Part shown: positions 1 to 64,000 of the stretch, piece by piece | Numbering within the stretch: position 1 is the stretch's first letter | Layout: the number at the start of each line of letters is the position of its first letter | Assembly: GCA_029866125.1 (NCBI GenBank) | Contig: JARWZZ010000015.1 | Location: 186,001-250,000, forward strand | Direction: 5' to 3' | From: Limnobacter sp. | GTDB taxonomy: Bacteria; Pseudomonadota; Gammaproteobacteria; Burkholderiales; Burkholderiaceae_B | DNA: 64,000 nt | Translations under genes and position numbers: made by a program | The notes under the pieces: generated by a model | What the model saw: only the letters and a program-made list of their open reading frames with translations | Told to the model about the DNA's origin: nothing | The model's database searches: none

Positions 1-2443
1 CTGTAGTTGTAGAACCAAGACCCAGAAGTCCGGGGGTGGTTACTGTTTCGGGCCCAAACGCACGAGTATCGGAGGTTGAGGGATTTGCAAACGCCAACTT
101 TCTATCGAACACCAACACATCATTATCAGTCGCATTGGCGGCTGATACCACTGGCCGGAAATTCAGAATAGTATCTCCAAAGCTACTCAATACATCTTCA
201 AAAATTACTCGATCACGCTGGGGCGTAGTGCCGTCCATCAGATTAATCAGATCTACGCCACCACCACCTTGGATGTTGTCTGATTGATTGGAACCGAAAA
301 TTCTGTCTGAGCCAGCACCGCCGGTAATATCCAAGGCCACATTGGTAGACTTATTAACCATACCGTTCATGGTCAATACTGTTGTGCCCACTCCACCATT
401 GGCTACAGACACTGTACGAAGTACGTCTGTAGTAATCCCACCCAACTCCAATGTACCGCCAGCTTGTAAAGTGGCGTCCAACACCAAAGAGGTCACTCCC
501 TGCAATTGAAGGTTATCAATCACGCGGCGTACTGCAACTGCTTCAACAAAATCCTTTACTACAGGCAGCTCAGTGGTTAAAGTCAATGCTCTCGGATTTG
601 CAACGGTCAGCTTGGCCATGTCTGAAGCAACACCAACATTCAGCATTTGCCCTACGTTACCGGTGGTCTCAGTACTCAGGTTGGCAGTCAAAGCATTGAT
701 GCGAGAGTTTTCACGTGTAATAAATACCTCGGGGGCCAAAGTGCCGTTACTATCAAACTGAATGTTGCTTACAGTGAATTGATCGCCCGCAACAGAGCCT
801 CTCAGTTCAACTGACCGCAAACCTCTCACACCTTTCACATTTAATGTTTCGGTACTGTTGGAATCCAGACGAATCGTTTCAAACTGGGAGATGGAGTCCA
901 ATGTAGTTTGATTCAAAGATGCGGGGGAACTCAAAACCAACACATCATTAACAGAGGAACCGCCACGCAACAACTGACTTGCATTCAAGCTTGAGCCTAC
1001 ATCCAACACAAGGGTATTGGTACTTGCAACACGCGTACCATCAAACTCTTTCAGCTTTGACCCCAATGCTGATGCATCAACGCGGAAAACATCAGAATCG
1101 CTTTGAACTACCGTAATTCTGCTTGTATCTGAATCCGAACCCAAAACCAAAGAACGAATCAATGCTTGGCTGGGACCTGGAACCTTAGCACTCTCAGCTG
1201 CATTGTTTGCGTTGATCACAAACAAAGACTCAACACCGGCACCTGACAACTTAAAGTTGGTTAACTGTGGGGTCAAATTTTGATTGGGTGTTGACAGCAC
1301 GTTAACGATATTGGTGCCGTCAATGCGTACGGTTAAAGCATCAGCAGAGGTGGCTACTGCCGCTGCATCAAACTTTAATGCCAACTCACGGTTACTGCTA
1401 TTGATTTGTGCATTCAATTCGGGTGTGGAGTTCAATGCTCCGCCTGCTACACCTTCAATGAAGAATGTCACATCGACCAATTGTTTCAATCCTGAAACAG
1501 TAGTGATGGAATCAAAACCTGTACCTAGACGAGTTGCATTCAACCGAACGGAGTTCAAAGCACCATCTGTGTCATTCAAATTGAAAACGACATTCCGTAC
1601 CGCGTCAGACTCCTGATTGTCGACGGTCAAGCGCTCTACTCCGCTAATACCTAAATTCAATGTGCTTGCGCTGGAAAGCCGGTTGCCGGTGATATTGAAC
1701 TTCAATTCGTCAATACCGCCACCGGTGTTACCCGCCATGTCTATCACGTCACCATCGTTTAGAGTTGAATTTGTGGCATCCAACGTGCCATTAACAAAAC
1801 GCAGTGAGGCCACAGCAGACTCATTTGCTACCGTACCTAGCAAGTTGTCCTTGATGTTGGTAAACGTTAGGTTGCTAGAGCCAACAAGCCGACCAATAAA
1901 TTGGTCCGCCCTTGTATCCAAGGTATTCCCATTCTCTTGCGGTTGAAACAACGTGTTGGCGTCAATGCCAGACAAATATTCCCTAGCCACCAAAACCGCA
2001 CGGTTACCGTTGTATGAATCCCTCTCCGCTTGTGTATCCAAGCGCTGAGTGAAAACACTGGCTGCCAACAACTTGTTCTCAATCGTGTCTACGTCTAAGT
2101 TTCGCACGCCACCCAACACATCAAGAACCAATAAAGAAAGTCCTGACGATGGGTTTTGCTCTAGCTTGTTGCTGTAAAAAGCGAGGCCCTCTGCATCGGC
2201 CTGTCGATTCAATAAGTTTTGATAAACCTGATTTACTGCAGCTTGGCGACCCTCAGCCTTCGTGATGTCAAAGTTATAAAGTGTTTTGTATTCGGTTGAG
2301 TCAAAAAACTCAGCGAGGATTGGTCGGGTATCCCCATCGAATCGCTGATTAACCTTGGCCAAATAGAACGCCAATCCGGCTGGGTCTGCAGGGCGACCAA
2401 AATATGCGATGTAAAGCTTCTGAATATCTTCTGAAATTGCCAT
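1..2443 (-). CDS. DUF4214/RTX-type large surface protein (3' end outside window)
   Basis: This open frame runs leftward from an ATG at 2443 to the window edge without a stop, giving 814 visible codons. The start has AAGGGA about ten bases upstream. Residues 1-70 form a DUF4214 domain (IAYFGRPADPAGLAFY), with a second copy of the motif near residue 75 (LLNRQADAEGLAFY). The middle is long, beta-rich and Ser/Thr/Asn-rich. Near residues 710-740 there is a hemolysin-type glycine-aspartate motif (GGAGSDRIFG, then GGGGVDLINL), the calcium-binding RTX signature. No signal peptide is seen, as expected for type I secretion. It is a paralogue of the neighbour at 2724-6278. A role as secreted S-layer or adhesin protein is inferred; the C-terminal secretion signal lies outside the window. 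Confidence 0.85.
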   Translation of the reverse strand, partial: MAISEDIQKLYIAYFGRPADPAGLAFYLAKVNQRFDGDTRPILAEFFDSTEYKTLYNFDITKAEGRQAAVNQVYQNLLNRQADAEGLAFYSNKLEQNPSSGLSLLVLDVLGGVRNLDVDTIENKLLAASVFTQRLDTQAERDSYNGNRAVLVAREYLSGIDANTLFQPQENGNTLDTRADQFIGRLVGSSNLTFTNIKDNLLGTVANESAVASLRFVNGTLDATNSTLNDGDVIDMAGNTGGGIDELKFNITGNRLSSASTLNLGISGVERLTVDNQESDAVRNVVFNLNDTDGALNSVRLNATRLGTGFDSITTVSGLKQLVDVTFFIEGVAGGALNSTPELNAQINSSNRELALKFDAAAVATSADALTVRIDGTNIVNVLSTPNQNLTPQLTNFKLSGAGVESLFVINANNAAESAKVPGPSQALIRSLVLGSDSDTSRITVVQSDSDVFRVDASALGSKLKEFDGTRVASTNTLVLDVGSSLNASQLLRGGSSVNDVLVLSSPASLNQTTLDSISQFETIRLDSNSTETLNVKGVRGLRSVELRGSVAGDQFTVSNIQFDSNGTLAPEVFITRENSRINALTANLSTETTGNVGQMLNVGVASDMAKLTVANPRALTLTTELPVVKDFVEAVAVRRVIDNLQLQGVTSLVLDATLQAGGTLELGGITTDVLRTVSVANGGVGTTVLTMNGMVNKSTNVALDITGGAGSDRIFGSNQSDNIQGGGGVDLINLMDGTTPQRDRVIFEDVLSSFGDTILNFRPVVSAANATDNDVLVFDRKLAFANPSTSDTRAFGPETVTTPGLLGLGSTTT

Positions 2444-2631
2444 GAATGCTGTTCCCTTAAGTCTGCTGTGGTCTTGTGCCATAGATTTGTACGTAAGGTT
2501 TTACCGACAAAAACTCAGAATGGATTCAAGGCTAGAGCCACTTTGCTCAACATTTTGACAATGATTTGATTGCGCTCTGTCGAATCAGACTGGCTGAAAC
2601 TTAGAGAAAATTCAATCACAAGAAAGAAAAC

Positions 2632-2662
2632 AAAAAAGCCGACCTAAAAGGTCGGCTTTTTT
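2632..2662 (-). terminator. Rho-independent terminator, bidirectional form
   Basis: A seven-base perfect stem (GCCGACC at 2638-2644 paired with GGTCGGC at 2650-2656) encloses a five-base loop. It is flanked by six A on the left and six T on the right, so it can act in either direction. It lies just after the stop of the 1184-residue surface protein gene and before the next minus-strand gene, and would separate the two transcripts. Confidence 0.9.
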
Positions 2663-2723
2663 GAATTAAACATGACACCGAGATCAAGGGCTTCTTATGA
2701 AAACCCTTGAGGTGCCAAGTTAA

Positions 2724-5700
2724 TTAGGAGAAGTTAGCCTGAATCAAGTTTGCAACAGCTGTGTCTGCAAAGTCGATAGAACCAACCAAAGTTACGTTTG
2801 CGAAATCAGCGCTTGTGGCAACTGAGTCAGCACTGAAGATCTTCGTTTCGTTAGCACCAGAAACAACCATGAATACCACCTTCTCTACCGCAGCGTTAGC
2901 GTTGGCACCGAAGTTAGCCTGGTTCGCGCCTGTATTCAATGCTGTTGTCAAAGAAGCGGCATTCAAAGATGCGAAAGTTACACCTGCAGCAACACCCAAG
3001 TCAGCAAAGTTAATTGCGGCAATGGTATTTACACCGATTGCTGCTTTACCAGCTGCTGCATTCAGGTAAGTTGTTGCTACTGAAGCAGCAGGAGTACCGG
3101 CTGTGTTAGTCAGGTATGCCCTGAAGTCCAACACGTCAGCACCGGCTACTGCGCCAGCTGCGAAGTTAACGATTGTGTCGCTGTCGAATGAGCCAGAGAA
3201 CACGATACGCTCGTTGCTGTCGTCCAGTGTTGTAGTTGCATCTGCGCCAGCTGTAGTACCCAAAACAACTACATCGTTACCAGAACCTACAGTAATAACG
3301 TTGTCGCTTGTGGATGTGCTTACTGCACCTACGATTTGTGCGTTAGCTCCAGCACCTCCGTTTCCGTTTGCTCCGGTTTCCGCAAACTGATCCAGGTAGT
3401 CAGCAGCAAAGTCGCTGGCTGCCAAGTTTGCATTCAACTGAGCAACCAAAGCTGCTACGTCTGCCAGGTTTGTACCAAATGCAGCGTTGTATGCAGTGAC
3501 GTCGCCTGTGCTGAATGCACCAGAAGCCACTGTCGGAACAGTTGCACCAATCGTCAGCTCATCCAGCGTACGTACGCCGTCGATCAGTGAAGAAATGATC
3601 AGGGTACCTGTAGGACCATCTTCAGCAACCAACAACTTGCTCAAAACAGCGTCTGTATTGATCGCATTTTTGATCGCTTGGTTAATTTGCAGGTCATTGG
3701 TAACAAAGTTGGTATCAGCAACCACAACTGACTTCTCGATGCCTTTGAATGACAAGTTGATGTTCAAACTCTTCACTCGAATGCTGTCAGTTGTATCAGA
3801 GCGTAAGTCAGCAAGATTACGAACGTCGTTTCCAGCAGCAGCTAATACATATGTTGTCGCAGCGTCAATACCTACGGCACGTTGGTCGGCCGTATTGAGA
3901 ACATATACACCCTTAGTCACTGCAACCCTGTTTTCAACAGTATCTGGAGTACCCAAACCACCTGTGTTGTTGTTGCTTCGAGCCACGTAGTCAACTGTGC
4001 CGGTGTTATCCGTATACGCTGTGTCGTTACCAGTACCCAAGTTGATGTTGGCGTCGCCAGCACCAGGAGTACGGATTGTGTCGTTGCCGTCACCGCCGTT
4101 GATGGTGATGTTGTTGTTCAACTTCTGGTTGTTGTACCAGTTGGCTGCGCTACCTTGCTGGCCATTAACGATGCTGACGGAGATGTTGTCATCGCCACCA
4201 TTGCCGTTCAATGTGAAGTTGAAATCTTCACGACCACCATTCAGGTTGCTACGGCTGCTGGCTGCGCCAGAATCCAAAACAACTGTCATTGAGTCGTTAT
4301 TTGAGCCACCAGAGTAAACGAATGCCACGTTGTCAGCTGCAGGTGCTGCCAAATCTTTGTTATTCAAGTACTTGGCGATTGATGCTGCAGTTACTTCAGC
4401 ATCAAACTCAAAACGGCCAGTCATTGCTGTAGCGTCGATCAGACGTACATCAGAGAAACCAAACTGGTTGTGCTGATCAGTTGTGCCTGGCAATGTGTTG
4501 TTTTTCGCATCATTAACCGCACGGAAACCTGGAATAGCTGGGCTACCAAAGGCCACTGCATCGTTACCCAGCACGGACAAGTTACCCTGGTCTTTCACTG
4601 TTGTACCGAATGCGAAACTCTGGCTTGTTGTCAAACCGTTACGCACAGTCACTTCTTGCAAAGTGTTGTTTGTAGAGTTGATTGTTTGCAGCTTGCTGTT
4701 GTCGCGCACTTCGATTTCGAAACGCTCAACACCCTTGGATGTGGATGTATCACCCACTGACAAACCACCAATTACCAAGTCACCACCAGTAGAACCGCGA
4801 CCCACGTCGTCCAGAATCACTTTGGCAGTTACTTTGTCTGTTGATGTTGTTGTTGCAACAAACGCGTTTGTGTGCAAGCCAGAGCTTGAAGGCACAACAC
4901 CAGCAGCTGTAAAGCCGGTTGTAGCATCTGTAGAAATTACACCACCGTTCGTGCTTGTCAATACGATTTCGGTACCAGTTTGGTCAGCACCCAAAGTATC
5001 CTTAACGGTAAATGCACCGCCCAAAGCCACTGTAAAGCCAGTCAATGCTGGGTTAGCGGCTACTGCAGCAGCGATGGCTGTTTGCAGTTCAGCATAAGTT
5101 TGAGCAGCGTCGATTGCTGGTGATGTTACGGTCTGAATAACACCATTCAGCTTGAACGTGAAGCCGTTGTATGGGCTGTCTTTCAATGGGCCTGTGCCAG
5201 CAGCGTTACTACGAGTGTCCATCAACTGGATACGCAATGTGCTGCTTGTGTTAGACACTGTGCGCAGTGACAGTTGATCGAAGTACAAACCGAAGTCTAC
5301 GTCACCCGGATCTGTTTCAACCATTGCAACAGTGATGTCACGTGTAATCTGGTTTGGCAGAATACGTACGTCTTCAATCACCAAATCAGCGCGGCTGTTG
5401 TTTGATTCCCACTGAGTAACGCCAGACATACGCTGTGCATCAATCTGGACAATGTTTGTGCTCAGGTTGTTGTTGTTTGTATCAACAGCAATCGCTTGTG
5501 CACGGAAAGCTGCAGTTTCTACGCCAGTTGTTTCGCCAGTGATAGCAAAACGCTGTGAGTTACCTACGTCAGCATTCAGACGGTCGTTACCTGCACCACC
5601 GTTAACCACGTCACCAGACTGGAATGTGTTTGTGTTATCAACAATGCGTGATGTGATTGTGTCATCACCGGCACCACCGATCACATTGTCTGCACCCACT

Positions 5701-6278
5701 GTCAAGCTGATTGCCTGGCCAGTTGATGTAGTTGCAGCGTCAACAATTGATGCTACGCTTGCAGTGGCTTGAGCAGGTGTTGCTGCTGTTGCTGTAACAC
5801 CGGCCAAGAAACCACGTGCTGTTGCAGCAGCGCTGTTGCCTGAGTAGGCCAAAATTTCTGGAGTTGTATCGATTGCAGCAGTGAACAGCTTGGCAGAAGC
5901 CAACTTGTTTGCAACTGTAGTTGCGTCTGTACCTGTAGCGCCGTCCAAAATGGCTTGAGCAACGTTAACCAGTGTGAATGGCTTGCCGTTCAATGTGCCG
6001 TTGTTCAGGGCTTGTGTGTAAAAGTTCAGGCCAGCTGGATCAGCTTGGCGGCCCAACACTTGTTGGAAAATGTTGTTAACGCGTGATTCTGTAGAACCAG
6101 CACCAAACAAGGATGCTGCTTCGGCTGATGAGCCGAATGCTGTCAAAACTTCTTCAATGCGGCCACCGGCTGCATCAATTTTGCCAGCCCAGAAGTCCAA
6201 ACCGTTGGGGTCAGCAGGGCGACCATAATATGCGATATAAATCTTTTGTACTGCGTCGAAGAAATCAGCCTTAGCCAT
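2724..6278 (-). CDS. S-layer-like DUF4214/RTX protein, 1184 aa
   Basis: The protein opens with DUF4214 repeats (IAYYGRPADPNGLDFW near residue 14; VLGRQADPAGLNFY near 74). It then carries scattered glycine-aspartate RTX motifs, such as VIGGAGDDTI near residue 200 and NGGDGNDTI and LGTGNDTAY near 725-755. The C-terminal part includes DSDTIVNF and a short hydrophobic end (LIQANFS), resembling Caulobacter-type S-layer proteins exported by type I systems. No cysteine and no signal peptide are seen. The start has a good AGGAG ribosome site. It has its own CRP-box promoter, a leader hairpin and a strong terminator, so it appears monocistronic and highly expressed. The type I secretion genes at 22797-27841 are the likely exporter. 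S-layer identity is inferred; a large RTX adhesin is the alternative. Confidence 0.85.
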   Translation of the reverse strand: MAKADFFDAVQKIYIAYYGRPADPNGLDFWAGKIDAAGGRIEEVLTAFGSSAEAASLFGAGSTESRVNNIFQQVLGRQADPAGLNFYTQALNNGTLNGKPFTLVNVAQAILDGATGTDATTVANKLASAKLFTAAIDTTPEILAYSGNSAAATARGFLAGVTATAATPAQATASVASIVDAATTSTGQAISLTVGADNVIGGAGDDTITSRIVDNTNTFQSGDVVNGGAGNDRLNADVGNSQRFAITGETTGVETAAFRAQAIAVDTNNNNLSTNIVQIDAQRMSGVTQWESNNSRADLVIEDVRILPNQITRDITVAMVETDPGDVDFGLYFDQLSLRTVSNTSSTLRIQLMDTRSNAAGTGPLKDSPYNGFTFKLNGVIQTVTSPAIDAAQTYAELQTAIAAAVAANPALTGFTVALGGAFTVKDTLGADQTGTEIVLTSTNGGVISTDATTGFTAAGVVPSSSGLHTNAFVATTTSTDKVTAKVILDDVGRGSTGGDLVIGGLSVGDTSTSKGVERFEIEVRDNSKLQTINSTNNTLQEVTVRNGLTTSQSFAFGTTVKDQGNLSVLGNDAVAFGSPAIPGFRAVNDAKNNTLPGTTDQHNQFGFSDVRLIDATAMTGRFEFDAEVTAASIAKYLNNKDLAAPAADNVAFVYSGGSNNDSMTVVLDSGAASSRSNLNGGREDFNFTLNGNGGDDNISVSIVNGQQGSAANWYNNQKLNNNITINGGDGNDTIRTPGAGDANINLGTGNDTAYTDNTGTVDYVARSNNNTGGLGTPDTVENRVAVTKGVYVLNTADQRAVGIDAATTYVLAAAGNDVRNLADLRSDTTDSIRVKSLNINLSFKGIEKSVVVADTNFVTNDLQINQAIKNAINTDAVLSKLLVAEDGPTGTLIISSLIDGVRTLDELTIGATVPTVASGAFSTGDVTAYNAAFGTNLADVAALVAQLNANLAASDFAADYLDQFAETGANGNGGAGANAQIVGAVSTSTSDNVITVGSGNDVVVLGTTAGADATTTLDDSNERIVFSGSFDSDTIVNFAAGAVAGADVLDFRAYLTNTAGTPAASVATTYLNAAAGKAAIGVNTIAAINFADLGVAAGVTFASLNAASLTTALNTGANQANFGANANAAVEKVVFMVVSGANETKIFSADSVATSADFANVTLVGSIDFADTAVANLIQANFS

Positions 6279-6331
6279 TATTAAAACTCCTGTTTATTGA
6301 TAAATAGGTGCTTTCTGCCTGCAACCAAGAA

Positions 6332-6348
6332 TTGTCTAAAAAAGACAA
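6332..6348 (-). other. 5' leader hairpin of the S-layer-like gene
   Basis: TTGTCT (6332-6337) and AGACAA (6343-6348) form a six-base perfect inverted repeat with a five-A loop on the plus strand. It lies inside the predicted untranslated leader of the gene at 2724-6278, about 55 bases before the start codon. Leader stem-loops often protect abundant S-layer mRNAs from decay; that role here is inferred. Confidence 0.45.
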
Positions 6349-6377
6349 CACTCCGCATGCTACTTACACTGGAACAC

Positions 6378-6420
6378 AGTTTATGCAGTCATTGACCGAG
6401 AGGGTGTGACGTGGATCACA
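6378..6420 (-). promoter_or_regulatory. CRP-type box and class II-like promoter for S-layer-like gene
   Basis: TGTGACGTGGATCACA at 6405-6420 matches the CRP consensus TGTGA-N6-TCACA in all ten conserved bases. Reading leftward, a -10-like hexamer TAAACT sits at 6383-6378. If that hexamer is used, transcription would begin near 6371 and the box would be centred at about -41.5, the exact class II activator position. No good -35 element is seen, as expected for an activator-dependent promoter. The leader would be about 93 bases. The CRP-family protein encoded at 21994-22674 is the obvious candidate regulator, although another CRP elsewhere in the genome is possible. Confidence 0.75.
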
Positions 6421-6496
6421 CATACTGGCAACTAGCACGGATGTACTGTTGATAGGATTCTAGCACTGGGCAGGTATTGGACCTATTAATACAGCG

Positions 6497-7846
6497 CTAA
6501 GGCTTTGATAAATCTAGCCTATGGTTGTAAATTAGCTCCAAGCGCGAAGCTTCTGTAGAAAAAATCTTTAAATTTGAATCACTTACGCGATTCTCAAAAA
6601 GTAGACTATAAAGTCCTTTTGTTGTTTTTTTGAGAACGTACTCGGCTTTTACAGTTTGAATTGCCTGATTTCTTTGGGTATTTCCAAACAAAGCGGGTGA
6701 ATATTCTTGCTGATCCCTCACCCATTCAGACTTGGCCGCAAACAACAACTTGGGGCTCATTTGCCAGCCCAAACCCAGCTTGGCTCGTAATTGATCGCCA
6801 CCCGCACGCTGGTTTTGTGCCATGTCGGTTGCCAAACCCGCCTCGATCTGTAGGTTGCCCAATCCTCTTTGGGGGTACCAAAACCAATCACCCCCCAATC
6901 TTATGGACTCAAACTCCCCCTCACGACGCAACAAGCTTGTTGATAGGGTGGCTTGCTGACCATGCCAACCCAGTGTGTAGCGGTGATTGATAAATTCGTA
7001 ATCGCCACTGCGGGTCTGCCCCACCCCGGCCAGCAGCAGCTGACTGCAGGTACCAGCAAGCTCACAAGACCCGCCCCCCAAGGTTCTTCCAACATAAAGT
7101 AAAGAATCGTGATCCGACAACTGATCAATTGATTTGTTATAGCGGGTAAATTGGGAGCCTAACAGCCAGTTAGACTGCGGATTGGACTTTCTATTGGGGT
7201 CTACACCAGAACTGACTCCGCCTGCGGGCAGCACTACATCTAGCCGGAATCCTTCAAAACTGCTGGCCTGCGGCAAACTGCTTGGAGATAACTGCAATAT
7301 TTGATCGATACCCCCAATGCTAAGCAGAACCTCACGCGCGCTGGACCCAGAATTGACATTGGTGTCATAACCGGCATTGATACCCAGTTGCATAAAAGCA
7401 GGGAGGTCGTAGTTGACAGGCTTTACCGTAAGTTGGGCTGCGGAACTCGCCTCCATTTGAGATTCACCATAAAACCCTGAACCCTTGCTACTTTTTGCAA
7501 TCCATCCATCGACTAGGGCTAATATCCCCTCGGGTGGGTTTTTCTGAACCAGTTGCTTGCGCAACAACAAGGCCTCAGCGGTTCGTCCCAACTCGAGATT
7601 AATCTGAATCAACTCCATCAGTAAATCGCCCCGCTCTGGCAGGCAGCTTTGCAAACGCGCCAAGGGCTCCAACATGCCTTCAATTTTACCTGCAGACCGG
7701 GCGGACACATATTCCACCTGGTATTGGTCAAGGTTGAGACCAAGACAAGGCAATGCTCCATCAGCACTTGGCTTAGAGGAGTCAATCGCGGCAGATGCAA
7801 ACGACCACGACAGCATGCAGCATAGAAAGCTGATAATTCGGATCAT
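6497..7846 (-). CDS. TPR-linked outer membrane beta-barrel protein
   Basis: The protein has 449 residues and a Sec signal peptide (hydrophobic stretch ending SFASAA). Residues about 30-120 form a helical TPR-like region (LGRTAEALLLRKQL). After a linker comes a region beginning LGINAGYDTNVNSGSS, the usual first strands of the barrels found after TPR domains in DUF560/Slam-like proteins. The remainder alternates polar and aromatic residues as in an outer membrane barrel. Its ATG overlaps the stop of the upstream cyclase gene by four bases, so the two are translationally coupled. It is the last gene of the FecR-cyclase-barrel operon. The substrate or ligand is unknown; an outer membrane sensor or pore role is inferred. 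Confidence 0.7.
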   Translation of the reverse strand: MIRIISFLCCMLSWSFASAAIDSSKPSADGALPCLGLNLDQYQVEYVSARSAGKIEGMLEPLARLQSCLPERGDLLMELIQINLELGRTAEALLLRKQLVQKNPPEGILALVDGWIAKSSKGSGFYGESQMEASSAAQLTVKPVNYDLPAFMQLGINAGYDTNVNSGSSAREVLLSIGGIDQILQLSPSSLPQASSFEGFRLDVVLPAGGVSSGVDPNRKSNPQSNWLLGSQFTRYNKSIDQLSDHDSLLYVGRTLGGGSCELAGTCSQLLLAGVGQTRSGDYEFINHRYTLGWHGQQATLSTSLLRREGEFESIRLGGDWFWYPQRGLGNLQIEAGLATDMAQNQRAGGDQLRAKLGLGWQMSPKLLFAAKSEWVRDQQEYSPALFGNTQRNQAIQTVKAEYVLKKTTKGLYSLLFENRVSDSNLKIFSTEASRLELIYNHRLDLSKP

Positions 7847-9741
7847 TTCAACTCATACCCATAGGCAGGGTGACGTGAACCTTTGGTCAGGACATTGAAC
7901 TGGGAGCAGTCCAATTTTTGTGCAGACACACTTCGGCGGAAGGTTTCTTCCCCAATAATGATGTTGTAGGGCCCAGTACGAGTACCTTCTTCAAAATAGC
8001 TGGCCAAATTGACTGCCGCGCCAATCACGGAATAGTCATAGCGAAAGTCTGAGCCCATGTCACCGACTACAGCTTCTCCGGTGTTAACCCCCACTCCAAT
8101 TTTAAATCCTGGTAAAACCCCTTCTGCAGACAAGCGCTCAATTGCCTTGTACATGGACACTGCCGCACAAAAAGCACGCTCCGCATGCTCTTCCTGATTC
8201 AGAGGCGCCCCCCAAAACGCCATGATGCTGTCACCCATGTATTTGTCTACAGTCCCTTCGTTTTCAAGAACGATCCGAGTTAATTCATTCATCAATAACC
8301 TTGTTACCCGAGCCAGCTCTTGTGCAGATACAGTTTCGGAGAATCTCGTATAACCTCGCACATCAGCAAACAAAACCGACATTTCGCAACGCTGATGCTC
8401 ATTCACCACGGTTCCGTCCAATTCACTTTGCAAGCGCAGCAGTACCTGCGGCGCCACATAAGAACCAAATCGCTGAATCAGCGCAATCCGTTTTCGCTTT
8501 TCAACCAATGGACGCAATGAAAGCATAAAAACGCCGTATATCACCCACATTCCAAAAGTAGCTGCAAATGGCCAATATTCCCGGTCTAAACGCGCCTGTG
8601 AAACAAAGAATACCCATGCAACTAGCACTACAAAAGCGGACGCCACTCCCACAGACAGCCGGTCTGCACAAAATCCAAGCCAAATCAGCAACATCACTAC
8701 AAAACCTAGGAAGAGATCATACCTACGCCCTTGCGGCACAGTTTTATCCAAGCGCCCCTCCAGCAAAGCACTCAGTTGGTTGCGGTGTACTTCAACTGCA
8801 GGGTAGGTGGGAGAAAACGGGGAGGCGATTTGATCGTACAAGCCAGTGGCGGTGGAACCTACGATGACGATGCGCCCTTTAAGCTTTTTCTTTGGCAATT
8901 TTCCAAGGAGAACATCAGAAGCCGAGACGTACATATCCGCTGTGGCATAACCAGTCCAAGATATCCAAGAGTAGCCATCACGATCCACCTGGCCAACAGG
9001 CAATGGATTTTCCTGCCCTAAAAACCACTCCCCTTGGCTTAAATGGTAGTCGGGTTCTATGTTCAGCAGCATTCGGTATAAACCCAAAGCCAAAGACTCA
9101 ATGCATGCCCCAGTGGGGTCACACACAATCGGCGCGATTTTTCGAACCAATCCATCAGGTGAAACTTGGGGTGAAATGTGTGCAACCGTTCCCTTACCGG
9201 CTAACAACGGGGGAGACAGCCATGCGGAGGCAACTGGAACTGAAACAGATGAATCCGTTTGGACATGCAAACGATTGGCTAATGTGGCGAAATCACCCTT
9301 TCGCTCAGTGCCGTCAGATGACCAAACCAAGGCATTCAGGACACGGGGGTCGCTTAGTACGTCTTGAAGTAACACTTCACCTTGCGACGGCGCACCCTCG
9401 GGATCAATAAATAAGATGTCTGAACCGATCAACGAGACTTGATATTCATTCAACAAGGTGCGAAACAGCCTCGCCACCTCAGCCCTTGGCCATGGCCAAC
9501 GACCAAACTCGGACATGCTGGGTTCATCAATATCCACCACCAGAATACGATCATCTTCAATCGATGTTCGGTCCAATACAACCGACGTGAGCTTGTCATG
9601 TAGCCAAATTTCAGGTGGAAGTAAGGTGACCGTGTGGGAGGTGCCGCTGTAAGCGACCACACCCAGATAGATAGCCATCGGCGCGATCAACCAAACCCAA
9701 TTGCGCCTTAATGCGCGCAGAAATTTGGAAGAGAGGGACAA
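7843..9741 (-). CDS. CHASE2-domain class III adenylate/guanylate cyclase
   Basis: The protein has 632 residues: an N-terminal membrane helix (about 14-32), a periplasmic CHASE2 sensor (about 45-320), three membrane helices (about 340-420) and a class III cyclase domain (about 445-620). The metal-binding aspartates are present (D460 in FADVRG, D504 in DKYMGDS). K500 and D569 are the pair that favours ATP over GTP. N578 is also present, but the position four residues later, normally the transition-state arginine (NLASR), is tyrosine (Y582). This may lower or abolish activity. The gene lies 14 bases after the FecR gene and overlaps the barrel gene by four, so the three form one operon. A product of cAMP would link it to the CRP-type regulator at 21994-22674. 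Confidence 0.88.
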   Translation of the reverse strand: MSLSSKFLRALRRNWVWLIAPMAIYLGVVAYSGTSHTVTLLPPEIWLHDKLTSVVLDRTSIEDDRILVVDIDEPSMSEFGRWPWPRAEVARLFRTLLNEYQVSLIGSDILFIDPEGAPSQGEVLLQDVLSDPRVLNALVWSSDGTERKGDFATLANRLHVQTDSSVSVPVASAWLSPPLLAGKGTVAHISPQVSPDGLVRKIAPIVCDPTGACIESLALGLYRMLLNIEPDYHLSQGEWFLGQENPLPVGQVDRDGYSWISWTGYATADMYVSASDVLLGKLPKKKLKGRIVIVGSTATGLYDQIASPFSPTYPAVEVHRNQLSALLEGRLDKTVPQGRRYDLFLGFVVMLLIWLGFCADRLSVGVASAFVVLVAWVFFVSQARLDREYWPFAATFGMWVIYGVFMLSLRPLVEKRKRIALIQRFGSYVAPQVLLRLQSELDGTVVNEHQRCEMSVLFADVRGYTRFSETVSAQELARVTRLLMNELTRIVLENEGTVDKYMGDSIMAFWGAPLNQEEHAERAFCAAVSMYKAIERLSAEGVLPGFKIGVGVNTGEAVVGDMGSDFRYDYSVIGAAVNLASYFEEGTRTGPYNIIIGEETFRRSVSAQKLDCSQFNVLTKGSRHPAYGYELK

Positions 9742-9755
9742 AAGTCAGCTCGCGG

Positions 9756-12089
9756 TTACCGCGCCCAGTGAGTGATGCCAGTTAAAGCTTCTTGTGGGCC
9801 TAACTGTTTTTCAAACAACAAAGAAGCCCCTTTGGCTTGGTCGGTTAACACGCCTTGTAGCTGAGCATTTGATAATTCTGGACGCCCTGACAACAAGCCT
9901 TGAGAAGTCACGTCACCCGCTCCGCGCACGTTATTCAAAGCAACGCCTGGTGCAGCCACGTCAAAGGTGGTAGAAAACTTCTGCTTATCAAAGTCAATTT
10001 GAAGAAACGAATTACTGATTTCAGCTGGCCTCAAGGTTTCAGCGTTCGAATACACAGCCTCGTAATCGCGCAGCGCAAACTCAAACCGACCTGTTTGCGG
10101 CAGAGTCACATTGACAGGCTGTTGCAGAACGAAACGGCTATTGGCCAAAACACCGGCTTGAGCATCCAAGAGCCGCGCCACATCTTCGGCTTTGATGGAT
10201 GCAAAATTCTGCCACCGCCCCCAAGTCACTCCATTGGGGCTTTGCAGTAACTGCGCAGAGGGCTGGAATGTATCCAAGCTACCTTGGGCATTTTCAACCA
10301 AACCCAACATCCATTGCTTGCCGGTCAGATTTTGACTCACCATCAGCAGCAGAGTGTTGTCATTTCGAATTCCCCTGACTTGGAATTGCTCGTCTCTGGC
10401 CAGGAAGGTACCGTCGGCAGAGCTAGCACCAATCAACTCGAATTGTTTGCCAAGCAAATTGTATGTGAGTTTAAATGCATCACCATTGCGAACCACTGCA
10501 GTAAATTCAACGCTGGATAACCGTTGAATCGCTGTTTCAACTTCCAGAGGCTGCAGATTCTGACTAAATTCAATGCTGTAAGCCTTGGCTTGAGTGCTGT
10601 CTTTCTGGGCTTGAATATTAGGGGTGTAAGCGATCCCTTGGTCTTTAAGCGCCAAGCTATACAAAGAAACAGAGCTTGAGGCAACTCGACTCAACCATCC
10701 AAACGCATCGTCAGACAACTGTGAGGCTTGGTTTGGAAGTACATTCCAAATTGTGCCTGCCTCGGGCAGTGTTCTGACTGCAAGCAAGGTGTCTAGGGTA
10801 TTCTTCTGCCCCCAAAGTTGCTGATGGCGAGGATCGACCCACATGCTAACTGAAGCCCCGCGCCCCGATAAGGCAGAGTAATAGCCGATATTGCCGAACT
10901 CACCCACCTTGAAAGAAGATAGACTATTGGCTACATCTTTGAGGGCACTTCGGATTTGAACTTCAGAGACAGGACTGGACGCCCCATCAAACCAGTACTG
11001 GGTTGCCGATACTCGGGGATTTGCATCCAATGCATCACGAATGCCATCTCGGTCTGTATCCATCAACCAAGGATTGGTGCCAGTATTCAGTTCGACAAAA
11101 TCAGCAATGCCATCACTGTCAGTGTCCCCAAGCACCGGATCCAACAACAAACCACGCTTGATGGCAACCTGCTCTTCTTCGGTTAGGTCATTAGACAGCC
11201 CCAGATTAGGCAGCCCTTTTGTGTTCAACTCAATTAGATCGTTAGATGTGGGGCTGGTCAGGCCATCTCCGATGTGAGCACGATAAACACTGCGACTGTA
11301 GGGCTGTATTTCGCGCCCCTCTTTGTCATATACCTTGCCCTCGGTAAATGTACTGGAGCTTTCAGTACCCACCAAGGCAAAACGTGCTTGCTCAATTTGG
11401 GCAAAATATTGGGATTCGATTTCTACAGGCAATAACTCCTTGGGCACAGACCGACTCAATTCGGCAGAGCGTTTGCCTTTGGTCAACGCCAATATGGAGT
11501 CTTTGCTCGCAGCAAGCGCTTTTGTCAAGTCGCCTCGGCACTCACCCAACGAAGCCGCAACACATCCAATGGCGGAATTGAAGGGAGCCAGAGCCACTTC
11601 CCCCTTGAGCACGTAAACGAGTTGTTTGCGACTATCGACAGAGGTGACAAAATCAGTTCCGCGAATACCTAGTGCGGAAAATGGAGTGTTAACCCTGAAC
11701 TTGGATTTATCTTTTTGCCCAACCTCACCGGTCGAACTGCGAATTGCACCTTTTTCTAAGGTAATCCGGATAGCCCCGGCCCCATCCATTGAGCGTGCTT
11801 TGTATTCGTCAATTCTAGCATTGGTATTTTTACGCAATGAAAGCAAGCCACCATCGTTCATGCGAACGATCAACTCACCTGCGCCGGTTTGTAGCTCGTC
11901 TCCTTCAAGTACGGAATCACCGCGCCCCAAGTAGGTCTTGTTTCCTGCTGTAACCTTCCATACTTCACCGGTGGCCAACACCACCTCGCCAGCACTGGCC
12001 TGAGCAGCATGGCTTAAGGCCACACCAGAGCAGGCCAACACGATGGCGGACAATAATCGTAGCATTACAAATGCACCCGTATTCAACAT
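9756..12089 (-). CDS. FecR-domain periplasmic protein with calcium-type repeats
   Basis: The protein has 777 residues and an N-terminal signal sequence (hydrophobic core LLSAIVLACSGVAL). The FecR domain covers about residues 35-165 (GDELQTGAGELIVRMNDGG, VNTPFSALGIRGTDF). Near residues 320-355 are two thrombospondin-3-like aspartate repeats (DTDSDGIADF, DTDRDGIRDA) that usually bind calcium. The remaining half has no recognised domain. AAGG lies six bases before the ATG at 12089; an internal ATG at 12065 is the alternative start. It is the first gene of the operon with the CHASE2 cyclase and the barrel protein. FecR proteins of this non-sigma type often accompany CHASE2 cyclases, suggesting a shared envelope-sensing module. 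Confidence 0.82.
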   Translation of the reverse strand: MLNTGAFVMLRLLSAIVLACSGVALSHAAQASAGEVVLATGEVWKVTAGNKTYLGRGDSVLEGDELQTGAGELIVRMNDGGLLSLRKNTNARIDEYKARSMDGAGAIRITLEKGAIRSSTGEVGQKDKSKFRVNTPFSALGIRGTDFVTSVDSRKQLVYVLKGEVALAPFNSAIGCVAASLGECRGDLTKALAASKDSILALTKGKRSAELSRSVPKELLPVEIESQYFAQIEQARFALVGTESSSTFTEGKVYDKEGREIQPYSRSVYRAHIGDGLTSPTSNDLIELNTKGLPNLGLSNDLTEEEQVAIKRGLLLDPVLGDTDSDGIADFVELNTGTNPWLMDTDRDGIRDALDANPRVSATQYWFDGASSPVSEVQIRSALKDVANSLSSFKVGEFGNIGYYSALSGRGASVSMWVDPRHQQLWGQKNTLDTLLAVRTLPEAGTIWNVLPNQASQLSDDAFGWLSRVASSSVSLYSLALKDQGIAYTPNIQAQKDSTQAKAYSIEFSQNLQPLEVETAIQRLSSVEFTAVVRNGDAFKLTYNLLGKQFELIGASSADGTFLARDEQFQVRGIRNDNTLLLMVSQNLTGKQWMLGLVENAQGSLDTFQPSAQLLQSPNGVTWGRWQNFASIKAEDVARLLDAQAGVLANSRFVLQQPVNVTLPQTGRFEFALRDYEAVYSNAETLRPAEISNSFLQIDFDKQKFSTTFDVAAPGVALNNVRGAGDVTSQGLLSGRPELSNAQLQGVLTDQAKGASLLFEKQLGPQEALTGITHWAR

Positions 12090-12210
12090 TATTAACCTTG
12101 GGATTGATACAACCCATTTATAACGAAAGACAAATTAAGGCCAGATGATAACCCGTAACTCTCAATTTGCCTATATTTCACAGTAGCTTAGTGCACCTTA
12201 GTCACGTAAA

Positions 12211-14676
12211 TCAGTGCCAACGCAATTGCTCAGAAAACGTTTGAGCGCATACATGCCAATCATAATCCTGCTCAACTCGCCTTCTTGCTCGGCTAGCCAT
12301 TTCCTGACGATCATCAATTGACATGTTTAAAATTGTTCGTAATGCACTGGAAAAACCGTCTGGCGAAGCGGTGACAAACTCTACATCAGGTATCAGTGTC
12401 AAGCCTCTACCGCCAAAGGGTGTACTGATTACACTGCCACCGGCCGCACAATACTCTAGCATCTTTAAATTTGTACCCGAGCCCTCTTCCATGGGGTTTA
12501 ACATCACGGAGGCTGCACAAAGAAGTATTTTCTTTTCAGATTCTGACACCAATCCAAAAGGCAAAAGGTTAGCAGGCAAATTTTGGAAGTTCGGGTGTTT
12601 GCAGATCGAGCCCATCACACCAAACTGAATGTCAGGACATTCTGTTGCCAAATCCACCACTCTATTCATTGCACGAATGTTGGGCCCATGCCAGCTGCCA
12701 GAAAACAAAACAAATTCTTTACCCGCGTTCAATCCTAGTCGTTTTTGCCAGCTGAATTTTTCAACAAGATCAACAAACTGGATACCTGCAATATCCACGC
12801 CATTTGGGGCTACGGCGCACACAGGAGGCTGACGCTTGTAGAGGGATTCAAATCGCGTTAGGTCAGTACGACTACAAGCAACCATCATGCTAGCCCGCTC
12901 AAGCAAATCGTTTTCCACTTGAGAAGTTGCACCTAACAAGTTTTTTGCCAATTCCGGAACTTCAGGGTCTTGAGGGTTTGCTTTGCCGGTAAGTGCAGGC
13001 CCCAAAACGATGCTCTTCATGTCCTGCTCTATGTTGTGTGCATCGTAGGCCACTTTCCCACGGTAGACAGCTTCGATTGCCCGAAAAAGGTAGGGGTGGG
13101 ATGCAATAACCCATTCAGAATCCTGACTTAAGGCTTTCAACTCTTGAATGAATTCGTGATGCAGAAAGATTCCGTCGATCAAAACCACATCCCCGCAATC
13201 CACCTTGATGCGACCGTGCAAGTTGTGATGCAAGCGTTTCAATTCCTGGTTTATGGGGATTACAACTTCTCTAAAATAGGGTGTGATTTCGATTCTTTCA
13301 GCCTCATTTTCGGGAAAGTCCAAGCTCAAAATGGTGATGTCCAACACCTCACTCATGGCTTTGTATAGGTAATAGACCCTATTTTGCCCCCCACTGGTCG
13401 GCGGCGTAATTCGAAACGGACTGACCACCAGAATTTTTCTACGGACTTCATTGGTCGCGAAAATACTGCGGGGAGGGTCACTTAAAGTATTAGGCGGCTT
13501 GGAGGCATCACTAACCAATTCATACAACTTCTCACATGTATTCTTCCAAGTCACGTGGGCCACTTTGGCTTTTGCAAGGGCCCCCATTTGAAGGGTAGCC
13601 TCCGGATTATCCAACATGGCTTGCATCGCTGCGGCAAGCGCCTCTGTAGTGGGCTCTACGCTATAACCGGTCGAACCACTCACTACAAACTCATTGACCC
13701 CACCCGAATCTTTGGTTGTTAAAACAGCACGCGATGCTTGCATGGCCTCCACCGTAATTAACCCATAGTCTTCGTCATAAGGCACGAAGGGCACGAAAAG
13801 TGCTCGTTGATAACATTGAATAATCTCTTGGTCAGTCAATCGCCCTAAAAACTGAATGCGTTCGTCTCCGTGGGCCAGCCTCTTAAGTTCTAGCTCCTCT
13901 GGCCCAGATCCGGCTATCAAAAAGGGCACCGACGTTTTGACCATACGGAATGCCTTAATTAGCATTGCAATTCGTTTTGCATTGTCCAAGCGACTTACAG
14001 TAAAAATACAATCGGACCCATTTGCCTCAAAGGTGGGCAGGTCGCTAGGATGATGGATAACCTCGACTTGCACGCCTGGGGGAAAGTATGCCTGCCGCCC
14101 TTTTACATTGTGGGAGATGGCAGCAAACTTCTTAATTCTCGAATGACCAGTTGCCCGCTCATCCAATGCATGAATTAGAGCCCTCGAGAGAGGGCCAGGA
14201 AACTGAAATAACTTTTCAAATTGAGTCTGCAAAACCTGCTGTAGTCGAGCAAGCTCCTCAAAAATAATTGGTATTTGATCGGGATGCCCTCCCGGACCTA
14301 TTAGGCGAAGCAAAGGTGCCAACTCCGGTGTTTCCCGGATTTCAGACGGCATTTCAATCGGAAGACCAGTTAAATGATAGGTGTCGTAGAGTCCGCGAAG
14401 ACAGTGCTGCATGTACAAAATATGTCGCGGATGGCTCACCATCCATGCAGGATACTTTGTGGAAATCACTGCATCGAAATGATTCAAATCAAGAGTTGAG
14501 AATGTTTGGTAACTTTTGAGCAATTCGACAATATTGCGCTCCGGGCTGGGCACTTTGATCAACTCAACCTGAACACCGGGCATCCTGTTGAACTCTGCCA
14601 ATAGCCCCCACCACAACTTCTCGGCACCGCCAATCACAAAGGGCACGGAGCTTGGCGCAACAATTGCGATTTTCAA
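12211..14676 (-). CDS. Two-domain glycosyltransferase fusion (GT4 + GT)
   Basis: The protein has 821 residues and contains two GT-B glycosyltransferases in tandem. The first (about 1-390) starts MKIAIVAPSSVPFVIGGAEK and has the GT4 acceptor/donor region (VPFVPYDEDYGLITVEAMQA). The second (about 410-821) restarts with ILVVSPFRITPPTSGGQN and ends with a nucleotide-sugar site (NPMEEGSGTNLKMLEYCAAGG). The ATG overlaps the stop of the preceding glycosyltransferase by four bases. It is the last gene of the polysaccharide operon that begins at 20444. It probably adds two successive sugars to the chain exported by Wzm/Wzt; the sugars cannot be told from sequence. Confidence 0.87.
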   Translation of the reverse strand: MKIAIVAPSSVPFVIGGAEKLWWGLLAEFNRMPGVQVELIKVPSPERNIVELLKSYQTFSTLDLNHFDAVISTKYPAWMVSHPRHILYMQHCLRGLYDTYHLTGLPIEMPSEIRETPELAPLLRLIGPGGHPDQIPIIFEELARLQQVLQTQFEKLFQFPGPLSRALIHALDERATGHSRIKKFAAISHNVKGRQAYFPPGVQVEVIHHPSDLPTFEANGSDCIFTVSRLDNAKRIAMLIKAFRMVKTSVPFLIAGSGPEELELKRLAHGDERIQFLGRLTDQEIIQCYQRALFVPFVPYDEDYGLITVEAMQASRAVLTTKDSGGVNEFVVSGSTGYSVEPTTEALAAAMQAMLDNPEATLQMGALAKAKVAHVTWKNTCEKLYELVSDASKPPNTLSDPPRSIFATNEVRRKILVVSPFRITPPTSGGQNRVYYLYKAMSEVLDITILSLDFPENEAERIEITPYFREVVIPINQELKRLHHNLHGRIKVDCGDVVLIDGIFLHHEFIQELKALSQDSEWVIASHPYLFRAIEAVYRGKVAYDAHNIEQDMKSIVLGPALTGKANPQDPEVPELAKNLLGATSQVENDLLERASMMVACSRTDLTRFESLYKRQPPVCAVAPNGVDIAGIQFVDLVEKFSWQKRLGLNAGKEFVLFSGSWHGPNIRAMNRVVDLATECPDIQFGVMGSICKHPNFQNLPANLLPFGLVSESEKKILLCAASVMLNPMEEGSGTNLKMLEYCAAGGSVISTPFGGRGLTLIPDVEFVTASPDGFSSALRTILNMSIDDRQEMASRARRRVEQDYDWHVCAQTFSEQLRWH

Positions 14677-15728
14677 CGAAGTACCTCCGCCCCTGCCAGT
14701 AGTGACTTAACCACATTGGACCAAGAAATATCCAGCTCATTGTAACGTTGCCTTGCTGCCCGGCCATAGTCGCGGGCCAAGGTTGGATTTGCTGCAATTT
14801 GATCCAGAACATCAGCAATACATTGTGGGTCTGGATTGACTACCCAGCCATTGACCTGATGCTCGACGAACTCCAGCGGCCCTCCAGAATCCGTGCAGGT
14901 GATTACGGGTTTGGAGGACAACATAGCCTCGAGAGTGACGTAACCCAAGTCTTCATCATACGGCCCGAAAAATACTGCTGAGGATTTGGCATAAAAAGCA
15001 TGTTTTTCCTCTTCTGACAAAGACCCTACAAATCGTACCTTACCCTGCAGTTGTAAAGCCTCAATCTCAGAATGCAACACGTGAGCTTGGGAACCACTAC
15101 CCGACAAAATGATTTTCAAATCAGACTTCATCAATTGAGCAGCCTTGAGCAGCAAATCCTGACGCTTGAGAACTTCAATTCGACTTGGGAAGAAAACATA
15201 AGGGAGTGCTACGTCAGCGCAGTAAAAATTTCCTGCGCCTGGCGGGGGGTGATACAAGGGTTTGGAATCCACCCCAGTGTATTTAAGAAGCCGCTTGGCT
15301 ACATTACCCGAGTTGGCAAAAACCGCTTGTTTAGACGAGAAAGCATTTTGATCGAAAGCCGTAATTTTCTCTTTGAGATACCGAAGGTCGTCACTGGCCA
15401 TTTCAGGCTTGTAAAGGTCATATACTGCACGGTGTTGGTGAATTACCCAAGACACATGACTGGGATGCTGTGCAGCAAAGCCTGGAAACAAAAGGCTGAT
15501 GACTCGATCGACTCGATACCCATTAAAGTTTTGTAGGTCCATCCCTTCGACGAAGTTCATCAGTTGCTCAAGGTAGGCGCGGTCTTCAAATTTAAAAGGC
15601 AAACGAAGGACATCTACCTCATGGCCCTCTGCTCTCAAAGCGGAAACCAAACCTTCCACATGCGCTTCAGCCCCGCCCTTGATAAAAGGTACATGGTTGG
15701 CAACAATTAAAATTCTGTATGAGGTCAT
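14673..15728 (-). CDS. GT4-family glycosyltransferase
   Basis: The protein has 351 residues from the ATG at 15728; a GTG at 15737 is the alternative start. It has the GT4 fold: an N-terminal glycine-rich loop (ANHVPFIKGGAEAHVEGL) and a C-terminal donor-binding segment (FGPYDEDLGYVTLEAMLSSKP, then CTDSGG). It closely parallels the first half of the next gene, so one may be a duplicate of the other. The gene overlaps its downstream neighbour by four bases and starts 21 bases after the methyltransferase gene. It acts in the cytoplasm on lipid-linked polysaccharide; donor and acceptor are unknown. Confidence 0.88.
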   Translation of the reverse strand: MTSYRILIVANHVPFIKGGAEAHVEGLVSALRAEGHEVDVLRLPFKFEDRAYLEQLMNFVEGMDLQNFNGYRVDRVISLLFPGFAAQHPSHVSWVIHQHRAVYDLYKPEMASDDLRYLKEKITAFDQNAFSSKQAVFANSGNVAKRLLKYTGVDSKPLYHPPPGAGNFYCADVALPYVFFPSRIEVLKRQDLLLKAAQLMKSDLKIILSGSGSQAHVLHSEIEALQLQGKVRFVGSLSEEEKHAFYAKSSAVFFGPYDEDLGYVTLEAMLSSKPVITCTDSGGPLEFVEHQVNGWVVNPDPQCIADVLDQIAANPTLARDYGRAARQRYNELDISWSNVVKSLLAGAEVLR

Positions 15729-15749
15729 GCGAAACACTACGGATTTGGG

Positions 15750-17183
15750 TTACTTTCGGGCAATTAGAGCAAAGTCTTGGGGTCCACAAAGATGGCCGTT
15801 GACCCTTTCTGTCAATGGATCAATGCCCGGAACCTTGGCTTCGGCAGGATAAGGGTTGAGCCTTAAAATCTCAGATTCACCAAACCCATAATATTGGGCC
15901 ATAAAACTAAGCAAGGTGGGCGTTAGGGGATTTCGATGGGTTGGGTCGTGATAGAAAGTGTGTGTAGCGACCAATAGGTTTTCAGGGTTGGGGGTTTCCA
16001 AAATGAGCTTACCACCCGGCTCAAGAACGCGTTGAGCCTCTTGAAACAAACTCAAAAGCAAATCGAGAGATATGTGCTCAGCCACATGAAACCCTGTCAC
16101 CGCGGCCAAGCAATTATCGGGCAAAGCCTTTAAATACTGGATCACATCGGCCTGCTCTGCATCTAGCCCCTTGCCTCTGCAGATTTGAACCATGACTTGA
16201 TTGATGTCTAAACCCTTGCCTTCGAAGTGCCCTGACTTGAGTACATCCAGCCATTCACCTCTGCCACAACCCACGTCGATCACTCTTTTGCTTCCGCAAG
16301 AAGGGATCAAAGGGAGATACAGCCGCAGCCGTTCATAAATTTCCGCTTGCGTACCTCGACAAGCTTCTTCAAATGCAAAGTAAAAACGATCTACAGACTC
16401 AGCGGACATGTAAGCTGAGGCGTGATGATTTACCTCATGTTCCACACGGGAGAAACCGGGAACATTCGAGACGGATCTTTTTTCTTCAGATAAATATCGA
16501 ACTTGAGACCTGAGAGTTTCAATTCGCCCCTCTAGTACCTTGATGTCCTGAAACCTGCATTGCTCTTCTTGTTCCAACTTACGGATAAGCAAGTTGTGAT
16601 TTTTAACCGCTGTCTGGATGGCTTTTTGTAGTTTTATTAGAAACAGATTGAAATTTACAGACTGGGAGGCAAACCAAAGCAAACCGCTCTGCCGCTGAAT
16701 CAAATCCAACATTTTCTCAGACTTTTTCCACACGAGCCCTAGGCTAGGGAGCCTGCTTTCCAACTTCTTCAGCCATGAATAACCCCTTAAACCCTTTATA
16801 TTGGCTCTATTCAACCGCCCTTCTTGTGAACGGACAAGTTCCAATAAAATAGCTTGGCGGGTCTCGCCATTCCTAATTTTGGCGAGATAATTACTCAAAC
16901 CACCGGTATCCGCCACGCGTCCCAAAGCAATTTGGTAAGCATTCCTTACAAAAGTAATATCATCCAAAAATAAAAAATCTTTGGCATGATAGCTGGATTG
17001 GACAGGCAACTGCGTAAGCTTCAAGGTATCAAGACTAGGCCAATCCACTGGCTGCAAGTCGACCTGAATCTCGCGTACATCCCGGGTATATCGAGCCTGC
17101 TCCGTTTCTAGATGCACCGCCTCTTGTTTAACTGTGCGGATAATCTGTTCGAGATCCATATTTTTTATTTGACTTTCACTCAT
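15750..17183 (-). CDS. DUF4214/coiled-coil/SAM methyltransferase, WbdD-like capping candidate
   Basis: The protein has 477 residues. Residues about 70-130 form a DUF4214 domain (YQIALGRVADTGGLSNYL), the same domain found at the start of the two large surface proteins. A helical, charge-rich coiled-coil region follows (about 165-240). Residues about 270-470 are a class I SAM methyltransferase with the glycine loop IDVGCGRGEWLDVL and the acidic GLDINQ. It lies directly downstream of wzt. In E. coli O9a the terminator WbdD joins a methyltransferase to a coiled-coil ruler and the cap is read by the Wzt C-terminal domain. A similar capping role is inferred, but no kinase domain is present and the coiled coil is on the other side of the enzyme. 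Confidence 0.82.
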   Translation of the reverse strand: MSESQIKNMDLEQIIRTVKQEAVHLETEQARYTRDVREIQVDLQPVDWPSLDTLKLTQLPVQSSYHAKDFLFLDDITFVRNAYQIALGRVADTGGLSNYLAKIRNGETRQAILLELVRSQEGRLNRANIKGLRGYSWLKKLESRLPSLGLVWKKSEKMLDLIQRQSGLLWFASQSVNFNLFLIKLQKAIQTAVKNHNLLIRKLEQEEQCRFQDIKVLEGRIETLRSQVRYLSEEKRSVSNVPGFSRVEHEVNHHASAYMSAESVDRFYFAFEEACRGTQAEIYERLRLYLPLIPSCGSKRVIDVGCGRGEWLDVLKSGHFEGKGLDINQVMVQICRGKGLDAEQADVIQYLKALPDNCLAAVTGFHVAEHISLDLLLSLFQEAQRVLEPGGKLILETPNPENLLVATHTFYHDPTHRNPLTPTLLSFMAQYYGFGESEILRLNPYPAEAKVPGIDPLTERVNGHLCGPQDFALIARK

Positions 17184-17232
17184 TGGAAATTAGGCGTTCT
17201 AGTTTGAGGTGTGGATAAGGATGAAGCCTACA

Positions 17233-18423
17233 TTAGCCAACAATTTGGGTGTCTAGAAACACAACGCCTGAAAACAAAGGCACATGACTTCCCGCGACTT
17301 CGAAACCAATCAAATTGTCGCACCAATGATAGCAATCATGCATATGGTGCTCATCGCTGTGAACTGCGAAAGTAATCGTATATTTCCCTGGCGCCAAATT
17401 CATTGGCAATAGGAAACCAACACTTTTTGTCTCTCCTTCATCAATGTTCATCGCTGCTTTGAGATGCAGGGTGTTGGTACCAAAGATGTCTTGTCCAAAT
17501 CGATCACGAATCATAAAACCCACCGTAGGGGGGGGTACCTGCTTTTTGCAATGTAGCTGCACTCGCAGCGTACAAATTTCGCCAGAAGAGACAGTAGAGG
17601 ATTCAGAGGCTCGTCCAAGTAAAGTGGCTGATTGGATAGTAATCTCGCCTGAGCCATAACTACGGTTGAGCATTGCTTCATGAGATAGGCGGTATTCGTC
17701 TGCATCCATATCGGCCATTATTTTGTTGTAATGGTTAACGGCCGCTTCAGGATCCCCGTCACATACAATCCGACCACCATCCAGCACGAGGGCCCGATCG
17801 CAAATCATTTTTACGGCATTCAAGTCATGTGAAACAAACACGATTGACCCTCCAGCCTCCCTGAATTCTCGAATCCTTTTCATACACTTTTGCTGAAAAT
17901 GTCCATCGCCTACGGACAAAGCCTCATCCACCACAAAGCAAGTGGGGTCTGCATGAATGGCAATAGCAAAGGCCAAGCGCATGACCATGCCGGACGAATA
18001 GGTGCGAATGGGCTCTGCAATGTAGCGACCAAGCTCGGAGAATTCAATAATTTCCTGCTTTCTGGCCTCGATTTCTTCCATGGTCATGCCCAACAACAGC
18101 GCATTGCCCACAATATTTTGTAAACCTGTCAAATTCCTGTCGAAACCAGTGCCCAACTCGAGCAAACCGGTTAAACGGCCACTTGTTTTCACCTCGCCAG
18201 AGTCAGGCAGCATCACGCCAGTTAAAATCTTAAGAAGAGTGGACTTGCCCGCACCATTTTTACCGAGTACGCCCAGCGTTTCCCCTTCTCTGACTTGAAA
18301 ACTTAGCTGTTTCAAAGCGAGGTGGGAGCGATGGAAACTTCGCCGAAAAATCATTTCCTTCAATCGATCAGAAGGACGATCATACAGCTTGAAAGATTTG
18401 GATAAATTATTGACTTCAATCAT
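17233..18423 (-). CDS. wzt: O-antigen/polysaccharide ABC exporter, ATP-binding subunit Wzt
   Basis: The protein has 396 residues. The ATPase domain (about 1-235) has Walker A (GKNGAGKST), a signature region (YSSGMVMRLAFAIA) and Walker B ending CFVVDEALSVGD. Residues about 255-396 form the extra C-terminal beta-sandwich of substrate-reading Wzt proteins (CTLRVQLHCKK, GFMIRDRFGQDIFGTNT). Such domains bind the modified non-reducing end of the polymer before export. The neighbouring methyltransferase and Wzm permease fit this. It acts at the inner membrane, moving undecaprenyl-linked polysaccharide to the periplasm. Confidence 0.92.
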   Translation of the reverse strand: MIEVNNLSKSFKLYDRPSDRLKEMIFRRSFHRSHLALKQLSFQVREGETLGVLGKNGAGKSTLLKILTGVMLPDSGEVKTSGRLTGLLELGTGFDRNLTGLQNIVGNALLLGMTMEEIEARKQEIIEFSELGRYIAEPIRTYSSGMVMRLAFAIAIHADPTCFVVDEALSVGDGHFQQKCMKRIREFREAGGSIVFVSHDLNAVKMICDRALVLDGGRIVCDGDPEAAVNHYNKIMADMDADEYRLSHEAMLNRSYGSGEITIQSATLLGRASESSTVSSGEICTLRVQLHCKKQVPPPTVGFMIRDRFGQDIFGTNTLHLKAAMNIDEGETKSVGFLLPMNLAPGKYTITFAVHSDEHHMHDCYHWCDNLIGFEVAGSHVPLFSGVVFLDTQIVG

Positions 18424-18429
18424 CGGAAA

Positions 18430-19206
18430 TTAAACAAAATCTCGAATATCACGCTCAAGCTTTTTAAGCAGAAAAGAGCCAAACCCGAAGATTAATAAAG
18501 ACAATCCAAGCATTTTAAGGAGAATTGAAAAATCAGGAGTTTGATGCCCAATCACAATATCCCGGTAAGCTTGGGCGAAATGATAGTAAGGGTTGACTGC
18601 CATAAATTCCATGTATTCCGACGGAAGAATGGTAACAACATAGACAACAGGTGTGAGCCAAAACCAGAACTGAACCAGCACGGGCATCATTTCACGAATG
18701 TCCTCTACAAAAACACTCAAAACAGCAAGAACAAGCCCAATAGAAAATGCCAATATTTGCTGAATCAGAAACACACAGGGAATAAATAACCAATGAACAT
18801 CTAATGGAAATCCAATCAGCAATAAAAAGCCAATAAAGAAAATCATTGAAACAAAAAATACAAAACTTTCTGAGAGAACGATATAAACAGGAAGAATAAG
18901 CAAGGACAACTGAACCTTTCCAATCAATCCCGCTTTATCTCTGTACACAGTTGTCACTCGAAGTAAAGTAGAGGAAAAAGCAGCCCAAGGCACTATTCCA
19001 CAGATCAAATAAATACTATATCCATACTCTTCGAAGCCTGCACCGACACTACCAAGGCGTGCACCCATGATTTTCGAGAAAATCAGGGTAAACATAAGTA
19101 TATTAGTGAGTGGAATGATGAAAGCCCACAATCCACCCAATACAGATCCTGTGTATTTGTCTTTCAGGTCCTGCTTAGAGAAATTAAGAATCAGTGAAAG
19201 AATCAC
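18430..19206 (-). CDS. wzm: O-antigen/polysaccharide ABC exporter, permease Wzm
   Basis: The protein has 258 residues and six membrane helices typical of the ABC-2 permease family (YTGSVLGGLWAFIIPLTNI near the N-terminus; QFWFWLTPVVYV late). It starts with GTG, and that start overlaps the TGA of the upstream glycosyltransferase as GTGA, so the two are probably translationally coupled. The wzt gene follows after six bases. It pairs with Wzt to move finished polysaccharide across the inner membrane. Confidence 0.92.
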   Translation of the reverse strand: MILSLILNFSKQDLKDKYTGSVLGGLWAFIIPLTNILMFTLIFSKIMGARLGSVGAGFEEYGYSIYLICGIVPWAAFSSTLLRVTTVYRDKAGLIGKVQLSLLILPVYIVLSESFVFFVSMIFFIGFLLLIGFPLDVHWLFIPCVFLIQQILAFSIGLVLAVLSVFVEDIREMMPVLVQFWFWLTPVVYVVTILPSEYMEFMAVNPYYHFAQAYRDIVIGHQTPDFSILLKMLGLSLLIFGFGSFLLKKLERDIRDFV

Positions 19207-20444
19207 GACGCGCCTACCTTCGCAGCACTAAGGCTAAGTAACAAATCTTCAGCTGATCTGCCCCATGTGTATTGAAGCGCCACCTGACGACCCATACTTT
19301 CCAATCCCAGACGTTTTGAGGGGTCCTCTAGTATCTCATGCAGTGCCGAACGAATGGAGTCTACCGAGGTTGGATCAACCAATACGGCGGCACCCTGGGC
19401 AACTTCTGGCATTGAGGCTGCATCGGAAGTGATGACTACAGTCCCAGCAGCCATAGCCTCAGCTATCGGCATTCCAAAGCCCTCATAAAGTGAGGGATAG
19501 ACCGAGACTGTCGCCAATGATATCAAAGGTGCCATATCAGACTGTTCAACATAGCCTAGGTATCGAACTAAGCCTTTGTTCAGCAATTCATTCAGTGTTT
19601 TTGTAGACTCCGAGGTCATCCAACCCTTTGCACCCAAAAGAATCAGGGGGAAACGTTTTTGCAACTCGCTAGGCAACCCAGCAAATGCAGCAATGAGTCT
19701 CAACAAGTTTTTGCGAGGCTCCAACGTTGCCACTGAAACGATAAACTCAGTAGGTAGGTTGTACTTCTTTGAGGCCACCAAACGCTGCGCTTCAGAGATT
19801 TCAAAAAATTCGGAATCTACTGCCGGCCTCACTACGTCTACAGGTTGCGACGGATGATACAAGTTGCATATCTCGTTTTTAGTAAACTCCGAAACCGCAA
19901 TCAAACGCCTAGACCGGTTTAACGTATTAGGCATTCGCAATGCCATTTCAGTCAGACGATCCTGCGGATGACATTCCGGCATTCGCTCGTGGGAAACATC
20001 ATGAATAACTGCAACTGCAGGGTTATCTAGATCTGCCAACAAATAGTTGGGCTCCCAATACACATAGTCGTCAAACCTGCTTTTTTGAGCCTTGACACGA
20101 AATGTACGCACTACATTGCGTAACCTTCGAATGCCGGGAAGCCTACGGATGATGGGTTTCAAGCCATTAAACCATCTAAGCATCAAGGCTCGAAACCGCG
20201 CTCTAGAATGGGAGCCTGAAGTTGAACCAGAGCCTTGATCAAGCGAATTCTCTTGGCGAACACCTGCCCCTGAGGCTAAGATTGCGGCCAAGTCAGAGCG
20301 GGAATACAAACCAAAGGTGGAAAATCCAACCAAATCCTCTACTTCTGAAGATTGAACCAATACGCGCAAGATTCCTTGAGCGTAACGACCGACTCCCGTC
20401 AATGGGGGGATGAGACAATCCACGTTAACCAAAATTTTAATCAT
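19203..20444 (-). CDS. GT4-family glycosyltransferase (mannosyltransferase-like)
   Basis: The protein has 413 residues. It begins with NVDCLIPPLTGVGRYAQ, a loop common in mannosyl- or rhamnosyltransferases of O-antigen clusters. It carries the donor-binding signatures SVATLEPRKNLLRL (about 240) and YPSLYEGFGMPIAEAMAAG (about 320). It is the first gene of the minus-strand operon that continues with wzm, wzt, the methyltransferase and further glycosyltransferases. Only 34 bases separate its start from the divergent VanZ-like gene, so its promoter must lie in or next to that gene. The sugar specificity is a guess. Confidence 0.88.
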   Translation of the reverse strand: MIKILVNVDCLIPPLTGVGRYAQGILRVLVQSSEVEDLVGFSTFGLYSRSDLAAILASGAGVRQENSLDQGSGSTSGSHSRARFRALMLRWFNGLKPIIRRLPGIRRLRNVVRTFRVKAQKSRFDDYVYWEPNYLLADLDNPAVAVIHDVSHERMPECHPQDRLTEMALRMPNTLNRSRRLIAVSEFTKNEICNLYHPSQPVDVVRPAVDSEFFEISEAQRLVASKKYNLPTEFIVSVATLEPRKNLLRLIAAFAGLPSELQKRFPLILLGAKGWMTSESTKTLNELLNKGLVRYLGYVEQSDMAPLISLATVSVYPSLYEGFGMPIAEAMAAGTVVITSDAASMPEVAQGAAVLVDPTSVDSIRSALHEILEDPSKRLGLESMGRQVALQYTWGRSAEDLLLSLSAAKVGAS

Positions 20445-20478
20445 TCACGCTCAAAATTAAGCAAGGTAAAAGAATCAA

Positions 20479-20832
20479 ATGCATCACATAGCCGTTTGGC
20501 TAATATTCGGATTGGGGCTTGCCATGATCGTTGGCTGTTTTGTGCCCAAACGTTATTTACCCCCTCGCATGCCTCACGATGGTTATTTGCACATAGCGGC
20601 ATTCGCGCTTCTGTCTTTTCCGATAGGCCTCACCCCACAACCATTCCTGAACATGGCGGGATGGGCGGCAGGTCTTTTCGCCTTCGGAATTCTGATAGAA
20701 ATAGGACAGATTTTGGTACCTGACCGCCATTTTGGGTGGGACGACATTGCCTATAACGCTGGCGGCATTCTACTAGGAATCGGATTGGGTTGGGCTATCA
20801 GTTGTTTTTTGCTTTGGGTGCCATTTTTCTAA
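20479..20832 (+). CDS. VanZ-like small membrane protein
   Basis: The protein has 117 residues and about four membrane helices. It carries the VanZ-family signature: HDGYLHIAAFALLSF in helix two and IEIGQILVPDRHFGWDDIAYNAGG before the last helix. The function of this family outside glycopeptide resistance is unknown; members often sit in exopolysaccharide clusters. It is divergent from the O-antigen operon and its stop overlaps the end of the convergent glycosyltransferase gene by four bases. Confidence 0.8.
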   Translation: MHHIAVWLIFGLGLAMIVGCFVPKRYLPPRMPHDGYLHIAAFALLSFPIGLTPQPFLNMAGWAAGLFAFGILIEIGQILVPDRHFGWDDIAYNAGGILLGIGLGWAISCFLLWVPFF

Positions 20833-21974
20833 GCCAAGCCAACAGCAATTTCATAAGCCTCAAGAGTCAATTTACCCATATTGCTCAAAGAGTATTCCAC
20901 AAGGGCCTTTTGTCGACCTCTCTCACCCAACCGGTGCCTTAACTCTTCGTCAAACTGCAAGCGCTCTAGGCATTGAATTAAGCTTTCTAAATTGCCAGGT
21001 TCAGCCAGCAAACCAGTATCCTCATGGCGGTTGACATAATCCACACCGTTCTCCAGACGAGTGCTCACCACCGCTTTTCCAAAAGCCATGGCTTCAACTT
21101 GCACTATGCCAAATGCCTCAGTCCGCGCAACTGCTGGCAAACAAAATACATCGCAGCTGGCGTAATAGCCACCCAATTCCTCATCAGCAATCCTGCCCGT
21201 GAAATGTACTTTGTCCTCTACAGCCAGCTCAACACTCAAATTTTTAAGGTAGGGGCTAAGTGGGCCATCGCCACCAAGCACCAAGCGCACCTGACGATCC
21301 ATCTGAGCGACAGCGCGAATCAGCACATCAAAACCCTTGTAATACACATGGCGGCCTAGGGCAAATATTGTGAAGCGGCGATCACCCTGTGGTTTGGCTG
21401 GGTGCGGATTTTTCGAAGACAACAATGCTGAAAAATCAAATCCAAAAGGGACGATATGTAAACGCAATTCATCTTTCAAACTGGCCAACACCTCTGAACT
21501 GCTTACATGAGCAGGCGTGGGAACTATAACCGCCTGAGCGCGACGCACTGCAGCAACCAAAAAGGGGCGATATAAAGAAAGCAGAGTCTTTTGGCGGAGA
21601 ATATCAGAATGCCAGGTGATCACTCGGGCAACCCTGCGGGGAAGGAGCATACTTGCCAAGTGAGACATGGGGTCGGGGAAATGCAGGTGAACCACATCAA
21701 ACCGATGCTTGCGGTTTAATCGCCAGAGTTTCCAAACCATTAGAGGAGACAGGTACACGCTCGATTCAAGCCTAAAACCAGCCATCCGATAAGTCTTTAC
21801 GCCCGCACACTCAACAACATCCGACTTTGCAGTGCGCGCAGGAACTAAATTGACAAAGTCCACTTTGGTATTTAGAGCTTGAAACAGAGTTTCAACATGA
21901 GTTTGGGTACCGCCTGGTTCATCATCGCAAAAACGACCTAGGCACAACACTTTGAGCAGCTTTTTATTGGACAT
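20829..21974 (-). CDS. GT4-family glycosyltransferase
   Basis: The protein has 381 residues. N-terminal loop LGRFCDDEPGGTQTHVETL and C-terminal donor region LPAVARTEAFGIVQVEAMAFG place it in family GT4. It starts 19 bases after the CRP-family gene on the same strand, so the regulator and this enzyme are probably co-transcribed. That is unusual and suggests the regulator serves surface-polysaccharide functions. It probably adds one sugar to the polymer made by the neighbouring operon. Confidence 0.88.
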   Translation of the reverse strand: MSNKKLLKVLCLGRFCDDEPGGTQTHVETLFQALNTKVDFVNLVPARTAKSDVVECAGVKTYRMAGFRLESSVYLSPLMVWKLWRLNRKHRFDVVHLHFPDPMSHLASMLLPRRVARVITWHSDILRQKTLLSLYRPFLVAAVRRAQAVIVPTPAHVSSSEVLASLKDELRLHIVPFGFDFSALLSSKNPHPAKPQGDRRFTIFALGRHVYYKGFDVLIRAVAQMDRQVRLVLGGDGPLSPYLKNLSVELAVEDKVHFTGRIADEELGGYYASCDVFCLPAVARTEAFGIVQVEAMAFGKAVVSTRLENGVDYVNRHEDTGLLAEPGNLESLIQCLERLQFDEELRHRLGERGRQKALVEYSLSNMGKLTLEAYEIAVGLA

Positions 21975-21993
21975 GAGTAGGGAGCGGGTCCAT

Positions 21994-22674
21994 CTAGTTG
22001 ATGGTGGCCATTTCCTTAAATTTGCTATACGGGGAGATTCTTAATGAATCGCTAATCTTTTCGAAATAACCTTGGCGAATAAGCGTCGCCATGGATCTCG
22101 AGACTGTTTCCCGAGAGGCATTGACCATGATGGCGATTTCTTTCTGACTCGGAAGTGTAGGAATAATTGCAACGTCATCATCCATTGGCTTGGCCAACTC
22201 CAATAGCAAGGCGCAGACCCGCTGATGCGCGGCCTGATTATTCAGCATCGCGACTTGCTGGGATGTACGGCGAACCATCTGGGCCAGACGCGCCATGATT
22301 CTTAGGGACACAATAGGGTTTTCTAAAATCATGGTCATTGCTTCTTGCCGCGGCATAAACAAAACCTTACTGGGACGGATTGCCACAACAGACGCAGACC
22401 TCGCCTCACCATCAATGATTGACATTTCACCAAAATGAGAGCCGGTTTCGATAAAACTCAAACCAACCTCTCTACCGTCCGGAGACAAATCCACAACCTG
22501 CAGGGTGCCATCCTGAACGAAGGCCATAGAGTCAGCTTGCTCGCCCTTGCGAACAACTACTTCACCACGCCTGTACTCTTTGAGAGTGAAGAATTGGGAT
22601 ACCCGGACGAGGACCGCTTCGTCCACACCCTTCAGAAGCTCGATGTTCTTGAGGAGAAGGTAATTAACACCCAT
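21994..22674 (-). CDS. CRP/FNR-family transcription regulator
   Basis: The protein has 226 residues. The cyclic-nucleotide domain (about 12-130) has an intact phosphate-binding cassette (FGEMSIIDGEARSAS), in which the glutamate and the ARSA segment match cAMP-binding CRP proteins. No FNR-type cysteine cluster is seen. The helix-turn-helix (about 180-210: QKEIAIMVNASRETVSRSM) is of the CRP type, consistent with recognition of TGTGA-N6-TCACA. It is divergent from the type I secretion operon across 122 bases and co-oriented with a glycosyltransferase gene. A perfect CRP box is found before the S-layer-like gene at 2724-6278. cAMP as its ligand is inferred from the cassette. Confidence 0.9.
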   Translation of the reverse strand: MGVNYLLLKNIELLKGVDEAVLVRVSQFFTLKEYRRGEVVVRKGEQADSMAFVQDGTLQVVDLSPDGREVGLSFIETGSHFGEMSIIDGEARSASVVAIRPSKVLFMPRQEAMTMILENPIVSLRIMARLAQMVRRTSQQVAMLNNQAAHQRVCALLLELAKPMDDDVAIIPTLPSQKEIAIMVNASRETVSRSMATLIRQGYFEKISDSLRISPYSKFKEMATIN

Positions 22675-22763
22675 ATCCGATCCAACTGTAGGGCACTGAC
22701 TCTAAAAAATCCGTTTATTTTGAAGTGTTTACAAAACTCTCTGCCAGACCTGCTTAAGCCGGC

Positions 22764-22769
22764 TATAAT
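22764..22769 (+). promoter_or_regulatory. Candidate -10 element for the type I secretion operon
   Basis: TATAAT, a perfect -10 hexamer, lies 27 bases before the ATG of the ABC exporter gene. No convincing -35 hexamer is seen 17 bases upstream, so an activator may be needed. No CRP box was found in this 122-base divergent region. Confidence 0.4.
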
Positions 22770-22796
22770 ACCACGCTGTCTGCTATTACCCGCAAA

Positions 22797-24587
22797 ATGA
22801 GGAAAGACTTGAATATTTTCAAAGACAAAAACGAACTAACAGAAGCACTGCAAGCGTGCAAATCTAGTTTTCGTAGTTTGGGCTTTTTCAGTGCCGCGAT
22901 CAACATTCTTGCATTGACACCATCAATTTATATGTTGCAGGTGTACGACAGAGTGTTAATGAGCCGGAATGAAGTCACTCTAACCATGATCACATTGATG
23001 ACTGTGGGCTTGCTGGCTTTGGCGGCTTTACTGGAAATGAGTCGCTCATTCGTGCTGGTTCGCGTGGGTAACAAGCTAGACCTCAAACTGAATGATCGAC
23101 TTTACACTGCATCGTTTGAAGCAAACTTGAGACAAGGTAATGGAAATGCTGGCCAAGCGCTTCGCGACTTAACCAATGTCCGTCAATTCCTTACTGGGAA
23201 CGGAATTTTAGCCTTTTTTGATACTCCGTGGATTCCTATCTACATGGCTGTAATTTTTCTGTTCCACCCCTTACTCGGGTTACTGGCAGTAGGCGGAGCG
23301 GTCATATCTATAGCATTAACCTACGCAAACAACCGTGGAACAGCCCGTCCCTTGGCAGATGCAAACCGTTTAGCAGTGCGAAGCGCGTCAGTTGCTGACA
23401 GCAGCTTAAAAAATGCTGAAGTGATTGAAGCCATGGGCATGTTAGGCTCTCTGCGCAAGCGCTGGATGAAAGATCACCACCAATTTCTTAGTTTTCAAGC
23501 GCAAGCATCGGACCAAGGAGCCATATGGTCTCACACCAGCAAATACTTCCGTATATTCTTGCAGAGCGCTGCATTGGGCCTAGGCGCGTTACTTGTAATT
23601 GAAAATCAAATTACCCCCGGCATGATGATCGCTTGTTCAATCTTGATGGGCAAGGCACTTCAACCCATTGACATGCTAACTGGCGTCTGGCGCAGCTTCA
23701 GTGGTACCAAAGTTGCTTACGAGCGTTTGGTTGCTACTCTTGATGCAAATCCTGTACGAAAACTCGGCATAGAATTACCCACTCCAGAAGGTCGGATAAA
23801 CTTTGAGGCCGTCTCGGCAGGCCCACCCGGAATTGAAACCGCAACCTTGATTAACATTAATATTCAAATACAACCCGGTCAGGCCCTCGGTGTAATTGGC
23901 CCCTCGGGAGCAGGTAAGAGTACATTTATGCGTTTGGTGGTTGGAGTATGGCGCGCCCAACAAGGAAAAGTGCGGATTGACGGCGCAGACATCAATCAAT
24001 ATGACAAAGAACTTCTGGGACCCCACATTGGGTATTTGCCGCAAACTATCGAACTCTTTGCTGGAACTGTGGCGGAAAACATCGCGCGATTCGGAGAAAT
24101 GGATTCAGATAAAGTAATCAATGCCGCAAAACTAGCCGGCGTTCATGAAATGGTCCTCCAACTACCGAAGGGCTATGACACGATGCTTGGAGATCAAGGA
24201 GCTGGTCTGTCTGGCGGTCAAAGACAAAGACTCGGTCTAGCCAGAGCTTTATATGGCAATCCGAAAATTGTGGTGCTTGATGAGCCTAATTCTAATTTAG
24301 ATGATGCGGGTGAAGCAGCTTTAATCGAGGCAATAAATCATCAGCGTAATTTAGGACACACAGTAATATTAGCTACTCACAAACCTTCCCTACTCACAGT
24401 TACAAATAATTTAATGTATCTGAATAGAGGTCAAATCGCTGCTGCTGGCCCAACTATGCAAGTATTGAAAAAACTGCAAGAAAGCTCGCAACAACAATCG
24501 GCTCAGGGTACAAATTCATCGGATAGAGCAGATATCACTAGCCCGGTCGCACGCTTGGCACAAGCAAGTGAGAAGACCGATAGTTAA
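22797..24587 (+). CDS. Type I secretion ABC transporter, PrtD-like
   Basis: The protein has 596 residues: an N-terminal ABC exporter membrane domain (about 30-310, with helices such as VTLTMITLMTVGLLALAALL) and an ATPase domain (about 330-560). Walker A is GPSGAGKST, the signature is LSGGQRQRLGLARAL and Walker B is IVVLDEPNSNLD. It lacks the N-terminal peptidase or CLD domain of HlyB types, so it belongs to the PrtD/RsaD/AprD group that exports RTX proteins and S-layer proteins with C-terminal signals. It is followed by the adaptor and TolC-like genes on the same strand. Likely cargo: the two RTX/DUF4214 proteins at 1-6278. Confidence 0.93.
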   Translation: MRKDLNIFKDKNELTEALQACKSSFRSLGFFSAAINILALTPSIYMLQVYDRVLMSRNEVTLTMITLMTVGLLALAALLEMSRSFVLVRVGNKLDLKLNDRLYTASFEANLRQGNGNAGQALRDLTNVRQFLTGNGILAFFDTPWIPIYMAVIFLFHPLLGLLAVGGAVISIALTYANNRGTARPLADANRLAVRSASVADSSLKNAEVIEAMGMLGSLRKRWMKDHHQFLSFQAQASDQGAIWSHTSKYFRIFLQSAALGLGALLVIENQITPGMMIACSILMGKALQPIDMLTGVWRSFSGTKVAYERLVATLDANPVRKLGIELPTPEGRINFEAVSAGPPGIETATLININIQIQPGQALGVIGPSGAGKSTFMRLVVGVWRAQQGKVRIDGADINQYDKELLGPHIGYLPQTIELFAGTVAENIARFGEMDSDKVINAAKLAGVHEMVLQLPKGYDTMLGDQGAGLSGGQRQRLGLARALYGNPKIVVLDEPNSNLDDAGEAALIEAINHQRNLGHTVILATHKPSLLTVTNNLMYLNRGQIAAAGPTMQVLKKLQESSQQQSAQGTNSSDRADITSPVARLAQASEKTDS

Positions 24588-24721
24588 CGATAAGCATGCG
24601 TGAATTAAAACTCACTTTCTGAAGTAATACTGGTTAATCCCATTTTTTGGGAAAGCTAAAAGCTCGCCGGACCTTTGCCCGCCCCTACTTTCTAATACCG
24701 TTGAAACAAGAAGATTGGATA

Positions 24722-26116
24722 ATGGATAAACCCGCAATAAGCAGATTAGATTCAAAAAAGAAACACCTCACTTTAGCTGACCAAGCAAATAGAGGAGTTC
24801 AGGAAGCAGAAAACGTCAAAGAACTAGCATTAGACACCGATGATGGTAAACAAAGTCGCTTAGGCTGGCTCTTCTTCGTTTTCGGTTTCTGTGGTTTTCT
24901 AGTATGGGCAGCGACAGCCCCTTTAGACCAAGGCTCAGTTGTGCCTGCAACACTTGTTGCCGAGGGTAACAGGAAAAGCATTCAGCATCTGACCGGCGGC
25001 ATAATTCAAAAGATTCACGTTAAGGAAGGGCAAAAAGTCAAGGCTGGAGAGCTTTTGGTTGAACTCAACCCAGTTCGCACGGAAGCAGAGGCAAGCGCAC
25101 TACGTGCAAGATGGATTAATTACTCTGCGATTAAAGCGAGGCTAGTCGCAGAGATGACAAACTCCAAGCAAATTGAGTTCCCCCAATGGTTCAATGAAAA
25201 TAAGGACGACCCTCGAGTCAGAGACGCAATCGGATTACAAAATCAGTTGTTTCAAAGTAAGGTGAATGCCCGCAGGGCTGAGTTGGCAGCACTCAGCGAG
25301 GGCGTCAAGGCGCAAGAAGCTGTTTTAAATGATCTTAGTAAAGGTAGTATAAATGTCAAAGAAAGCGTCCAGATCAAAGAAGCTCAGTTGAAAGCAATGA
25401 AAGAAATGGTCGAGGCTGGCTATCTCGCTAAGAATAGATATCTGGATGCTCAGCGAGAATTTAACTCTATTTCAAGTGCTTCCTCACAAGATTCGAGTCA
25501 GATTTCACAGGTCACGGGAAGATTGAACGAAGCACGTCAGCAGCTTGCCGCGCGACGTTCAGTGCACCTCTCAGAGGTTCAGTCAGAACTAACCAACTTA
25601 CAATCCCAGCTGTCTGAAGTTACAGAACAGCTGACTACTGCAACCTTCAATGAAGAAAATAATCAAGTTCGCAGTCCAGTGGATGGTTTTGTAGTAGGCA
25701 TGCGAATTTTTACTGAGGGCGGTGTGGTTGGTGGCGGTCAGCCGATGATGGATATTGCTCCTAGCAATGCGCGGATGGAACTGGCTGGACAACTAGAAAC
25801 GAATCAAGTTGACAAAGTCAAAGAAGGCATGAAGGTCACTGTAGCATTTTCATCCCTTAATCATGCGCACACTCCTGAATTAACAGGTGTCATCAAGACA
25901 ATAGCAGCGGACAGCATTGTTGACGAAAAGACAGGCATACCCCATTACCCCATCCGATTCTCGCTGGACGACTCTGAAATGGAAAAGCTCAACAAATATT
26001 CTATTCAACCAGGCATACCTGCTGAGGTGTTTATCAACGTGGGCGAGCGAACCATGCTTAACTATTTGTTCAAACCATTGATTGATAGAATGCGAACGTC
26101 AATGACCGAAGAGTAA
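24722..26116 (+). CDS. Type I secretion periplasmic adaptor, HlyD/PrtE family
   Basis: From the ATG at 24722 the protein has 464 residues; the frame stays open back to an ATG at 24647, which would add 25 residues. The later start is preferred because AAGAAG precedes it. One membrane helix lies near residues 40-60 (LFFVFGFCGFLVWAATAPLDQG), then a lipoyl half (GGIIQKIHVKEGQKVKAGELL), a long coiled coil (about 170-310), the second lipoyl half and a C-terminal beta domain (GIPAEVFINVGERT). It bridges the ABC exporter and the outer membrane channel. Confidence 0.92.
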   Translation: MDKPAISRLDSKKKHLTLADQANRGVQEAENVKELALDTDDGKQSRLGWLFFVFGFCGFLVWAATAPLDQGSVVPATLVAEGNRKSIQHLTGGIIQKIHVKEGQKVKAGELLVELNPVRTEAEASALRARWINYSAIKARLVAEMTNSKQIEFPQWFNENKDDPRVRDAIGLQNQLFQSKVNARRAELAALSEGVKAQEAVLNDLSKGSINVKESVQIKEAQLKAMKEMVEAGYLAKNRYLDAQREFNSISSASSQDSSQISQVTGRLNEARQQLAARRSVHLSEVQSELTNLQSQLSEVTEQLTTATFNEENNQVRSPVDGFVVGMRIFTEGGVVGGGQPMMDIAPSNARMELAGQLETNQVDKVKEGMKVTVAFSSLNHAHTPELTGVIKTIAADSIVDEKTGIPHYPIRFSLDDSEMEKLNKYSIQPGIPAEVFINVGERTMLNYLFKPLIDRMRTSMTEE

Positions 26117-26136
26117 GTCAGCAGAACTTCCAGCAG

Positions 26137-26160
26137 TGTCAGGCCCAAGAGGGCTTGACA
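26137..26160 (+). other. Intercistronic stem-loop between adaptor and TolC genes
   Basis: A ten-base stem (TGTCAGGCCC at 26137-26146 with GGGCTTGACA at 26151-26160, one G-T pair) closes a four-base AAGA loop. It lies between the stop of the adaptor gene and the TolC-like gene. No T run follows, so it is more likely an mRNA-processing or partial attenuation element than a full terminator. Confidence 0.5.
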
Positions 26161-26224
26161 GTCAATTTAAATATCGGTCAAGGATACTTGAAACCTTGCA
26201 TTTGGAATCTCAATCGAAACCTAT

Positions 26225-27841
26225 ATGAAAATTAAACAATCTATACTGCTTGCAGTATTTGGCACTCTGAGCGCTAGCCATGCAAATGCATTGACTCTTT
26301 GGGATGCCTATTTTCTAGCGCTTAAGAATGATCCAAGCTACAAGGCAGCTCAAGCGGACTATAGAGCAGGCATGGAGGAAGGGAGAATTGCAAACGCCCC
26401 TTTGCTTCCTCAGCTGTCATTGTCCTTTTTTCAAGGTGATGCAAAAGCAGATCGCACCCAAAATACGCTTTTAGGTCCAAGGACTGACGTAACTGACTAC
26501 TCTATAAAAAACAATCAGATACAACTCAGACAAGCCATCGTTAATATGGCAGCATGGTCGCGCGCAAAGCAGGGTGATTTGATTCAAGACCAGAGCAAAA
26601 TAAAGGCCATAGGAAGTCGAAATGAGCTTGCGACGAGGGTTGTTTCTTCATACTTTACGGCACTCACAACACTAGAACAAGTCGAGTTAGCTAAGGCACA
26701 AGAAAAAGCAGCCACCGAGCGCTTTAAAGAAATTGAATCCTCAGTCAAGTCCGGTGAAAGCTCTCGCACAGATCTAGCGCGAGCCAGAGCACAAAAGGAT
26801 CTCAGAGTTGCGGAGCGTTTGGAGATTCAAGACAACTTAGACCTTGTGCTACGCCAATTAGAAGACATAACAGGCAAAACAATTGAGAGTCTGTCTCTCC
26901 TGCCGTCAACGGTTAAAACCCCCCCCATCTCCACTGAATACACATATTCCGGCCTGGAAACTTTTACCCTGCGAAATAATCCTAAAATTTTGTCCGCGGC
27001 AATTGATATCCAAATATCAGAACAAGAAGTAAAAAAGCGCCGAGCTGGCCACTATCCCACTTTGGATTTGGTTGCATCTAAATCGGACTCTGATTCTGAA
27101 AGCATCAACACTATTGGTCAAAAGACCAAGCAGGAACAGATTGCACTCCAGATGCAGATCCCCTTGTTCAGTGGATTTGGTACGAGTGCTGAAGTAACAA
27201 AAGCGAAGGCTCAGTCTGATCGCACTGAGGCTGTATGGCAGGGTACTATTTACGACGTATTGAACAAGTTCAGAACGCAATTTAGTCGGACACAAAACTC
27301 CTTGGCTAAGATTGAAGCGTATGAGCGAGCAGTTGAATCTGCACGTGAAGCACTCAAAGCGGCTGAACTCGCCAAGAAATTTGACTTGCAAATTCGAAGT
27401 GATGTTTTGACAGCTCAGGCTGAACTGAATAATGCAGAAAAAGAATACTCGCGCATTAGGTATGAAAGTTACTCATCCCTCATTGAACTTCATAGCCTGG
27501 CTGGCAAACTTGAGAACTCAGATCTCAAGAAATTATCGGACTTTATTTCCAGAGAGGGTCGTAGTGTCAAGTTTGACAGAGCATCTATACCTAAGTATGA
27601 GTTCCTCAATCCGAAGCAACTCCCTCCTTTGGATGAAAACATCCTAATACCCTCTTCTAATCCAGAGAAGTCGAGCGACGCTCCAATCTTGGAACAAAGT
27701 GAATCTAGCCTAGTAAAGAACACCGTGGATAACGTAACGGTTTACGGAATCGACGCAAATACAAACCAGAAATCAACTGTAGATTTGAGCCCCCCCAGTG
27801 TAGTACCGCCGCCACAGATGCGGCTAGGCCCACGCCGATAA
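26225..27841 (+). CDS. TolC-family type I secretion outer membrane channel
   Basis: The protein has 538 residues and a signal peptide (hydrophobic core SILLAVFGTLSASHANA). The mature part starts LTLWDAYFLALKNDPSYKAAQ, the usual TolC/PrtF opening. Two repeats of barrel strands and long helices follow to about residue 445. The final 90 residues are a Ser/Pro-rich tail not part of the TolC fold (it ends PPPQMRLGPRR). It completes the type I secretion operon begun at 22797 and sits 108 bases after the adaptor gene. Confidence 0.92.
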   Translation: MKIKQSILLAVFGTLSASHANALTLWDAYFLALKNDPSYKAAQADYRAGMEEGRIANAPLLPQLSLSFFQGDAKADRTQNTLLGPRTDVTDYSIKNNQIQLRQAIVNMAAWSRAKQGDLIQDQSKIKAIGSRNELATRVVSSYFTALTTLEQVELAKAQEKAATERFKEIESSVKSGESSRTDLARARAQKDLRVAERLEIQDNLDLVLRQLEDITGKTIESLSLLPSTVKTPPISTEYTYSGLETFTLRNNPKILSAAIDIQISEQEVKKRRAGHYPTLDLVASKSDSDSESINTIGQKTKQEQIALQMQIPLFSGFGTSAEVTKAKAQSDRTEAVWQGTIYDVLNKFRTQFSRTQNSLAKIEAYERAVESAREALKAAELAKKFDLQIRSDVLTAQAELNNAEKEYSRIRYESYSSLIELHSLAGKLENSDLKKLSDFISREGRSVKFDRASIPKYEFLNPKQLPPLDENILIPSSNPEKSSDAPILEQSESSLVKNTVDNVTVYGIDANTNQKSTVDLSPPSVVPPPQMRLGPRR

Positions 27842-27971
27842 GGGCAAATGTCCGACTTTGGTGCATGAAAGCCGGTAAAATACAATGCGTTTCTGGTATA
27901 GAACCTGCTTTGGAATCGTATAGAAGCTAATTATTGAGTCTATTGTTTTTTTATGAACCTATACTAGGGGC

Positions 27972-29903
27972 TTGTCCAGTTTGAAAGCACAAGATCTCAT
28001 TAATCTTCCGCGCAACTACAAACAACTGCTCATGGCTTCATTGGACGCCACACTGGGTCTGGTGACCAGTTGGTTTGCATTGGTTTTGATCTTTGGGGGG
28101 GGATTTTCCACGATTGAACAGGAGTGGGTAGCTCTATTACTTGCCCCTGCACTTGCATTCCCTGTCTTTTGGCGCTTTAACCTCTACCGCACTGTGGTGA
28201 GATACGCTGACGTAGCCGCCATTAAGAATATTTTGAAAGGCGTCACCTGCTATGGTGCTCTTTTTTATTTAGCTCTCTATGCACTAAACCTACCAGGTAT
28301 TCCCTCTAACTTAGGGATATTTCAACCCTTACTTTTGGGCGCTGCATTGGTTACAAGCCGTATAGCCGTGCGCTTTTGGTTATTGTCTCTTTTGACAGAC
28401 CCAAAGATGCGCAAGCTGCGTAAACGCCTTTTGATTGCTGGATCCAGCGAGAAGGCAATCCGTTTAAGCTCAGGCTTACACAATTCATTGGAATACCTGC
28501 AAATCGGATTTGTGGATGATGATGTACAACGGGTCAATCGATTTCTGCTTGGCCACAAGGTTTTTCATCTTGACGATCTTGCAGATGTCATTCAAAACTT
28601 TGATGTCTCAGACCTCGTTCTGTGTTTTGATTGGCAAGAACAACATAAAAAGGCAAGGGTCATTAAGTCTTGCTTGGGATTAGCCGTCCATATTCAAGAG
28701 GCTCAATTCTCTATCGGTAATGATCTATCTGCAATCAGGGAAATTGAGGTGGAAGACCTACTAGGTCGCGCTCACATTCCTCCCCTTCCCGACTTAATGA
28801 ACCGCAAGAACAAGGCTAAAACAGTTCTGGTTACAGGAGCAGGCGGCAGTATTGGTTCCGAGCTGTGTCGCCAGATTCTTGCGACCCGCCCAGCTCGATT
28901 GGTTTTGTTGGAGAACTCCGAATTTAATCTGTACTCTATTCACCGTGAACTTCAGGGCCGCGTACAAGCTTACTATCCTGAGGTGGAACTGATTACCGAG
29001 TTGGCAGATATTCGCGACAAGGAAAGGATTTACCAGATTTTCGATGAGTTAAGACCGCATACCGTATATCACGCAGCGGCCTACAAGCACGTACCCTTGG
29101 TAGAAAACAATCCATTCGATGGCGTCCAAAACAACACCTTCGGAACCATCACATGCGCACAAGCAGCGCTTCGCTACGATGTGGTGGACTTTGTACTTAT
29201 CAGCACTGACAAAGCGGTTCGCCCTACCAATGTAATGGGAGCAAGTAAGCGTTTGGCAGAAATGTATCTGCAAGCACTGGCCAAGAAAGTGTCCAATCAA
29301 GGCACCCGATTCAGCATGGTTCGATTTGGCAACGTGCTCGACTCCAGTGGCTCGGTTGTACCACTTTTTAGAGATCAAATTGCGCGGGGTGGTCCAGTCA
29401 CAGTCACGCATCCAGAAGTAAGCCGTTATTTCATGACCATCCCTGAAGCTTCACAGCTCGTTATTCAAGCTGGTGCCATGGCCCGTGGTGGCGAGGTATT
29501 CATGCTGGACATGGGTGAGCCTGTAAAGATCCTTGATTTAGCCCGTCGAATGATCGATTTGGCAGGCCTCTCCATTCGGAATACTCAAAATCCAGACGGA
29601 GATATCGAAATTCAGTTTATTAATCTGAGGCCAGGCGAGAAGCTGTTTGAAGAATTGCTCATTAGTGACACACCCGAAAAAACCAGTCACCCCAAAATCA
29701 AGCGAGCCACAGAGGGCTACTTGCCATTTAATCGACTGTCGGTCGCACTTGAGAAGTTAAGTGAAATTGTTAAAGATAAAGATCAAGAAAAATTACGGGA
29801 ATACTTGATGAAAATGGTTGACGAGCATCTGCCAGAGCAAGTTCATGCAGAACGCAATGAAAATGAAAACTCAGGAGTTTCTGCTAAAGCGGTTAGGGTT
29901 TAA
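27972..29903 (+). CDS. Nucleoside-diphosphate sugar 4,6-dehydratase, WbpM/CapD/FlaA1 type
   Basis: The protein has about 643 residues. Four N-terminal membrane helices (about 20-145) and a linker domain precede a Rossmann short-chain dehydratase (about 285-600). NAD loop VTGAGGSIGSELCRQI, then AAAYKHVPLVE and the active-site stretch STDKAVRPTNVMGASKR are all present. This full-length form makes UDP-4-keto-6-deoxy sugars for surface glycans. No ATG lies near the expected N-terminus: the frame opens with TTG at 27972 or, better spaced behind AGGGG, TTG at 27981. A weak promoter (TTGGTG-17-TACAAT, 27858-27886) precedes it. It ends three bases from the convergent AI-2E gene. Confidence 0.92.
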   Translation: MSSLKAQDLINLPRNYKQLLMASLDATLGLVTSWFALVLIFGGGFSTIEQEWVALLLAPALAFPVFWRFNLYRTVVRYADVAAIKNILKGVTCYGALFYLALYALNLPGIPSNLGIFQPLLLGAALVTSRIAVRFWLLSLLTDPKMRKLRKRLLIAGSSEKAIRLSSGLHNSLEYLQIGFVDDDVQRVNRFLLGHKVFHLDDLADVIQNFDVSDLVLCFDWQEQHKKARVIKSCLGLAVHIQEAQFSIGNDLSAIREIEVEDLLGRAHIPPLPDLMNRKNKAKTVLVTGAGGSIGSELCRQILATRPARLVLLENSEFNLYSIHRELQGRVQAYYPEVELITELADIRDKERIYQIFDELRPHTVYHAAAYKHVPLVENNPFDGVQNNTFGTITCAQAALRYDVVDFVLISTDKAVRPTNVMGASKRLAEMYLQALAKKVSNQGTRFSMVRFGNVLDSSGSVVPLFRDQIARGGPVTVTHPEVSRYFMTIPEASQLVIQAGAMARGGEVFMLDMGEPVKILDLARRMIDLAGLSIRNTQNPDGDIEIQFINLRPGEKLFEELLISDTPEKTSHPKIKRATEGYLPFNRLSVALEKLSEIVKDKDQEKLREYLMKMVDEHLPEQVHAERNENENSGVSAKAVRV

Positions 29904-29906
29904 TTT

Positions 29907-30968
29907 CTAAACCCAACGCCACTTTTGCCAGTGCACCTTCAAAAAAGCGTAGGTAACCGGACCAGTAATTAAACCTGGTAATCCAAATGCCGTTTCACCC
30001 ACGATAATGGCGATCAACATTTCGGGTACGCTAGCCTGGACATTACGCCCAATAATGTATCCATTCACGAAGTATTCCAGCTTGTGAATGATAAACAAAT
30101 AGCTTACTGAACCCAAAGCAACCAAGGGACCAAAACGAATGGTCAGAACCAAAATCAAGCTATTGGCCATGATGTTCCCCGCTGCAGGAATGAGGCTGGC
30201 TATGGCAGTGAACATCAACAACAATTCCCTAAAAGGGAGCACTACGTCAAACAAAGGCAGCATGAGGTATATGAAGATCGCTGTGCAGAATGTATTCCAT
30301 ATACTGACGTAAACTTGTGCCCCCATCAGCAGAGTGAAACAACGCACATATTGCTCCATTGCACCCAGCCAAGCATCCGAAAGCGGTAAACGACGTGAGT
30401 GATTGCCAATCAATCCTGCTGACACACCCAAAATCAATGCAAATACAAGCTGGAGAAAAACGTAAAAACTAGCACCTCCGAAATTCCTCAAATAACCGAA
30501 ACTGTCCCCAATACTGGAACGGGCCATTTTCATGAGTTCTTCCGGATTGTCTGGCAGGTTTTCGCGAATACCCAAAGGCAAACTAGAAACCAAGGCGAAC
30601 AAATTTGCCATGGCCTCATCAACGAGCTGAGGCCCTTGTTCTAACAAAGTTTGAACAACAAACTTAACCGCGTTTCCGAATCCAAGAGCAATTAAGACCA
30701 CTAAAGCAGCAACCACCAATGTGGTTGACCAGACTGGAAGAATTTGAAGAATCCATTTGAATACTTTGTTCTGTATTCTTTCAGACCGGGGATGGCAAAC
30801 CTTCTCGAAAGACCGTCGGACAAATCGTGTAAGTGAAAAAACGGCCAACCCTGCAATTAACCCGACACCGATTTTAAAACTGAGCATGAACACCCAGACA
30901 ACAATCACTGCGGCTACTGCAAAATATTCCCAACGGCGGGTGTGGGAGTCAACCTTTGGTTCGGTCAT
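29907..30968 (-). CDS. AI-2E family (PerM-type) membrane transporter
   Basis: The protein has 353 residues and about seven to eight membrane helices. The family pattern is seen: paired N-terminal helices (YFAVAAVIVVWVFMLSF), a large periplasmic helical region (about 105-165) and a C-terminal half with GNIMANSLILVL, HKLEYFVNGYIIGRNVQ and GLITGPVTYAFL. Members move small molecules or ions; the substrate here is unknown and no quorum-sensing role should be assumed. It converges with the dehydratase gene, and no terminator is seen in the three-base gap. Confidence 0.88.
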   Translation of the reverse strand: MTEPKVDSHTRRWEYFAVAAVIVVWVFMLSFKIGVGLIAGLAVFSLTRFVRRSFEKVCHPRSERIQNKVFKWILQILPVWSTTLVVAALVVLIALGFGNAVKFVVQTLLEQGPQLVDEAMANLFALVSSLPLGIRENLPDNPEELMKMARSSIGDSFGYLRNFGGASFYVFLQLVFALILGVSAGLIGNHSRRLPLSDAWLGAMEQYVRCFTLLMGAQVYVSIWNTFCTAIFIYLMLPLFDVVLPFRELLLMFTAIASLIPAAGNIMANSLILVLTIRFGPLVALGSVSYLFIIHKLEYFVNGYIIGRNVQASVPEMLIAIIVGETAFGLPGLITGPVTYAFLKVHWQKWRWV

Positions 30969-31032
30969 GTCACCTTGACTGGATAGAAAATGATGAGAAT
31001 AGATTCAATTTAGTTGCTCGATTCTACATCAC

Positions 31033-33156
31033 TCATTTGCTTTGTGATCCAAGCACCCTTAAAAGCATTACCATTCCCACCAAACCTATCCAATCCAACG
31101 ACCCACCGCCCCCACCGCCTGATGATGTAGCAGAAAGTTGCCCCGCATCGGCACTAGGCCCAGAGCTCGACTCCACGCCCTCGGATGCACTAACCGCTGC
31201 CCTTGGAGAATCTCCACCATCCCCTACACCGGATACTTGGCTGCTGAAGGTTTGCTCATTCACCTCGCTGGCCACCAACCGTACAACATTGCTTCTGGAC
31301 TGATTGGTTTGCGCATCGCTTACTGTCAATTTCAATTCCACCACATTGTTACTTAAGCCAGACACCACACGGACCGCAGTCTCGCTTACGCCCGACAAAC
31401 CCACTGGAAACCCCTTTACCTGCTCCCATTTGTAAATCAATGGACCGGACCCACCTGCGCCTTGAGCCAAGGAATCCACAGCAACAACGGGGTTACCTGT
31501 GTAAACACGAGAATGGGCCACATTGACCAATGGCCCGCCCTGAGCTGCAAGTAGGGCTTGAATCGCCGGCACAGGCTGAATAACGCCCGGGCCGCATACT
31601 CCGTTGACACACTGGCAACTGTTACCCCCGCCAAACAAGCCCAAGAGCCCCGGCTGGCCACAAGACTCTTGACTCTGGCTGGCCAATGGTTTGGCAGTTT
31701 GCCCCAGAATGCGCTCCAAGTCCTCTACCCGCGCCGAGGGTTGAATGGACCGCATCAAGGACAACACACCCGCCACCATAGGTGCAGAAAAACTGGTGCC
31801 TTGAATCATTCGAAGATTGTGCCCATTGGGGTTGGGCTGGCCAAAGCGACCCGCATCAGTAAAACCCGAGTTACCCGCTGCCAGAAAAAAACCCTCCGAA
31901 TCACCAGGCGCTGAAATGGTCAAGGAATTGGATTGACGGCCACGTGAACTGTAGCTCGCATATTCACCCGCGCTGGTGACTGCACCGGCTGCAATAACAC
32001 CCGGGCAGGCGGCTGGAAACCCCAGTCTGCCACCCGAGTTACCGGCTGATGCCACCACCGGGATATTGCGCCTGCGGGCTTCAGCAAATGCAGTCAACAA
32101 GCTATCTGACGAAGCGGCAGGACAACGTTGAAACAAGCCCGCTTCGGCAGCCAAACTAAGGTTAATGACAGTCGCAGGATTGGGGTTGGACGGTATGTTT
32201 GAGCCACTTCGGTTGGCACCGATGGCCCAATACACAGCATCCACAATGTCAGCCACGGTGGCTACGCCACAGCGGGCAGTAACCCTCACAGGCAAGACCT
32301 TCACATTCCAATCCACACCCACCATTCCACCATTGAAAGCCTGGGCCACAGCCATGGATGCAACGGCAGTGCCATGGAATGAGCTTTCAGCTTGCATGCT
32401 GCCGGGGCAGACCGAGCCTTGAGGCGGTGCGTCTCCGGGGTCTGATGGGTCGGCATCGCGGCCATCGCCATCATTGGATCCTGCTGATGCAATCACGCCA
32501 GCTTCCGGGCTTCCAGTTTTAGGGGAAGCCAAAGTCACAAAGTCATACCCGGGCAGCAATCTGCCTTTCAATTCGGGATGGCCATACAGCACGCCACTGT
32601 CCAGCACGGCAATCACTTGGTCTGCAGAACCCCGCGCAAAACCCCAAGCCTTGGGCATGTTCAGGGCGGCATAGGTGCCCGCACCCAAGTATTCAGACTG
32701 CCGGGAAGCAAACTCCGAGTCGCTGGGCACGACTGCCTGTTGCGCATGCTTTAAAATGTAATTTGGATGAGAAAACACAACCCCGGGTACGCCCGAAATT
32801 AACTGCGCCACATCAATGTCGGTCAACAAGTTTGATTTCAGCAAAGCCGGAGCTTCAAGCAAATAGGTACCGGGCTGCAGCAAAGCCTGTTTGACCCGCC
32901 ACTGCCCGCCAGAACGCAACTGGACCGCATTGACAACGGACTGCAGCAGCTTCAATTCTTGTTGAGGTGATTGCGCTGAATCACCGATACCCAACAGCCA
33001 TTGCTTGGACACCGACGCTGAAGGTATGGCTTTTTGAGGGGGGGCATGTTGAGCCGTGGCTTGCACAGGCAAGCCCAACATGATGGCGACAAGGCTTGCA
33101 GCGCCTAAAATCTTAGATTGATTGCCGCGCTGAGTCTTACTCCAATCTTGCTGCAT
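31033..33156 (-). CDS. Subtilisin-like (S8) secreted serine protease with GlyGly-CTERM-like tail
   Basis: The protein has 707 residues, with a signal sequence (about 15-36, ending VQATA) and a prodomain-like region (about 50-140). The S8 domain has catalytic D186 (AVLDSGVLYGHPEL), H261 (SSFHGTAVASM) and S455 (GTSFSAPMVAG), with oxyanion N373 (ASAGNSGG). A cysteine-rich patch (about 500-525) and a beta-sandwich-like domain follow. The end is a glycine run, a hydrophobic segment (SLDWIGLVGMVMLL) and a short basic tail, as in GlyGly-CTERM proteins processed by rhombosortase after type II secretion. Such genes (58684-64000) occur in this window, but no rhombosortase does. Confidence 0.92.
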   Translation of the reverse strand: MQQDWSKTQRGNQSKILGAASLVAIMLGLPVQATAQHAPPQKAIPSASVSKQWLLGIGDSAQSPQQELKLLQSVVNAVQLRSGGQWRVKQALLQPGTYLLEAPALLKSNLLTDIDVAQLISGVPGVVFSHPNYILKHAQQAVVPSDSEFASRQSEYLGAGTYAALNMPKAWGFARGSADQVIAVLDSGVLYGHPELKGRLLPGYDFVTLASPKTGSPEAGVIASAGSNDGDGRDADPSDPGDAPPQGSVCPGSMQAESSFHGTAVASMAVAQAFNGGMVGVDWNVKVLPVRVTARCGVATVADIVDAVYWAIGANRSGSNIPSNPNPATVINLSLAAEAGLFQRCPAASSDSLLTAFAEARRRNIPVVASAGNSGGRLGFPAACPGVIAAGAVTSAGEYASYSSRGRQSNSLTISAPGDSEGFFLAAGNSGFTDAGRFGQPNPNGHNLRMIQGTSFSAPMVAGVLSLMRSIQPSARVEDLERILGQTAKPLASQSQESCGQPGLLGLFGGGNSCQCVNGVCGPGVIQPVPAIQALLAAQGGPLVNVAHSRVYTGNPVVAVDSLAQGAGGSGPLIYKWEQVKGFPVGLSGVSETAVRVVSGLSNNVVELKLTVSDAQTNQSRSNVVRLVASEVNEQTFSSQVSGVGDGGDSPRAAVSASEGVESSSGPSADAGQLSATSSGGGGGGSLDWIGLVGMVMLLRVLGSQSK

Positions 33157-33302
33157 GGGCGAGGGTTGCCTAGATTTAAAGTTGTTTTACCTTGTAGGGT
33201 CGTCAATTAGATTCATTCGTCTAGATTCACAAGGCACGGGTGAAGGCTTATGATGAGTAAGGGGTTCAATTAACCCATGTGGACGAGCAGGAGCAGTTGC
33301 CA

Positions 33303-33758
33303 ATGAGTACAAATGCAATAAACTGGGCGCGCAGGGTAACAACCTGGTTTGCGCTGTGGATTGGGGTTTGGGCAATTGCCGCGCCCTTACCCGCGCTGGC
33401 TGCTGAAAGCGGCGAACGCGCAGCAACCCAAGCCATTATTGAGGCCCAACTGGCGGCTTTTAGTCAGGATGAAAGTGCAAAAGCATTTTCTTATGCAAGC
33501 CCGGATATTCAACGCGTGTTTGAAAACGCTGAGAATTTCATGCAAATGGTTAAATCAAACTACCGGGTGGTTTATCGTCACACCCAAGTCAAGTTCTTAA
33601 CCTTCCAAGGGAATGAATTATTTGCGCAGCACACAGTCCAAATGGTTGATGAGAACAATTCGTTGTGGACTGTGCTTTACACACTTGAAAAAGTGAAAGA
33701 CGGAAGCTGGAGAATATCCAGCTGCCAAACCAGCAAAGCACAGGGCGATCTGATTTAG
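33303..33758 (+). CDS. DUF4864 secreted/periplasmic protein
   Basis: The protein has 151 residues from the ATG at 33303, which follows CAGGAGC at a good distance; a GTG eight codons upstream is less likely. A signal peptide covers about residues 1-33 (WFALWIGVWAIAAPLPALA). The mature part matches the DUF4864 fold, an NTF2-like cone: IIEAQLAAFSQDESAKAFSYASPDIQ at its start and WRISSCQ at the end. The function is unknown. It is divergent from the S8 protease gene and 39 bases upstream of erpA on the same strand. Confidence 0.8.
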   Translation: MSTNAINWARRVTTWFALWIGVWAIAAPLPALAAESGERAATQAIIEAQLAAFSQDESAKAFSYASPDIQRVFENAENFMQMVKSNYRVVYRHTQVKFLTFQGNELFAQHTVQMVDENNSLWTVLYTLEKVKDGSWRISSCQTSKAQGDLI

Positions 33759-33797
33759 TGTTTCAAATGAGCAGGTCAAATTTAAAAGGTTAGGTCA

Positions 33798-34163
33798 ATG
33801 AATGATGCAACGGACACACCAACAATTCAGCGCTTAGAGCTGTATTTCACAGATGCCGCGCAAGAGCGGATTTTGGATTTGCGTGACAACATGCACAAGC
33901 CCGCACAACTGCGTATTTATGTGCAAGGTGGCGGCTGCTCGGGCTTCGAATACAAAATTGACATGGCGCAGGAGTTCGGCGAGGACGATATTCTCGTGAA
34001 AATCAACCCGTATATCGAGGTGTATGTTGACCCATTCAGTGCCCCTTATTTGGAAGGCACCACGGTGGATTATGAAACCAACAACATGGGCTCACGCTTC
34101 GCATTTAAAAACCCACAAGCCAAGTCCACATGCGGCTGTGGTTCTAGTTTTTCAATCGAATAA
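33798..34163 (+). CDS. erpA: Iron-sulfur cluster insertion protein ErpA
   Basis: The protein has 121 residues, a typical A-type carrier. The three cluster cysteines are present (C in GGGCSGFEY; CGC in TCGCGSSFS). The central segment YVDPFSAPYLEGTTVDYE is closer to ErpA than to IscA. It delivers Fe-S clusters to apoproteins such as those of isoprenoid synthesis. AGGTTAGGTCA precedes the ATG. In Burkholderiales erpA usually stands apart from the isc operon, as here. Confidence 0.93.
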   Translation: MNDATDTPTIQRLELYFTDAAQERILDLRDNMHKPAQLRIYVQGGGCSGFEYKIDMAQEFGEDDILVKINPYIEVYVDPFSAPYLEGTTVDYETNNMGSRFAFKNPQAKSTCGCGSSFSIE

Positions 34164-34179
34164 CTTTGCCGTAGCTGGG

Positions 34180-34464
34180 TCAGATAATTCGTGAGTTTTT
34201 GAAAAACTGATCCACTGTGAGCGCACTGGATGAAGTCTCCATCGTTTGCCCAGCAGGGAGAGTCATCAGCGTCAGCTGCAATGCGTCTACCACTGCAAAC
34301 AAGCGACTGACGCTGACTGACGATGGATTTTTCTCCAAAGCAGACACCGTTCTTTGGTCTATCCCCAGCAAATGGCCGAGCTCTTTCTGAGTCAGACCCA
34401 ATTCGCGTCGGCGAATTCTCAGTATGTGGGGCAAATCATGCAGTTGTATGGATTTTGGACTCAT
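34180..34464 (-). CDS. XRE/HipB-like helix-turn-helix regulator (orphan)
   Basis: The protein has 94 residues from the ATG at 34464; a GTG at 34503 would lengthen it by 13. The helix-turn-helix (about 12-60) reads RRRELGLTQKELGHLLGIDQRTVSALEKN, shown here in two pieces of the classic pattern (LGLTQKELGHLLGI and QRTVSALE). This is the HipB antitoxin type. No HipA kinase gene is found on either side: erpA is convergent and the upstream 466 bases hold only a decayed transporter fragment. It may be an antitoxin relic or a stand-alone repressor. Confidence 0.75.
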   Translation of the reverse strand: MSPKSIQLHDLPHILRIRRRELGLTQKELGHLLGIDQRTVSALEKNPSSVSVSRLFAVVDALQLTLMTLPAGQTMETSSSALTVDQFFKNSRII

Positions 34465-34676
34465 TTGTGGACACAGGACTACTTTAACCAACCAGCAATA
34501 CACCGGTTGCGATCATAAGAAGGGATTCGTTTTTATTCAGAAATAAGCCGTAAGTATTTCACCGACAATTAATAGTTACATTATTCAGTTGTGATTTCAA
34601 GGGATTGAATGCGTTTTAGACCAATTACAGCCGTTCATCGACCAGAACACCGCATAAACACGACGCCTTTGCGTAA
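34465..34676. other. AT-rich stretch without a convincing gene
   Basis: No known domain, RNA or repeat is seen here. A 29-codon plus-strand frame (ATG at 34609, stop at 34696) follows AAGGGA closely, but its arginine/histidine/proline-rich peptide resembles nothing recognised. With the following transporter remnant this makes the longest gene-free stretch of the window. Confidence 0.4.
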
Positions 34677-34820
34677 CTTACCCCATTTAGACTGGTAACT
34701 TGCTTGAGCGCAGCCCAAGCACTTGGACTGGGATTGTCTTACTATCTACCCACCATTTTGGCTGAGCCCATGGTTCAAACAATAGGTATTTCCACCACTA
34801 TCCTATTCATTGCGTTCTTG
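34677..34820 (+). pseudogene. MFS transporter N-terminal remnant
   Basis: The frame from 34677 encodes TPFRLVTCLSAAQ, then ALGLGLSYYLPTILAEPM and VQTIGISTTILFIAFL. This matches the first helix and loop of major facilitator transporters (pattern YYLP-x-ILA-x-PM followed by G-x-S-x-T). There is no start codon and the similarity stops after about 48 residues, where the frame runs into rpoH control sequence and ends at 34866. It is best read as the leftover of a deleted transporter gene. Identification rests on recognition of a short motif. Confidence 0.5.
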
Positions 34821-34856
34821 CATGAGACACGCCACCCACGGAACTTCTCTGGGGGG

Positions 34857-34883
34857 TTAGCACTCTGACGCAATGAGTGCTAA
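34857..34883 (+). promoter_or_regulatory. CIRCE element (HrcA operator) upstream of rpoH
   Basis: TTAGCACTC (34857-34865), a nine-base spacer, and GAGTGCTAA (34875-34883) match the CIRCE consensus at every position. The right arm overlaps a -10-like TAAAAT (34881-34886), and TTAGCA in the left arm lies at -35 spacing (18 bases), so HrcA binding would block the promoter. It is 47 bases before the rpoH start. This puts sigma-32 itself under the HrcA repressor. Confidence 0.93.
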
Positions 34884-34930
34884 AATCACGAAACCTGAAG
34901 TTTTTGAAAATCTAGGAGAACTTCTACGTT

Positions 34931-35854
34931 ATGAGTACAAATGCTTTGATCCTTGCCCAAGCCAACAACACATCCAGCCACGCTTTGGCTGTACGCGACC
35001 CATGGGCCCTTGTGTCCGTCGGGCCGCTTGGCAACTTGGATGCTTACATTTCCGCCACGCACCAAATACCCATGCTCACCGAAGAGGAAGAGCAGGATTT
35101 GGCCCGCCGCCTGCAACAGAACAACGACATCGAGGCTGCTCGCCGTTTGGTGTTGAGCCACCTGCGCCTTGTGGTGGCGGTCGCCCGCCAGTATTTGGGC
35201 TATGGCTTGCCACATGCCGACCTGATTCAAGAAGGCAATATTGGCTTGATGAAAGCCGTTAAACGCTTTGACCACAGCCGTGGCGTGCGCCTGGTGTCTT
35301 TCGCCTTGCATTGGGTAAAAGCCGAGATTCACGAATACATCATCCGCAACTGGCGCATGGTGAAGATGATCACGACCAAGGCCCACCGCAAGCTGTTCTT
35401 CAACCTCAGCAGTTTCAAGAAATTTGGTCAAACGCTGTCACCATCCCAAGTCAAAGAAGTGGCTGCTGAGCTGAATGTTCGACCCGAAGACGTCAGCGAC
35501 ATGGAACGCCGCATGGCGGGGCATGAGTTTAGCCTTGACCCGATTGTGGATGCTGACGCCGAGGAAAGTTACAACCCGGTTCAATACCTAGCAGCCGATG
35601 GCGCAGAGCCCACCGAGGTGATTGAAGCCCAACAGTCTGAGCGCTTGCATGGCGAAGGGCTTGAATTGGCTTTGGCCACGCTGGATGAGCGCAGTCAGCG
35701 CATCATTTCCAGCCGCTGGTTGGCCGGTGACAACGCCCTGACGTTGCATGATTTGGCGGCAGAGTACGGCGTATCCGCAGAGCGCATCCGCCAAATTGAA
35801 ACACAAGCCATGAAGAAGATGAAAACCGCCCTACTGGAATACAGCGGCAGTTAA
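34931..35854 (+). CDS. rpoH: RNA polymerase heat-shock sigma factor RpoH (sigma-32)
   Basis: The protein has 307 residues. Region 2 contains LSHLRLVVAVARQYLGYGL and DLIQEGNIGLMKAV. The RpoH-box region 2.4/3 follows (YIIRNWRMVKMITTKAHRK, FFNLSSFKK), and region 4 ends with YGVSAERIRQIETQAMKKM. It directs RNA polymerase to heat-shock promoters. AGGAGA precedes the ATG. A perfect CIRCE operator lies in its promoter. The RpoH-box stretch near residues 140-160, normally the target of translational and protein-turnover control, is intact. Confidence 0.95.
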   Translation: MSTNALILAQANNTSSHALAVRDPWALVSVGPLGNLDAYISATHQIPMLTEEEEQDLARRLQQNNDIEAARRLVLSHLRLVVAVARQYLGYGLPHADLIQEGNIGLMKAVKRFDHSRGVRLVSFALHWVKAEIHEYIIRNWRMVKMITTKAHRKLFFNLSSFKKFGQTLSPSQVKEVAAELNVRPEDVSDMERRMAGHEFSLDPIVDADAEESYNPVQYLAADGAEPTEVIEAQQSERLHGEGLELALATLDERSQRIISSRWLAGDNALTLHDLAAEYGVSAERIRQIETQAMKKMKTALLEYSGS

Positions 35855-35887
35855 ATCAAACTTAAAAGCAAGTTGAAACCAAATACC

Positions 35888-35899
35888 CCTCTATAGAGG
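35888..35899. repeat. 12-bp perfect palindrome upstream of GST gene
   Basis: CCTCTATAGAGG is a perfect dyad 43 bases before the ATG of the glutathione transferase gene and 33 bases after rpoH. Its place and symmetry suit an operator for a dimeric regulator, but it matches no consensus I recognise. It is too short, and lacks a T run, to be a terminator. Confidence 0.4.
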
Positions 35900-35941
35900 T
35901 AAGATGAGGAATGTGTTACTAACCATTCCTCATTGGCCTTT

Positions 35942-36619
35942 ATGATTAAGCTGCACCACCTCGAAAACTCAAGATCCCAACGCATCATCTGGCTGCTTGA
36001 AGAGCTAGGCCTTCCCTATGAGGTTGTTCGATACACGCGCGACAAAAAAACTTCGCTGGCCCCGCCCGAGTTGTTGAAAATTCACCCCTTGGGCAAATCC
36101 CCAGTTATAACGGATGGTGACATCACTGTGGCAGAATCGGCTGCCATTGTGGAATACCTGATGGAAAAGGCAGGGGGTAAGTTTCGCCCTGCGATGGGCA
36201 CTGAGGCCTGCCGCCAGTTCAACTTCTGGATGCATTTTGCAGAAGGCTCGGCCATGCCACCCCTGGTGATGACGCTGGTGTTCAACAAAATTGAAAATGC
36301 GCCAGTGCCTGCATTGCTCAAGCCTTTGATTTTGCCGATAGCACGCGGCATTTCCAAACAAGTCAAAACCGGCTTCATCAATCCCACGCTGGACAAACAG
36401 TTCAAATTTGTTGAAGACCATTTGAGCAAGAACGAGTGGTTTTGCGGCAATGAATTAAGCGGCGCAGACTTTATGATGATTTTCCCGCTGGAAGCCGCGA
36501 TGAACCGGGCGGGTGGTGTTAAAACAATGCCCAATATTCAAAAGTATGTGGCCAAAGTGCATGCCCTTCCAAGCTACAAAAAAGCGCTGGAAGTCGGCGG
36601 CCCTTACGATTACGCGTAA
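35942..36619 (+). CDS. Glutathione S-transferase family protein
   Basis: The protein has 225 residues from the ATG at 35942 (a TTG three codons earlier is possible). The thioredoxin-like N-domain holds the glutathione site (LHHLENSRSQRIIWLLEELGLPYEV; HPLGKSPVITDGD; VAESAAIVEYL), and the helical C-domain covers about 90-225. The serine of the NSRS motif is the likely catalytic residue. The physiological substrate cannot be told. No strong ribosome site is seen. The 12-base palindrome upstream may be its operator. Confidence 0.9.
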   Translation: MIKLHHLENSRSQRIIWLLEELGLPYEVVRYTRDKKTSLAPPELLKIHPLGKSPVITDGDITVAESAAIVEYLMEKAGGKFRPAMGTEACRQFNFWMHFAEGSAMPPLVMTLVFNKIENAPVPALLKPLILPIARGISKQVKTGFINPTLDKQFKFVEDHLSKNEWFCGNELSGADFMMIFPLEAAMNRAGGVKTMPNIQKYVAKVHALPSYKKALEVGGPYDYA

Positions 36620-36640
36620 ACATTTCGTAGAAGTTGAAAT

Positions 36641-37495
36641 ATGAACCAGACCTACACCACATCCATTGATCAAAAAGCGTTTGTCCACTCCTTTCAAGGC
36701 CGCGGACAAGTGGTTCGAGACGGCTTTTATCTTCCAGTGGAAGTGGGTATGGAGCTTCAGCCAGGCGACCGGATCAGCGCATATGAGGATTCTCGTGCCG
36801 AAGTCTCCTTCACCGGCGTTAGCACCAAACTGGTCCTTGCAAATGGTTCTGCCGCGACACTGAACATGCAAGTCACTGACCCTGCACAAGGTCCGCAATG
36901 GGTTGCATCCAACTTATACGGCACCAAAGTGTTTTTTGAAGAAGGCGTCTCACCCGTTCAACTTGCAGCAACAAATGCAGTTTCAATGCCCGCAGAGGAA
37001 GCCAAACCCAACCCGGAAGCCAAACCGCAAGTGGATTTGGACACACCGGGCTCATCCAGCATGATGGGTTTGTTTTCCTACGAAAAGGGGCAGGGCACAC
37101 AAGCCGGTAAAGGTGAACCAAGCAGCACATTCCCTGTGATGGAAACCGTGGCTGGCGTGGCTGGAGTTGCATTGCTCGCAGGTGGAGTATCAAGCGATGA
37201 GGATGACGACACCACACTGACCACAGCAGCAGAGGCTGGATTTTCTGACGGCAGCACTGCAAGCGGGGGCACGGCTAGCAGCGGCAGTGGCTCAAACATG
37301 GGCACGGGAGGCACTGCGGGCCAAGGGGGGGAACCAGCCACAGATACGCCTAACGACATGCCCACAGACACACCATCAGACAACCCTCTGGATATGCTTC
37401 TTGCCGCCACGCCACTGGGCGACGCCCTTGCACCAATTACCTCGGTTGCATCTGCAGCGGGTTTGGAAACATTGACAGGCTTATTGCCTATCTAA
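36641..37495 (+). CDS. Unrecognised protein with retention-module-like N-terminus
   Basis: The protein has 284 residues and no signal peptide. Residues about 18-90 form a small beta domain (VVRDGFYLPVEVGMELQPGD, then RAEVSF and LANGSAATL) that resembles FecR-like modules and the N-terminal retention module of LapA/BapA adhesins. After an acidic/proline linker comes a short hydrophobic stretch (VAGVAGVALLAGGV, about 170), a run of aspartates, and a Gly/Ser/Thr/Ala-rich low-complexity tail. No giant adhesin follows, as SCO is convergent six bases away. It could be a shortened adhesin or a stand-alone envelope protein. The function is unknown. Confidence 0.65.
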   Translation: MNQTYTTSIDQKAFVHSFQGRGQVVRDGFYLPVEVGMELQPGDRISAYEDSRAEVSFTGVSTKLVLANGSAATLNMQVTDPAQGPQWVASNLYGTKVFFEEGVSPVQLAATNAVSMPAEEAKPNPEAKPQVDLDTPGSSSMMGLFSYEKGQGTQAGKGEPSSTFPVMETVAGVAGVALLAGGVSSDEDDDTTLTTAAEAGFSDGSTASGGTASSGSGSNMGTGGTAGQGGEPATDTPNDMPTDTPSDNPLDMLLAATPLGDALAPITSVASAAGLETLTGLLPI

Positions 37496-37501
37496 AGGCA
37501 C

Positions 37502-38125
37502 TTAAAGCAGCTGCTTTACATCCTTAACCACAGGCTGAATGTCGGCATTGTGGCGCACCAGTAAACGCAGTGCGCCCGTTTTGTCAAACACGTAGCTGGT
37601 GGTTGAATGGTCCATCAGGTACTGCCCCTCAACCTTGCCGTCTACTTTTTGCGAGAAAACCCGCAGGCCTTTTAACAAGGGTTGAAGCTCTTCCTCTGTA
37701 CCCGTCAAGGCCTGAAAACTTTGATCGAATTTGGGCACGTAATTGCGCAACAGCTCAGGGGTGTCCCGCTTGGGGTCCACGGATACAAATATAACCTGCA
37801 GGTCTTTGCCATCATCACCCAATGCTTGGCGAATTTGCGACCACTGTTGAAGGGTCACAGGGCATACATCTGGGCAATGTGTGTAGCCAAAAAACATGGC
37901 AACCACTTGGCCCTTGTAACTGTCCAAAGTGCGAACTTCACCCGACAAATCTTTCAACTGAAAGGGTGCTGTCAATGCCGAGCCAGTAATATCGGTGTTG
38001 GTGAATTTGGTTTTGTAATCACAGCCGCTTAACAACAAAACCGACAATGCCGACAAACCCAGCAAGCTGGCAGACAAAACCAAACCGAAAATCCCTGAAC
38101 GCGCAACGCGCTTGACTTGATTCAT
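37502..38125 (-). CDS. SCO1/SenC copper chaperone lipoprotein
   Basis: The protein has 207 residues with a lipoprotein signal (LLLSGC lipobox, cysteine at about 35). The thioredoxin-like domain has the copper motif CPDVC and the distal histidine (DHSTTSYVFD). It is anchored in the membrane facing the periplasm and supplies copper to the CuA site of the oxidase subunit encoded by coxB. It is the last gene of the oxidase-assembly run, six bases after ctaB. Confidence 0.93.
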   Translation of the reverse strand: MNQVKRVARSGIFGLVLSASLLGLSALSVLLLSGCDYKTKFTNTDITGSALTAPFQLKDLSGEVRTLDSYKGQVVAMFFGYTHCPDVCPVTLQQWSQIRQALGDDGKDLQVIFVSVDPKRDTPELLRNYVPKFDQSFQALTGTEEELQPLLKGLRVFSQKVDGKVEGQYLMDHSTTSYVFDKTGALRLLVRHNADIQPVVKDVKQLL

Positions 38126-38130
38126 GTGTA

Positions 38131-39048
38131 TTAGACCATCACGTAATGATCAACCAACAAGGCTGCAAACAAAAAGGACAGGTAGGCAATTGAGAAGGTA
38201 AATGCCTTCTTGGCCAACGCATCACTGTAGTTTTTCCAGATTTTCCAGCCATAGCCGATGAAAATGGCATTCAAAATAAGGGCTGAAACCAGGTAGATCA
38301 AGCCACTCATTTGCATGGCAAATGGAATCAGCGTGGTGGCCGCCAGCATGATGGTGTACAGAAACACATGGAACTGCGTGAACTCTGCACCATGTGTCAC
38401 AGGCAGCATAGGCAAGCCCGCCTTGGCGTACTCTTGAGTGCGATACAAAGCCAAAGCCCAAAAATGGGGCGGGGTCCACACAAAAATAATCAAAAACAGC
38501 ACCAAGGCTTCTGCTGACACGCTGTTGGTTACAGCAGCCCAACCCAACACCGGAGGCATTGCACCGGAAGCACCGCCAATCACAATGTTCTGGGGCGTAT
38601 TTGGCTTCAAAATCAGGGTGTAAATAATGGCATAACCCACAAATGTGGCCAGAGTAAGCCACATGGTCAGCGGGTTTACAAACGCGTACAAAATCCACAC
38701 GCCCAAACCACCCACCGCACCTGAAAACAACAAGGTTTGTATGGAATTGAGCTCGCCACGTGGCAAAGGGCGGGCGCGAGTACGCGCCATCACTGCATCA
38801 ATTTGTTGCTCAACCAAGCAATTGAAAGCCGCTGCGGCGCCTGCCACTAACCAAATGCCCGCTGTACCAGCAATCAAAATTTGCGCGCTGGGCAAGTCTG
38901 GCGTGGCCAAAAACATACCAATCACTGCGCAAAAAACAATCAAAAGCACCACGCGTGGCTTGGTAAGCACCCAGTACTGTTTAGCGACATGTGAAATATT
39001 GGCCACGGCGTTCTTTGAAATGTTGGTGTTTATGGTTGTGACTTTCAT
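38131..39048 (-). CDS. ctaB: Protoheme IX farnesyltransferase (heme O synthase)
   Basis: The protein has 305 residues and about eight to nine membrane helices. It is a UbiA-type prenyltransferase: the first aspartate-rich motif is [20 protein letters not shown], shown by [13 protein letters not shown], and a second region has [17 protein letters not shown]. It converts heme b to heme O with farnesyl diphosphate. It lies ten bases after ctaA, which performs the next step to heme A. Confidence 0.95.
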
Positions 39049-39058
39049 GGTGTGTCGG

Positions 39059-40063
39059 TCATCGTGGTCTGTGTACCAGCCCGGAAAGGCGATAGTTTAC
39101 CAAGATGAGGGTAACCAACAAAAGAGCTGCCCCTCCATTGTGGGCTACAGCCAACCACAATGGCAAATGAAACACCACATTACCGATGCCCATGGCCACT
39201 TGAAGTGTCAAAACTGCTACCACTTTAATGGCTAGCATTTGGGTACCTGGCTGGCGCCACAAATTAAAAGCCAGCAATCCCAGAATAAGAGTTACCACCA
39301 GTGCGCCAATTCGGTGTGTGAAATGAATTGCAGTCAAGGAGGCCACATTGAGCATTTGGCCGTCGGGTGTTTCCCCCAACTCCCTCTTGATGTGGAAAGC
39401 ATGTTCAAACTCCATATGGGGCCACATGCTGCCTTGGCAGGTAGGAAAGTCGGTGCAAACCACAGCCGCATAATTGGTGCTAACCCAGCCCCCAAGAACA
39501 ATCTGCGCAATCACTGCAAGTAAACCCACGCGGGCCAGTAGCTGCAAGCGGTGTAAGTCTTTGGGGGGCGCTACCGTGCGGGCAGGCGATGTTTGTCGCA
39601 ACCACAGCCAAGCCAGCATGGCCAACACGGTCATACCACCGATCAAATGCCCAGTCACAATTGCGGGTTTGAGCAACATAGTGACTGTCCACGCGCCAAA
39701 CGCACCTTGCAAACAAACCACGCCGACCAACGCAGTGGCTAGCCAAGGCTTCTGCTGCAATTGCTCACGCTTTTTCCATGCCAAATAGGCAATACCAATA
39801 ATCAGAAAGCCCAAGAAAGTTGCAATATAGCGGTGCACCATCTCTTTCCAAGCTTTGGGGATGGACACTGGGCCATGTTCACCGCCCTGCTCTGCCACCG
39901 CCTCAGCGATTTCCCCGGCTGCATGGGTGGGGGTAAGTTTGCCGTAGCAGCCAGGCCAATCAGGACATCCCAAACCCGCATCGGACAAACGCACATACGC
40001 GCCCAACATGATTAAACCGAAGGTCAACAATGTGGTAAACACCACCAACTTCTTGAAACTCAT
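39059..40063 (-). CDS. ctaA: Heme A synthase
   Basis: From the ATG at 40063, which follows AGGTGG at eight bases, the protein has 334 residues; an upstream start at 40111 is less likely. Eight membrane helices and the conserved histidines are present: [18 protein letters not shown] near the start, [20 protein letters not shown] and HNGGAALLL. It oxidises the C8 methyl of heme O to give heme A for the aa3 oxidase. It sits between the SCO-like gene and ctaB. Confidence 0.94.
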
Positions 40064-40089
40064 ACTACTACCACCTGAATAATCAACAA

Positions 40090-40764
40090 TTACCCGATAT
40101 TGGATGCCCACAGCAAACGGGACACATCCTTTCTAAATTTCTGGAAGTCCAAGGTGTCGTTGCGTGGGAAGCGCATCATGACGTGGCCCAATGGGTCGGC
40201 CATAAAAATATGGTCCTCAAGTGCACCCACTTCCGCGCTACCTTTGGTGCCGACCAAACCTTGGCTTAGTGGCAACCACTGTTGCAAATCACGGCTTGAG
40301 GCTCGTACAAAGTGCACATCTGGGAACTGCCGCAGCAAAAGGGTATCCAGCGGACCATCATCCGTGACAAAGGCAACCCGCTCAATGCGGAACATGTCTT
40401 TGCCCTTGGTTTTGCGTGCCTGACGCTGGTAGAACATTGCATTTTGGCATGTCTCGTTGCAGTTGCTTTTAATGGCTTGAATCAATACCCACTTACCATC
40501 CAGCTGGGACATGGTGAAGTCTTCACCATTGATGTCTTTGAACACCGTTTTAGACACATCCACTTGCGGAGACAAGATGGTGCCGTAATTGTTCGTCGTT
40601 TCAGGTTTGTTAAAGAAATACAAATAAAACGCCGCAACAATAGGCAAAGCACAGGTCAGAAACACCATGATGATGGTGCGTCTGCTTTTGGCCAAAGCTT
40701 TGGGGTCCAATGGCTTGGGTGTACTGCGTGTGGCACTGTTATTGGTACCGGTGCTGCTATCCAT
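40090..40764 (-). CDS. SCO-like membrane-anchored thioredoxin-fold protein
   Basis: The protein has 224 residues from the ATG at 40764 (AAGGAC upstream); the frame stays open 36 codons further but that part overlaps SURF1. One membrane helix lies near residues 30-55 (IIMVFLTCALPIVAAFYLYFF). The periplasmic part is SCO-like, with a CXXXC-type pair (NCNETCQ) and a distal region where DHIFMADPLG replaces the usual HSTTSY, so a histidine is present in a changed setting. It is a standard member of Burkholderiales oxidase clusters and is probably an assembly factor. Confidence 0.82.
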   Translation of the reverse strand: MDSSTGTNNSATRSTPKPLDPKALAKSRRTIIMVFLTCALPIVAAFYLYFFNKPETTNNYGTILSPQVDVSKTVFKDINGEDFTMSQLDGKWVLIQAIKSNCNETCQNAMFYQRQARKTKGKDMFRIERVAFVTDDGPLDTLLLRQFPDVHFVRASSRDLQQWLPLSQGLVGTKGSAEVGALEDHIFMADPLGHVMMRFPRNDTLDFQKFRKDVSRLLWASNIG

Positions 40765-40852
40765 GCTTGTCCTTATACAACTGCATTGAACTTCATTAAG
40801 TGCGACCCGTATTTTAATCCTTACTTGTCTCTTTACATGTACTCGCTGGCGC

Positions 40853-41716
40853 TTAGTGGCGCTTACTGTCACTTACCCGAGCAAAAAACTCACGGTATGT
40901 AAAAAACAAGGTCAATAAAATCAATACTGTAGTCATGGCATACCACTGGAAAGCATAGCCTTTGTGCTTGGCCACCTGCTCTGGCAATTTTACCGCGCTG
41001 AGGTAAAAGCCGTCCTTTTGAGTCACGCCTGACGCCTGGGTGGATGTTTGCTCCATCGGCTGTAGAGTCAACACGTAGTTGGACACATGTTGCTTGGTCA
41101 ACTCTTGAAACTCTTCTGCGCTGAAGTTAGACCACACCTCGTACCCCACGGATTGATCTTTGTGGATGGAGTCCTTTGCCTGACCGATGCTCATGCCCCA
41201 TAGTTCTGCAGATTGCGCAAAACGAGGCAATAAAGTTGCTTTAAGTAAGAAACTTGTCTCATCTGACCTTAAGCTGTCAGTGGGCATTGGCGGTGCTTCC
41301 CTTGGGTTTTGAGGGTTGCGCAGTAACAAGCCACGGTCTACGGGAATTAAAAACGCCGAGCCCTCTGGCTTAAACCCCTGTATAACCTGCACTGCGGGGC
41401 GGCCAGTGACCTGCCTGTTGTCGATGTAAACCAAAGCTTTCGGATCGAACTGGCCTGCAATTTCTACTTTGCGATAAGAAAGTGCCTCCACATCAACAAC
41501 CTGCTCTTTGAACGTAAGCGCTTCCGCATTCAAAGCCTTCACCTGACGTTGATGCAGGTCCAATTTCTGTTGCGCACGATCAGTCTGCCATTGCCCCAAA
41601 TTGAATGTGACGGCACCCAAACCAAAACCCAGCATCAAGGTGATCAGGAGTTTGACTGGCTTAAGTTCTGGCCTTGTGGTTGGCCTCGGTTTTGATTTTA
41701 ATTCCGCATCAACCAT
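40853..41716 (-). CDS. SURF1 family cytochrome oxidase assembly protein
   Basis: The protein has 287 residues with two membrane helices, one near each end (LLITLMLGFGLGAVTFNLGQWQ and YAFQWYAMTTVLILLTLFF), and a large periplasmic domain between them. The family signatures include FNLGQWQTDRAQQK and the late AFQWYAM motif. It helps insert heme A into subunit I. It is divergent from the DUF2909 gene across 37 bases and reads on into the SCO-like gene. Confidence 0.92.
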   Translation of the reverse strand: MVDAELKSKPRPTTRPELKPVKLLITLMLGFGLGAVTFNLGQWQTDRAQQKLDLHQRQVKALNAEALTFKEQVVDVEALSYRKVEIAGQFDPKALVYIDNRQVTGRPAVQVIQGFKPEGSAFLIPVDRGLLLRNPQNPREAPPMPTDSLRSDETSFLLKATLLPRFAQSAELWGMSIGQAKDSIHKDQSVGYEVWSNFSAEEFQELTKQHVSNYVLTLQPMEQTSTQASGVTQKDGFYLSAVKLPEQVAKHKGYAFQWYAMTTVLILLTLFFTYREFFARVSDSKRH

Positions 41717-41753
41717 GACATACTTCTACTTTAGGCATTTCTTTTACAGCACC

Positions 41754-41954
41754 ATGAAGTTAGTTGTTGGCATTGCTTTTTTGATCATTTTGGGCAGCTT
41801 GGGTTCCGCTTTTTATTTTCTGATGAAAGATAAAAGTCAGTCTTCAAGAACCGTGAATGCGCTTTCGGTACGAATTGGACTTTCCGTCGTACTTTTCCTG
41901 TGCATCCTGTTTTCTTACTGGATGGGATGGATCGAGTCTACGGGCATTCGTTAA
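41754..41954 (+). CDS. Twin-transmembrane protein, DUF2909 family
   Basis: The protein has 66 residues from the ATG at 41754; a longer frame upstream overlaps the divergent SURF1 gene and is rejected. Two membrane helices (VVGIAFLIILGSLGSAFYFL and IGLSVVLFLCILFSYWMGW) are joined by a basic loop (KDKSQSSRTVNAL). Small proteins of this family sit in this position in Burkholderiales oxidase clusters. It is the only plus-strand gene within the oxidase region and is closed by a strong terminator. Confidence 0.85.
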   Translation: MKLVVGIAFLIILGSLGSAFYFLMKDKSQSSRTVNALSVRIGLSVVLFLCILFSYWMGWIESTGIR

Positions 41955-41965
41955 GACAAAGACAT

Positions 41966-42004
41966 AAAAAAAGCCACTCGGTTTAGTACCGGTGGCTTTT
42001 TTTT
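41966..42004 (+). terminator. Rho-independent terminator between DUF2909 gene and coxC
   Basis: A stem of AGCCAC (41972-41977) and CGGT (41979-41982), with one bulged T, pairs with ACCG-GTGGCT (41988-41997). It is flanked by seven A on the left and eight T on the right. It serves both convergent genes. Confidence 0.9.
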
Positions 42005-42059
42005 ACTCTACCTGCTTCAGGTAGAGCTTCGATGTTTGGCCAATCATTACCACTGCTGA

Positions 42060-42917
42060 TTACAGCCAGTAAACAATGATGTACAAGCCCAACCAAACCA
42101 CGTCCACGAAGTGCCAGTACCAGGCGGCTGCTTCAAAAGCAAAATGGCTTTTGGGTGTGAAGTGACCCTTCATGCAACGCAGCATGATGAAGAACAACAT
42201 GATGGCACCGATGGTCACGTGGAATCCGTGGAAACCGGTCAACATGAAGAAGGTTGAGCCGTAAACGCCAGACGTCAGCTTCAGGTTCAGGTCCTGATAG
42301 GCGTGCATGTATTCATACACTTGGAAACCCATGAACACCGCGCCCAATAACACGGTCAAAGCCAAATTGAACACCAACTTACCGCGCTGGTTGGCAATCA
42401 AAGCATGGTGAGCAATCGTCAATGTAATGCCAGAAGTCAACAGCAACGCAGTGTTGATTGTAGGGATTGGCCAGGGGCCTACTGTTGTAAATCCTTCAAC
42501 AGTACCTGCAGGCCCAGTGTTGGGCCATGCGGCTGAGAAGTCGGGCCACAGGATGGATTTGTGATCCAGATCGCCCAACCAAGGCATCGCGATTGCACGC
42601 GCGTAAAACAGTGCCCCAAAGAAGGATGCGAAAAACATCACTTCAGAGAAAATGAACCAGCCCATGCTCCAGCGGAAAGACACATCCACACGATCGCTGT
42701 ACATTCCGCCAACAGACTCACCCACTACCGCCTTGAACCAGCAATACAGAACGTAGAACAGCATGGCCATGCTGAACGCAAATGCGATCGGGGCCCATGA
42801 AACACCGTTGACCCAGTTGGATGCACCGATAATGAAGAACAGCATTGCAAACGCGCCCAGAATGGGCCACTGGGACAGCCCAGGCACGAAATAGTACGGT
42901 GCATTCGTCGCACGCAT
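42060..42917 (-). CDS. coxC: Cytochrome c oxidase subunit III
   Basis: The protein has 285 residues and seven membrane helices. Conserved subunit III features include SEVMFFASFFGALFYARA, a long second loop (about 110-150), AHHALIANQRGKL and the C-terminal FEAAAWYWHFVDVVWLGLY, shown by AAWYWHFVDVVW. It stabilises the catalytic core of the aa3 oxidase and guides oxygen and proton traffic. It ends beside the shared terminator. Confidence 0.96.
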   Translation of the reverse strand: MRATNAPYYFVPGLSQWPILGAFAMLFFIIGASNWVNGVSWAPIAFAFSMAMLFYVLYCWFKAVVGESVGGMYSDRVDVSFRWSMGWFIFSEVMFFASFFGALFYARAIAMPWLGDLDHKSILWPDFSAAWPNTGPAGTVEGFTTVGPWPIPTINTALLLTSGITLTIAHHALIANQRGKLVFNLALTVLLGAVFMGFQVYEYMHAYQDLNLKLTSGVYGSTFFMLTGFHGFHVTIGAIMLFFIMLRCMKGHFTPKSHFAFEAAAWYWHFVDVVWLGLYIIVYWL

Positions 42918-43045
42918 GGTGGATCTCCTATTACTCTAAGTTTAAATTCTTCTGTGGTGACAGGCAGCTTGCTTTGAAATATTTCTTATTTTGAAATACT
43001 TATTAACCAGCTACCCACGACCTTGCCTTATTAATTCATCTGCAA

Positions 43046-43264
43046 TCAGTTCACAACCTGATTAACAATCACAATCAAAATCACTATAAACGCCAGCGCT
43101 GCCAATAAACCCACGATGATCACATGCACGGGGTTTAGCCTTTGCATGTCCTCGGTGTGACTTTTACCTTTTCTTACCCCGAAGAAGGACCACAACACTG
43201 CATTTAAGGTTTGCATGAAAGTGGCTTTTTCTGGTTTTCGCTTGTCAGTCACTTTCACGCCCAA
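43046..43264 (-). CDS. DUF2970 family small membrane protein
   Basis: The protein has up to 72 residues with one C-terminal membrane helix (VHVIIVGLLAALAFIVILIVIV) after a basic amphipathic stretch containing VLWSFFGVRKGK, the DUF2970 hallmark. The frame starts with TTG at 43264; a GTG at 43258 or an ATG at 43216 are other possible starts. It lies between ctaG and coxC, its usual place in the order, and probably aids oxidase assembly; the function is unproven. Confidence 0.8.
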   Translation of the reverse strand: MGVKVTDKRKPEKATFMQTLNAVLWSFFGVRKGKSHTEDMQRLNPVHVIIVGLLAALAFIVILIVIVNQVVN

Positions 43265-43274
43265 TCAGTTACTT

Positions 43275-43856
43275 CTAGTTACTTTTCAAACCGGTGTCCA
43301 CCTGTGCGGTTGCGCCTGCCACTCCGAAAAACGTGTAAGACAGCGTGATCGTGTGGACATCATCGGGCAATTCGTTACCCACTACAAATGCGACTGGAAA
43401 CTTACGAGTTTCACCCGGTTTAAACTTTTGCTGCTCAAAACAAAAACACTCCAGCTTATTGAAGTGTGCGGCTGCTTTCATCGGCAAATAACTGGGTATG
43501 GCCTGCCCTGATGCTTGTTGGGAAGTTGCATTTTCAATCTCGTACACCACGGTAATCAATTCACCTGGATGAACTGTTTTTGTGTTTACTTCCGGCTTGA
43601 AACGCCACTCACCACGCTCATTCGCATCAAATACTACTTTGATTGATCTGCTGGTATCCACCTGCGTGTTTTTCAGCACATCTTCTTTCTTCATGTCCTT
43701 GCGAGCAAGCACGTTGATGCCGGTGATTTCGCAAATGGCCTTGTAAATAGGCACCAATGCATAACCAAAACCAAACATCGCAACCACAATAATCATCAGG
43801 CGGACAAGCATTTGCTTGTTGAAACTGAACCCTGGACCTGACGATGGACTGGACAT
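43275..43856 (-). CDS. ctaG: Cytochrome c oxidase assembly protein CtaG/Cox11
   Basis: The protein has 193 residues: one membrane helix (LMIIVVAMFGFGYALVPIYKAICEITG, core MIIVVAMFGFGYALVPIY) followed by a periplasmic copper-binding beta domain with the paired-cysteine motif CFCFEQQ. It delivers copper to the CuB site of subunit I. It lies ten bases upstream of the DUF2970 gene and 24 after the small assembly gene. Confidence 0.95.
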   Translation of the reverse strand: MSSPSSGPGFSFNKQMLVRLMIIVVAMFGFGYALVPIYKAICEITGINVLARKDMKKEDVLKNTQVDTSRSIKVVFDANERGEWRFKPEVNTKTVHPGELITVVYEIENATSQQASGQAIPSYLPMKAAAHFNKLECFCFEQQKFKPGETRKFPVAFVVGNELPDDVHTITLSYTFFGVAGATAQVDTGLKSN

Positions 43857-43880
43857 ACTGCTACCTGCCTTTGGACTTTT

Positions 43881-44060
43881 TTACTGCATCAAACTAAAAA
43901 TACTGGGCTCGAATACTTTGCGAAGCAGAATCCCGAGGAAAAATATCGCCACCACTGAACCCAAAATCCAAGCTGTACGCTTGTTTTGGCGGTTTTGTTG
44001 CTCAAGTCGCTGTTGCTGATTGGCTAGCAACTTGAGCTGTTCGGAATCCTGCTTGCTCAT
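43881..44060 (-). CDS. Cytochrome oxidase small assembly protein
   Basis: The protein has 59 residues from the ATG at 44060. A GTG at 44072 overlaps the coxA stop as GTGA and would add four residues with translational coupling; either start is possible. A glutamine-rich helical head (LKLLANQQQRLEQQNRQNKR) precedes one membrane helix (AWILGSVVAIFFLGILL). Genes like it occur between coxA and ctaG in Burkholderiales. The role in oxidase assembly is by position. Confidence 0.78.
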   Translation of the reverse strand: MSKQDSEQLKLLANQQQRLEQQNRQNKRTAWILGSVVAIFFLGILLRKVFEPSIFSLMQ

Positions 44061-44068
44061 ATCGGACT

Positions 44069-45667
44069 TCACTTCACCAACGGTGGTTCTTCAAACGTGT
44101 GGAATGGCGCTGGTGATGGAATAGTCCACTCCAGACCTTCTGCACCTTCCCATGGAGAGGCTGGTGCTTTTTCACCTTGCTGGAATGTCCAAGCCTTCAA
44201 TACAGCCCACAGGAAAATCAGCTGTGACAAACCAAACCAGAACGCACCTACAGTGGCGATGGCGTGGAAGTCAGTGAACTGAGTGGCATAGTCTGCGTAA
44301 CGACGTGGCATACCGCCCAAGCCCAAGAAGTGCATTGGGAAGAATGTGACGTTGAAGCTGATCAGTGAAGACCAGAAGTGCAGCTTGCCCAGCTTTTCGC
44401 TGTACATGCGGCCAGACCACTTGGGTAGCCAGTAGTAAGTACCTGCAAACAGCGCAAACAGTGAACCAGCAACCAACACGTAGTGGAAGTGGGCAACCAC
44501 GTAGTACGTGTCTTGCAGCTGAATGTCGATTGGGGCAATCGCCAAAATTACGCCTGTCAAACCACCCATGGTGAACACGAAAATGAAACCCACTGCGAAC
44601 AGCATGGGAGTTTCGAATGTCATCGCGCCCTTCCACATGGTGGCCAGCCAGTTAAACACTTTCACGCCTGTTGGTACTGCAATCAACATGGTTGCATACA
44701 TGAAGAACAGTTGGCCAGTCACTGGCATACCTGTTGTAAACATGTGGTGCGCCCAAACGATGAAGGACAGAATCGCGATGGATGCCGTCGCATACACCAT
44801 GGAGCTGTAACCAAACAGTGTTTTGCGAGAGAACGTTGGAACAATGTGAGAGATGATGCCGAAGGCCGGCAAAATCATGATGTACACCTCGGGATGACCG
44901 AAGAACCAGAAAATGTGCTGATACATCACAGGATCACCACCGCCAGCGGCGTTGAAGAAGGATGTACCAAAGTGACGGTCTGTCAGCACCATGGTAATCG
45001 CGCCAGCCAACACGGGCATCACGGCGATCAACAGGTAGGCTGTGATCAACCATGTCCATGCGAACATCGGCATTTTCATCAAGGTCATGCCGGGGGCGCG
45101 CATGTTCAAGATGGTGGTGATGATGTTGATGGAACCCATGATGGATGAAGCACCCAAGATGTGCATCGCGAAAATCGCCATGTCCATGCCCACGCCCATC
45201 TGTACAGACAGCGGTGCATACAATGTCCAGCCCGCAGCCGTTGCGCCGCCTGGCACAAAGAAAGATGCGGTCAGAATGATTGCGGCAGGTACCATCAGCC
45301 AGAAGCTGAAGTTGTTCATACGGGCAAAAGCCATGTCTGAACAGCCAATTTGAATCGGGATCATCCAGTTGGCAAAACCAACGAATGCAGGCATTACCGC
45401 ACCAAACACCATAATCAAACCGTGCATGGTGGTCAGCTGGTTGAAGAACTCAGGCTGGAACAGTTGCAAACCGGGCTCAAACAGCTCAGCGCGCAACATC
45501 AAGGCCAGTACACCGCCTTCTAGCAGCATGGCGAATGAAAAAATCAGGTACAGGGTACCAATGTCTTTGTGGTTGGTTGCGAACAACCAACGTCTCCACC
45601 CGTGTGGATGGTCGTGGGCATGGTCATCATGATGACCGTGTGCCAGATCTGCCGCGGTAGCGCTCAT
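44069..45667 (-). CDS. coxA: Cytochrome c oxidase subunit I
   Basis: The protein has 532 residues and twelve membrane helices. Ligands and active-site residues are in place: heme a histidine in [11 protein letters not shown], the CuB histidine and cross-linked tyrosine in [13 protein letters not shown], the CuB pair in VWAHHMF, and heme a3/a histidines in [12 protein letters not shown]. The glutamate/proton-channel region is of the A1 type (GHPEV). It reduces oxygen to water. The first 30 residues are histidine-rich ([14 protein letters not shown]), perhaps a metal-binding tail. Confidence 0.97.
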
Positions 45668-45688
45668 CTAAATCTCCTAAGCAATCTA

Positions 45689-46867
45689 TTAACGTGCAGC
45701 CGTAACAGCTTTGGGCTGAACAACCGGGTCAGTGCCTGTGCCAGCATTGGCCCAAGCGTTACGGGTGTAGGTAATCACAGAAGCGATTTCAACATCCGAC
45801 AATTGTTTCCATGCAGGCATGCCTGCACCTTTTCCATTCAGCAAAATATCGATTTGCCCAGCTTGTGGCCCTAAGACCATTTGCGAACCGGCCAGTGCGG
45901 GGAATGCACCTGCGATTCCAGCACCATTGGCTTGGTGGCAAGCAGCGCAGTTGGCGTTGTAAACTTTCTCGCCACGGGCAGCCAAGTCTTCCTTGGTCCA
46001 TTCTTTGGTGGGGTCGTCTTGCTTGGCTTTCATTTCTTCCAGCTTGGCCTGAACCCACTTGGAGTAGTCTTCTTCAGACTTGACTTCAACCACGATTGGC
46101 ATGAAGGCATGGTCTTTACCGCACAGCTCAGCGCACTGGCCGCGGTAGGTTCCCACTTTCTCGGCTTTGAACCATGTGTCGCGTACAAAGCCGGGGATCG
46201 CATCTTGCTTCACGCCGAACTCAGGCACCATCCACGCGTGGATTACGTCGTTGGCAGTAGTCACCACGCGGACTTTTTTGTTCACAGGCACGACAACCAC
46301 GTTGTCCACTTCAACCAGGTAGTTTTCGCCAAAAGCTTCGCCTTTCTCGCCTTTGTGCTTGTCGATCTGGTTACGGGGAGTGACCAAGGTGGACAGGAAG
46401 TTGATGCCTTCGCCTTCACCGTCCAAGTACTCGTAACCCCACTTCCACTGATAACCGGTCGCCTTGATGGTGACGTCGGCATTGGAGGTGTCTTTCATGG
46501 CCACGACTGTTTTGGTGGCGGGAAGCGCCATGCCAATCACAATCAGGAATGGAACAATCGTCCAAACGATTTCAACCGTGGTGCTTTCGTGGAAAGACGC
46601 AGGCTTGTGACCTTTTGATTTGCGGTGCGCGAAAATGGAGTAAAACATCACCCCGAAAACCGCAACAAAAATAACCAGACAGATGACCAACAACAGAGTG
46701 TGCAAGTCATAAATTTGACGTGCGATTTCTGTAACGGGTTCTTTCAGGTTCCAAATCAGCTCTTTCTGAGCGGCTTCTTGAGCATGTGCTGCCCCACCTG
46801 CCACGGTCATCGCAAATGCGGCTGCCAAGGCAGAGGCTTTGCGAACTCCGAAGGACGACTTCAACAT
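45689..46867 (-). CDS. coxB: Cytochrome c oxidase subunit II with fused cytochrome c domain
   Basis: The protein has 392 residues from the ATG at 46867 (GAGGAACGCC just upstream); a TTG at 46879 is the alternative. It has a signal peptide, two membrane helices (about 45-120), the CuA domain with CAELCGKDHAFM, and a C-terminal class I cytochrome c domain (CAACH near residue 310, methionine ligand in KGAGMPAW). This caa3-type fusion lets the subunit take electrons directly. It is followed closely by coxA. Confidence 0.96.
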   Translation of the reverse strand: MLKSSFGVRKASALAAAFAMTVAGGAAHAQEAAQKELIWNLKEPVTEIARQIYDLHTLLLVICLVIFVAVFGVMFYSIFAHRKSKGHKPASFHESTTVEIVWTIVPFLIVIGMALPATKTVVAMKDTSNADVTIKATGYQWKWGYEYLDGEGEGINFLSTLVTPRNQIDKHKGEKGEAFGENYLVEVDNVVVVPVNKKVRVVTTANDVIHAWMVPEFGVKQDAIPGFVRDTWFKAEKVGTYRGQCAELCGKDHAFMPIVVEVKSEEDYSKWVQAKLEEMKAKQDDPTKEWTKEDLAARGEKVYNANCAACHQANGAGIAGAFPALAGSQMVLGPQAGQIDILLNGKGAGMPAWKQLSDVEIASVITYTRNAWANAGTGTDPVVQPKAVTAAR

Positions 46868-46939
46868 GGCGTTCCTCAATTTTCCAAAAAAATATTAAAA
46901 CCGTCAGGATTGTGGCACTACAACCGGCTACTAACCAAG

Positions 46940-47500
46940 TTATAAAGTGCCGCAAGCCGCTTTGACCAGGGCTGCACGGAATTCTTTGTGCATCGATGGT
47001 TTGTCTCGCTCGGCGATGTACCTGCCGAATTTTATTTTCTCGCCTTGATGACTTAACACCAGCGGCGCTTTGTATTTTCCATCGTAATCAAGCCTAACCC
47101 ACTGGGGGCTAAGTATTATTTCTGTCAACTTTGACCCGTTTGCGCTGGTGATCTTCAGTTGATACCGGCTTAATTGGACCATTTCGTAGTCGGCTGCATG
47201 GCGTGCGTAAACGACAAACGCCAACGCCACGAGCGACAACTCAAGCCCTGCAAAAGGCAGCACTATCCAGTAACCCGCCAACCAAAAGCCCCCGGCAATC
47301 ACCAAGGTAATCGCGCAGAGGCTTAAGTACCATGCCAACAGCTGCTGGGGAGTGAGAGAGCAATTTTTGCGAAATACCCATTGCATCTCGACCGATTCGG
47401 AGTCAGGCGTAACAACTTGGGTGGCTTTTTCAGCCCCAGACCCAGAATTGACTTCGACTGACCCAAAATTAGTCAGCTCACTTGAATTTTCGGCGATCAT
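46940..47500 (-). CDS. DUF2244 family membrane protein
   Basis: The protein has 186 residues from the ATG at 47500, nine bases after AAGGGG; a TTG at 47506 is the alternative. Two membrane helices (about 70-115: YLSLCAITLVIAGGFWLAGYW, core LVIAGGFWLAGYWIVLPFAG) precede a cytoplasmic beta domain containing WVRLDYDG and the ending GRYIAERDK. This family is common beside oxidase genes and its function is unknown. It lies 72 bases upstream of coxB. Confidence 0.85.
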   Translation of the reverse strand: MIAENSSELTNFGSVEVNSGSGAEKATQVVTPDSESVEMQWVFRKNCSLTPQQLLAWYLSLCAITLVIAGGFWLAGYWIVLPFAGLELSLVALAFVVYARHAADYEMVQLSRYQLKITSANGSKLTEIILSPQWVRLDYDGKYKAPLVLSHQGEKIKFGRYIAERDKPSMHKEFRAALVKAACGTL

Positions 47501-47673
47501 CTCCAATTACCCCTTACTGCTGGAATTGACTGGGCTACAAATCGCGCCTTTACAGCGAAACCCACAAATTATAGGGCTTGGGAATGGCCTAATCAATAAG
47601 GTTGAGCATACAAAGGCTAACTTTGTCACTAAATTATTAGTAACAATAGGCTACATTAAGGACGGGTCGGTGT

Positions 47674-48636
47674 TTATTTGCCTTTGCGCCCGCCAATATC
47701 CGACAACTGCACAGTCGCAATTTGAGGTCCTTTGGGTTTTTGCACCTTCCACGCATGCCCATAAACCAACTCCAATGTTAAATGGTGACGGCTTGCTTCA
47801 TGCGGCAATTCCTCCGCTAACTTTGTATAAGCTTTTGCCAATGCAGTAGCCCCCTTCAGCCCCAATGCCCTGTCCAGCAACAGATTGGCATTCAACTCCC
47901 GCCATTCGGCGATCATTTTGCGTGGGTCTGCGTAGGTGAGGGTTAATTTTTCCATTTCCATGACCGGGTCTGAAAACCCTTGGCGACTCAACGCGTCTCC
48001 CAAATCATGCATGTCTGAAAAATCGGGCATGCGCTGCCCCAAAGCCGAGGCAAAGCCATGTAGCTCCTTGGCGGTGTCGGGGCCGAAGCAACTGAAGAAG
48101 ATTCCGCCGTCGGGTTTTAGCACCCGGTGCCATTGGGCCATCAAGTGGCGGGGGTCGTTGATTTGATGCAGCCACAAGGGGGACCACACCAGCGCCTGAC
48201 TGGCATCGGGCACGGGTAAATCCGCACCGGGTGCAGCCACAGCGTGTTGAACTGCTGCAATGCCCCTGGGCGACTCAGTCACGCCAGCATTCGACACGAT
48301 TTTCGACAAGAAGCTTTTGAATTTGCTGGACATTCCCTGTGCATCCGCCACGGGCGGGCTGAGGGGTTGCGCTGCCATGGGCCAAGGGGCCGGGTGTACC
48401 AAATGAAGCACCCTGTCGCTAAATTGCCCCTGCAAGGCTTGGAATGTTTGGGCATGCATCCACCCTTGAACCAACACGGCACCTTCAACTGGACGCATTA
48501 TTTCTGCCCGCGTCAGCATCCGCTGATGAACTTCTTCCAGCAAAAAGGGCACTGAACTCCAGCGGGAGACTTTTCGCTCCCATTGACGTACCAAGGCCTC
48601 GCTCGATCGAGGATGCTTCCAGAATGCTTCCGACAT
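47674..48636 (-). CDS. BioC-like SAM-dependent methyltransferase
   Basis: The protein has 320 residues from the ATG at 48636, behind GGAG. The N-terminal half lacks a clear SAM glycine loop; the second half has LVWSPLWLHQINDPRHLMAQWHRVLKPDGGIFFSCFGPDT (key pieces WHRVLKPDGGIFFS and FGPDTAKEL), the BioC-type core. By analogy it may methylate malonyl-ACP to start biotin synthesis, but the weak N-terminal SAM site makes the assignment tentative. Its start codon overlaps the first possible start of divergent comF (shared CATG). Confidence 0.7.
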   Translation of the reverse strand: MSEAFWKHPRSSEALVRQWERKVSRWSSVPFLLEEVHQRMLTRAEIMRPVEGAVLVQGWMHAQTFQALQGQFSDRVLHLVHPAPWPMAAQPLSPPVADAQGMSSKFKSFLSKIVSNAGVTESPRGIAAVQHAVAAPGADLPVPDASQALVWSPLWLHQINDPRHLMAQWHRVLKPDGGIFFSCFGPDTAKELHGFASALGQRMPDFSDMHDLGDALSRQGFSDPVMEMEKLTLTYADPRKMIAEWRELNANLLLDRALGLKGATALAKAYTKLAEELPHEASRHHLTLELVYGHAWKVQKPKGPQIATVQLSDIGGRKGK

Positions 48637-49495
48637 GACAACTACTCCGCGCAAGTTCCTGCCCACACAAGTAGGCGAGCCCACATTGTACAGATTCGCA
48701 CGGTCAGTCCGATCGGTGATGGGGTACTTCAAACTGAGCCTGCTACCCCCTCAGTGTGTGTGCTGCGGCAAAACCTTCCTTGCGCACAGGTCACCCGGCT
48801 TAAAACCCAAGTTGAAATGCGATGAGGCCAAGCTGCAAGAATCGCTTTGTGTGTATTGCTTACAAGGCTTACAGAGATACCGCCGAGTGGCATGTAAAAC
48901 TTGCGGACTGGGCTTGGGCCCCCGCCTTCAACAATTTGGCTGGACACATTGCCGCCATTGTAGGCAGGCTGAGGATTTACAGCTTAAAACCTGGGTGTGC
49001 GCTGATTACGAGCCGCCGTTTGATCAGTGGATTAGCAGCCTGAAGTATGGTGGTGCTTATGAAATTGCGCCTTTCTTGGCCGCGTGGATGAGCCTACGGA
49101 TGCGTGGGCCGAATGGCATACAAGCCCACGGCCTGCCTTGGCCTGATGTGTGGATGGCAGTCCCCTCCCACGCCTCAAAAGTGAAACAACGGGGTTATAA
49201 TCAGGCCGCTTTGATTGCAAAATCGCTGTCGGGCTTGACTGGGATACCCTACGTGAAAGGCGTGCTGATTAAGACCAGCGAGACATTCTCTCAAGCGGAA
49301 TTAAGCAGGGAGCAGCGCATGCTGAACTTGGCCAGCGCTTTTGTTTGCCGAAAACAGGTCAACCAGAATTGGGTGGTGGGTTTGGTGGATGATGTAATGA
49401 CCACGGGCAGCACCTTGGACCTTTGTACTGAAGCCCTTTTGAAAGCAGGAGCCAAAGACGTGATTCGATTTGCCGTGTGCAGGACACCTGAATGA
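48635..49495 (+). CDS. ComF family phosphoribosyltransferase-like protein
   Basis: The protein has 286 residues from the first ATG; an ATG at 48719 ([13 protein letters not shown]) would give 258 and leave room for divergent promoters, so it may be the real start. Four zinc-type cysteine pairs lie near the N-terminus (CVCCG, CVYC, CKTCG, CRHC). The C-terminal PRPP-binding loop is [14 protein letters not shown]. ComF helps internalised DNA cross the inner membrane during natural transformation. It overlaps trmL by four bases. Confidence 0.88.
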
Positions 49496-49962
49496 TCCAC
49501 ATTGTATTGGTAGAGCCAGAAATACCGCCGAACACAGGAAACATAATTCGCCTGTGCGCCAACACGGGCGTGACTTTGCATTTGGTTGAGCCTTTGGGCT
49601 TCCCATTGGACAGCGCGCGCATGAAGCGGGCGGGCTTGGACTACCATGAGTTTGCAGATTTGAAGGTGCACAGCAGCTGGGATCAGTTTCTAGTCACTGA
49701 AGCCCCGAGCAAAGAGCGGTGTTTTGCGATGACCACCAAGGGTTCTCGCAATGCTTTTGATGTGAAGTATAAGGCGGGTGATTTTTTGTGTTTTGGCAGT
49801 GAAACCAAAGGATTGGCTGAACCAGTACGCAATTGGTTTGCACAAGACAACAAAGTCCGCCTTCCGATGCAGGCCAACAGCAGGTCCATGAATTTGTCCA
49901 ATGCGGTGGCGGTGATGGTGTATGAGGCCTGGCGGCAGCTGGGGTTTGTGGGTGGGGCTTAG
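49492..49962 (+). CDS. trmL: tRNA (cytidine/uridine-34-2'-O)-methyltransferase TrmL
   Basis: The protein has 156 residues, the full length of this SPOUT methyltransferase. The three knot motifs are seen: [24 protein letters not shown] and [19 protein letters not shown]. It methylates the ribose of the wobble base in tRNA-Leu isoacceptors. The ATG overlaps the comF stop. It converges with gpsA. Confidence 0.94.
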
Positions 49963-49984
49963 TTTAGCCACCCAGCTCAGCAAC

Positions 49985-51004
49985 TTAATCTGCCGACTCG
50001 GCCTTGGCCTCGCGCGCAAGCAGCCTGCCCACCCCTTCTTGAACGGGTAAGCCTTCAAACAACACGGCATTCATGGTGGCGGTGATGGGCATGTCCACAC
50101 CCAGCGTGAGTGCCAGCTGATGCACCACAGGCGCGCATTTAACGCCTTCGGCAACTTGCCCCAAATTTTTGAGAATGTCGTCCAAACTCAAGCCTTGGGC
50201 CAGCATGAGGCCTACCTTTCGGTTACGGGACAAGTCCCCAGTGCAGGTCAAAATGAGGTCGCCCATACCAGACAGGCCATTCAGTGTTTCTGAATCCGCA
50301 TTCAAAGCGGCTGCCAAGCGGCGTATTTCGGCCATGCCACGGGTAATCAATGCTGCGCGGGCATTCAGGCCCAGCTGCAAACCGTCGCAAATGCCTGTAG
50401 CCACGGCCATGATGTTTTTGACAGCCCCACCCACTTCTGCACCCACGACATCTTCAACTTCGTAAACACGCATGGAGCCATGATGGGCCGCTTTGATCAT
50501 GGCCTGACGTGTTGCAGGGTCGTGTGAAGCAGCAGTGAGGGCACAAGGCAAACGTTTGGCCACTTCGGCTGCGAAGGAAGGGCCAGTGAGCGCCCCACCA
50601 AACTCTGTACCCAACACATGTTCAACGACTTGATGGGGCATGAGGCCGGTACCGACTTCAAACCCTTTGCACAACCAAATGAGCGGGGGCCACTCTTCAA
50701 GCGGGTAAAGGGACAGCAACTGCTCCAAGGTGGAACGCAATGCCGCCATGGGTGTGCCTAGCACCCAAAGCCGGTCATCTTGGGCGACATCAAATACATG
50801 CGCAGCAGCCTTAGCAAAATCGGGCTCGCCTTTCAAACCTTCAGCCAGGGGTATGCCAGCCAGATACCGGGGGTTTTGGTGATGGGTGTTGATTGCATCC
50901 ATGACTTGGGCATCGCGGCCCCACAACACTACCTCATGTGAGCAAGCCATGTGTGCGGCCACTGCCGTACCCCAAGCCCCTGCGCCAAATACTGTAATTT
51001 TCAT
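49985..51004 (-). CDS. gpsA: Glycerol-3-phosphate dehydrogenase [NAD(P)+]
   Basis: The protein has 339 residues from the ATG at 51004, where the NAD loop begins at once (ITVFGAGAWGTAVAAHMA); the frame extends upstream but that part has no family similarity. The catalytic lysine region is AEVGGAVKNIMAVATGI and the substrate region GLSGMGDLILTCTG. It reduces dihydroxyacetone phosphate to sn-glycerol-3-phosphate for phospholipids. It follows secB after 25 bases. Confidence 0.96.
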   Translation of the reverse strand: MKITVFGAGAWGTAVAAHMACSHEVVLWGRDAQVMDAINTHHQNPRYLAGIPLAEGLKGEPDFAKAAAHVFDVAQDDRLWVLGTPMAALRSTLEQLLSLYPLEEWPPLIWLCKGFEVGTGLMPHQVVEHVLGTEFGGALTGPSFAAEVAKRLPCALTAASHDPATRQAMIKAAHHGSMRVYEVEDVVGAEVGGAVKNIMAVATGICDGLQLGLNARAALITRGMAEIRRLAAALNADSETLNGLSGMGDLILTCTGDLSRNRKVGLMLAQGLSLDDILKNLGQVAEGVKCAPVVHQLALTLGVDMPITATMNAVLFEGLPVQEGVGRLLAREAKAESAD

Positions 51005-51029
51005 GCGGCTTTGCCCCCGGCTTGTTGGA

Positions 51030-51485
51030 TCAGGCGCTGGCTGCTGCCTCTTGAGCGGCGGCCAAACGTTGTTGGTAAAACTGCTCAAAATTGATGTCGG
51101 ACAAATGCACAGGTGGGAAACCCGTGCGGGTAATCAAGTCAGCCACGTTGGCACGTAGGTAGGGGTAAATCATATTGGGGCAAAGTATGCCCACAACAGG
51201 CTCCAACTGCTCTTCAGGCATGCCAGAAATTTCAAAAATGCCGGCCTGTTTGACTTCTACCAAAAATGCCACTGTCTCTTCAAGACGGGCTGTCACGGTG
51301 ACGGTTACTTCCGATTCGAACACGGTTTCGCTGAGGCGCTGGCCACCCACATCCACCTGGACTTCAATTTTGGGCTGATTGCGGTCAAGAAATACCTGAG
51401 GGGCGTTGGGAAGCTCCATGGACGCGTCCTTCAGATAAACGCGTTGCATTTGAAATACTTGTTCGACGGCTTGCTGTTCTGACAT
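51030..51485 (-). CDS. secB: Protein-export chaperone SecB
   Basis: The protein has 151 residues. Typical SecB segments are QVFQMQRVYLKDASMELPN with QRVYLKDASMELP, the acidic beta sheet (ETVFESEVTVTVTA), and CPNMIYPYLRANVADLITRTGFPP, shown by NMIYPYLRANVADL. The C-terminal tail is alanine-rich (AAAQEAAASA). The tetramer keeps preproteins unfolded for SecA. It is the middle gene of grxC-secB-gpsA. Confidence 0.96.
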   Translation of the reverse strand: MSEQQAVEQVFQMQRVYLKDASMELPNAPQVFLDRNQPKIEVQVDVGGQRLSETVFESEVTVTVTARLEETVAFLVEVKQAGIFEISGMPEEQLEPVVGILCPNMIYPYLRANVADLITRTGFPPVHLSDINFEQFYQQRLAAAQEAAASA

Positions 51486-51546
51486 GTAACTGACCTACTT
51501 GGTGAATTTTGAATTTAAAAATGAATGACCATCAGGAAATGAAAAC

Positions 51547-51837
51547 TTAAGCCTGGCCTTCCAGCAAAGGCTTGAGGCCACCCGCACGATCTAAGGCTGC
51601 AAGGTCGTCAAAACCACCCACATGATGGCTGCCGATGTAAATTTGCGGAACGGTGCGGCGACCGGTTTCCTCCATCATGCGGACTTTGACCTCTGGGTCG
51701 GTGTCTACAAATATTTTGTGGATGGCTGTGACACCGCGCTCGGTCAACAGTTTTTCTGCTCGTACACAAAAGGGGCAAACCTTGCTGGTGTACATGCGGA
51801 TTTCGGGTTGATTTTTAGTTGTTGCTGTGCTGCTCAT
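51547..51837 (-). CDS. grxC: Glutaredoxin 3
   Basis: The protein has 96 residues. The dithiol active site is CPFC (YTSKVCPFCVRAEKLL), the cis-proline loop is RRTVPQIYIG, and GGFDDLAALDRAG binds glutathione. It reduces disulfides with glutathione. It lies 16 bases after the rhodanese gene and 61 before secB on the same strand. Confidence 0.95.
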   Translation of the reverse strand: MSSTATTKNQPEIRMYTSKVCPFCVRAEKLLTERGVTAIHKIFVDTDPEVKVRMMEETGRRTVPQIYIGSHHVGGFDDLAALDRAGGLKPLLEGQA

Positions 51838-51853
51838 TCAGTACTCCTTGAAA

Positions 51854-52279
51854 TCAAGCGGCTTGTGTTTTCTTAATGGGCATGCCAGCGGCCTGCCAAG
51901 CATTGAACCCACCTTCCAGGGAAAACACATCGGTATAACCCAAGCCGCGCAGTTTGGCTGCTGCACCTTGGGATTTTTGCCCCATGTTGCACATGACAAC
52001 AACTGGGACTTCTTTGTTTTTGATGAGGGTGGGCACTTTGGCCTCGACATCGCTGAGTAAAACCCGCTTGGCCAAGGTAACGGTGCCGTGGGTGCGGACT
52101 GTTTCGTCGTCACGAATGTCGATCAGCACGGCTTTTCGATGGTTAAGCAATGCGGTGGCTTCGGCCACGGTGCATTCTTTTCCGCCCCGTTTGAGGAAGT
52201 AAGGCAGCACCAACATCGCGCCAGAACCCACGGCCAAGGCGATTAGCCAACTGTTTTGAAGTAGAAATTCCTGAGTCAT
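51854..52279 (-). CDS. Membrane-anchored rhodanese-like protein
   Basis: The protein has 141 residues. One N-terminal membrane helix (about 9-26: SWLIALAVGSGAMLVLPYFL) leads to a single rhodanese domain with the cysteine loop VVVMCNMGQKSQGAAAKL (cysteine at about 97). It fits sulfur transfer or thiol chemistry at the membrane. It starts the run rhodanese-grxC-secB-gpsA and is divergent from gpmA. Confidence 0.92.
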   Translation of the reverse strand: MTQEFLLQNSWLIALAVGSGAMLVLPYFLKRGGKECTVAEATALLNHRKAVLIDIRDDETVRTHGTVTLAKRVLLSDVEAKVPTLIKNKEVPVVVMCNMGQKSQGAAAKLRGLGYTDVFSLEGGFNAWQAAGMPIKKTQAA

Positions 52280-52382
52280 ACAACCTGCGTTTGTTAAAGT
52301 CTAGATCTGTTACTCATTATATAGGCAGGAATCAAGGCTAAAATGGCGGTTTGCCTGTTTACTCTTTCTGAAGACAATCACC

Positions 52383-53129
52383 ATGTACAAACTTGTTTTG
52401 ATGCGCCACGGGGAAAGCCAGTGGAACCTGGAAAACCGATTCACAGGTTGGGCTGATGTTGACCTGACTGACAAAGGCCGCGAAGAGGCCCGCAAAGCAG
52501 GAGAACTGCTCAAAGCGGAAGGTTATTCTTTCGATGTGGCTTACACCTCCGTGCTTAAGCGTGCCATACGCACATTGGACATTGCGCTGGATGCGATGGA
52601 TCAAATGTGGCTGCCTGTGGTTAAAACATGGCGCTTGAACGAGCGGCACTACGGCGACCTGCAAGGCTTGAATAAGGCAGAAACCGCTGCCAAGTTTGGT
52701 GAAGAGCAAGTGTTGATTTGGCGCCGCGCCTACGCCATTGCCCCCAATCCAATGACGGTGAACGACCCTCGTTTTGCTGGCAAAGACGCCCGCTACGCCA
52801 AGTTGACTCCCGAGCAAGTGCCTTTGACCGAGTGTTTGAAAGACACCGTTGCACGCGTTATTCCAGTGTGGAATGAAGGCATTGCACCGGCGATTAAGGC
52901 TGGCAAAAATGTGCTTGTGGCTGCACACGGCAATTCACTGCGTGCGGTGATCAAGCATTTGGACAGCATCAGCGAAGAAGACATTGTGAATGTCAATGTA
53001 CCCACGGCACGCCCATTGGTGTATGAACTGGATGCTGATTTGAAGCCCATCAAGAGTTATTACTTGGGCGATCAAGCAGAAATCGCAGCTGCAATGGCTG
53101 CCGTAGCCAGTCAAGGCAAGGCCAAATAA
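52383..53129 (+). CDS. gpmA: 2,3-bisphosphoglycerate-dependent phosphoglycerate mutase
   Basis: The protein has 248 residues. The phosphorylated histidine is in [18 protein letters not shown] (RHGES), the second in [10 protein letters not shown], and [17 protein letters not shown] lines the active site. It interconverts 3- and 2-phosphoglycerate in glycolysis. It begins the plus-strand run gpmA-envC-ctpA-moeB. Confidence 0.97.
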
Positions 53130-53135
53130 GTCCTG

Positions 53136-54398
53136 ATGAAATTGCACTTGCTGGGTGGGCTGCTGCTGTCCTCCATGTTACTCCTTCCCGTTTCCGAGGC
53201 TTATGCCCAGCAGGACCCTGCTGGCGTGGCCAAAGAGCGGGAGGCTGTGCGTAAGAAGTTGGATCAACTGAAGAAAAACATCAGCGAAACCACCAGCGAG
53301 CGCAAAAAGGTAATCCAAGCGATTGAGCAATTGGAAGAAAGGCTCAATGAGTCCAAAGGCAAATTAATATTGCTGGACAAAGAGCGTGCCGAATTTGAAA
53401 CCGACATTCGCGACTTGATTCAACAAGAATTGGAAGTAGAGCGCGACCTTGCCGCCACTGAAAGGCGCTTGGCAGGCGTGCTGCGCAACCAATACCAGCG
53501 CAATGAAGTGAACCCCACTCAAGCATGGCTTTCAGGCAAATCAGCCAGTGAGGCTGCCCGTGAAAGTTATTGGTTTGAGCGGGTGTCGCAAGCTGAGAAG
53601 GAATTGGCTGACCAGCAAGAGCAACAATCTGATAAGTTGCACCGCATTCGTACTGGTTTAGAAACCAAACAAGACAAACTTGAAAAAACGATTGACCGCC
53701 AAAAGCAGCGGGAGCGGGAGCTTGCGGGCCAAAGGGAAGAGCGTAAGCAACTCGAACAAGATTTGAACTCCAAGTTGAAAGATCAGGAATTGCAACAAGC
53801 CCGACTTGAGCGGGATGAAAAACGCATGACCAATGTGATTAATCAACTGACAGCAGCCATTGAGGCGGCCAAACGCAGGGCTGCGGAAGAAAGAGCGAAA
53901 GCCCAGAAAACGGTCAAGGACATTACTGCATCCACCGCTGAAAAGAAAAAGGCGGAGAAGACTTTAAGCCGCCCTGCCCCGGTTGTACCCGACACGGGTG
54001 ACTTTGCACAAAACAAGGGCAGGTTAAGATTGCCGATTCAGGGAACCATTACAGGCCGATTTGGATCTACCCGAGCAGGGGATGGTACAGGCCCCTCCTG
54101 GAAGGGCATTTTCATAACCAGCGGCGCAGGTGAAAAAGTACAGGCGGCGGGAAGTGGTCGAGTGGTTTTTGCCGAGTGGTTGCGCGGGTTTGGTGAGCTT
54201 GTCATTATTGACCATGGCGATCAATTCCTGAGTGTTTATGGCAACAACGGCAAGCTTCTTAAATCGGCAGGCGAGGCCGTGAAGTCAGGAGAAGTGATCG
54301 CAGAGGTGGGGAATAGCAGTGGAAACCTAGAAACAGGTCTATACTTTGAACTCAGGTATCGTGGTCAGCCTTTTGACCCGCTTTCATGGACCAAATAA
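53136..54398 (+). CDS. envC: EnvC-like murein hydrolase activator (degenerate M23 domain)
   Basis: The protein has 420 residues: signal peptide (about 1-24, ending AYAQQ), long coiled coil (about 28-270) and a C-terminal LytM/M23 fold (about 290-420). The zinc ligands of active M23 enzymes are missing: the HxxxD position reads SWKGIFI and the HxH position reads LYFEL. This is the state of E. coli EnvC, which activates amidases AmiA/AmiB through FtsEX rather than cutting itself; the two also share GRVVFAEWLRGFG-type sequence. It lies six bases after gpmA and just before ctpA. Confidence 0.9.
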   Translation: MKLHLLGGLLLSSMLLLPVSEAYAQQDPAGVAKEREAVRKKLDQLKKNISETTSERKKVIQAIEQLEERLNESKGKLILLDKERAEFETDIRDLIQQELEVERDLAATERRLAGVLRNQYQRNEVNPTQAWLSGKSASEAARESYWFERVSQAEKELADQQEQQSDKLHRIRTGLETKQDKLEKTIDRQKQRERELAGQREERKQLEQDLNSKLKDQELQQARLERDEKRMTNVINQLTAAIEAAKRRAAEERAKAQKTVKDITASTAEKKKAEKTLSRPAPVVPDTGDFAQNKGRLRLPIQGTITGRFGSTRAGDGTGPSWKGIFITSGAGEKVQAAGSGRVVFAEWLRGFGELVIIDHGDQFLSVYGNNGKLLKSAGEAVKSGEVIAEVGNSSGNLETGLYFELRYRGQPFDPLSWTK

Positions 54399-54421
54399 CG
54401 GGTTACTTAAGGTCGGTTAAT

Positions 54422-55846
54422 ATGCATCAGAAGTTTAAGCAAGTCAGTTTGGTCTCCGTCGGTGTTGTTGCCGGGGTTTGTATCAGCTTGGGTGTAAGCG
54501 CACTGGCTAATAAAGAAAAGCCAGAGGCCTTGCCGCTGACCGAGCTCAGGCAATTTACTGAGGTGTTTGGGGCGATTAAATCCTTCTATGTGGAGCCAGT
54601 GCAGGACGACAAGTTGTTCTCTGGCGCAATCAGCGGCATGGTGGCCAATTTGGACCCACACTCCACGTATTTGGATCAAGCGGCATTCAAAGAACTGCGC
54701 GTGGGTACTCAAGGCCAATTTGGGGGTTTGGGTATTGAGGTGGGGATGGAAGACGGCTTTGTGAAAGTCATTTCCCCGATTGAAGACACGCCAGCCGCGC
54801 GCGCTGGGGTGAAGGCAGGTGATTTGATTGTCAAAATTGACGACAAATCCACCAAAGGCCTGAACCTGACAGATGCCGTGAGCATGATGCGTGGCAAGCC
54901 CAAAACGACTATCAGCCTGACCATTTTGCGTAAAAACGAGAGCAAACCGCTTGAACTGAAAATTATGCGGGATGTGATTCAAGTCCAAAGCGTAAAATCG
55001 AAAATGCTGGAAGACGGTTACGGCTACATCCGCATTACACAATTTCAAGAACGTACAGGCGAATATTTGGTGAAGGCGTTTAACAAACTAAAAGCCGACA
55101 AACCCAACATGAAGGGCTTGGTGCTGGATTTGCGCAATGACCCGGGTGGCCTGTTGAATGCTGCTGTGGGCGTGAGCGCTGCCTTTTTGCCGCAAAACGC
55201 CCTGGTGGTGTCCACGGATGGACGCACTGAGGACTCACAGCGCAAGCTGATGGCATCTCCTGAAGACTACCTGCGCGGCAAGGAAGCCGATTATCTGCGT
55301 GAGTTGGACGCTTCTGCCAAAAAGCTGCCCATGATTGTGGTGGTGAACGGTGGGTCCGCCTCTGCATCGGAAATTGTGGCGGGTGCTTTGCAAGACCACA
55401 AGCGCGCGAAGGTTTTGGGTACACAAACTTTCGGCAAGGGCTCTGTACAAACCATTTTGCCTTTGAAGAACAACACAGCGATTAAGCTGACCACGGCCCG
55501 TTACTACACACCGTCTGGCAAAAGCATTCAAGCCACGGGCATCAAGCCTGACTTCATTGTGGCTGAAACACCTGAAGGCGATGTGATTGAACGCATGCGC
55601 GAAGCTGACTTAACCCGCCATTTGGGCAATGACCAAAAAGCGGAAGAAGTGAAGAAGGCGGCCACGGATGCAAAAGACAGCGCTGACAAAGAACGCAAGC
55701 CAGTGGTGTTTGGTGCAGACGATGACTACCAACTGAAGCAAGCTTTGAACTTCTTGAAAGGCAAGCCTGTGGTTGAGGCGAAGGTTCAGCAAACAGCACA
55801 GGCCGGAAAAACTGACAAGGCAGATGGCAAGACTGAAGCCAAATAG
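54422..55846 (+). CDS. ctpA: Carboxyl-terminal processing protease CtpA (S41)
   Basis: The protein has 474 residues from the ATG at 54422, preceded by AAGGTCGG; an upstream ATG at 54386 overlaps envC and is less likely. A signal anchor (VSVGVVAGVCISLGVSALA) is followed by a PDZ domain (about 95-175: AGVKAGDLIVKIDDKS) and the S41 protease domain, with the catalytic serine in GSASASEIVAGALQD and lysine in GTQTFGKGSVQT. The tail is charged and repetitive. It cuts envelope proteins and regulates murein hydrolases, fitting its place after envC. Confidence 0.95.
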   Translation: MHQKFKQVSLVSVGVVAGVCISLGVSALANKEKPEALPLTELRQFTEVFGAIKSFYVEPVQDDKLFSGAISGMVANLDPHSTYLDQAAFKELRVGTQGQFGGLGIEVGMEDGFVKVISPIEDTPAARAGVKAGDLIVKIDDKSTKGLNLTDAVSMMRGKPKTTISLTILRKNESKPLELKIMRDVIQVQSVKSKMLEDGYGYIRITQFQERTGEYLVKAFNKLKADKPNMKGLVLDLRNDPGGLLNAAVGVSAAFLPQNALVVSTDGRTEDSQRKLMASPEDYLRGKEADYLRELDASAKKLPMIVVVNGGSASASEIVAGALQDHKRAKVLGTQTFGKGSVQTILPLKNNTAIKLTTARYYTPSGKSIQATGIKPDFIVAETPEGDVIERMREADLTRHLGNDQKAEEVKKAATDAKDSADKERKPVVFGADDDYQLKQALNFLKGKPVVEAKVQQTAQAGKTDKADGKTEAK

Positions 55847-56693
55847 GCTGAAGTCATTTGACCCGGAGCCTGCAATTACTGTGACAAGAGCCGAGCTCAA
55901 AGACCTGAATGACGAGGAGTTACTTCGGTACTCCCGTCATATTTTGCTAGACGAGATTGGCATTGAAGGCCAGTCCCGCATCGCCAATTCAAGCGTTTTA
56001 ATAGTGGGTGCGGGTGGCTTGGGCTGCCCCACTGCCTTGTACCTTGCCAGTGCGGGGGTGGGGCAAATTTACCTTGCCGATGACGATGAGGTGGACCTCA
56101 CCAACCTGCAGCGGCAAATTTTGCATGTGACTGAACGCGTGGGCATGGCCAAGGTGGAATCCGCTAGGATTCAGCTCAACGCCATTAACCCATGCGTGCA
56201 GGTGATTCCCCTCCAACAACGTCTAGAACAAGACGCCCTTCACCGCTTGGTGAGCCAGGTGGATTTGGTGCTGGATTGTTGCGACAACTTTAAAACCCGA
56301 CATGCGGTCAACCGGGCTTGCGTCAAGCATGGCAAGCCTTTGGTGTCGGGCGCGGCCATCCGGATGGATGGGCAATTGGCCTGTTTTGAAGCGGGCCAAG
56401 CAGACAAACCCGAAGCACCTTGTTACCACTGCCTATTCCCCGAGGGGGATGACGTGGGTGAAGTGCGCTGCGCAACCATGGGGGTGTTTGCCCCACTGAC
56501 GGGAATTATTGGTGCTTTGCAAGCGGCTGAAGCACTTAAAATTTTGGCGGGCTTTGGTCAACCCCTGTTTGGTGCCTTGCAAATTTTTGATGCGCGCAGC
56601 TGTGAATTTACCCGCATGCGTTTTAAGAAAGATCCCCAGTGCGCGGTGTGCGGAACATTGGGGCCAGTTTACGCATCTGCTCAAAATCCTTGA
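55824..56693 (+). CDS. MoeB/ThiF-type sulfur-carrier adenylyltransferase
   Basis: The protein has 289 residues from the ATG at 55824, which overlaps the end of ctpA. A GTG at 55881 (270 residues, closer to the family start) is a real alternative. The N-terminal motif LLRYSRHILLDEIGIEGQ, the ATP loop GAGGLGCPTALYLASAGVG, and the zinc cysteines (CYHC and CAVC) are present. RCATMGVFAPLTG holds the central cysteine. It adenylates the C-terminus of MoaD or ThiS; which one cannot be decided here. Confidence 0.92.
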   Translation: MARLKPNRLKSFDPEPAITVTRAELKDLNDEELLRYSRHILLDEIGIEGQSRIANSSVLIVGAGGLGCPTALYLASAGVGQIYLADDDEVDLTNLQRQILHVTERVGMAKVESARIQLNAINPCVQVIPLQQRLEQDALHRLVSQVDLVLDCCDNFKTRHAVNRACVKHGKPLVSGAAIRMDGQLACFEAGQADKPEAPCYHCLFPEGDDVGEVRCATMGVFAPLTGIIGALQAAEALKILAGFGQPLFGALQIFDARSCEFTRMRFKKDPQCAVCGTLGPVYASAQNP

Positions 56694-57369
56694 TTCGATG
56701 CTTGACCCGGCCTTTGGGCAGCACGGGTTTAAAGCCCACATCGGGAAAAGTCACCCACACCGTTTGAATGCCATGCCCACTGGCTTTGTGCAAATGGCCC
56801 ACGGTGTCGTCCACCAAAACCAGACGCCCCCTGCTGGATTTGCCCACCATCAATTGCCTGCGCAAGTGTTGCCACAACCAAATGGATGGCTTGGGCCTCC
56901 ATCGCTGATGAATTACCATGTCTTCAATACTGATGACTGCATGCAAATGGCGGTAAAGCCCCAGTGTTTTGAGGACGTCAACAGCATACTTTCGTGGCGC
57001 GTTAGTCAATAAGATGCGTGTGCCTTTGAGCTGCGAAAGCCGGTGGGGTACATGCCCATGGCGGTAGCTGACTTCCTGTAAATTGGCAAACTGATGGGTG
57101 TTGTTCAGGAAATGGTGGGGGTCGGTTTGGTGCTTTTCCATCATGCCCAGCAAGGTGGCGCCGTACCTTTTCCAGTAGGAATCACGGATGTGACCCGCCT
57201 GCTCCAGGTTGATCTGTAGGGAATCCATCAGATAATCGGTCATCTGCCGGTGAATCTCGGGCAGAATGTGGCGAGATGCATGGTGTAAGGTATTGTCCAA
57301 GTCCAGCAAATAAACTGGACCTGTGATGTGAGGAGCTGGCCTTTGAATGAATTTGATGCGCACGGGCAT
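56623..57369 (-). CDS. HAD-family pyrimidine 5'-nucleotidase
   Basis: The protein has 248 residues from the ATG at 57369, the usual family length. Upstream ATGs at 57390, 57405 and 57420 would run into the divergent M15 gene. HAD motif I is LLDLDNTLHHAS, motif II ILLTNAPRKY, motif III RPKPS and motif IV VLVDDTVGHLHKA. It removes phosphate from pyrimidine nucleotides or related small phosphates. Its end overlaps the end of the convergent MoeB/ThiF gene by about 70 bases, an unusually long tail-to-tail overlap. Confidence 0.88.
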   Translation of the reverse strand: MPVRIKFIQRPAPHITGPVYLLDLDNTLHHASRHILPEIHRQMTDYLMDSLQINLEQAGHIRDSYWKRYGATLLGMMEKHQTDPHHFLNNTHQFANLQEVSYRHGHVPHRLSQLKGTRILLTNAPRKYAVDVLKTLGLYRHLHAVISIEDMVIHQRWRPKPSIWLWQHLRRQLMVGKSSRGRLVLVDDTVGHLHKASGHGIQTVWVTFPDVGFKPVLPKGRVKHRIKDFEQMRKLAPMFRTPRTGDLS

Positions 57370-57375
57370 GTCCTG

Positions 57376-57834
57376 ATGAACGACTTTCATCCCGATTTTA
57401 CGCATGATCGCCTCTGCCATTCTGACACGGCCCAAAAATGCGGCATTACAAACTGCTGCCCGGCTGATTTGCTGGCCAACTTGGCGAGCCTGTCTTGCTT
57501 GATGGGGGCAGTACAAGCCCTTTTTGCACCCCATCCGATTGACATTACAAGTGGATACCGTTGTCCCGAGTTAAATGCCCGTGTGGGTGGGGTAGACACT
57601 TCGCAGCACACGCTGGGCCTGGCTGCGGACTGGGTTTGCCCTGAAGCGGGTACGCCTTGGCGGTTGGCCCAAACCGTTGCACAGTCCGGGATTGAGTTTG
57701 ACCAGTTGATATTGGAATTTAACCGCTGGGTGCATATTTCTGCGGCACCGCAGGACCGACCCGCGCGGCGAGAAATTCTAAGTATTTTCAGCAGTGCCGA
57801 GGGTTATTTGAGCGGCCTGCACAAAAGGGAGTGA
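57376..57834 (+). CDS. M15-family (peptidase M15_3) DD-peptidase-like protein
   Basis: The protein has 152 residues from the ATG at 57376, only six bases from the divergent HAD start. The start is set by the family opening FHPDFTHDRLCHSDTAQ. Zinc ligands are in SGYRCPELNARVGGVDTSQHTLGLAADW (H and D in SQHTLGLAAD) and in WVHISAA near residue 128. It resembles phage endolysin-like carboxypeptidases that trim peptidoglycan stem peptides. No signal peptide is seen, so export or a phage origin is open. Confidence 0.85.
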   Translation: MNDFHPDFTHDRLCHSDTAQKCGITNCCPADLLANLASLSCLMGAVQALFAPHPIDITSGYRCPELNARVGGVDTSQHTLGLAADWVCPEAGTPWRLAQTVAQSGIEFDQLILEFNRWVHISAAPQDRPARREILSIFSSAEGYLSGLHKRE

Positions 57835-57839
57835 AGTAG

Positions 57840-58649
57840 ATGAATGGGATTGTTCGGAATTTTGCAGTTTTGTTTGCGCATTTGTCTGCCCTATTGATTT
57901 CAAGCTCGGTGTTAGCGCCCCCGGCTTTGGCCCAAAGCAAAGACTCTAGGGAACTGAAAAGCTGCACCGCTATTTCCAGTTTGATGAAAAGCCAAACCTT
58001 GACCTTTGCGCTGTTTCACAGCCAAGTGCCGGGCAGGCTTGCGGTTACAACCCATGAAATGCGAGTGACGGGCAATCACTACAAGCTGGATGCGGTGTCT
58101 GAAGCCAAGGGCTTGTTGGCTTTGATGCATTCGGGCCAATTGACCCAACACAGCGAGGGCTTGGTGGTTGATCGCCGGGGCTTGGAGCCTGTGTTGTATG
58201 TGGAAAAGCGGGGTAAAAAACCCACACGCGAAGTGGAAATGGATGCGCAAACCAAGCAGGTTTTGTTTAAAAAGAATGGGGAGAAGGCGGCTTACCTACC
58301 CGGCCTTCAGGACCGTTTGAGTTTGGTGTACCAGTTGGCCGGCATTTGGGCCTGTGGGAATTCAGAGACGGTGGGAAACTTTACCCGATTGCCAGTGACC
58401 AGTACCGGAAAAATTGAAACTGAAACCTTTACCGTGGAAGCTGTAGAGGAATTGGAGCTGGAGCTAAACGGCAAGGAATCCGTGGTGAAAGCGCTGCGCT
58501 TAAGCAACAAGCCCAAAGACAAAGAAGACGACGTCATACGCGTGTGGCTGGCCCCGTCCATGAATTGGACACCGGTGCAAATTCAGGTGGAGGAGCCCAA
58601 GGGCACAAAAATGACGCAAAGCCTGCTAAGGCTGGGTGGTGCGGAGTAG
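57840..58649 (+). CDS. DUF3108 periplasmic protein
   Basis: The protein has 269 residues and a signal peptide (about 1-31, ending APPALAQ). The mature part is an all-beta DUF3108 domain with alternating strands (VTGNHYKLDAVSEAKGLLAL, pieces NHYKLDAVSEAKG and VWLAPSMNWTPVQIQV). The function of the family is unknown; it is often near outer-membrane or purine genes in beta-proteobacteria. GGGAG precedes the ATG. It starts five bases after the M15 gene, so the two may be co-transcribed. Confidence 0.85.
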   Translation: MNGIVRNFAVLFAHLSALLISSSVLAPPALAQSKDSRELKSCTAISSLMKSQTLTFALFHSQVPGRLAVTTHEMRVTGNHYKLDAVSEAKGLLALMHSGQLTQHSEGLVVDRRGLEPVLYVEKRGKKPTREVEMDAQTKQVLFKKNGEKAAYLPGLQDRLSLVYQLAGIWACGNSETVGNFTRLPVTSTGKIETETFTVEAVEELELELNGKESVVKALRLSNKPKDKEDDVIRVWLAPSMNWTPVQIQVEEPKGTKMTQSLLRLGGAE

Positions 58650-58683
58650 GTGTAGAAAAGGAGTTGAAACCTAAAGTTGAGAC

Positions 58684-59148
58684 TTAGTTCACTTTCATCA
58701 GGCCACCGTCATCACGCACAATCGGCAACTCGACTTTGTGACGCTGCCCGCTGCGGGTAATGATGACATGCGAGGGGCCCACTTCGGCCAAGTCCCAACC
58801 GTTGGCCACTGGGTCGCCCACCCGGATGGATTCTTCAGGCTTACCATCCACAGCCATGACTGCAGCACCGCCCTGTTTGTTTTCAGAGGCAAAGGTACCC
58901 AAAAGTTGAATGGCGGGTGGAGTAAGGCCACCTTGAGTTTCAACGCCCAACAGGCGGGCTTCAGCACTTTGGTCCATGCGGAATTGTGCAGAAGGCGCTG
59001 TTTGCATCAAAGGGGCCACTTGGGGCGCAGGCTTGAAAATTTGCAAACCAAACCAAACTGCCAAAGCCACAGCACCCAAATACAGGGCAACGCGGGCCAA
59101 GGGAATGAGCCTGTCGGTTTGAAACTGAAACTTGGCTGCAAAGGACAT
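58684..59148 (-). CDS. gspC: Type II secretion system protein GspC (short form)
   Basis: The protein has 154 residues from the ATG at 59148; the frame continues upstream into the divergent promoter region. One membrane helix (about 20-38: VALYLGAVALAVWFGLQIF) is followed by the homology region (IQLLGTFASENKQGG, SIRVGDPVANGWDLAEVGP). No PDZ domain follows, so it is the short GspC type. It links the inner membrane platform to the GspD secretin. It is divergent from gspG-M, a layout typical of Burkholderiales. Confidence 0.85.
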   Translation of the reverse strand: MSFAAKFQFQTDRLIPLARVALYLGAVALAVWFGLQIFKPAPQVAPLMQTAPSAQFRMDQSAEARLLGVETQGGLTPPAIQLLGTFASENKQGGAAVMAVDGKPEESIRVGDPVANGWDLAEVGPSHVIITRSGQRHKVELPIVRDDGGLMKVN

Positions 59149-59319
59149 GGTGGGTTTGAATGCTATGTCGGTGTGATGTCTGAAGTATAACCTAGCAAAC
59201 AGCAACTTTTGCCCACACTTAAGGTGAGGTAGTTGACAGCCCACTGACTTGAATCAAAGGTTTTTCATTAAAATAAGTGTACCCTCATGGCTCGTAACCA
59301 TTTCTTTGACAGGCATTGC

Positions 59320-59826
59320 ATGAAATCCCCAGCATATAAATCCTCCGCTTTGAATAACCGCCTTGTTGCCCCACGTTTTTTGGCTGCATTACAGATTGCC
59401 AAGAAAAGCCGGAACACCGGTTTTACGCTGATCGAGATTATGGTGGTGGTGATTATTTTGGGTATTTTGGGTACCTTGGTGGTGCCTAAAATTATGGGCC
59501 GCCCGGATGAAGCGCGGGTGGTCGCGGCCAAGCAGGATATTTCATCCATCATGCAGGCTTTGAATTTGTACAGGTTGGACAACAGCCGCTACCCATCGAC
59601 CGAGCAAGGCTTGCAAGCCTTGGTGACTCGCCCCACGCAAGAGCCCGTACCCTCCAACTACAAGGAAGGCGGTTACCTGTCCAAATTGCCCACCGACCCA
59701 TGGGGCTCGGCTTACCAATTTTTGAGCCCTGGCCTGAAAGGCGAAGTGGATGTGATGAGCTTAGGCGCTGACCGCAAACCGGGTGGCGAGGGTGTGAATA
59801 CAGACATTGGATCATGGACGCTTTGA
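59320..59826 (+). CDS. gspG: Type II secretion major pseudopilin GspG
   Basis: The protein has 168 residues from the ATG at 59320; an ATG at 59287 is the alternative. The prepilin cleavage site is NTG|FTLIEIMVVVIIL, with the conserved glutamate at +5, after an unusually long basic leader of about 33 residues. GspG hallmarks follow: SRYPSTEQGLQAL, GGYLSKLPTDPWG and GADRKPGGEG. It builds the pseudopilus that pushes folded proteins through the secretin. Confidence 0.94.
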   Translation: MKSPAYKSSALNNRLVAPRFLAALQIAKKSRNTGFTLIEIMVVVIILGILGTLVVPKIMGRPDEARVVAAKQDISSIMQALNLYRLDNSRYPSTEQGLQALVTRPTQEPVPSNYKEGGYLSKLPTDPWGSAYQFLSPGLKGEVDVMSLGADRKPGGEGVNTDIGSWTL

Positions 59827-59868
59827 TGCAAGCTGATCCAGTTCTAGCTTATTCAAGCGGGGAATAAA

Positions 59869-60381
59869 TTGAAAAAGCAGGGCTTTACCTTGCTTGAATT
59901 GCTGGTGGTGATTGTCGTGCTGTCAATCGCCACTGGGCTGATTGTGGTGCGGGGCACCCCCGGTAAAAACAACTACCTTCAGGCTGAAGCGCAAAAATTG
60001 ACTCAAATTTTGCGAATTGCTCAACAGCATGCCATTTTAAAATCCCAAGAAATCCGCTTTATACCCGTACCCAAGGGCTACACCTTTGAGGCGCTGACGG
60101 GCACGCGTTGGCTGCCGGTTGAAGGTGAAAGTATGCTGCGCCCTCGTTTTTGGGACAATGCCGGCGTACAGGTCAACATGGTTGTGGATGGCCAAGCCGT
60201 CAGTTTTGTGACGATTGAGCCCACTGCGGGCCTTAATATTAAAACCTTGACCTTGGGACTTGGAAAAAGCCGCATTAACCTGAGCAGCGGCACGGGCGGC
60301 ATTTTTAAATCGGGCAAACCGTTTGAGGCCACCAGTGAAATGGCAGTGAATAACAACCTCTACAACCCGCAGGGGCTATGA
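59869..60381 (+). CDS. gspH: Type II secretion minor pseudopilin GspH
   Basis: The protein has 170 residues and starts with TTG at 59869 behind GCGGGGA; no ATG fits because the cleavage motif MKKQG|FTLLELLVVIVV begins at once. The rest is the beta-rich GspH domain (RIAQQHAILKSQEIRF). It is a minor pseudopilin in the pilus shaft. Its stop overlaps the gspI start by four bases. Confidence 0.9.
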   Translation: MKKQGFTLLELLVVIVVLSIATGLIVVRGTPGKNNYLQAEAQKLTQILRIAQQHAILKSQEIRFIPVPKGYTFEALTGTRWLPVEGESMLRPRFWDNAGVQVNMVVDGQAVSFVTIEPTAGLNIKTLTLGLGKSRINLSSGTGGIFKSGKPFEATSEMAVNNNLYNPQGL

Positions 60382-60755
60382 AAAAGTCATCCCGCGGATT
60401 TACGCTGATTGAAGCCCTGGTTGCGATGACAATTGTTTCTGTCGCGCTAATTGCCTGCCTGAAAGCCGCGGGAAATTTGAACCTTCAACAAGATGAAATG
60501 TTGCGCCGGCAATATGCGTTGTGGAGCGCGGAAGGCATGGCCAAATACATGCGGCATTCGGGCGTTTTTCCGGATGCGCAGAATCTAAAATCCCGATGTG
60601 ATCAAGGTAATTTTCAGTTTGAATGTCAGGTGGACATCAGCAACACACCGAACCCGAATTTTAGACGGGTGGAGATTTTGGTGCTGAATGCGGTGAATGC
60701 TGAGAACAGCAACCAACTGGCGCGGCTGGTGATCTTTTTAAGCAGTTCGCCATGA
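60378..60755 (+). CDS. gspI: Type II secretion minor pseudopilin GspI
   Basis: The protein has 125 residues. The prepilin motif is SSRG|FTLIEALVAMTIVSVAL. The short mature domain has QYALWSAEGMAKYMR and FRRVEILVLNA, typical of GspI, which forms the tip complex with GspJ and GspK. It overlaps both neighbours by four bases (ATGA), so translation is coupled. Confidence 0.91.
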   Translation: MKKSSRGFTLIEALVAMTIVSVALIACLKAAGNLNLQQDEMLRRQYALWSAEGMAKYMRHSGVFPDAQNLKSRCDQGNFQFECQVDISNTPNPNFRRVEILVLNAVNAENSNQLARLVIFLSSSP

Positions 60756-61516
60756 AACTGAGCCATGACTACGCAAGGAAACACCGCACTGCTGCAAGGG
60801 GCTTTACCCTGCTTGAAGTGCTCATTGCCTTGGGCATTGTGGCAGTGATTTCGCTGCTGTCTTGGCGCGGGCTGGAAGAGGTGCTGCGCATGAGCAGCCG
60901 CCTGCAAGGGGTGGATGAGCAGCTACAAAACACGATTGCCATGTTCAACCAACTGGAAAAAGACCTGCAGACTGTAGAGTTGGGCGCAAATGACCCACAA
61001 AAACCCAAGGATGAAATCAGATTAACCGAAGATGGCCTTTTTTTGCTGGGCACCCAGCGATCAAGCAACGCTGTAAGCACAGCAAGCCCGGGCGATATGG
61101 GTCAGCAACTCAGGCTGTTTTGGACTTGGAAGGCGGGGCAAATTCAACGGTCGAGCCAATTGGTAGCGCCTGAAGGAGAAGTGCCAGTTGTATTCTCAGA
61201 CCCTTTGCCATTGCCCGGACTTGCTTTGAGGTTGTGGATCGAAGGCGTGGGCTGGACTCAGGCCCAACAGCAGGGTGAGCTTCGCATGGGGTTTTCAACG
61301 CCACCCATTTTAGCAGGGCGCCCCAACCCACTGAACCCCGCACTGATACCCAAGCAAGCAGGGGCAGGTGGTGAAGCTGGAGCTGGGGGCGGTGGGTCTG
61401 AAACAACCGGGACTGAAGAGGCCCCCGCAGGCCAAACACGGATGCTTCAAGTGTTGGCGACGCTGCCCAACGGCCAAACCGTAAGCCGGATTTTTGAGGT
61501 GGGGGGGCTTTATTGA
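60752..61516 (+). CDS. gspJ: Type II secretion minor pseudopilin GspJ
   Basis: The protein has 254 residues. The prepilin motif is AARG|FTLLEVLIALGIVAVI, then SWRGLEEVLR and FNQLEKDLQTVELG. A Gly/Ala-rich low-complexity stretch (about 205-230) interrupts the C-terminal part and is unusual for GspJ. It belongs to the GspI-J-K tip complex. It ends in a one-base overlap with the gspK ATG. Confidence 0.91.
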   Translation: MKLSHDYARKHRTAARGFTLLEVLIALGIVAVISLLSWRGLEEVLRMSSRLQGVDEQLQNTIAMFNQLEKDLQTVELGANDPQKPKDEIRLTEDGLFLLGTQRSSNAVSTASPGDMGQQLRLFWTWKAGQIQRSSQLVAPEGEVPVVFSDPLPLPGLALRLWIEGVGWTQAQQQGELRMGFSTPPILAGRPNPLNPALIPKQAGAGGEAGAGGGGSETTGTEEAPAGQTRMLQVLATLPNGQTVSRIFEVGGLY

Positions 61517-62496
61517 TGACTTCATTGATGACTTCATCGAGGTCGAATCAAAAGCACCAACGCGGCGCAGCAGTGGTAATGGCCATGTTTGTGGTTGTTT
61601 TGTGCACCCTGGCTATTAGCCCTTTGATTTGGAGTTTGTTTTCCAGCGCAAAAACCGTGCAGGTGGCAGCATCACGGGCCCAAACCCGTGAGGTGGCTTT
61701 GAGCGGCTTGGATTGGGCGCGGGTTATTCTTCGTGAAGATGAGCGGGTGTCCCAAGTGGACAATCTGAACGAACCATGGGCGGTGCCTTTGGCCGAAAGC
61801 CGGGTGAGTGAAGGTTTGCTGCGTAAAAATGAAACCGAAAGCAATTTGGTGGACCGGGAGGCCGTTTTGACCGGGGTGATTGAGGACGCAGCATCCAAGC
61901 TGAATTTACGGAATTTAGGCCCAGACACTGCGGGGCAAGAGGTTTGGGACCGGGTGTTTGTTCGTTTGTGTGAATTGCTGAACATTCCGCAGGACCAACA
62001 AGCCCGCGTACTGGCTGCAATAGGCCAGATGTACCCCAAATCCAGACCAGAAGACGATGAGGATGCGGCCACTCGCTTGGGCGGTACTGTGACTCGCCCC
62101 CCCATTCCGGCGCGCCGCTGGGAGGAGTTTCAAGGTAAATTTGGAATTGGCGAAGAAACTTGGAATCAACTCAAACCTTATGTGACGATTCTGCCCGAGG
62201 TAAGCCCGGTGAATGCCAACACCGCCAGCGCAGAGGTGTTGTATGCCGTGATTGATGGCATTCAGTATTCAGATGCGCAGGCCCTGCTGAACAGCCGGGA
62301 AAGAGTGACATTTCGAGAGATTGGCGACATTCAAGCTGCCTTGAACGGAAGTGCAAGCTTAAACAATGCTCTAATTACAACAAAGAGTAATTATTTTTTG
62401 GTACAAGGTACCGCGCAAGTGGACGAAGCGGTTGTGAGAACCCAAGCCCTGCTTCAACGCAAGGACAACCGGGTTTATGTAGTGTGGAGACGCTAG
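61516..62496 (+). CDS. gspK: Type II secretion minor pseudopilin GspK
   Basis: The protein has 326 residues from the ATG at 61516 (TGATG overlap with gspJ); a second in-frame ATG at 61528 lies in a 12-base tandem repeat. The leader ends QRG|AAVVMAMFVVVL, and like other GspK proteins it lacks the +5 glutamate. It has the large alpha domain with DAASKLNLRNL and the SAM-like VSPVNANTASAEVL. It caps the pseudopilus tip. Confidence 0.93.
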   Translation: MTSLMTSSRSNQKHQRGAAVVMAMFVVVLCTLAISPLIWSLFSSAKTVQVAASRAQTREVALSGLDWARVILREDERVSQVDNLNEPWAVPLAESRVSEGLLRKNETESNLVDREAVLTGVIEDAASKLNLRNLGPDTAGQEVWDRVFVRLCELLNIPQDQQARVLAAIGQMYPKSRPEDDEDAATRLGGTVTRPPIPARRWEEFQGKFGIGEETWNQLKPYVTILPEVSPVNANTASAEVLYAVIDGIQYSDAQALLNSRERVTFREIGDIQAALNGSASLNNALITTKSNYFLVQGTAQVDEAVVRTQALLQRKDNRVYVVWRR

Positions 62497-62526
62497 TTTG
62501 GATGCAATAAGTTTGGAAACATCTCG

Positions 62527-63819
62527 GTGGCAAATAAGTTGACGAATAAGGTAAGCAAATCGGTGCTGGTCGTCTGGTGGCCTTTGCAGCAGGAGCAAAT
62601 GGCTCTTGAGGATGCTGGGCGCGTTCCGCAAGTGCGCTACGAGCTGTGCGGCCCACTGGGGCACCGTCTAAGTGCCGGCACTGAAAACCTGAACCGTTTG
62701 CCCAAAGACACGCCCTGCTTGGTGCTTTTACCCAGCAGCGAGGTGTCCTTGCTGGCCGTGGTGCCGCCCAAACTTTCTGGCAAAAAACTCAAAGATGCAC
62801 TGCCTTTTTTGGTCGAACCCCTGCTGTTGAATGAACCCGAGGAAAATTTCGTCAGCCTGTGGCCTGCCCTGCCCAGTGGCGCTGAGGGTGAGCAATTGGC
62901 TGCGGTGGTGAGTAAAATCAGAATTCGATCCGTAGTGGCCTTGTGCCGCCAACACGGTTTAACTGTTGCAGGCATCAGCACCGAAGCATTGATTCAACCT
63001 GCAGACAGCGCCACTTGGATGTGGTTAAGCGGCCGGCATTTGATGCTGGTAGACGGCAAAAAGCCCCCTTTGGCCTTGGATTTGGACCAGCCCTCACTGG
63101 TGTCAGCCTTACTGCAAAAGCGGCTGGCACTGGCCACCTTTGGCGTATGGATGCCCGAGGAATGCAAACGGAAACTGGACAGCTTGAAGGATGAACTGGG
63201 CGCCGCTGCCGTGCGGCTGGACGAGCTGAATAGCCCAGGCAGAAGCTTGAAACTCGAGCAACTGAACTACACCAGCCTGTTAAAACGCCCCTTGGTGGGG
63301 CAGGATGACTTGCGCAAAATGGGTCTGAAGGCCAATGCCAATGGTGCATCCAGCCTAGGCACCCTAATAGCGCCGGCTTTGATTTTTTCAGCCATTGGTT
63401 TGATTGGCTTGAATGTGTGGGCACTGAAAGTGTCCAGCCAAGAGCAAGCACTGGAAGAAGGCATGGCCAAAACCTACAGCCAAAGCCTGCCCAACACCCC
63501 CATGGTGGCCGACCCTTTGCTGTTGATCGAACGAGAAATGAAGTCCATCAGCAGTGGCTCCCAAAACACGAATTCAGATGGAGTTTCCTACGTGCTGCAT
63601 GAAGTGGGGTTGGCCTTGGAGTCCGCCCCATTCAACAGCATGCAAGACATTCAATACGAACCGGGTAAGCTGGTTTTGAAATTTGGCGCCAACATTGAAG
63701 AGCGCAACCGCAGTGAATCCATTCAACGCCTGAAGGCCAAAAACATTGTGGCCCGATGGAACAAGGCAGAGGGCGGGCAAGCAACCGCGTTGGAAGTGGA
63801 TTGGGGGATAAAGAAATGA
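62527..63819 (+). CDS. gspL: Type II secretion system protein GspL
   Basis: The protein has 430 residues and starts with GTG at 62527. The cytoplasmic actin-like domain (about 1-255) has LPKDTPCLVLLPSSEVSLL and KLKDALPFLVEPLL. One membrane helix lies near residues 280-300 (LIAPALIFSAIGLIGLNVWAL) and a periplasmic ferredoxin-like domain follows. It joins the GspE ATPase to the membrane platform. It overlaps gspM by four bases. Confidence 0.92.
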   Translation: MANKLTNKVSKSVLVVWWPLQQEQMALEDAGRVPQVRYELCGPLGHRLSAGTENLNRLPKDTPCLVLLPSSEVSLLAVVPPKLSGKKLKDALPFLVEPLLLNEPEENFVSLWPALPSGAEGEQLAAVVSKIRIRSVVALCRQHGLTVAGISTEALIQPADSATWMWLSGRHLMLVDGKKPPLALDLDQPSLVSALLQKRLALATFGVWMPEECKRKLDSLKDELGAAAVRLDELNSPGRSLKLEQLNYTSLLKRPLVGQDDLRKMGLKANANGASSLGTLIAPALIFSAIGLIGLNVWALKVSSQEQALEEGMAKTYSQSLPNTPMVADPLLLIEREMKSISSGSQNTNSDGVSYVLHEVGLALESAPFNSMQDIQYEPGKLVLKFGANIEERNRSESIQRLKAKNIVARWNKAEGGQATALEVDWGIKK

Positions 63820-64000
63820 AAAAGCCCCTACTGGCTAAAAATGCGAACAGCAAATTCAGCGTGAATGCGTTGTGGAATCAACTACAAGGCAAGCTTGACG
63901 AGCTAAACCCCCGAGAGCGCAAGCTGGTTACTTATGGCGGCGGGCTTTCAGTATTGGTGATTGTGTGGTTTGTGCTGGTAGACCCAGCGGTGACCACGCT
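63816..64000 (+). CDS. gspM: Type II secretion system protein GspM (3' end outside window)
   Basis: The frame opens with an ATG overlapping the gspL stop (ATGA) and stays open to the window end, giving 61 visible codons. A short cytoplasmic head (LWNQLQGKLDELNPRERKLV) leads to a membrane helix (LSVLVIVWFVLVDP), the standard GspM pattern with the NPRERKL motif before the helix. GspM is an inner membrane partner of GspL. Confidence 0.88.
   Translation, partial: MKKPLLAKNANSKFSVNALWNQLQGKLDELNPRERKLVTYGGGLSVLVIVWFVLVDPAVTT

Follow-up and report, generated by a model that had tools for sequence, protein, structure and literature searches.

Judged by analogy with the parts of the sources available, the nearest described circuit to the one proposed here is Clr/CyaD1/NsrA of Sinorhizobium meliloti, in which clr, cyaD1, smc02177 (a FecR gene), and smc02178 are neighbors (PMC5498481, PMC13001267). 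As in the Clr circuit, so far as those excerpts describe it, the Limnobacter sp. locus studied here combines a CHASE2 cyclase, a CRP-family regulator, a FecR protein, and an outer-membrane barrel (PMC5498481, PMC13001267); this Clr-type gene set is complete in our sequence, the barrel being assigned from a low-confidence structural model. However, the Clr box is given in the available text as TGTTN8AACA or a relaxed form of it, whereas the site in Limnobacter is TGTGA-N6-TCACA. The targets differ as well, those of Clr being infection-control genes and polysaccharide, with no S-layer mentioned in the accessible portions of the two papers (PMC5498481, PMC13001267). On the side of the presumed product, the locus resembles those of Caulobacter RsaA and the methanotroph S-layers, which are described in the excerpts available as a large repeat protein with adjoining type I secretion genes (PMC11784148, PMC13274458). 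The accessible text of the first of these papers makes no mention of a cyclase, CRP, FecR, or promoter, and that of the second makes none of CRP, FecR, or promoter. The NpdA S-layer of Betaproteobacteria comes from related bacteria but is linked to type II secretion, and cyclase, CRP, FecR, and promoter go unmentioned in the part of that paper available (PMC10765051). The literature searched, which took in few subscription papers, contained no report connecting S-layer control with CRP or with CHASE2 cyclases. The new elements here are the S-layer target, the dedicated portable module, and a joint loss of cAMP residues in which the DNA code persists. The timing of S-layer building in Gram-negative bacteria is little known, and the S-layer is among the costliest products of a cell. 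With the sensor, second-messenger enzyme, regulator, and operators in one cluster, the question can be tested in one strain.

The whole stretch of DNA analyzed, 64 kb in length, is referred to as the window, and the following features within it are used below.

2631 to 2663, minus strand: terminator-like hairpin of 15 pairs, after the S-layer-like gene
2724 to 6278, minus strand: 1184-aa S-layer-like protein with N-terminal DUF4214 and GGxGxD-type repeats
6278 to 6371, minus strand: predicted 5' UTR with a hairpin and an AGGAG ribosome site (fold, -23 kcal/mol)
6383 to 6378, minus strand: -10-like hexamer TAAACT, 21 nt after the box
6405 to 6420, no strand assigned: CRP-type box TGTGACGTGGATCACA, palindromic half-sites with 10 of 10 consensus bases
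6497 to 7846, minus strand: 449-aa protein, probable outer-membrane barrel, with a helical N part and long strands
7843 to 9741, minus strand: CHASE2 class III nucleotide cyclase, with D460, K500, D504, and N578 kept and Arg replaced by Tyr582
9756 to 12089, minus strand: 777-aa FecR-domain protein (PF04773, E 1.2e-11)
17233 to 18423, minus strand: Wzt-type polysaccharide export gene
18430 to 19206, minus strand: ABC2 membrane polysaccharide export gene
21994 to 22674, minus strand: 226-aa CRP-like regulator, cAMP residues intact, R-E-x-x-x-R helix present
22797 to 24587, plus strand: type I secretion ABC gene (TIGR01842, 742 bits against a cut-off of 510)
24647 to 26116, plus strand: HlyD-type secretion gene (PF13437 and PF02321 for the HlyD/TolC pair)
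26225 to 27841, plus strand: TolC/OEP-type secretion gene (the other member of that pair)

The box sits in an intergenic stretch of 218 bases that separates the 449-aa gene, ending at 6497, from the 1184-aa gene, starting at 6278, both on the minus strand, and the distance from box to ATG is 126 nt. Class II CRP-dependent promoters, of the E. coli galP1 type, have a box centered at about -41.5 and a weak -10 and do not need a -35. The TGTGA-N6-TCACA operator of such promoters is present in TGTGACGTGGATCACA, and its center lies 29.5 nt from the first base of TAAACT, which we take to be the class II distance, as for E. coli galP1. With transcription starting at 6371, a start that is predicted from the -10, the center falls at -41.5; we infer a start near that position. 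The 5' UTR from 6278 to 6371 folds with a z of -2.5, and a fold this good was reached by 2 of 200 shuffles. Its hairpins are stable and may perhaps protect the transcript.

The 226-aa regulator keeps E72, R82, S83, T127, and S128, as well as R180/E181/R185 (E. coli numbering), while R123 is Met. These are the residues of a cAMP-binding CRP-family protein, and binding of cAMP is predicted on that basis. The likeness to E. coli class II promoters thus covers the TGTGA-N6-TCACA box, its center near -41.5, and the identical R180/E181/R185. However, the protein scores 68.8 bits with the NCBIfam PRK11753 equivalog against a cut-off of 266, which places it outside the E. coli-type CRPs. Among the eight matches in the genome, it is the sole one with an R-E-x-x-x-R helix, the other family members including two with R-E-x-x-x-K, an FNR-like one with I-E-T-V-S-R, and one with R-Q-T-T-N-Q. 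A preliminary description of this DNA had pointed to TGTGACGTGGATCACA with all ten consensus bases, to TAAACT placing its center at -41.5, and to a CRP-family regulator with an intact cAMP cassette. The box is exact in sequence and coordinates, the geometry is equally exact for a predicted start at 6371, and all five cassette residues were found.

TGTGACGTGGATCACA is the sole perfect box within the 64-kb window, in which boxes with two mismatches or fewer are not in excess (27 found versus 36 expected). No box occurs upstream of the FecR operon, the CRP gene, or the secretion genes of the window. The genome of this organism (3.28 Mb) holds six perfect boxes versus four for the reversed pattern, and the 16 genomes of the genus hold 38 versus 34 for the control, without enrichment in either case. 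Long open reading frames (ORFs) contain four of the six, and the two intergenic ones are the TGTGACGTGGATCACA site and a site at L088 3979. The genome scan for the box, proposed earlier as a check on whether surface genes are enriched, gave no excess of boxes, and genome- or genus-wide counts of perfect boxes were dropped as proof of a regulon for lack of enrichment. Because of this result, the statistical argument was built on homologous promoters instead. No homolog of the 1184-aa protein occurs in any of 15 congeners, which indicates that the locus does not belong to the core of the genus.

Those same genome counts are what would favor reading TGTGACGTGGATCACA as a chance palindrome of no function, and it is at the promoters of homologous S-layer-like genes that this reading is contradicted. 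A scan of named genomes gave nine loci with homologs of the 1184-aa protein. These were from Giesbergeria anulus, Massilia atriviolacea, and Aquabacterium terrae and from metagenome-assembled genomes (MAGs) assigned to Azonexus, Zoogloea, Methylobacter, Methylococcaceae, Burkholderiaceae, and Burkholderiales. A box with at most one mismatch lies 97 to 185 nt before the chosen ATG in all nine, a count that includes the near-copies G060 and G064 and related sequences that are not independent, so that fewer loci are independent. The module CRP-like family, the FecR gene, and the CHASE2 cyclase adjoin the homologous promoters. The CRP/FecR/cyclase cluster shares the contig of the S-layer gene in seven of the nine loci and is on a different contig in the methanotroph genomes G061 and G063, the shared contigs being recognized by their matching lengths. 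When the nine loci were re-fetched (161,228 bases), they contained 17 boxes with no more than one mismatch and none outside module promoters: 7 before the S-layer gene, 9 before FecR, mostly between FecR and the divergent CRP-like gene, and 1 before the type I secretion ABC gene. In the ten genomes with S-layer homologs (G060 to G068 and G245; about 45 Mb), the module accounts for 8 of the 14 perfect boxes. In contrast to those of E. coli CRP, the module boxes are few and are gathered in one module, not spread genome-wide.

When 399 genomes of the order and 398 of the phylum were searched with a profile, 26 places beyond the window turned up, many of them remote matches covering the N terminus or the repeats only. 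Within 200 nt upstream, 7 have a perfect box, 1 has a box with one mismatch, and 18 have none with one mismatch or fewer. Module genes surround all seven perfect-box places, which were fetched partly for having boxes and are not counted as a blind test. Among the proteins encoded there are S-layer-like ones whose similarity is confined to the N-terminal part, which implies that the switch extends beyond a single protein family. One genome (G068) carries two module copies. The S-layer homologs in G019 and G484 and the four DUF4214 paralogs of the organism's own genome have no upstream box with at most one mismatch, and neither the G484 region nor the second G142 locus (L182) contains a module CRP, FecR, or cyclase. 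Given the conserved box, and the fixed spacing described below, the homologous promoters exclude chance on sequence grounds where the organism's own genome alone does not, and we consider a functionless palindrome extremely improbable.

The regulator itself provided a second way of finding loci. A profile built from 13 module regulators found 34 places in 31 of the 399 genomes with at least 194 bits, the rest scoring 159 bits or less, and 26 unseen loci were chosen by regulator score along with 8 controls from below this gap. The 26 loci (463,821 bases) contain 20 perfect boxes, compared with a mean of 0.375 and a largest value of 3 in 40 shuffles. The boxes are spread over 14 of the loci, and 19 of the 20 precede module genes: S-layer-like (6), secretion ABC (8), FecR/cyclase (2), and CRP (3). 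The eight control loci have no perfect box and four with one mismatch, against 2.6 expected. A perfect box was absent from 12 of the 26 regulator loci, and any box with one mismatch or fewer from 7 of the 26. The R-E-x-x-x-R helix is found in seven of the eight controls too and is therefore not by itself a predictor of the module. Of the 398 phylum genomes, 3 have a module regulator at E 1e-50, the organism's own included. The module with the closest sibling of the window regulator (G036, 52%) has no box with two mismatches or fewer, and the one perfect box of that genome falls inside an ORF. Relatives of Wzt and ABC2 adjoin the module CRP in many of the loci. The box is almost certainly used by the family of the 226-aa regulator to control the 1184-aa gene.

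The module is also found on a plasmid. A search of plasmid proteins with the S-layer protein gave 53 records, of which the best was examined, the 42,044-base pINp10 of Methyloprofundus sp. (L256, AP023241.1), located by S-layer homology alone. It encodes a CRP-family protein, FecR, a CHASE2 cyclase, a barrel-like protein, and a 1640-aa homolog, together with type I secretion, polysaccharide export, and replication genes, and is largely an S-layer module. Only two boxes with one mismatch or fewer are present, a perfect one 185 nt before the gene of the 1640-aa homolog and another between CRP and FecR. Read by eye, the plasmid CRP is without Arg82 and its cyclase without Asn. Tandem 21-base repeats at L256 20724 to 20865, before the secretion genes, are near-matches to the box with two mismatches and may be replication iterons.

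The position of the box relative to the -10 was analyzed with a -10-like hexamer defined by A at position 2, T at position 6, and at least four of six matches to TATAAT. Eighteen S-layer promoters were aligned by box, and dropping G064, a near-copy of G060, left 17. A hexamer is found 21 to 23 nt after the box in 14 of the 17, compared with a shuffle mean of 0.48, and none of 1,000 shuffles reached 14 promoters with a hexamer at any offset. For the promoters found later, 27 of the 37 regulator-locus boxes were used, the other 10 being set aside as second copies, as lacking a module gene, or as being of unclear direction. The spacing is present in 13 of these 27 (shuffle mean 1.6, largest 6), among them all seven S-layer-like promoters and five of the seven FecR promoters; it is rare at secretion-ABC boxes (1 of 10) and absent at CRP-side boxes (0 of 3). 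Based on this distribution over the S-layer-like, ABC, and CRP boxes, class II architecture is claimed for the S-layer promoters, and it is suggested more weakly for the FecR promoters.

We consider it very likely that the box activates the S-layer-like gene. CRP-family proteins are able to repress, and further family members are encoded in the genome, so the box could instead repress the gene or bind a different protein of the CRP/FNR family. That is improbable, because the constant spacing from the -10, seen in 14 of 17 and then 7 of 7 loci, puts the box where a class II activator binds and the other family members in the genome are without the R-E-x-x-x-R helix. A second intergenic perfect box, TGTGATCTAGATCACA (L088 3979 to 3994; G000:C2:348978-348993), lies between divergent ExbB/TolQ-like and NlpC/P60-like frames, named by eye, and a -10-like hexamer at 21 to 23 nt is absent on both of its sides.

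Less clear than the operator is the signal. The preliminary description placed a class III cyclase about 1.5 kb from the S-layer-like gene and drew a circuit from cyclase through cAMP and CRP to the surface layer. The position was right, the cyclase gene ending 1.56 kb away, but the transition-state Arg is replaced by Tyr582. Ser571 occupies the adenine Asp/Thr position, so that the full class III adenylate cyclase set of two metal Asp, Lys, Asp/Thr, Asn, and Arg is not present. The transcriptional part of the circuit stands, with box, spacing, and linkage all recurring, while the cAMP step is plausible and finds partial support. The window regulator is of a cAMP-competent type, and the window cyclase is doubtful. 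With all the cAMP residues of the regulator retained, cAMP is the most likely output. We judge it somewhat probable that cAMP is the ligand of the regulator in Limnobacter sp., and just short of an even chance that the neighboring CHASE2 cyclase is the source.

To compare regulators and cyclases, 30 pairs were scored for R82-S83 in the former and Lys-Asn in the latter. Both were kept in 15 pairs, both were lost in 12, and 3 were mixed, giving agreement in 27 of 30 (Fisher P 1.7e-5, uncorrected for kinship), which suggests that regulator and cyclase share one fate. Among 10 regulators whose fetched stretch contained no cyclase, 8 lack Arg82. The operator is kept in both residue states. A real operator might therefore answer to something other than cAMP from the neighboring cyclase, namely, cAMP from another cyclase, a different ligand, or a protein contact. 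Such a signal would fit with Tyr582 in the window cyclase and an Ala at the transition-state Arg position of the G036 cyclase, with the seven class III cyclase genes of this genome, the window one included, and with the roughly half of the modules that lack the cyclase Lys/Asn and the regulator Arg82 and yet keep the box. The intact E72, R82, S83, T127, and S128 of the window regulator point the other way, and the 27 of 30 agreement argues for coupling; on balance, we hold a signal of this kind to be somewhat doubtful. If residues of the cyclase and the cAMP pocket were indeed lost together while the DNA sites persisted, nature would have provided an experiment in the rewiring of a second-messenger switch.

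The 1184-aa protein has no cysteine in its translation. Its type I secretion genes (22797 to 27841) lie in the same cluster, 16.5 kb away, a linkage of the RsaA type. A secreted adhesin or matrix protein, in place of an S-layer, could be the product of an otherwise real switch, and the structural searches leave room for this. By sequence, no solved structure was found for the 1184-aa protein up to E 1, and its predicted model (mean pLDDT 55.7, low confidence) draws no Foldseek match that reaches E 0.001, RsaA appearing at rank 8 with E 0.55. Against an adhesin or matrix protein, the length, the repeats, and the nearby type I secretion and polysaccharide export genes resemble S-layer loci as described in the available part of PMC11784148, and we regard such a product as possible but rather doubtful. 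The best Foldseek rows, phage tail sheaths at E 0.006, were not taken as meaningful. The model of the 449-aa protein is likewise of low confidence (pLDDT 48.5), with helices followed by long strands, and its Foldseek matches are mainly outer-membrane barrels among those listed, including BcsC with TPR.

With an S-layer as the preferred product, the explanation as a whole, in which the box serves a dedicated S-layer switch as its operator, is very probably correct, and the circuit, a conserved CRP/FecR/CHASE2-cyclase/barrel module driving S-layer-like genes, is well supported. From the computed box, spacing, conservation, linkage, and residues, we infer binding, activation, a ligand, a direction of signaling, and a surface lattice. 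FecR, the CHASE2 cyclase, and the barrel-like protein, encoded upstream of the S-layer-like gene, would form a trans-envelope sensor whose output would reach the CRP-like protein, most likely as cAMP. A dimer of the 226-aa protein would bind the box centered near -41.5 and, as a class II activator, would activate the 1184-aa gene from the TAAACT promoter. The S-layer-like protein would then exit by the type I system encoded beside the regulator and coat the cell.

A broader proposal is that a portable envelope-sensing module controls S-layer synthesis and secretion through class II boxes across genomes (many Burkholderiales-like and some methanotroph) and one plasmid, and that in part of this range the cyclase catalytic residues and the phosphate-binding Arg of the regulator were lost together with the DNA code kept, turning a cAMP switch into an other-ligand or contact switch. 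This full proposal is slightly more doubtful than not.

Tandem DUF4214 paralogs (frames of 958, 985, and 419 aa) occur downstream of the S-layer-like gene, at window positions 1 to about 2600 and at G000:C2:178000-188500, with no box of one mismatch or fewer upstream. At window positions 15750 to 17183, a DUF4214 stretch is joined to a methyltransferase domain within a glycosyltransferase cluster.
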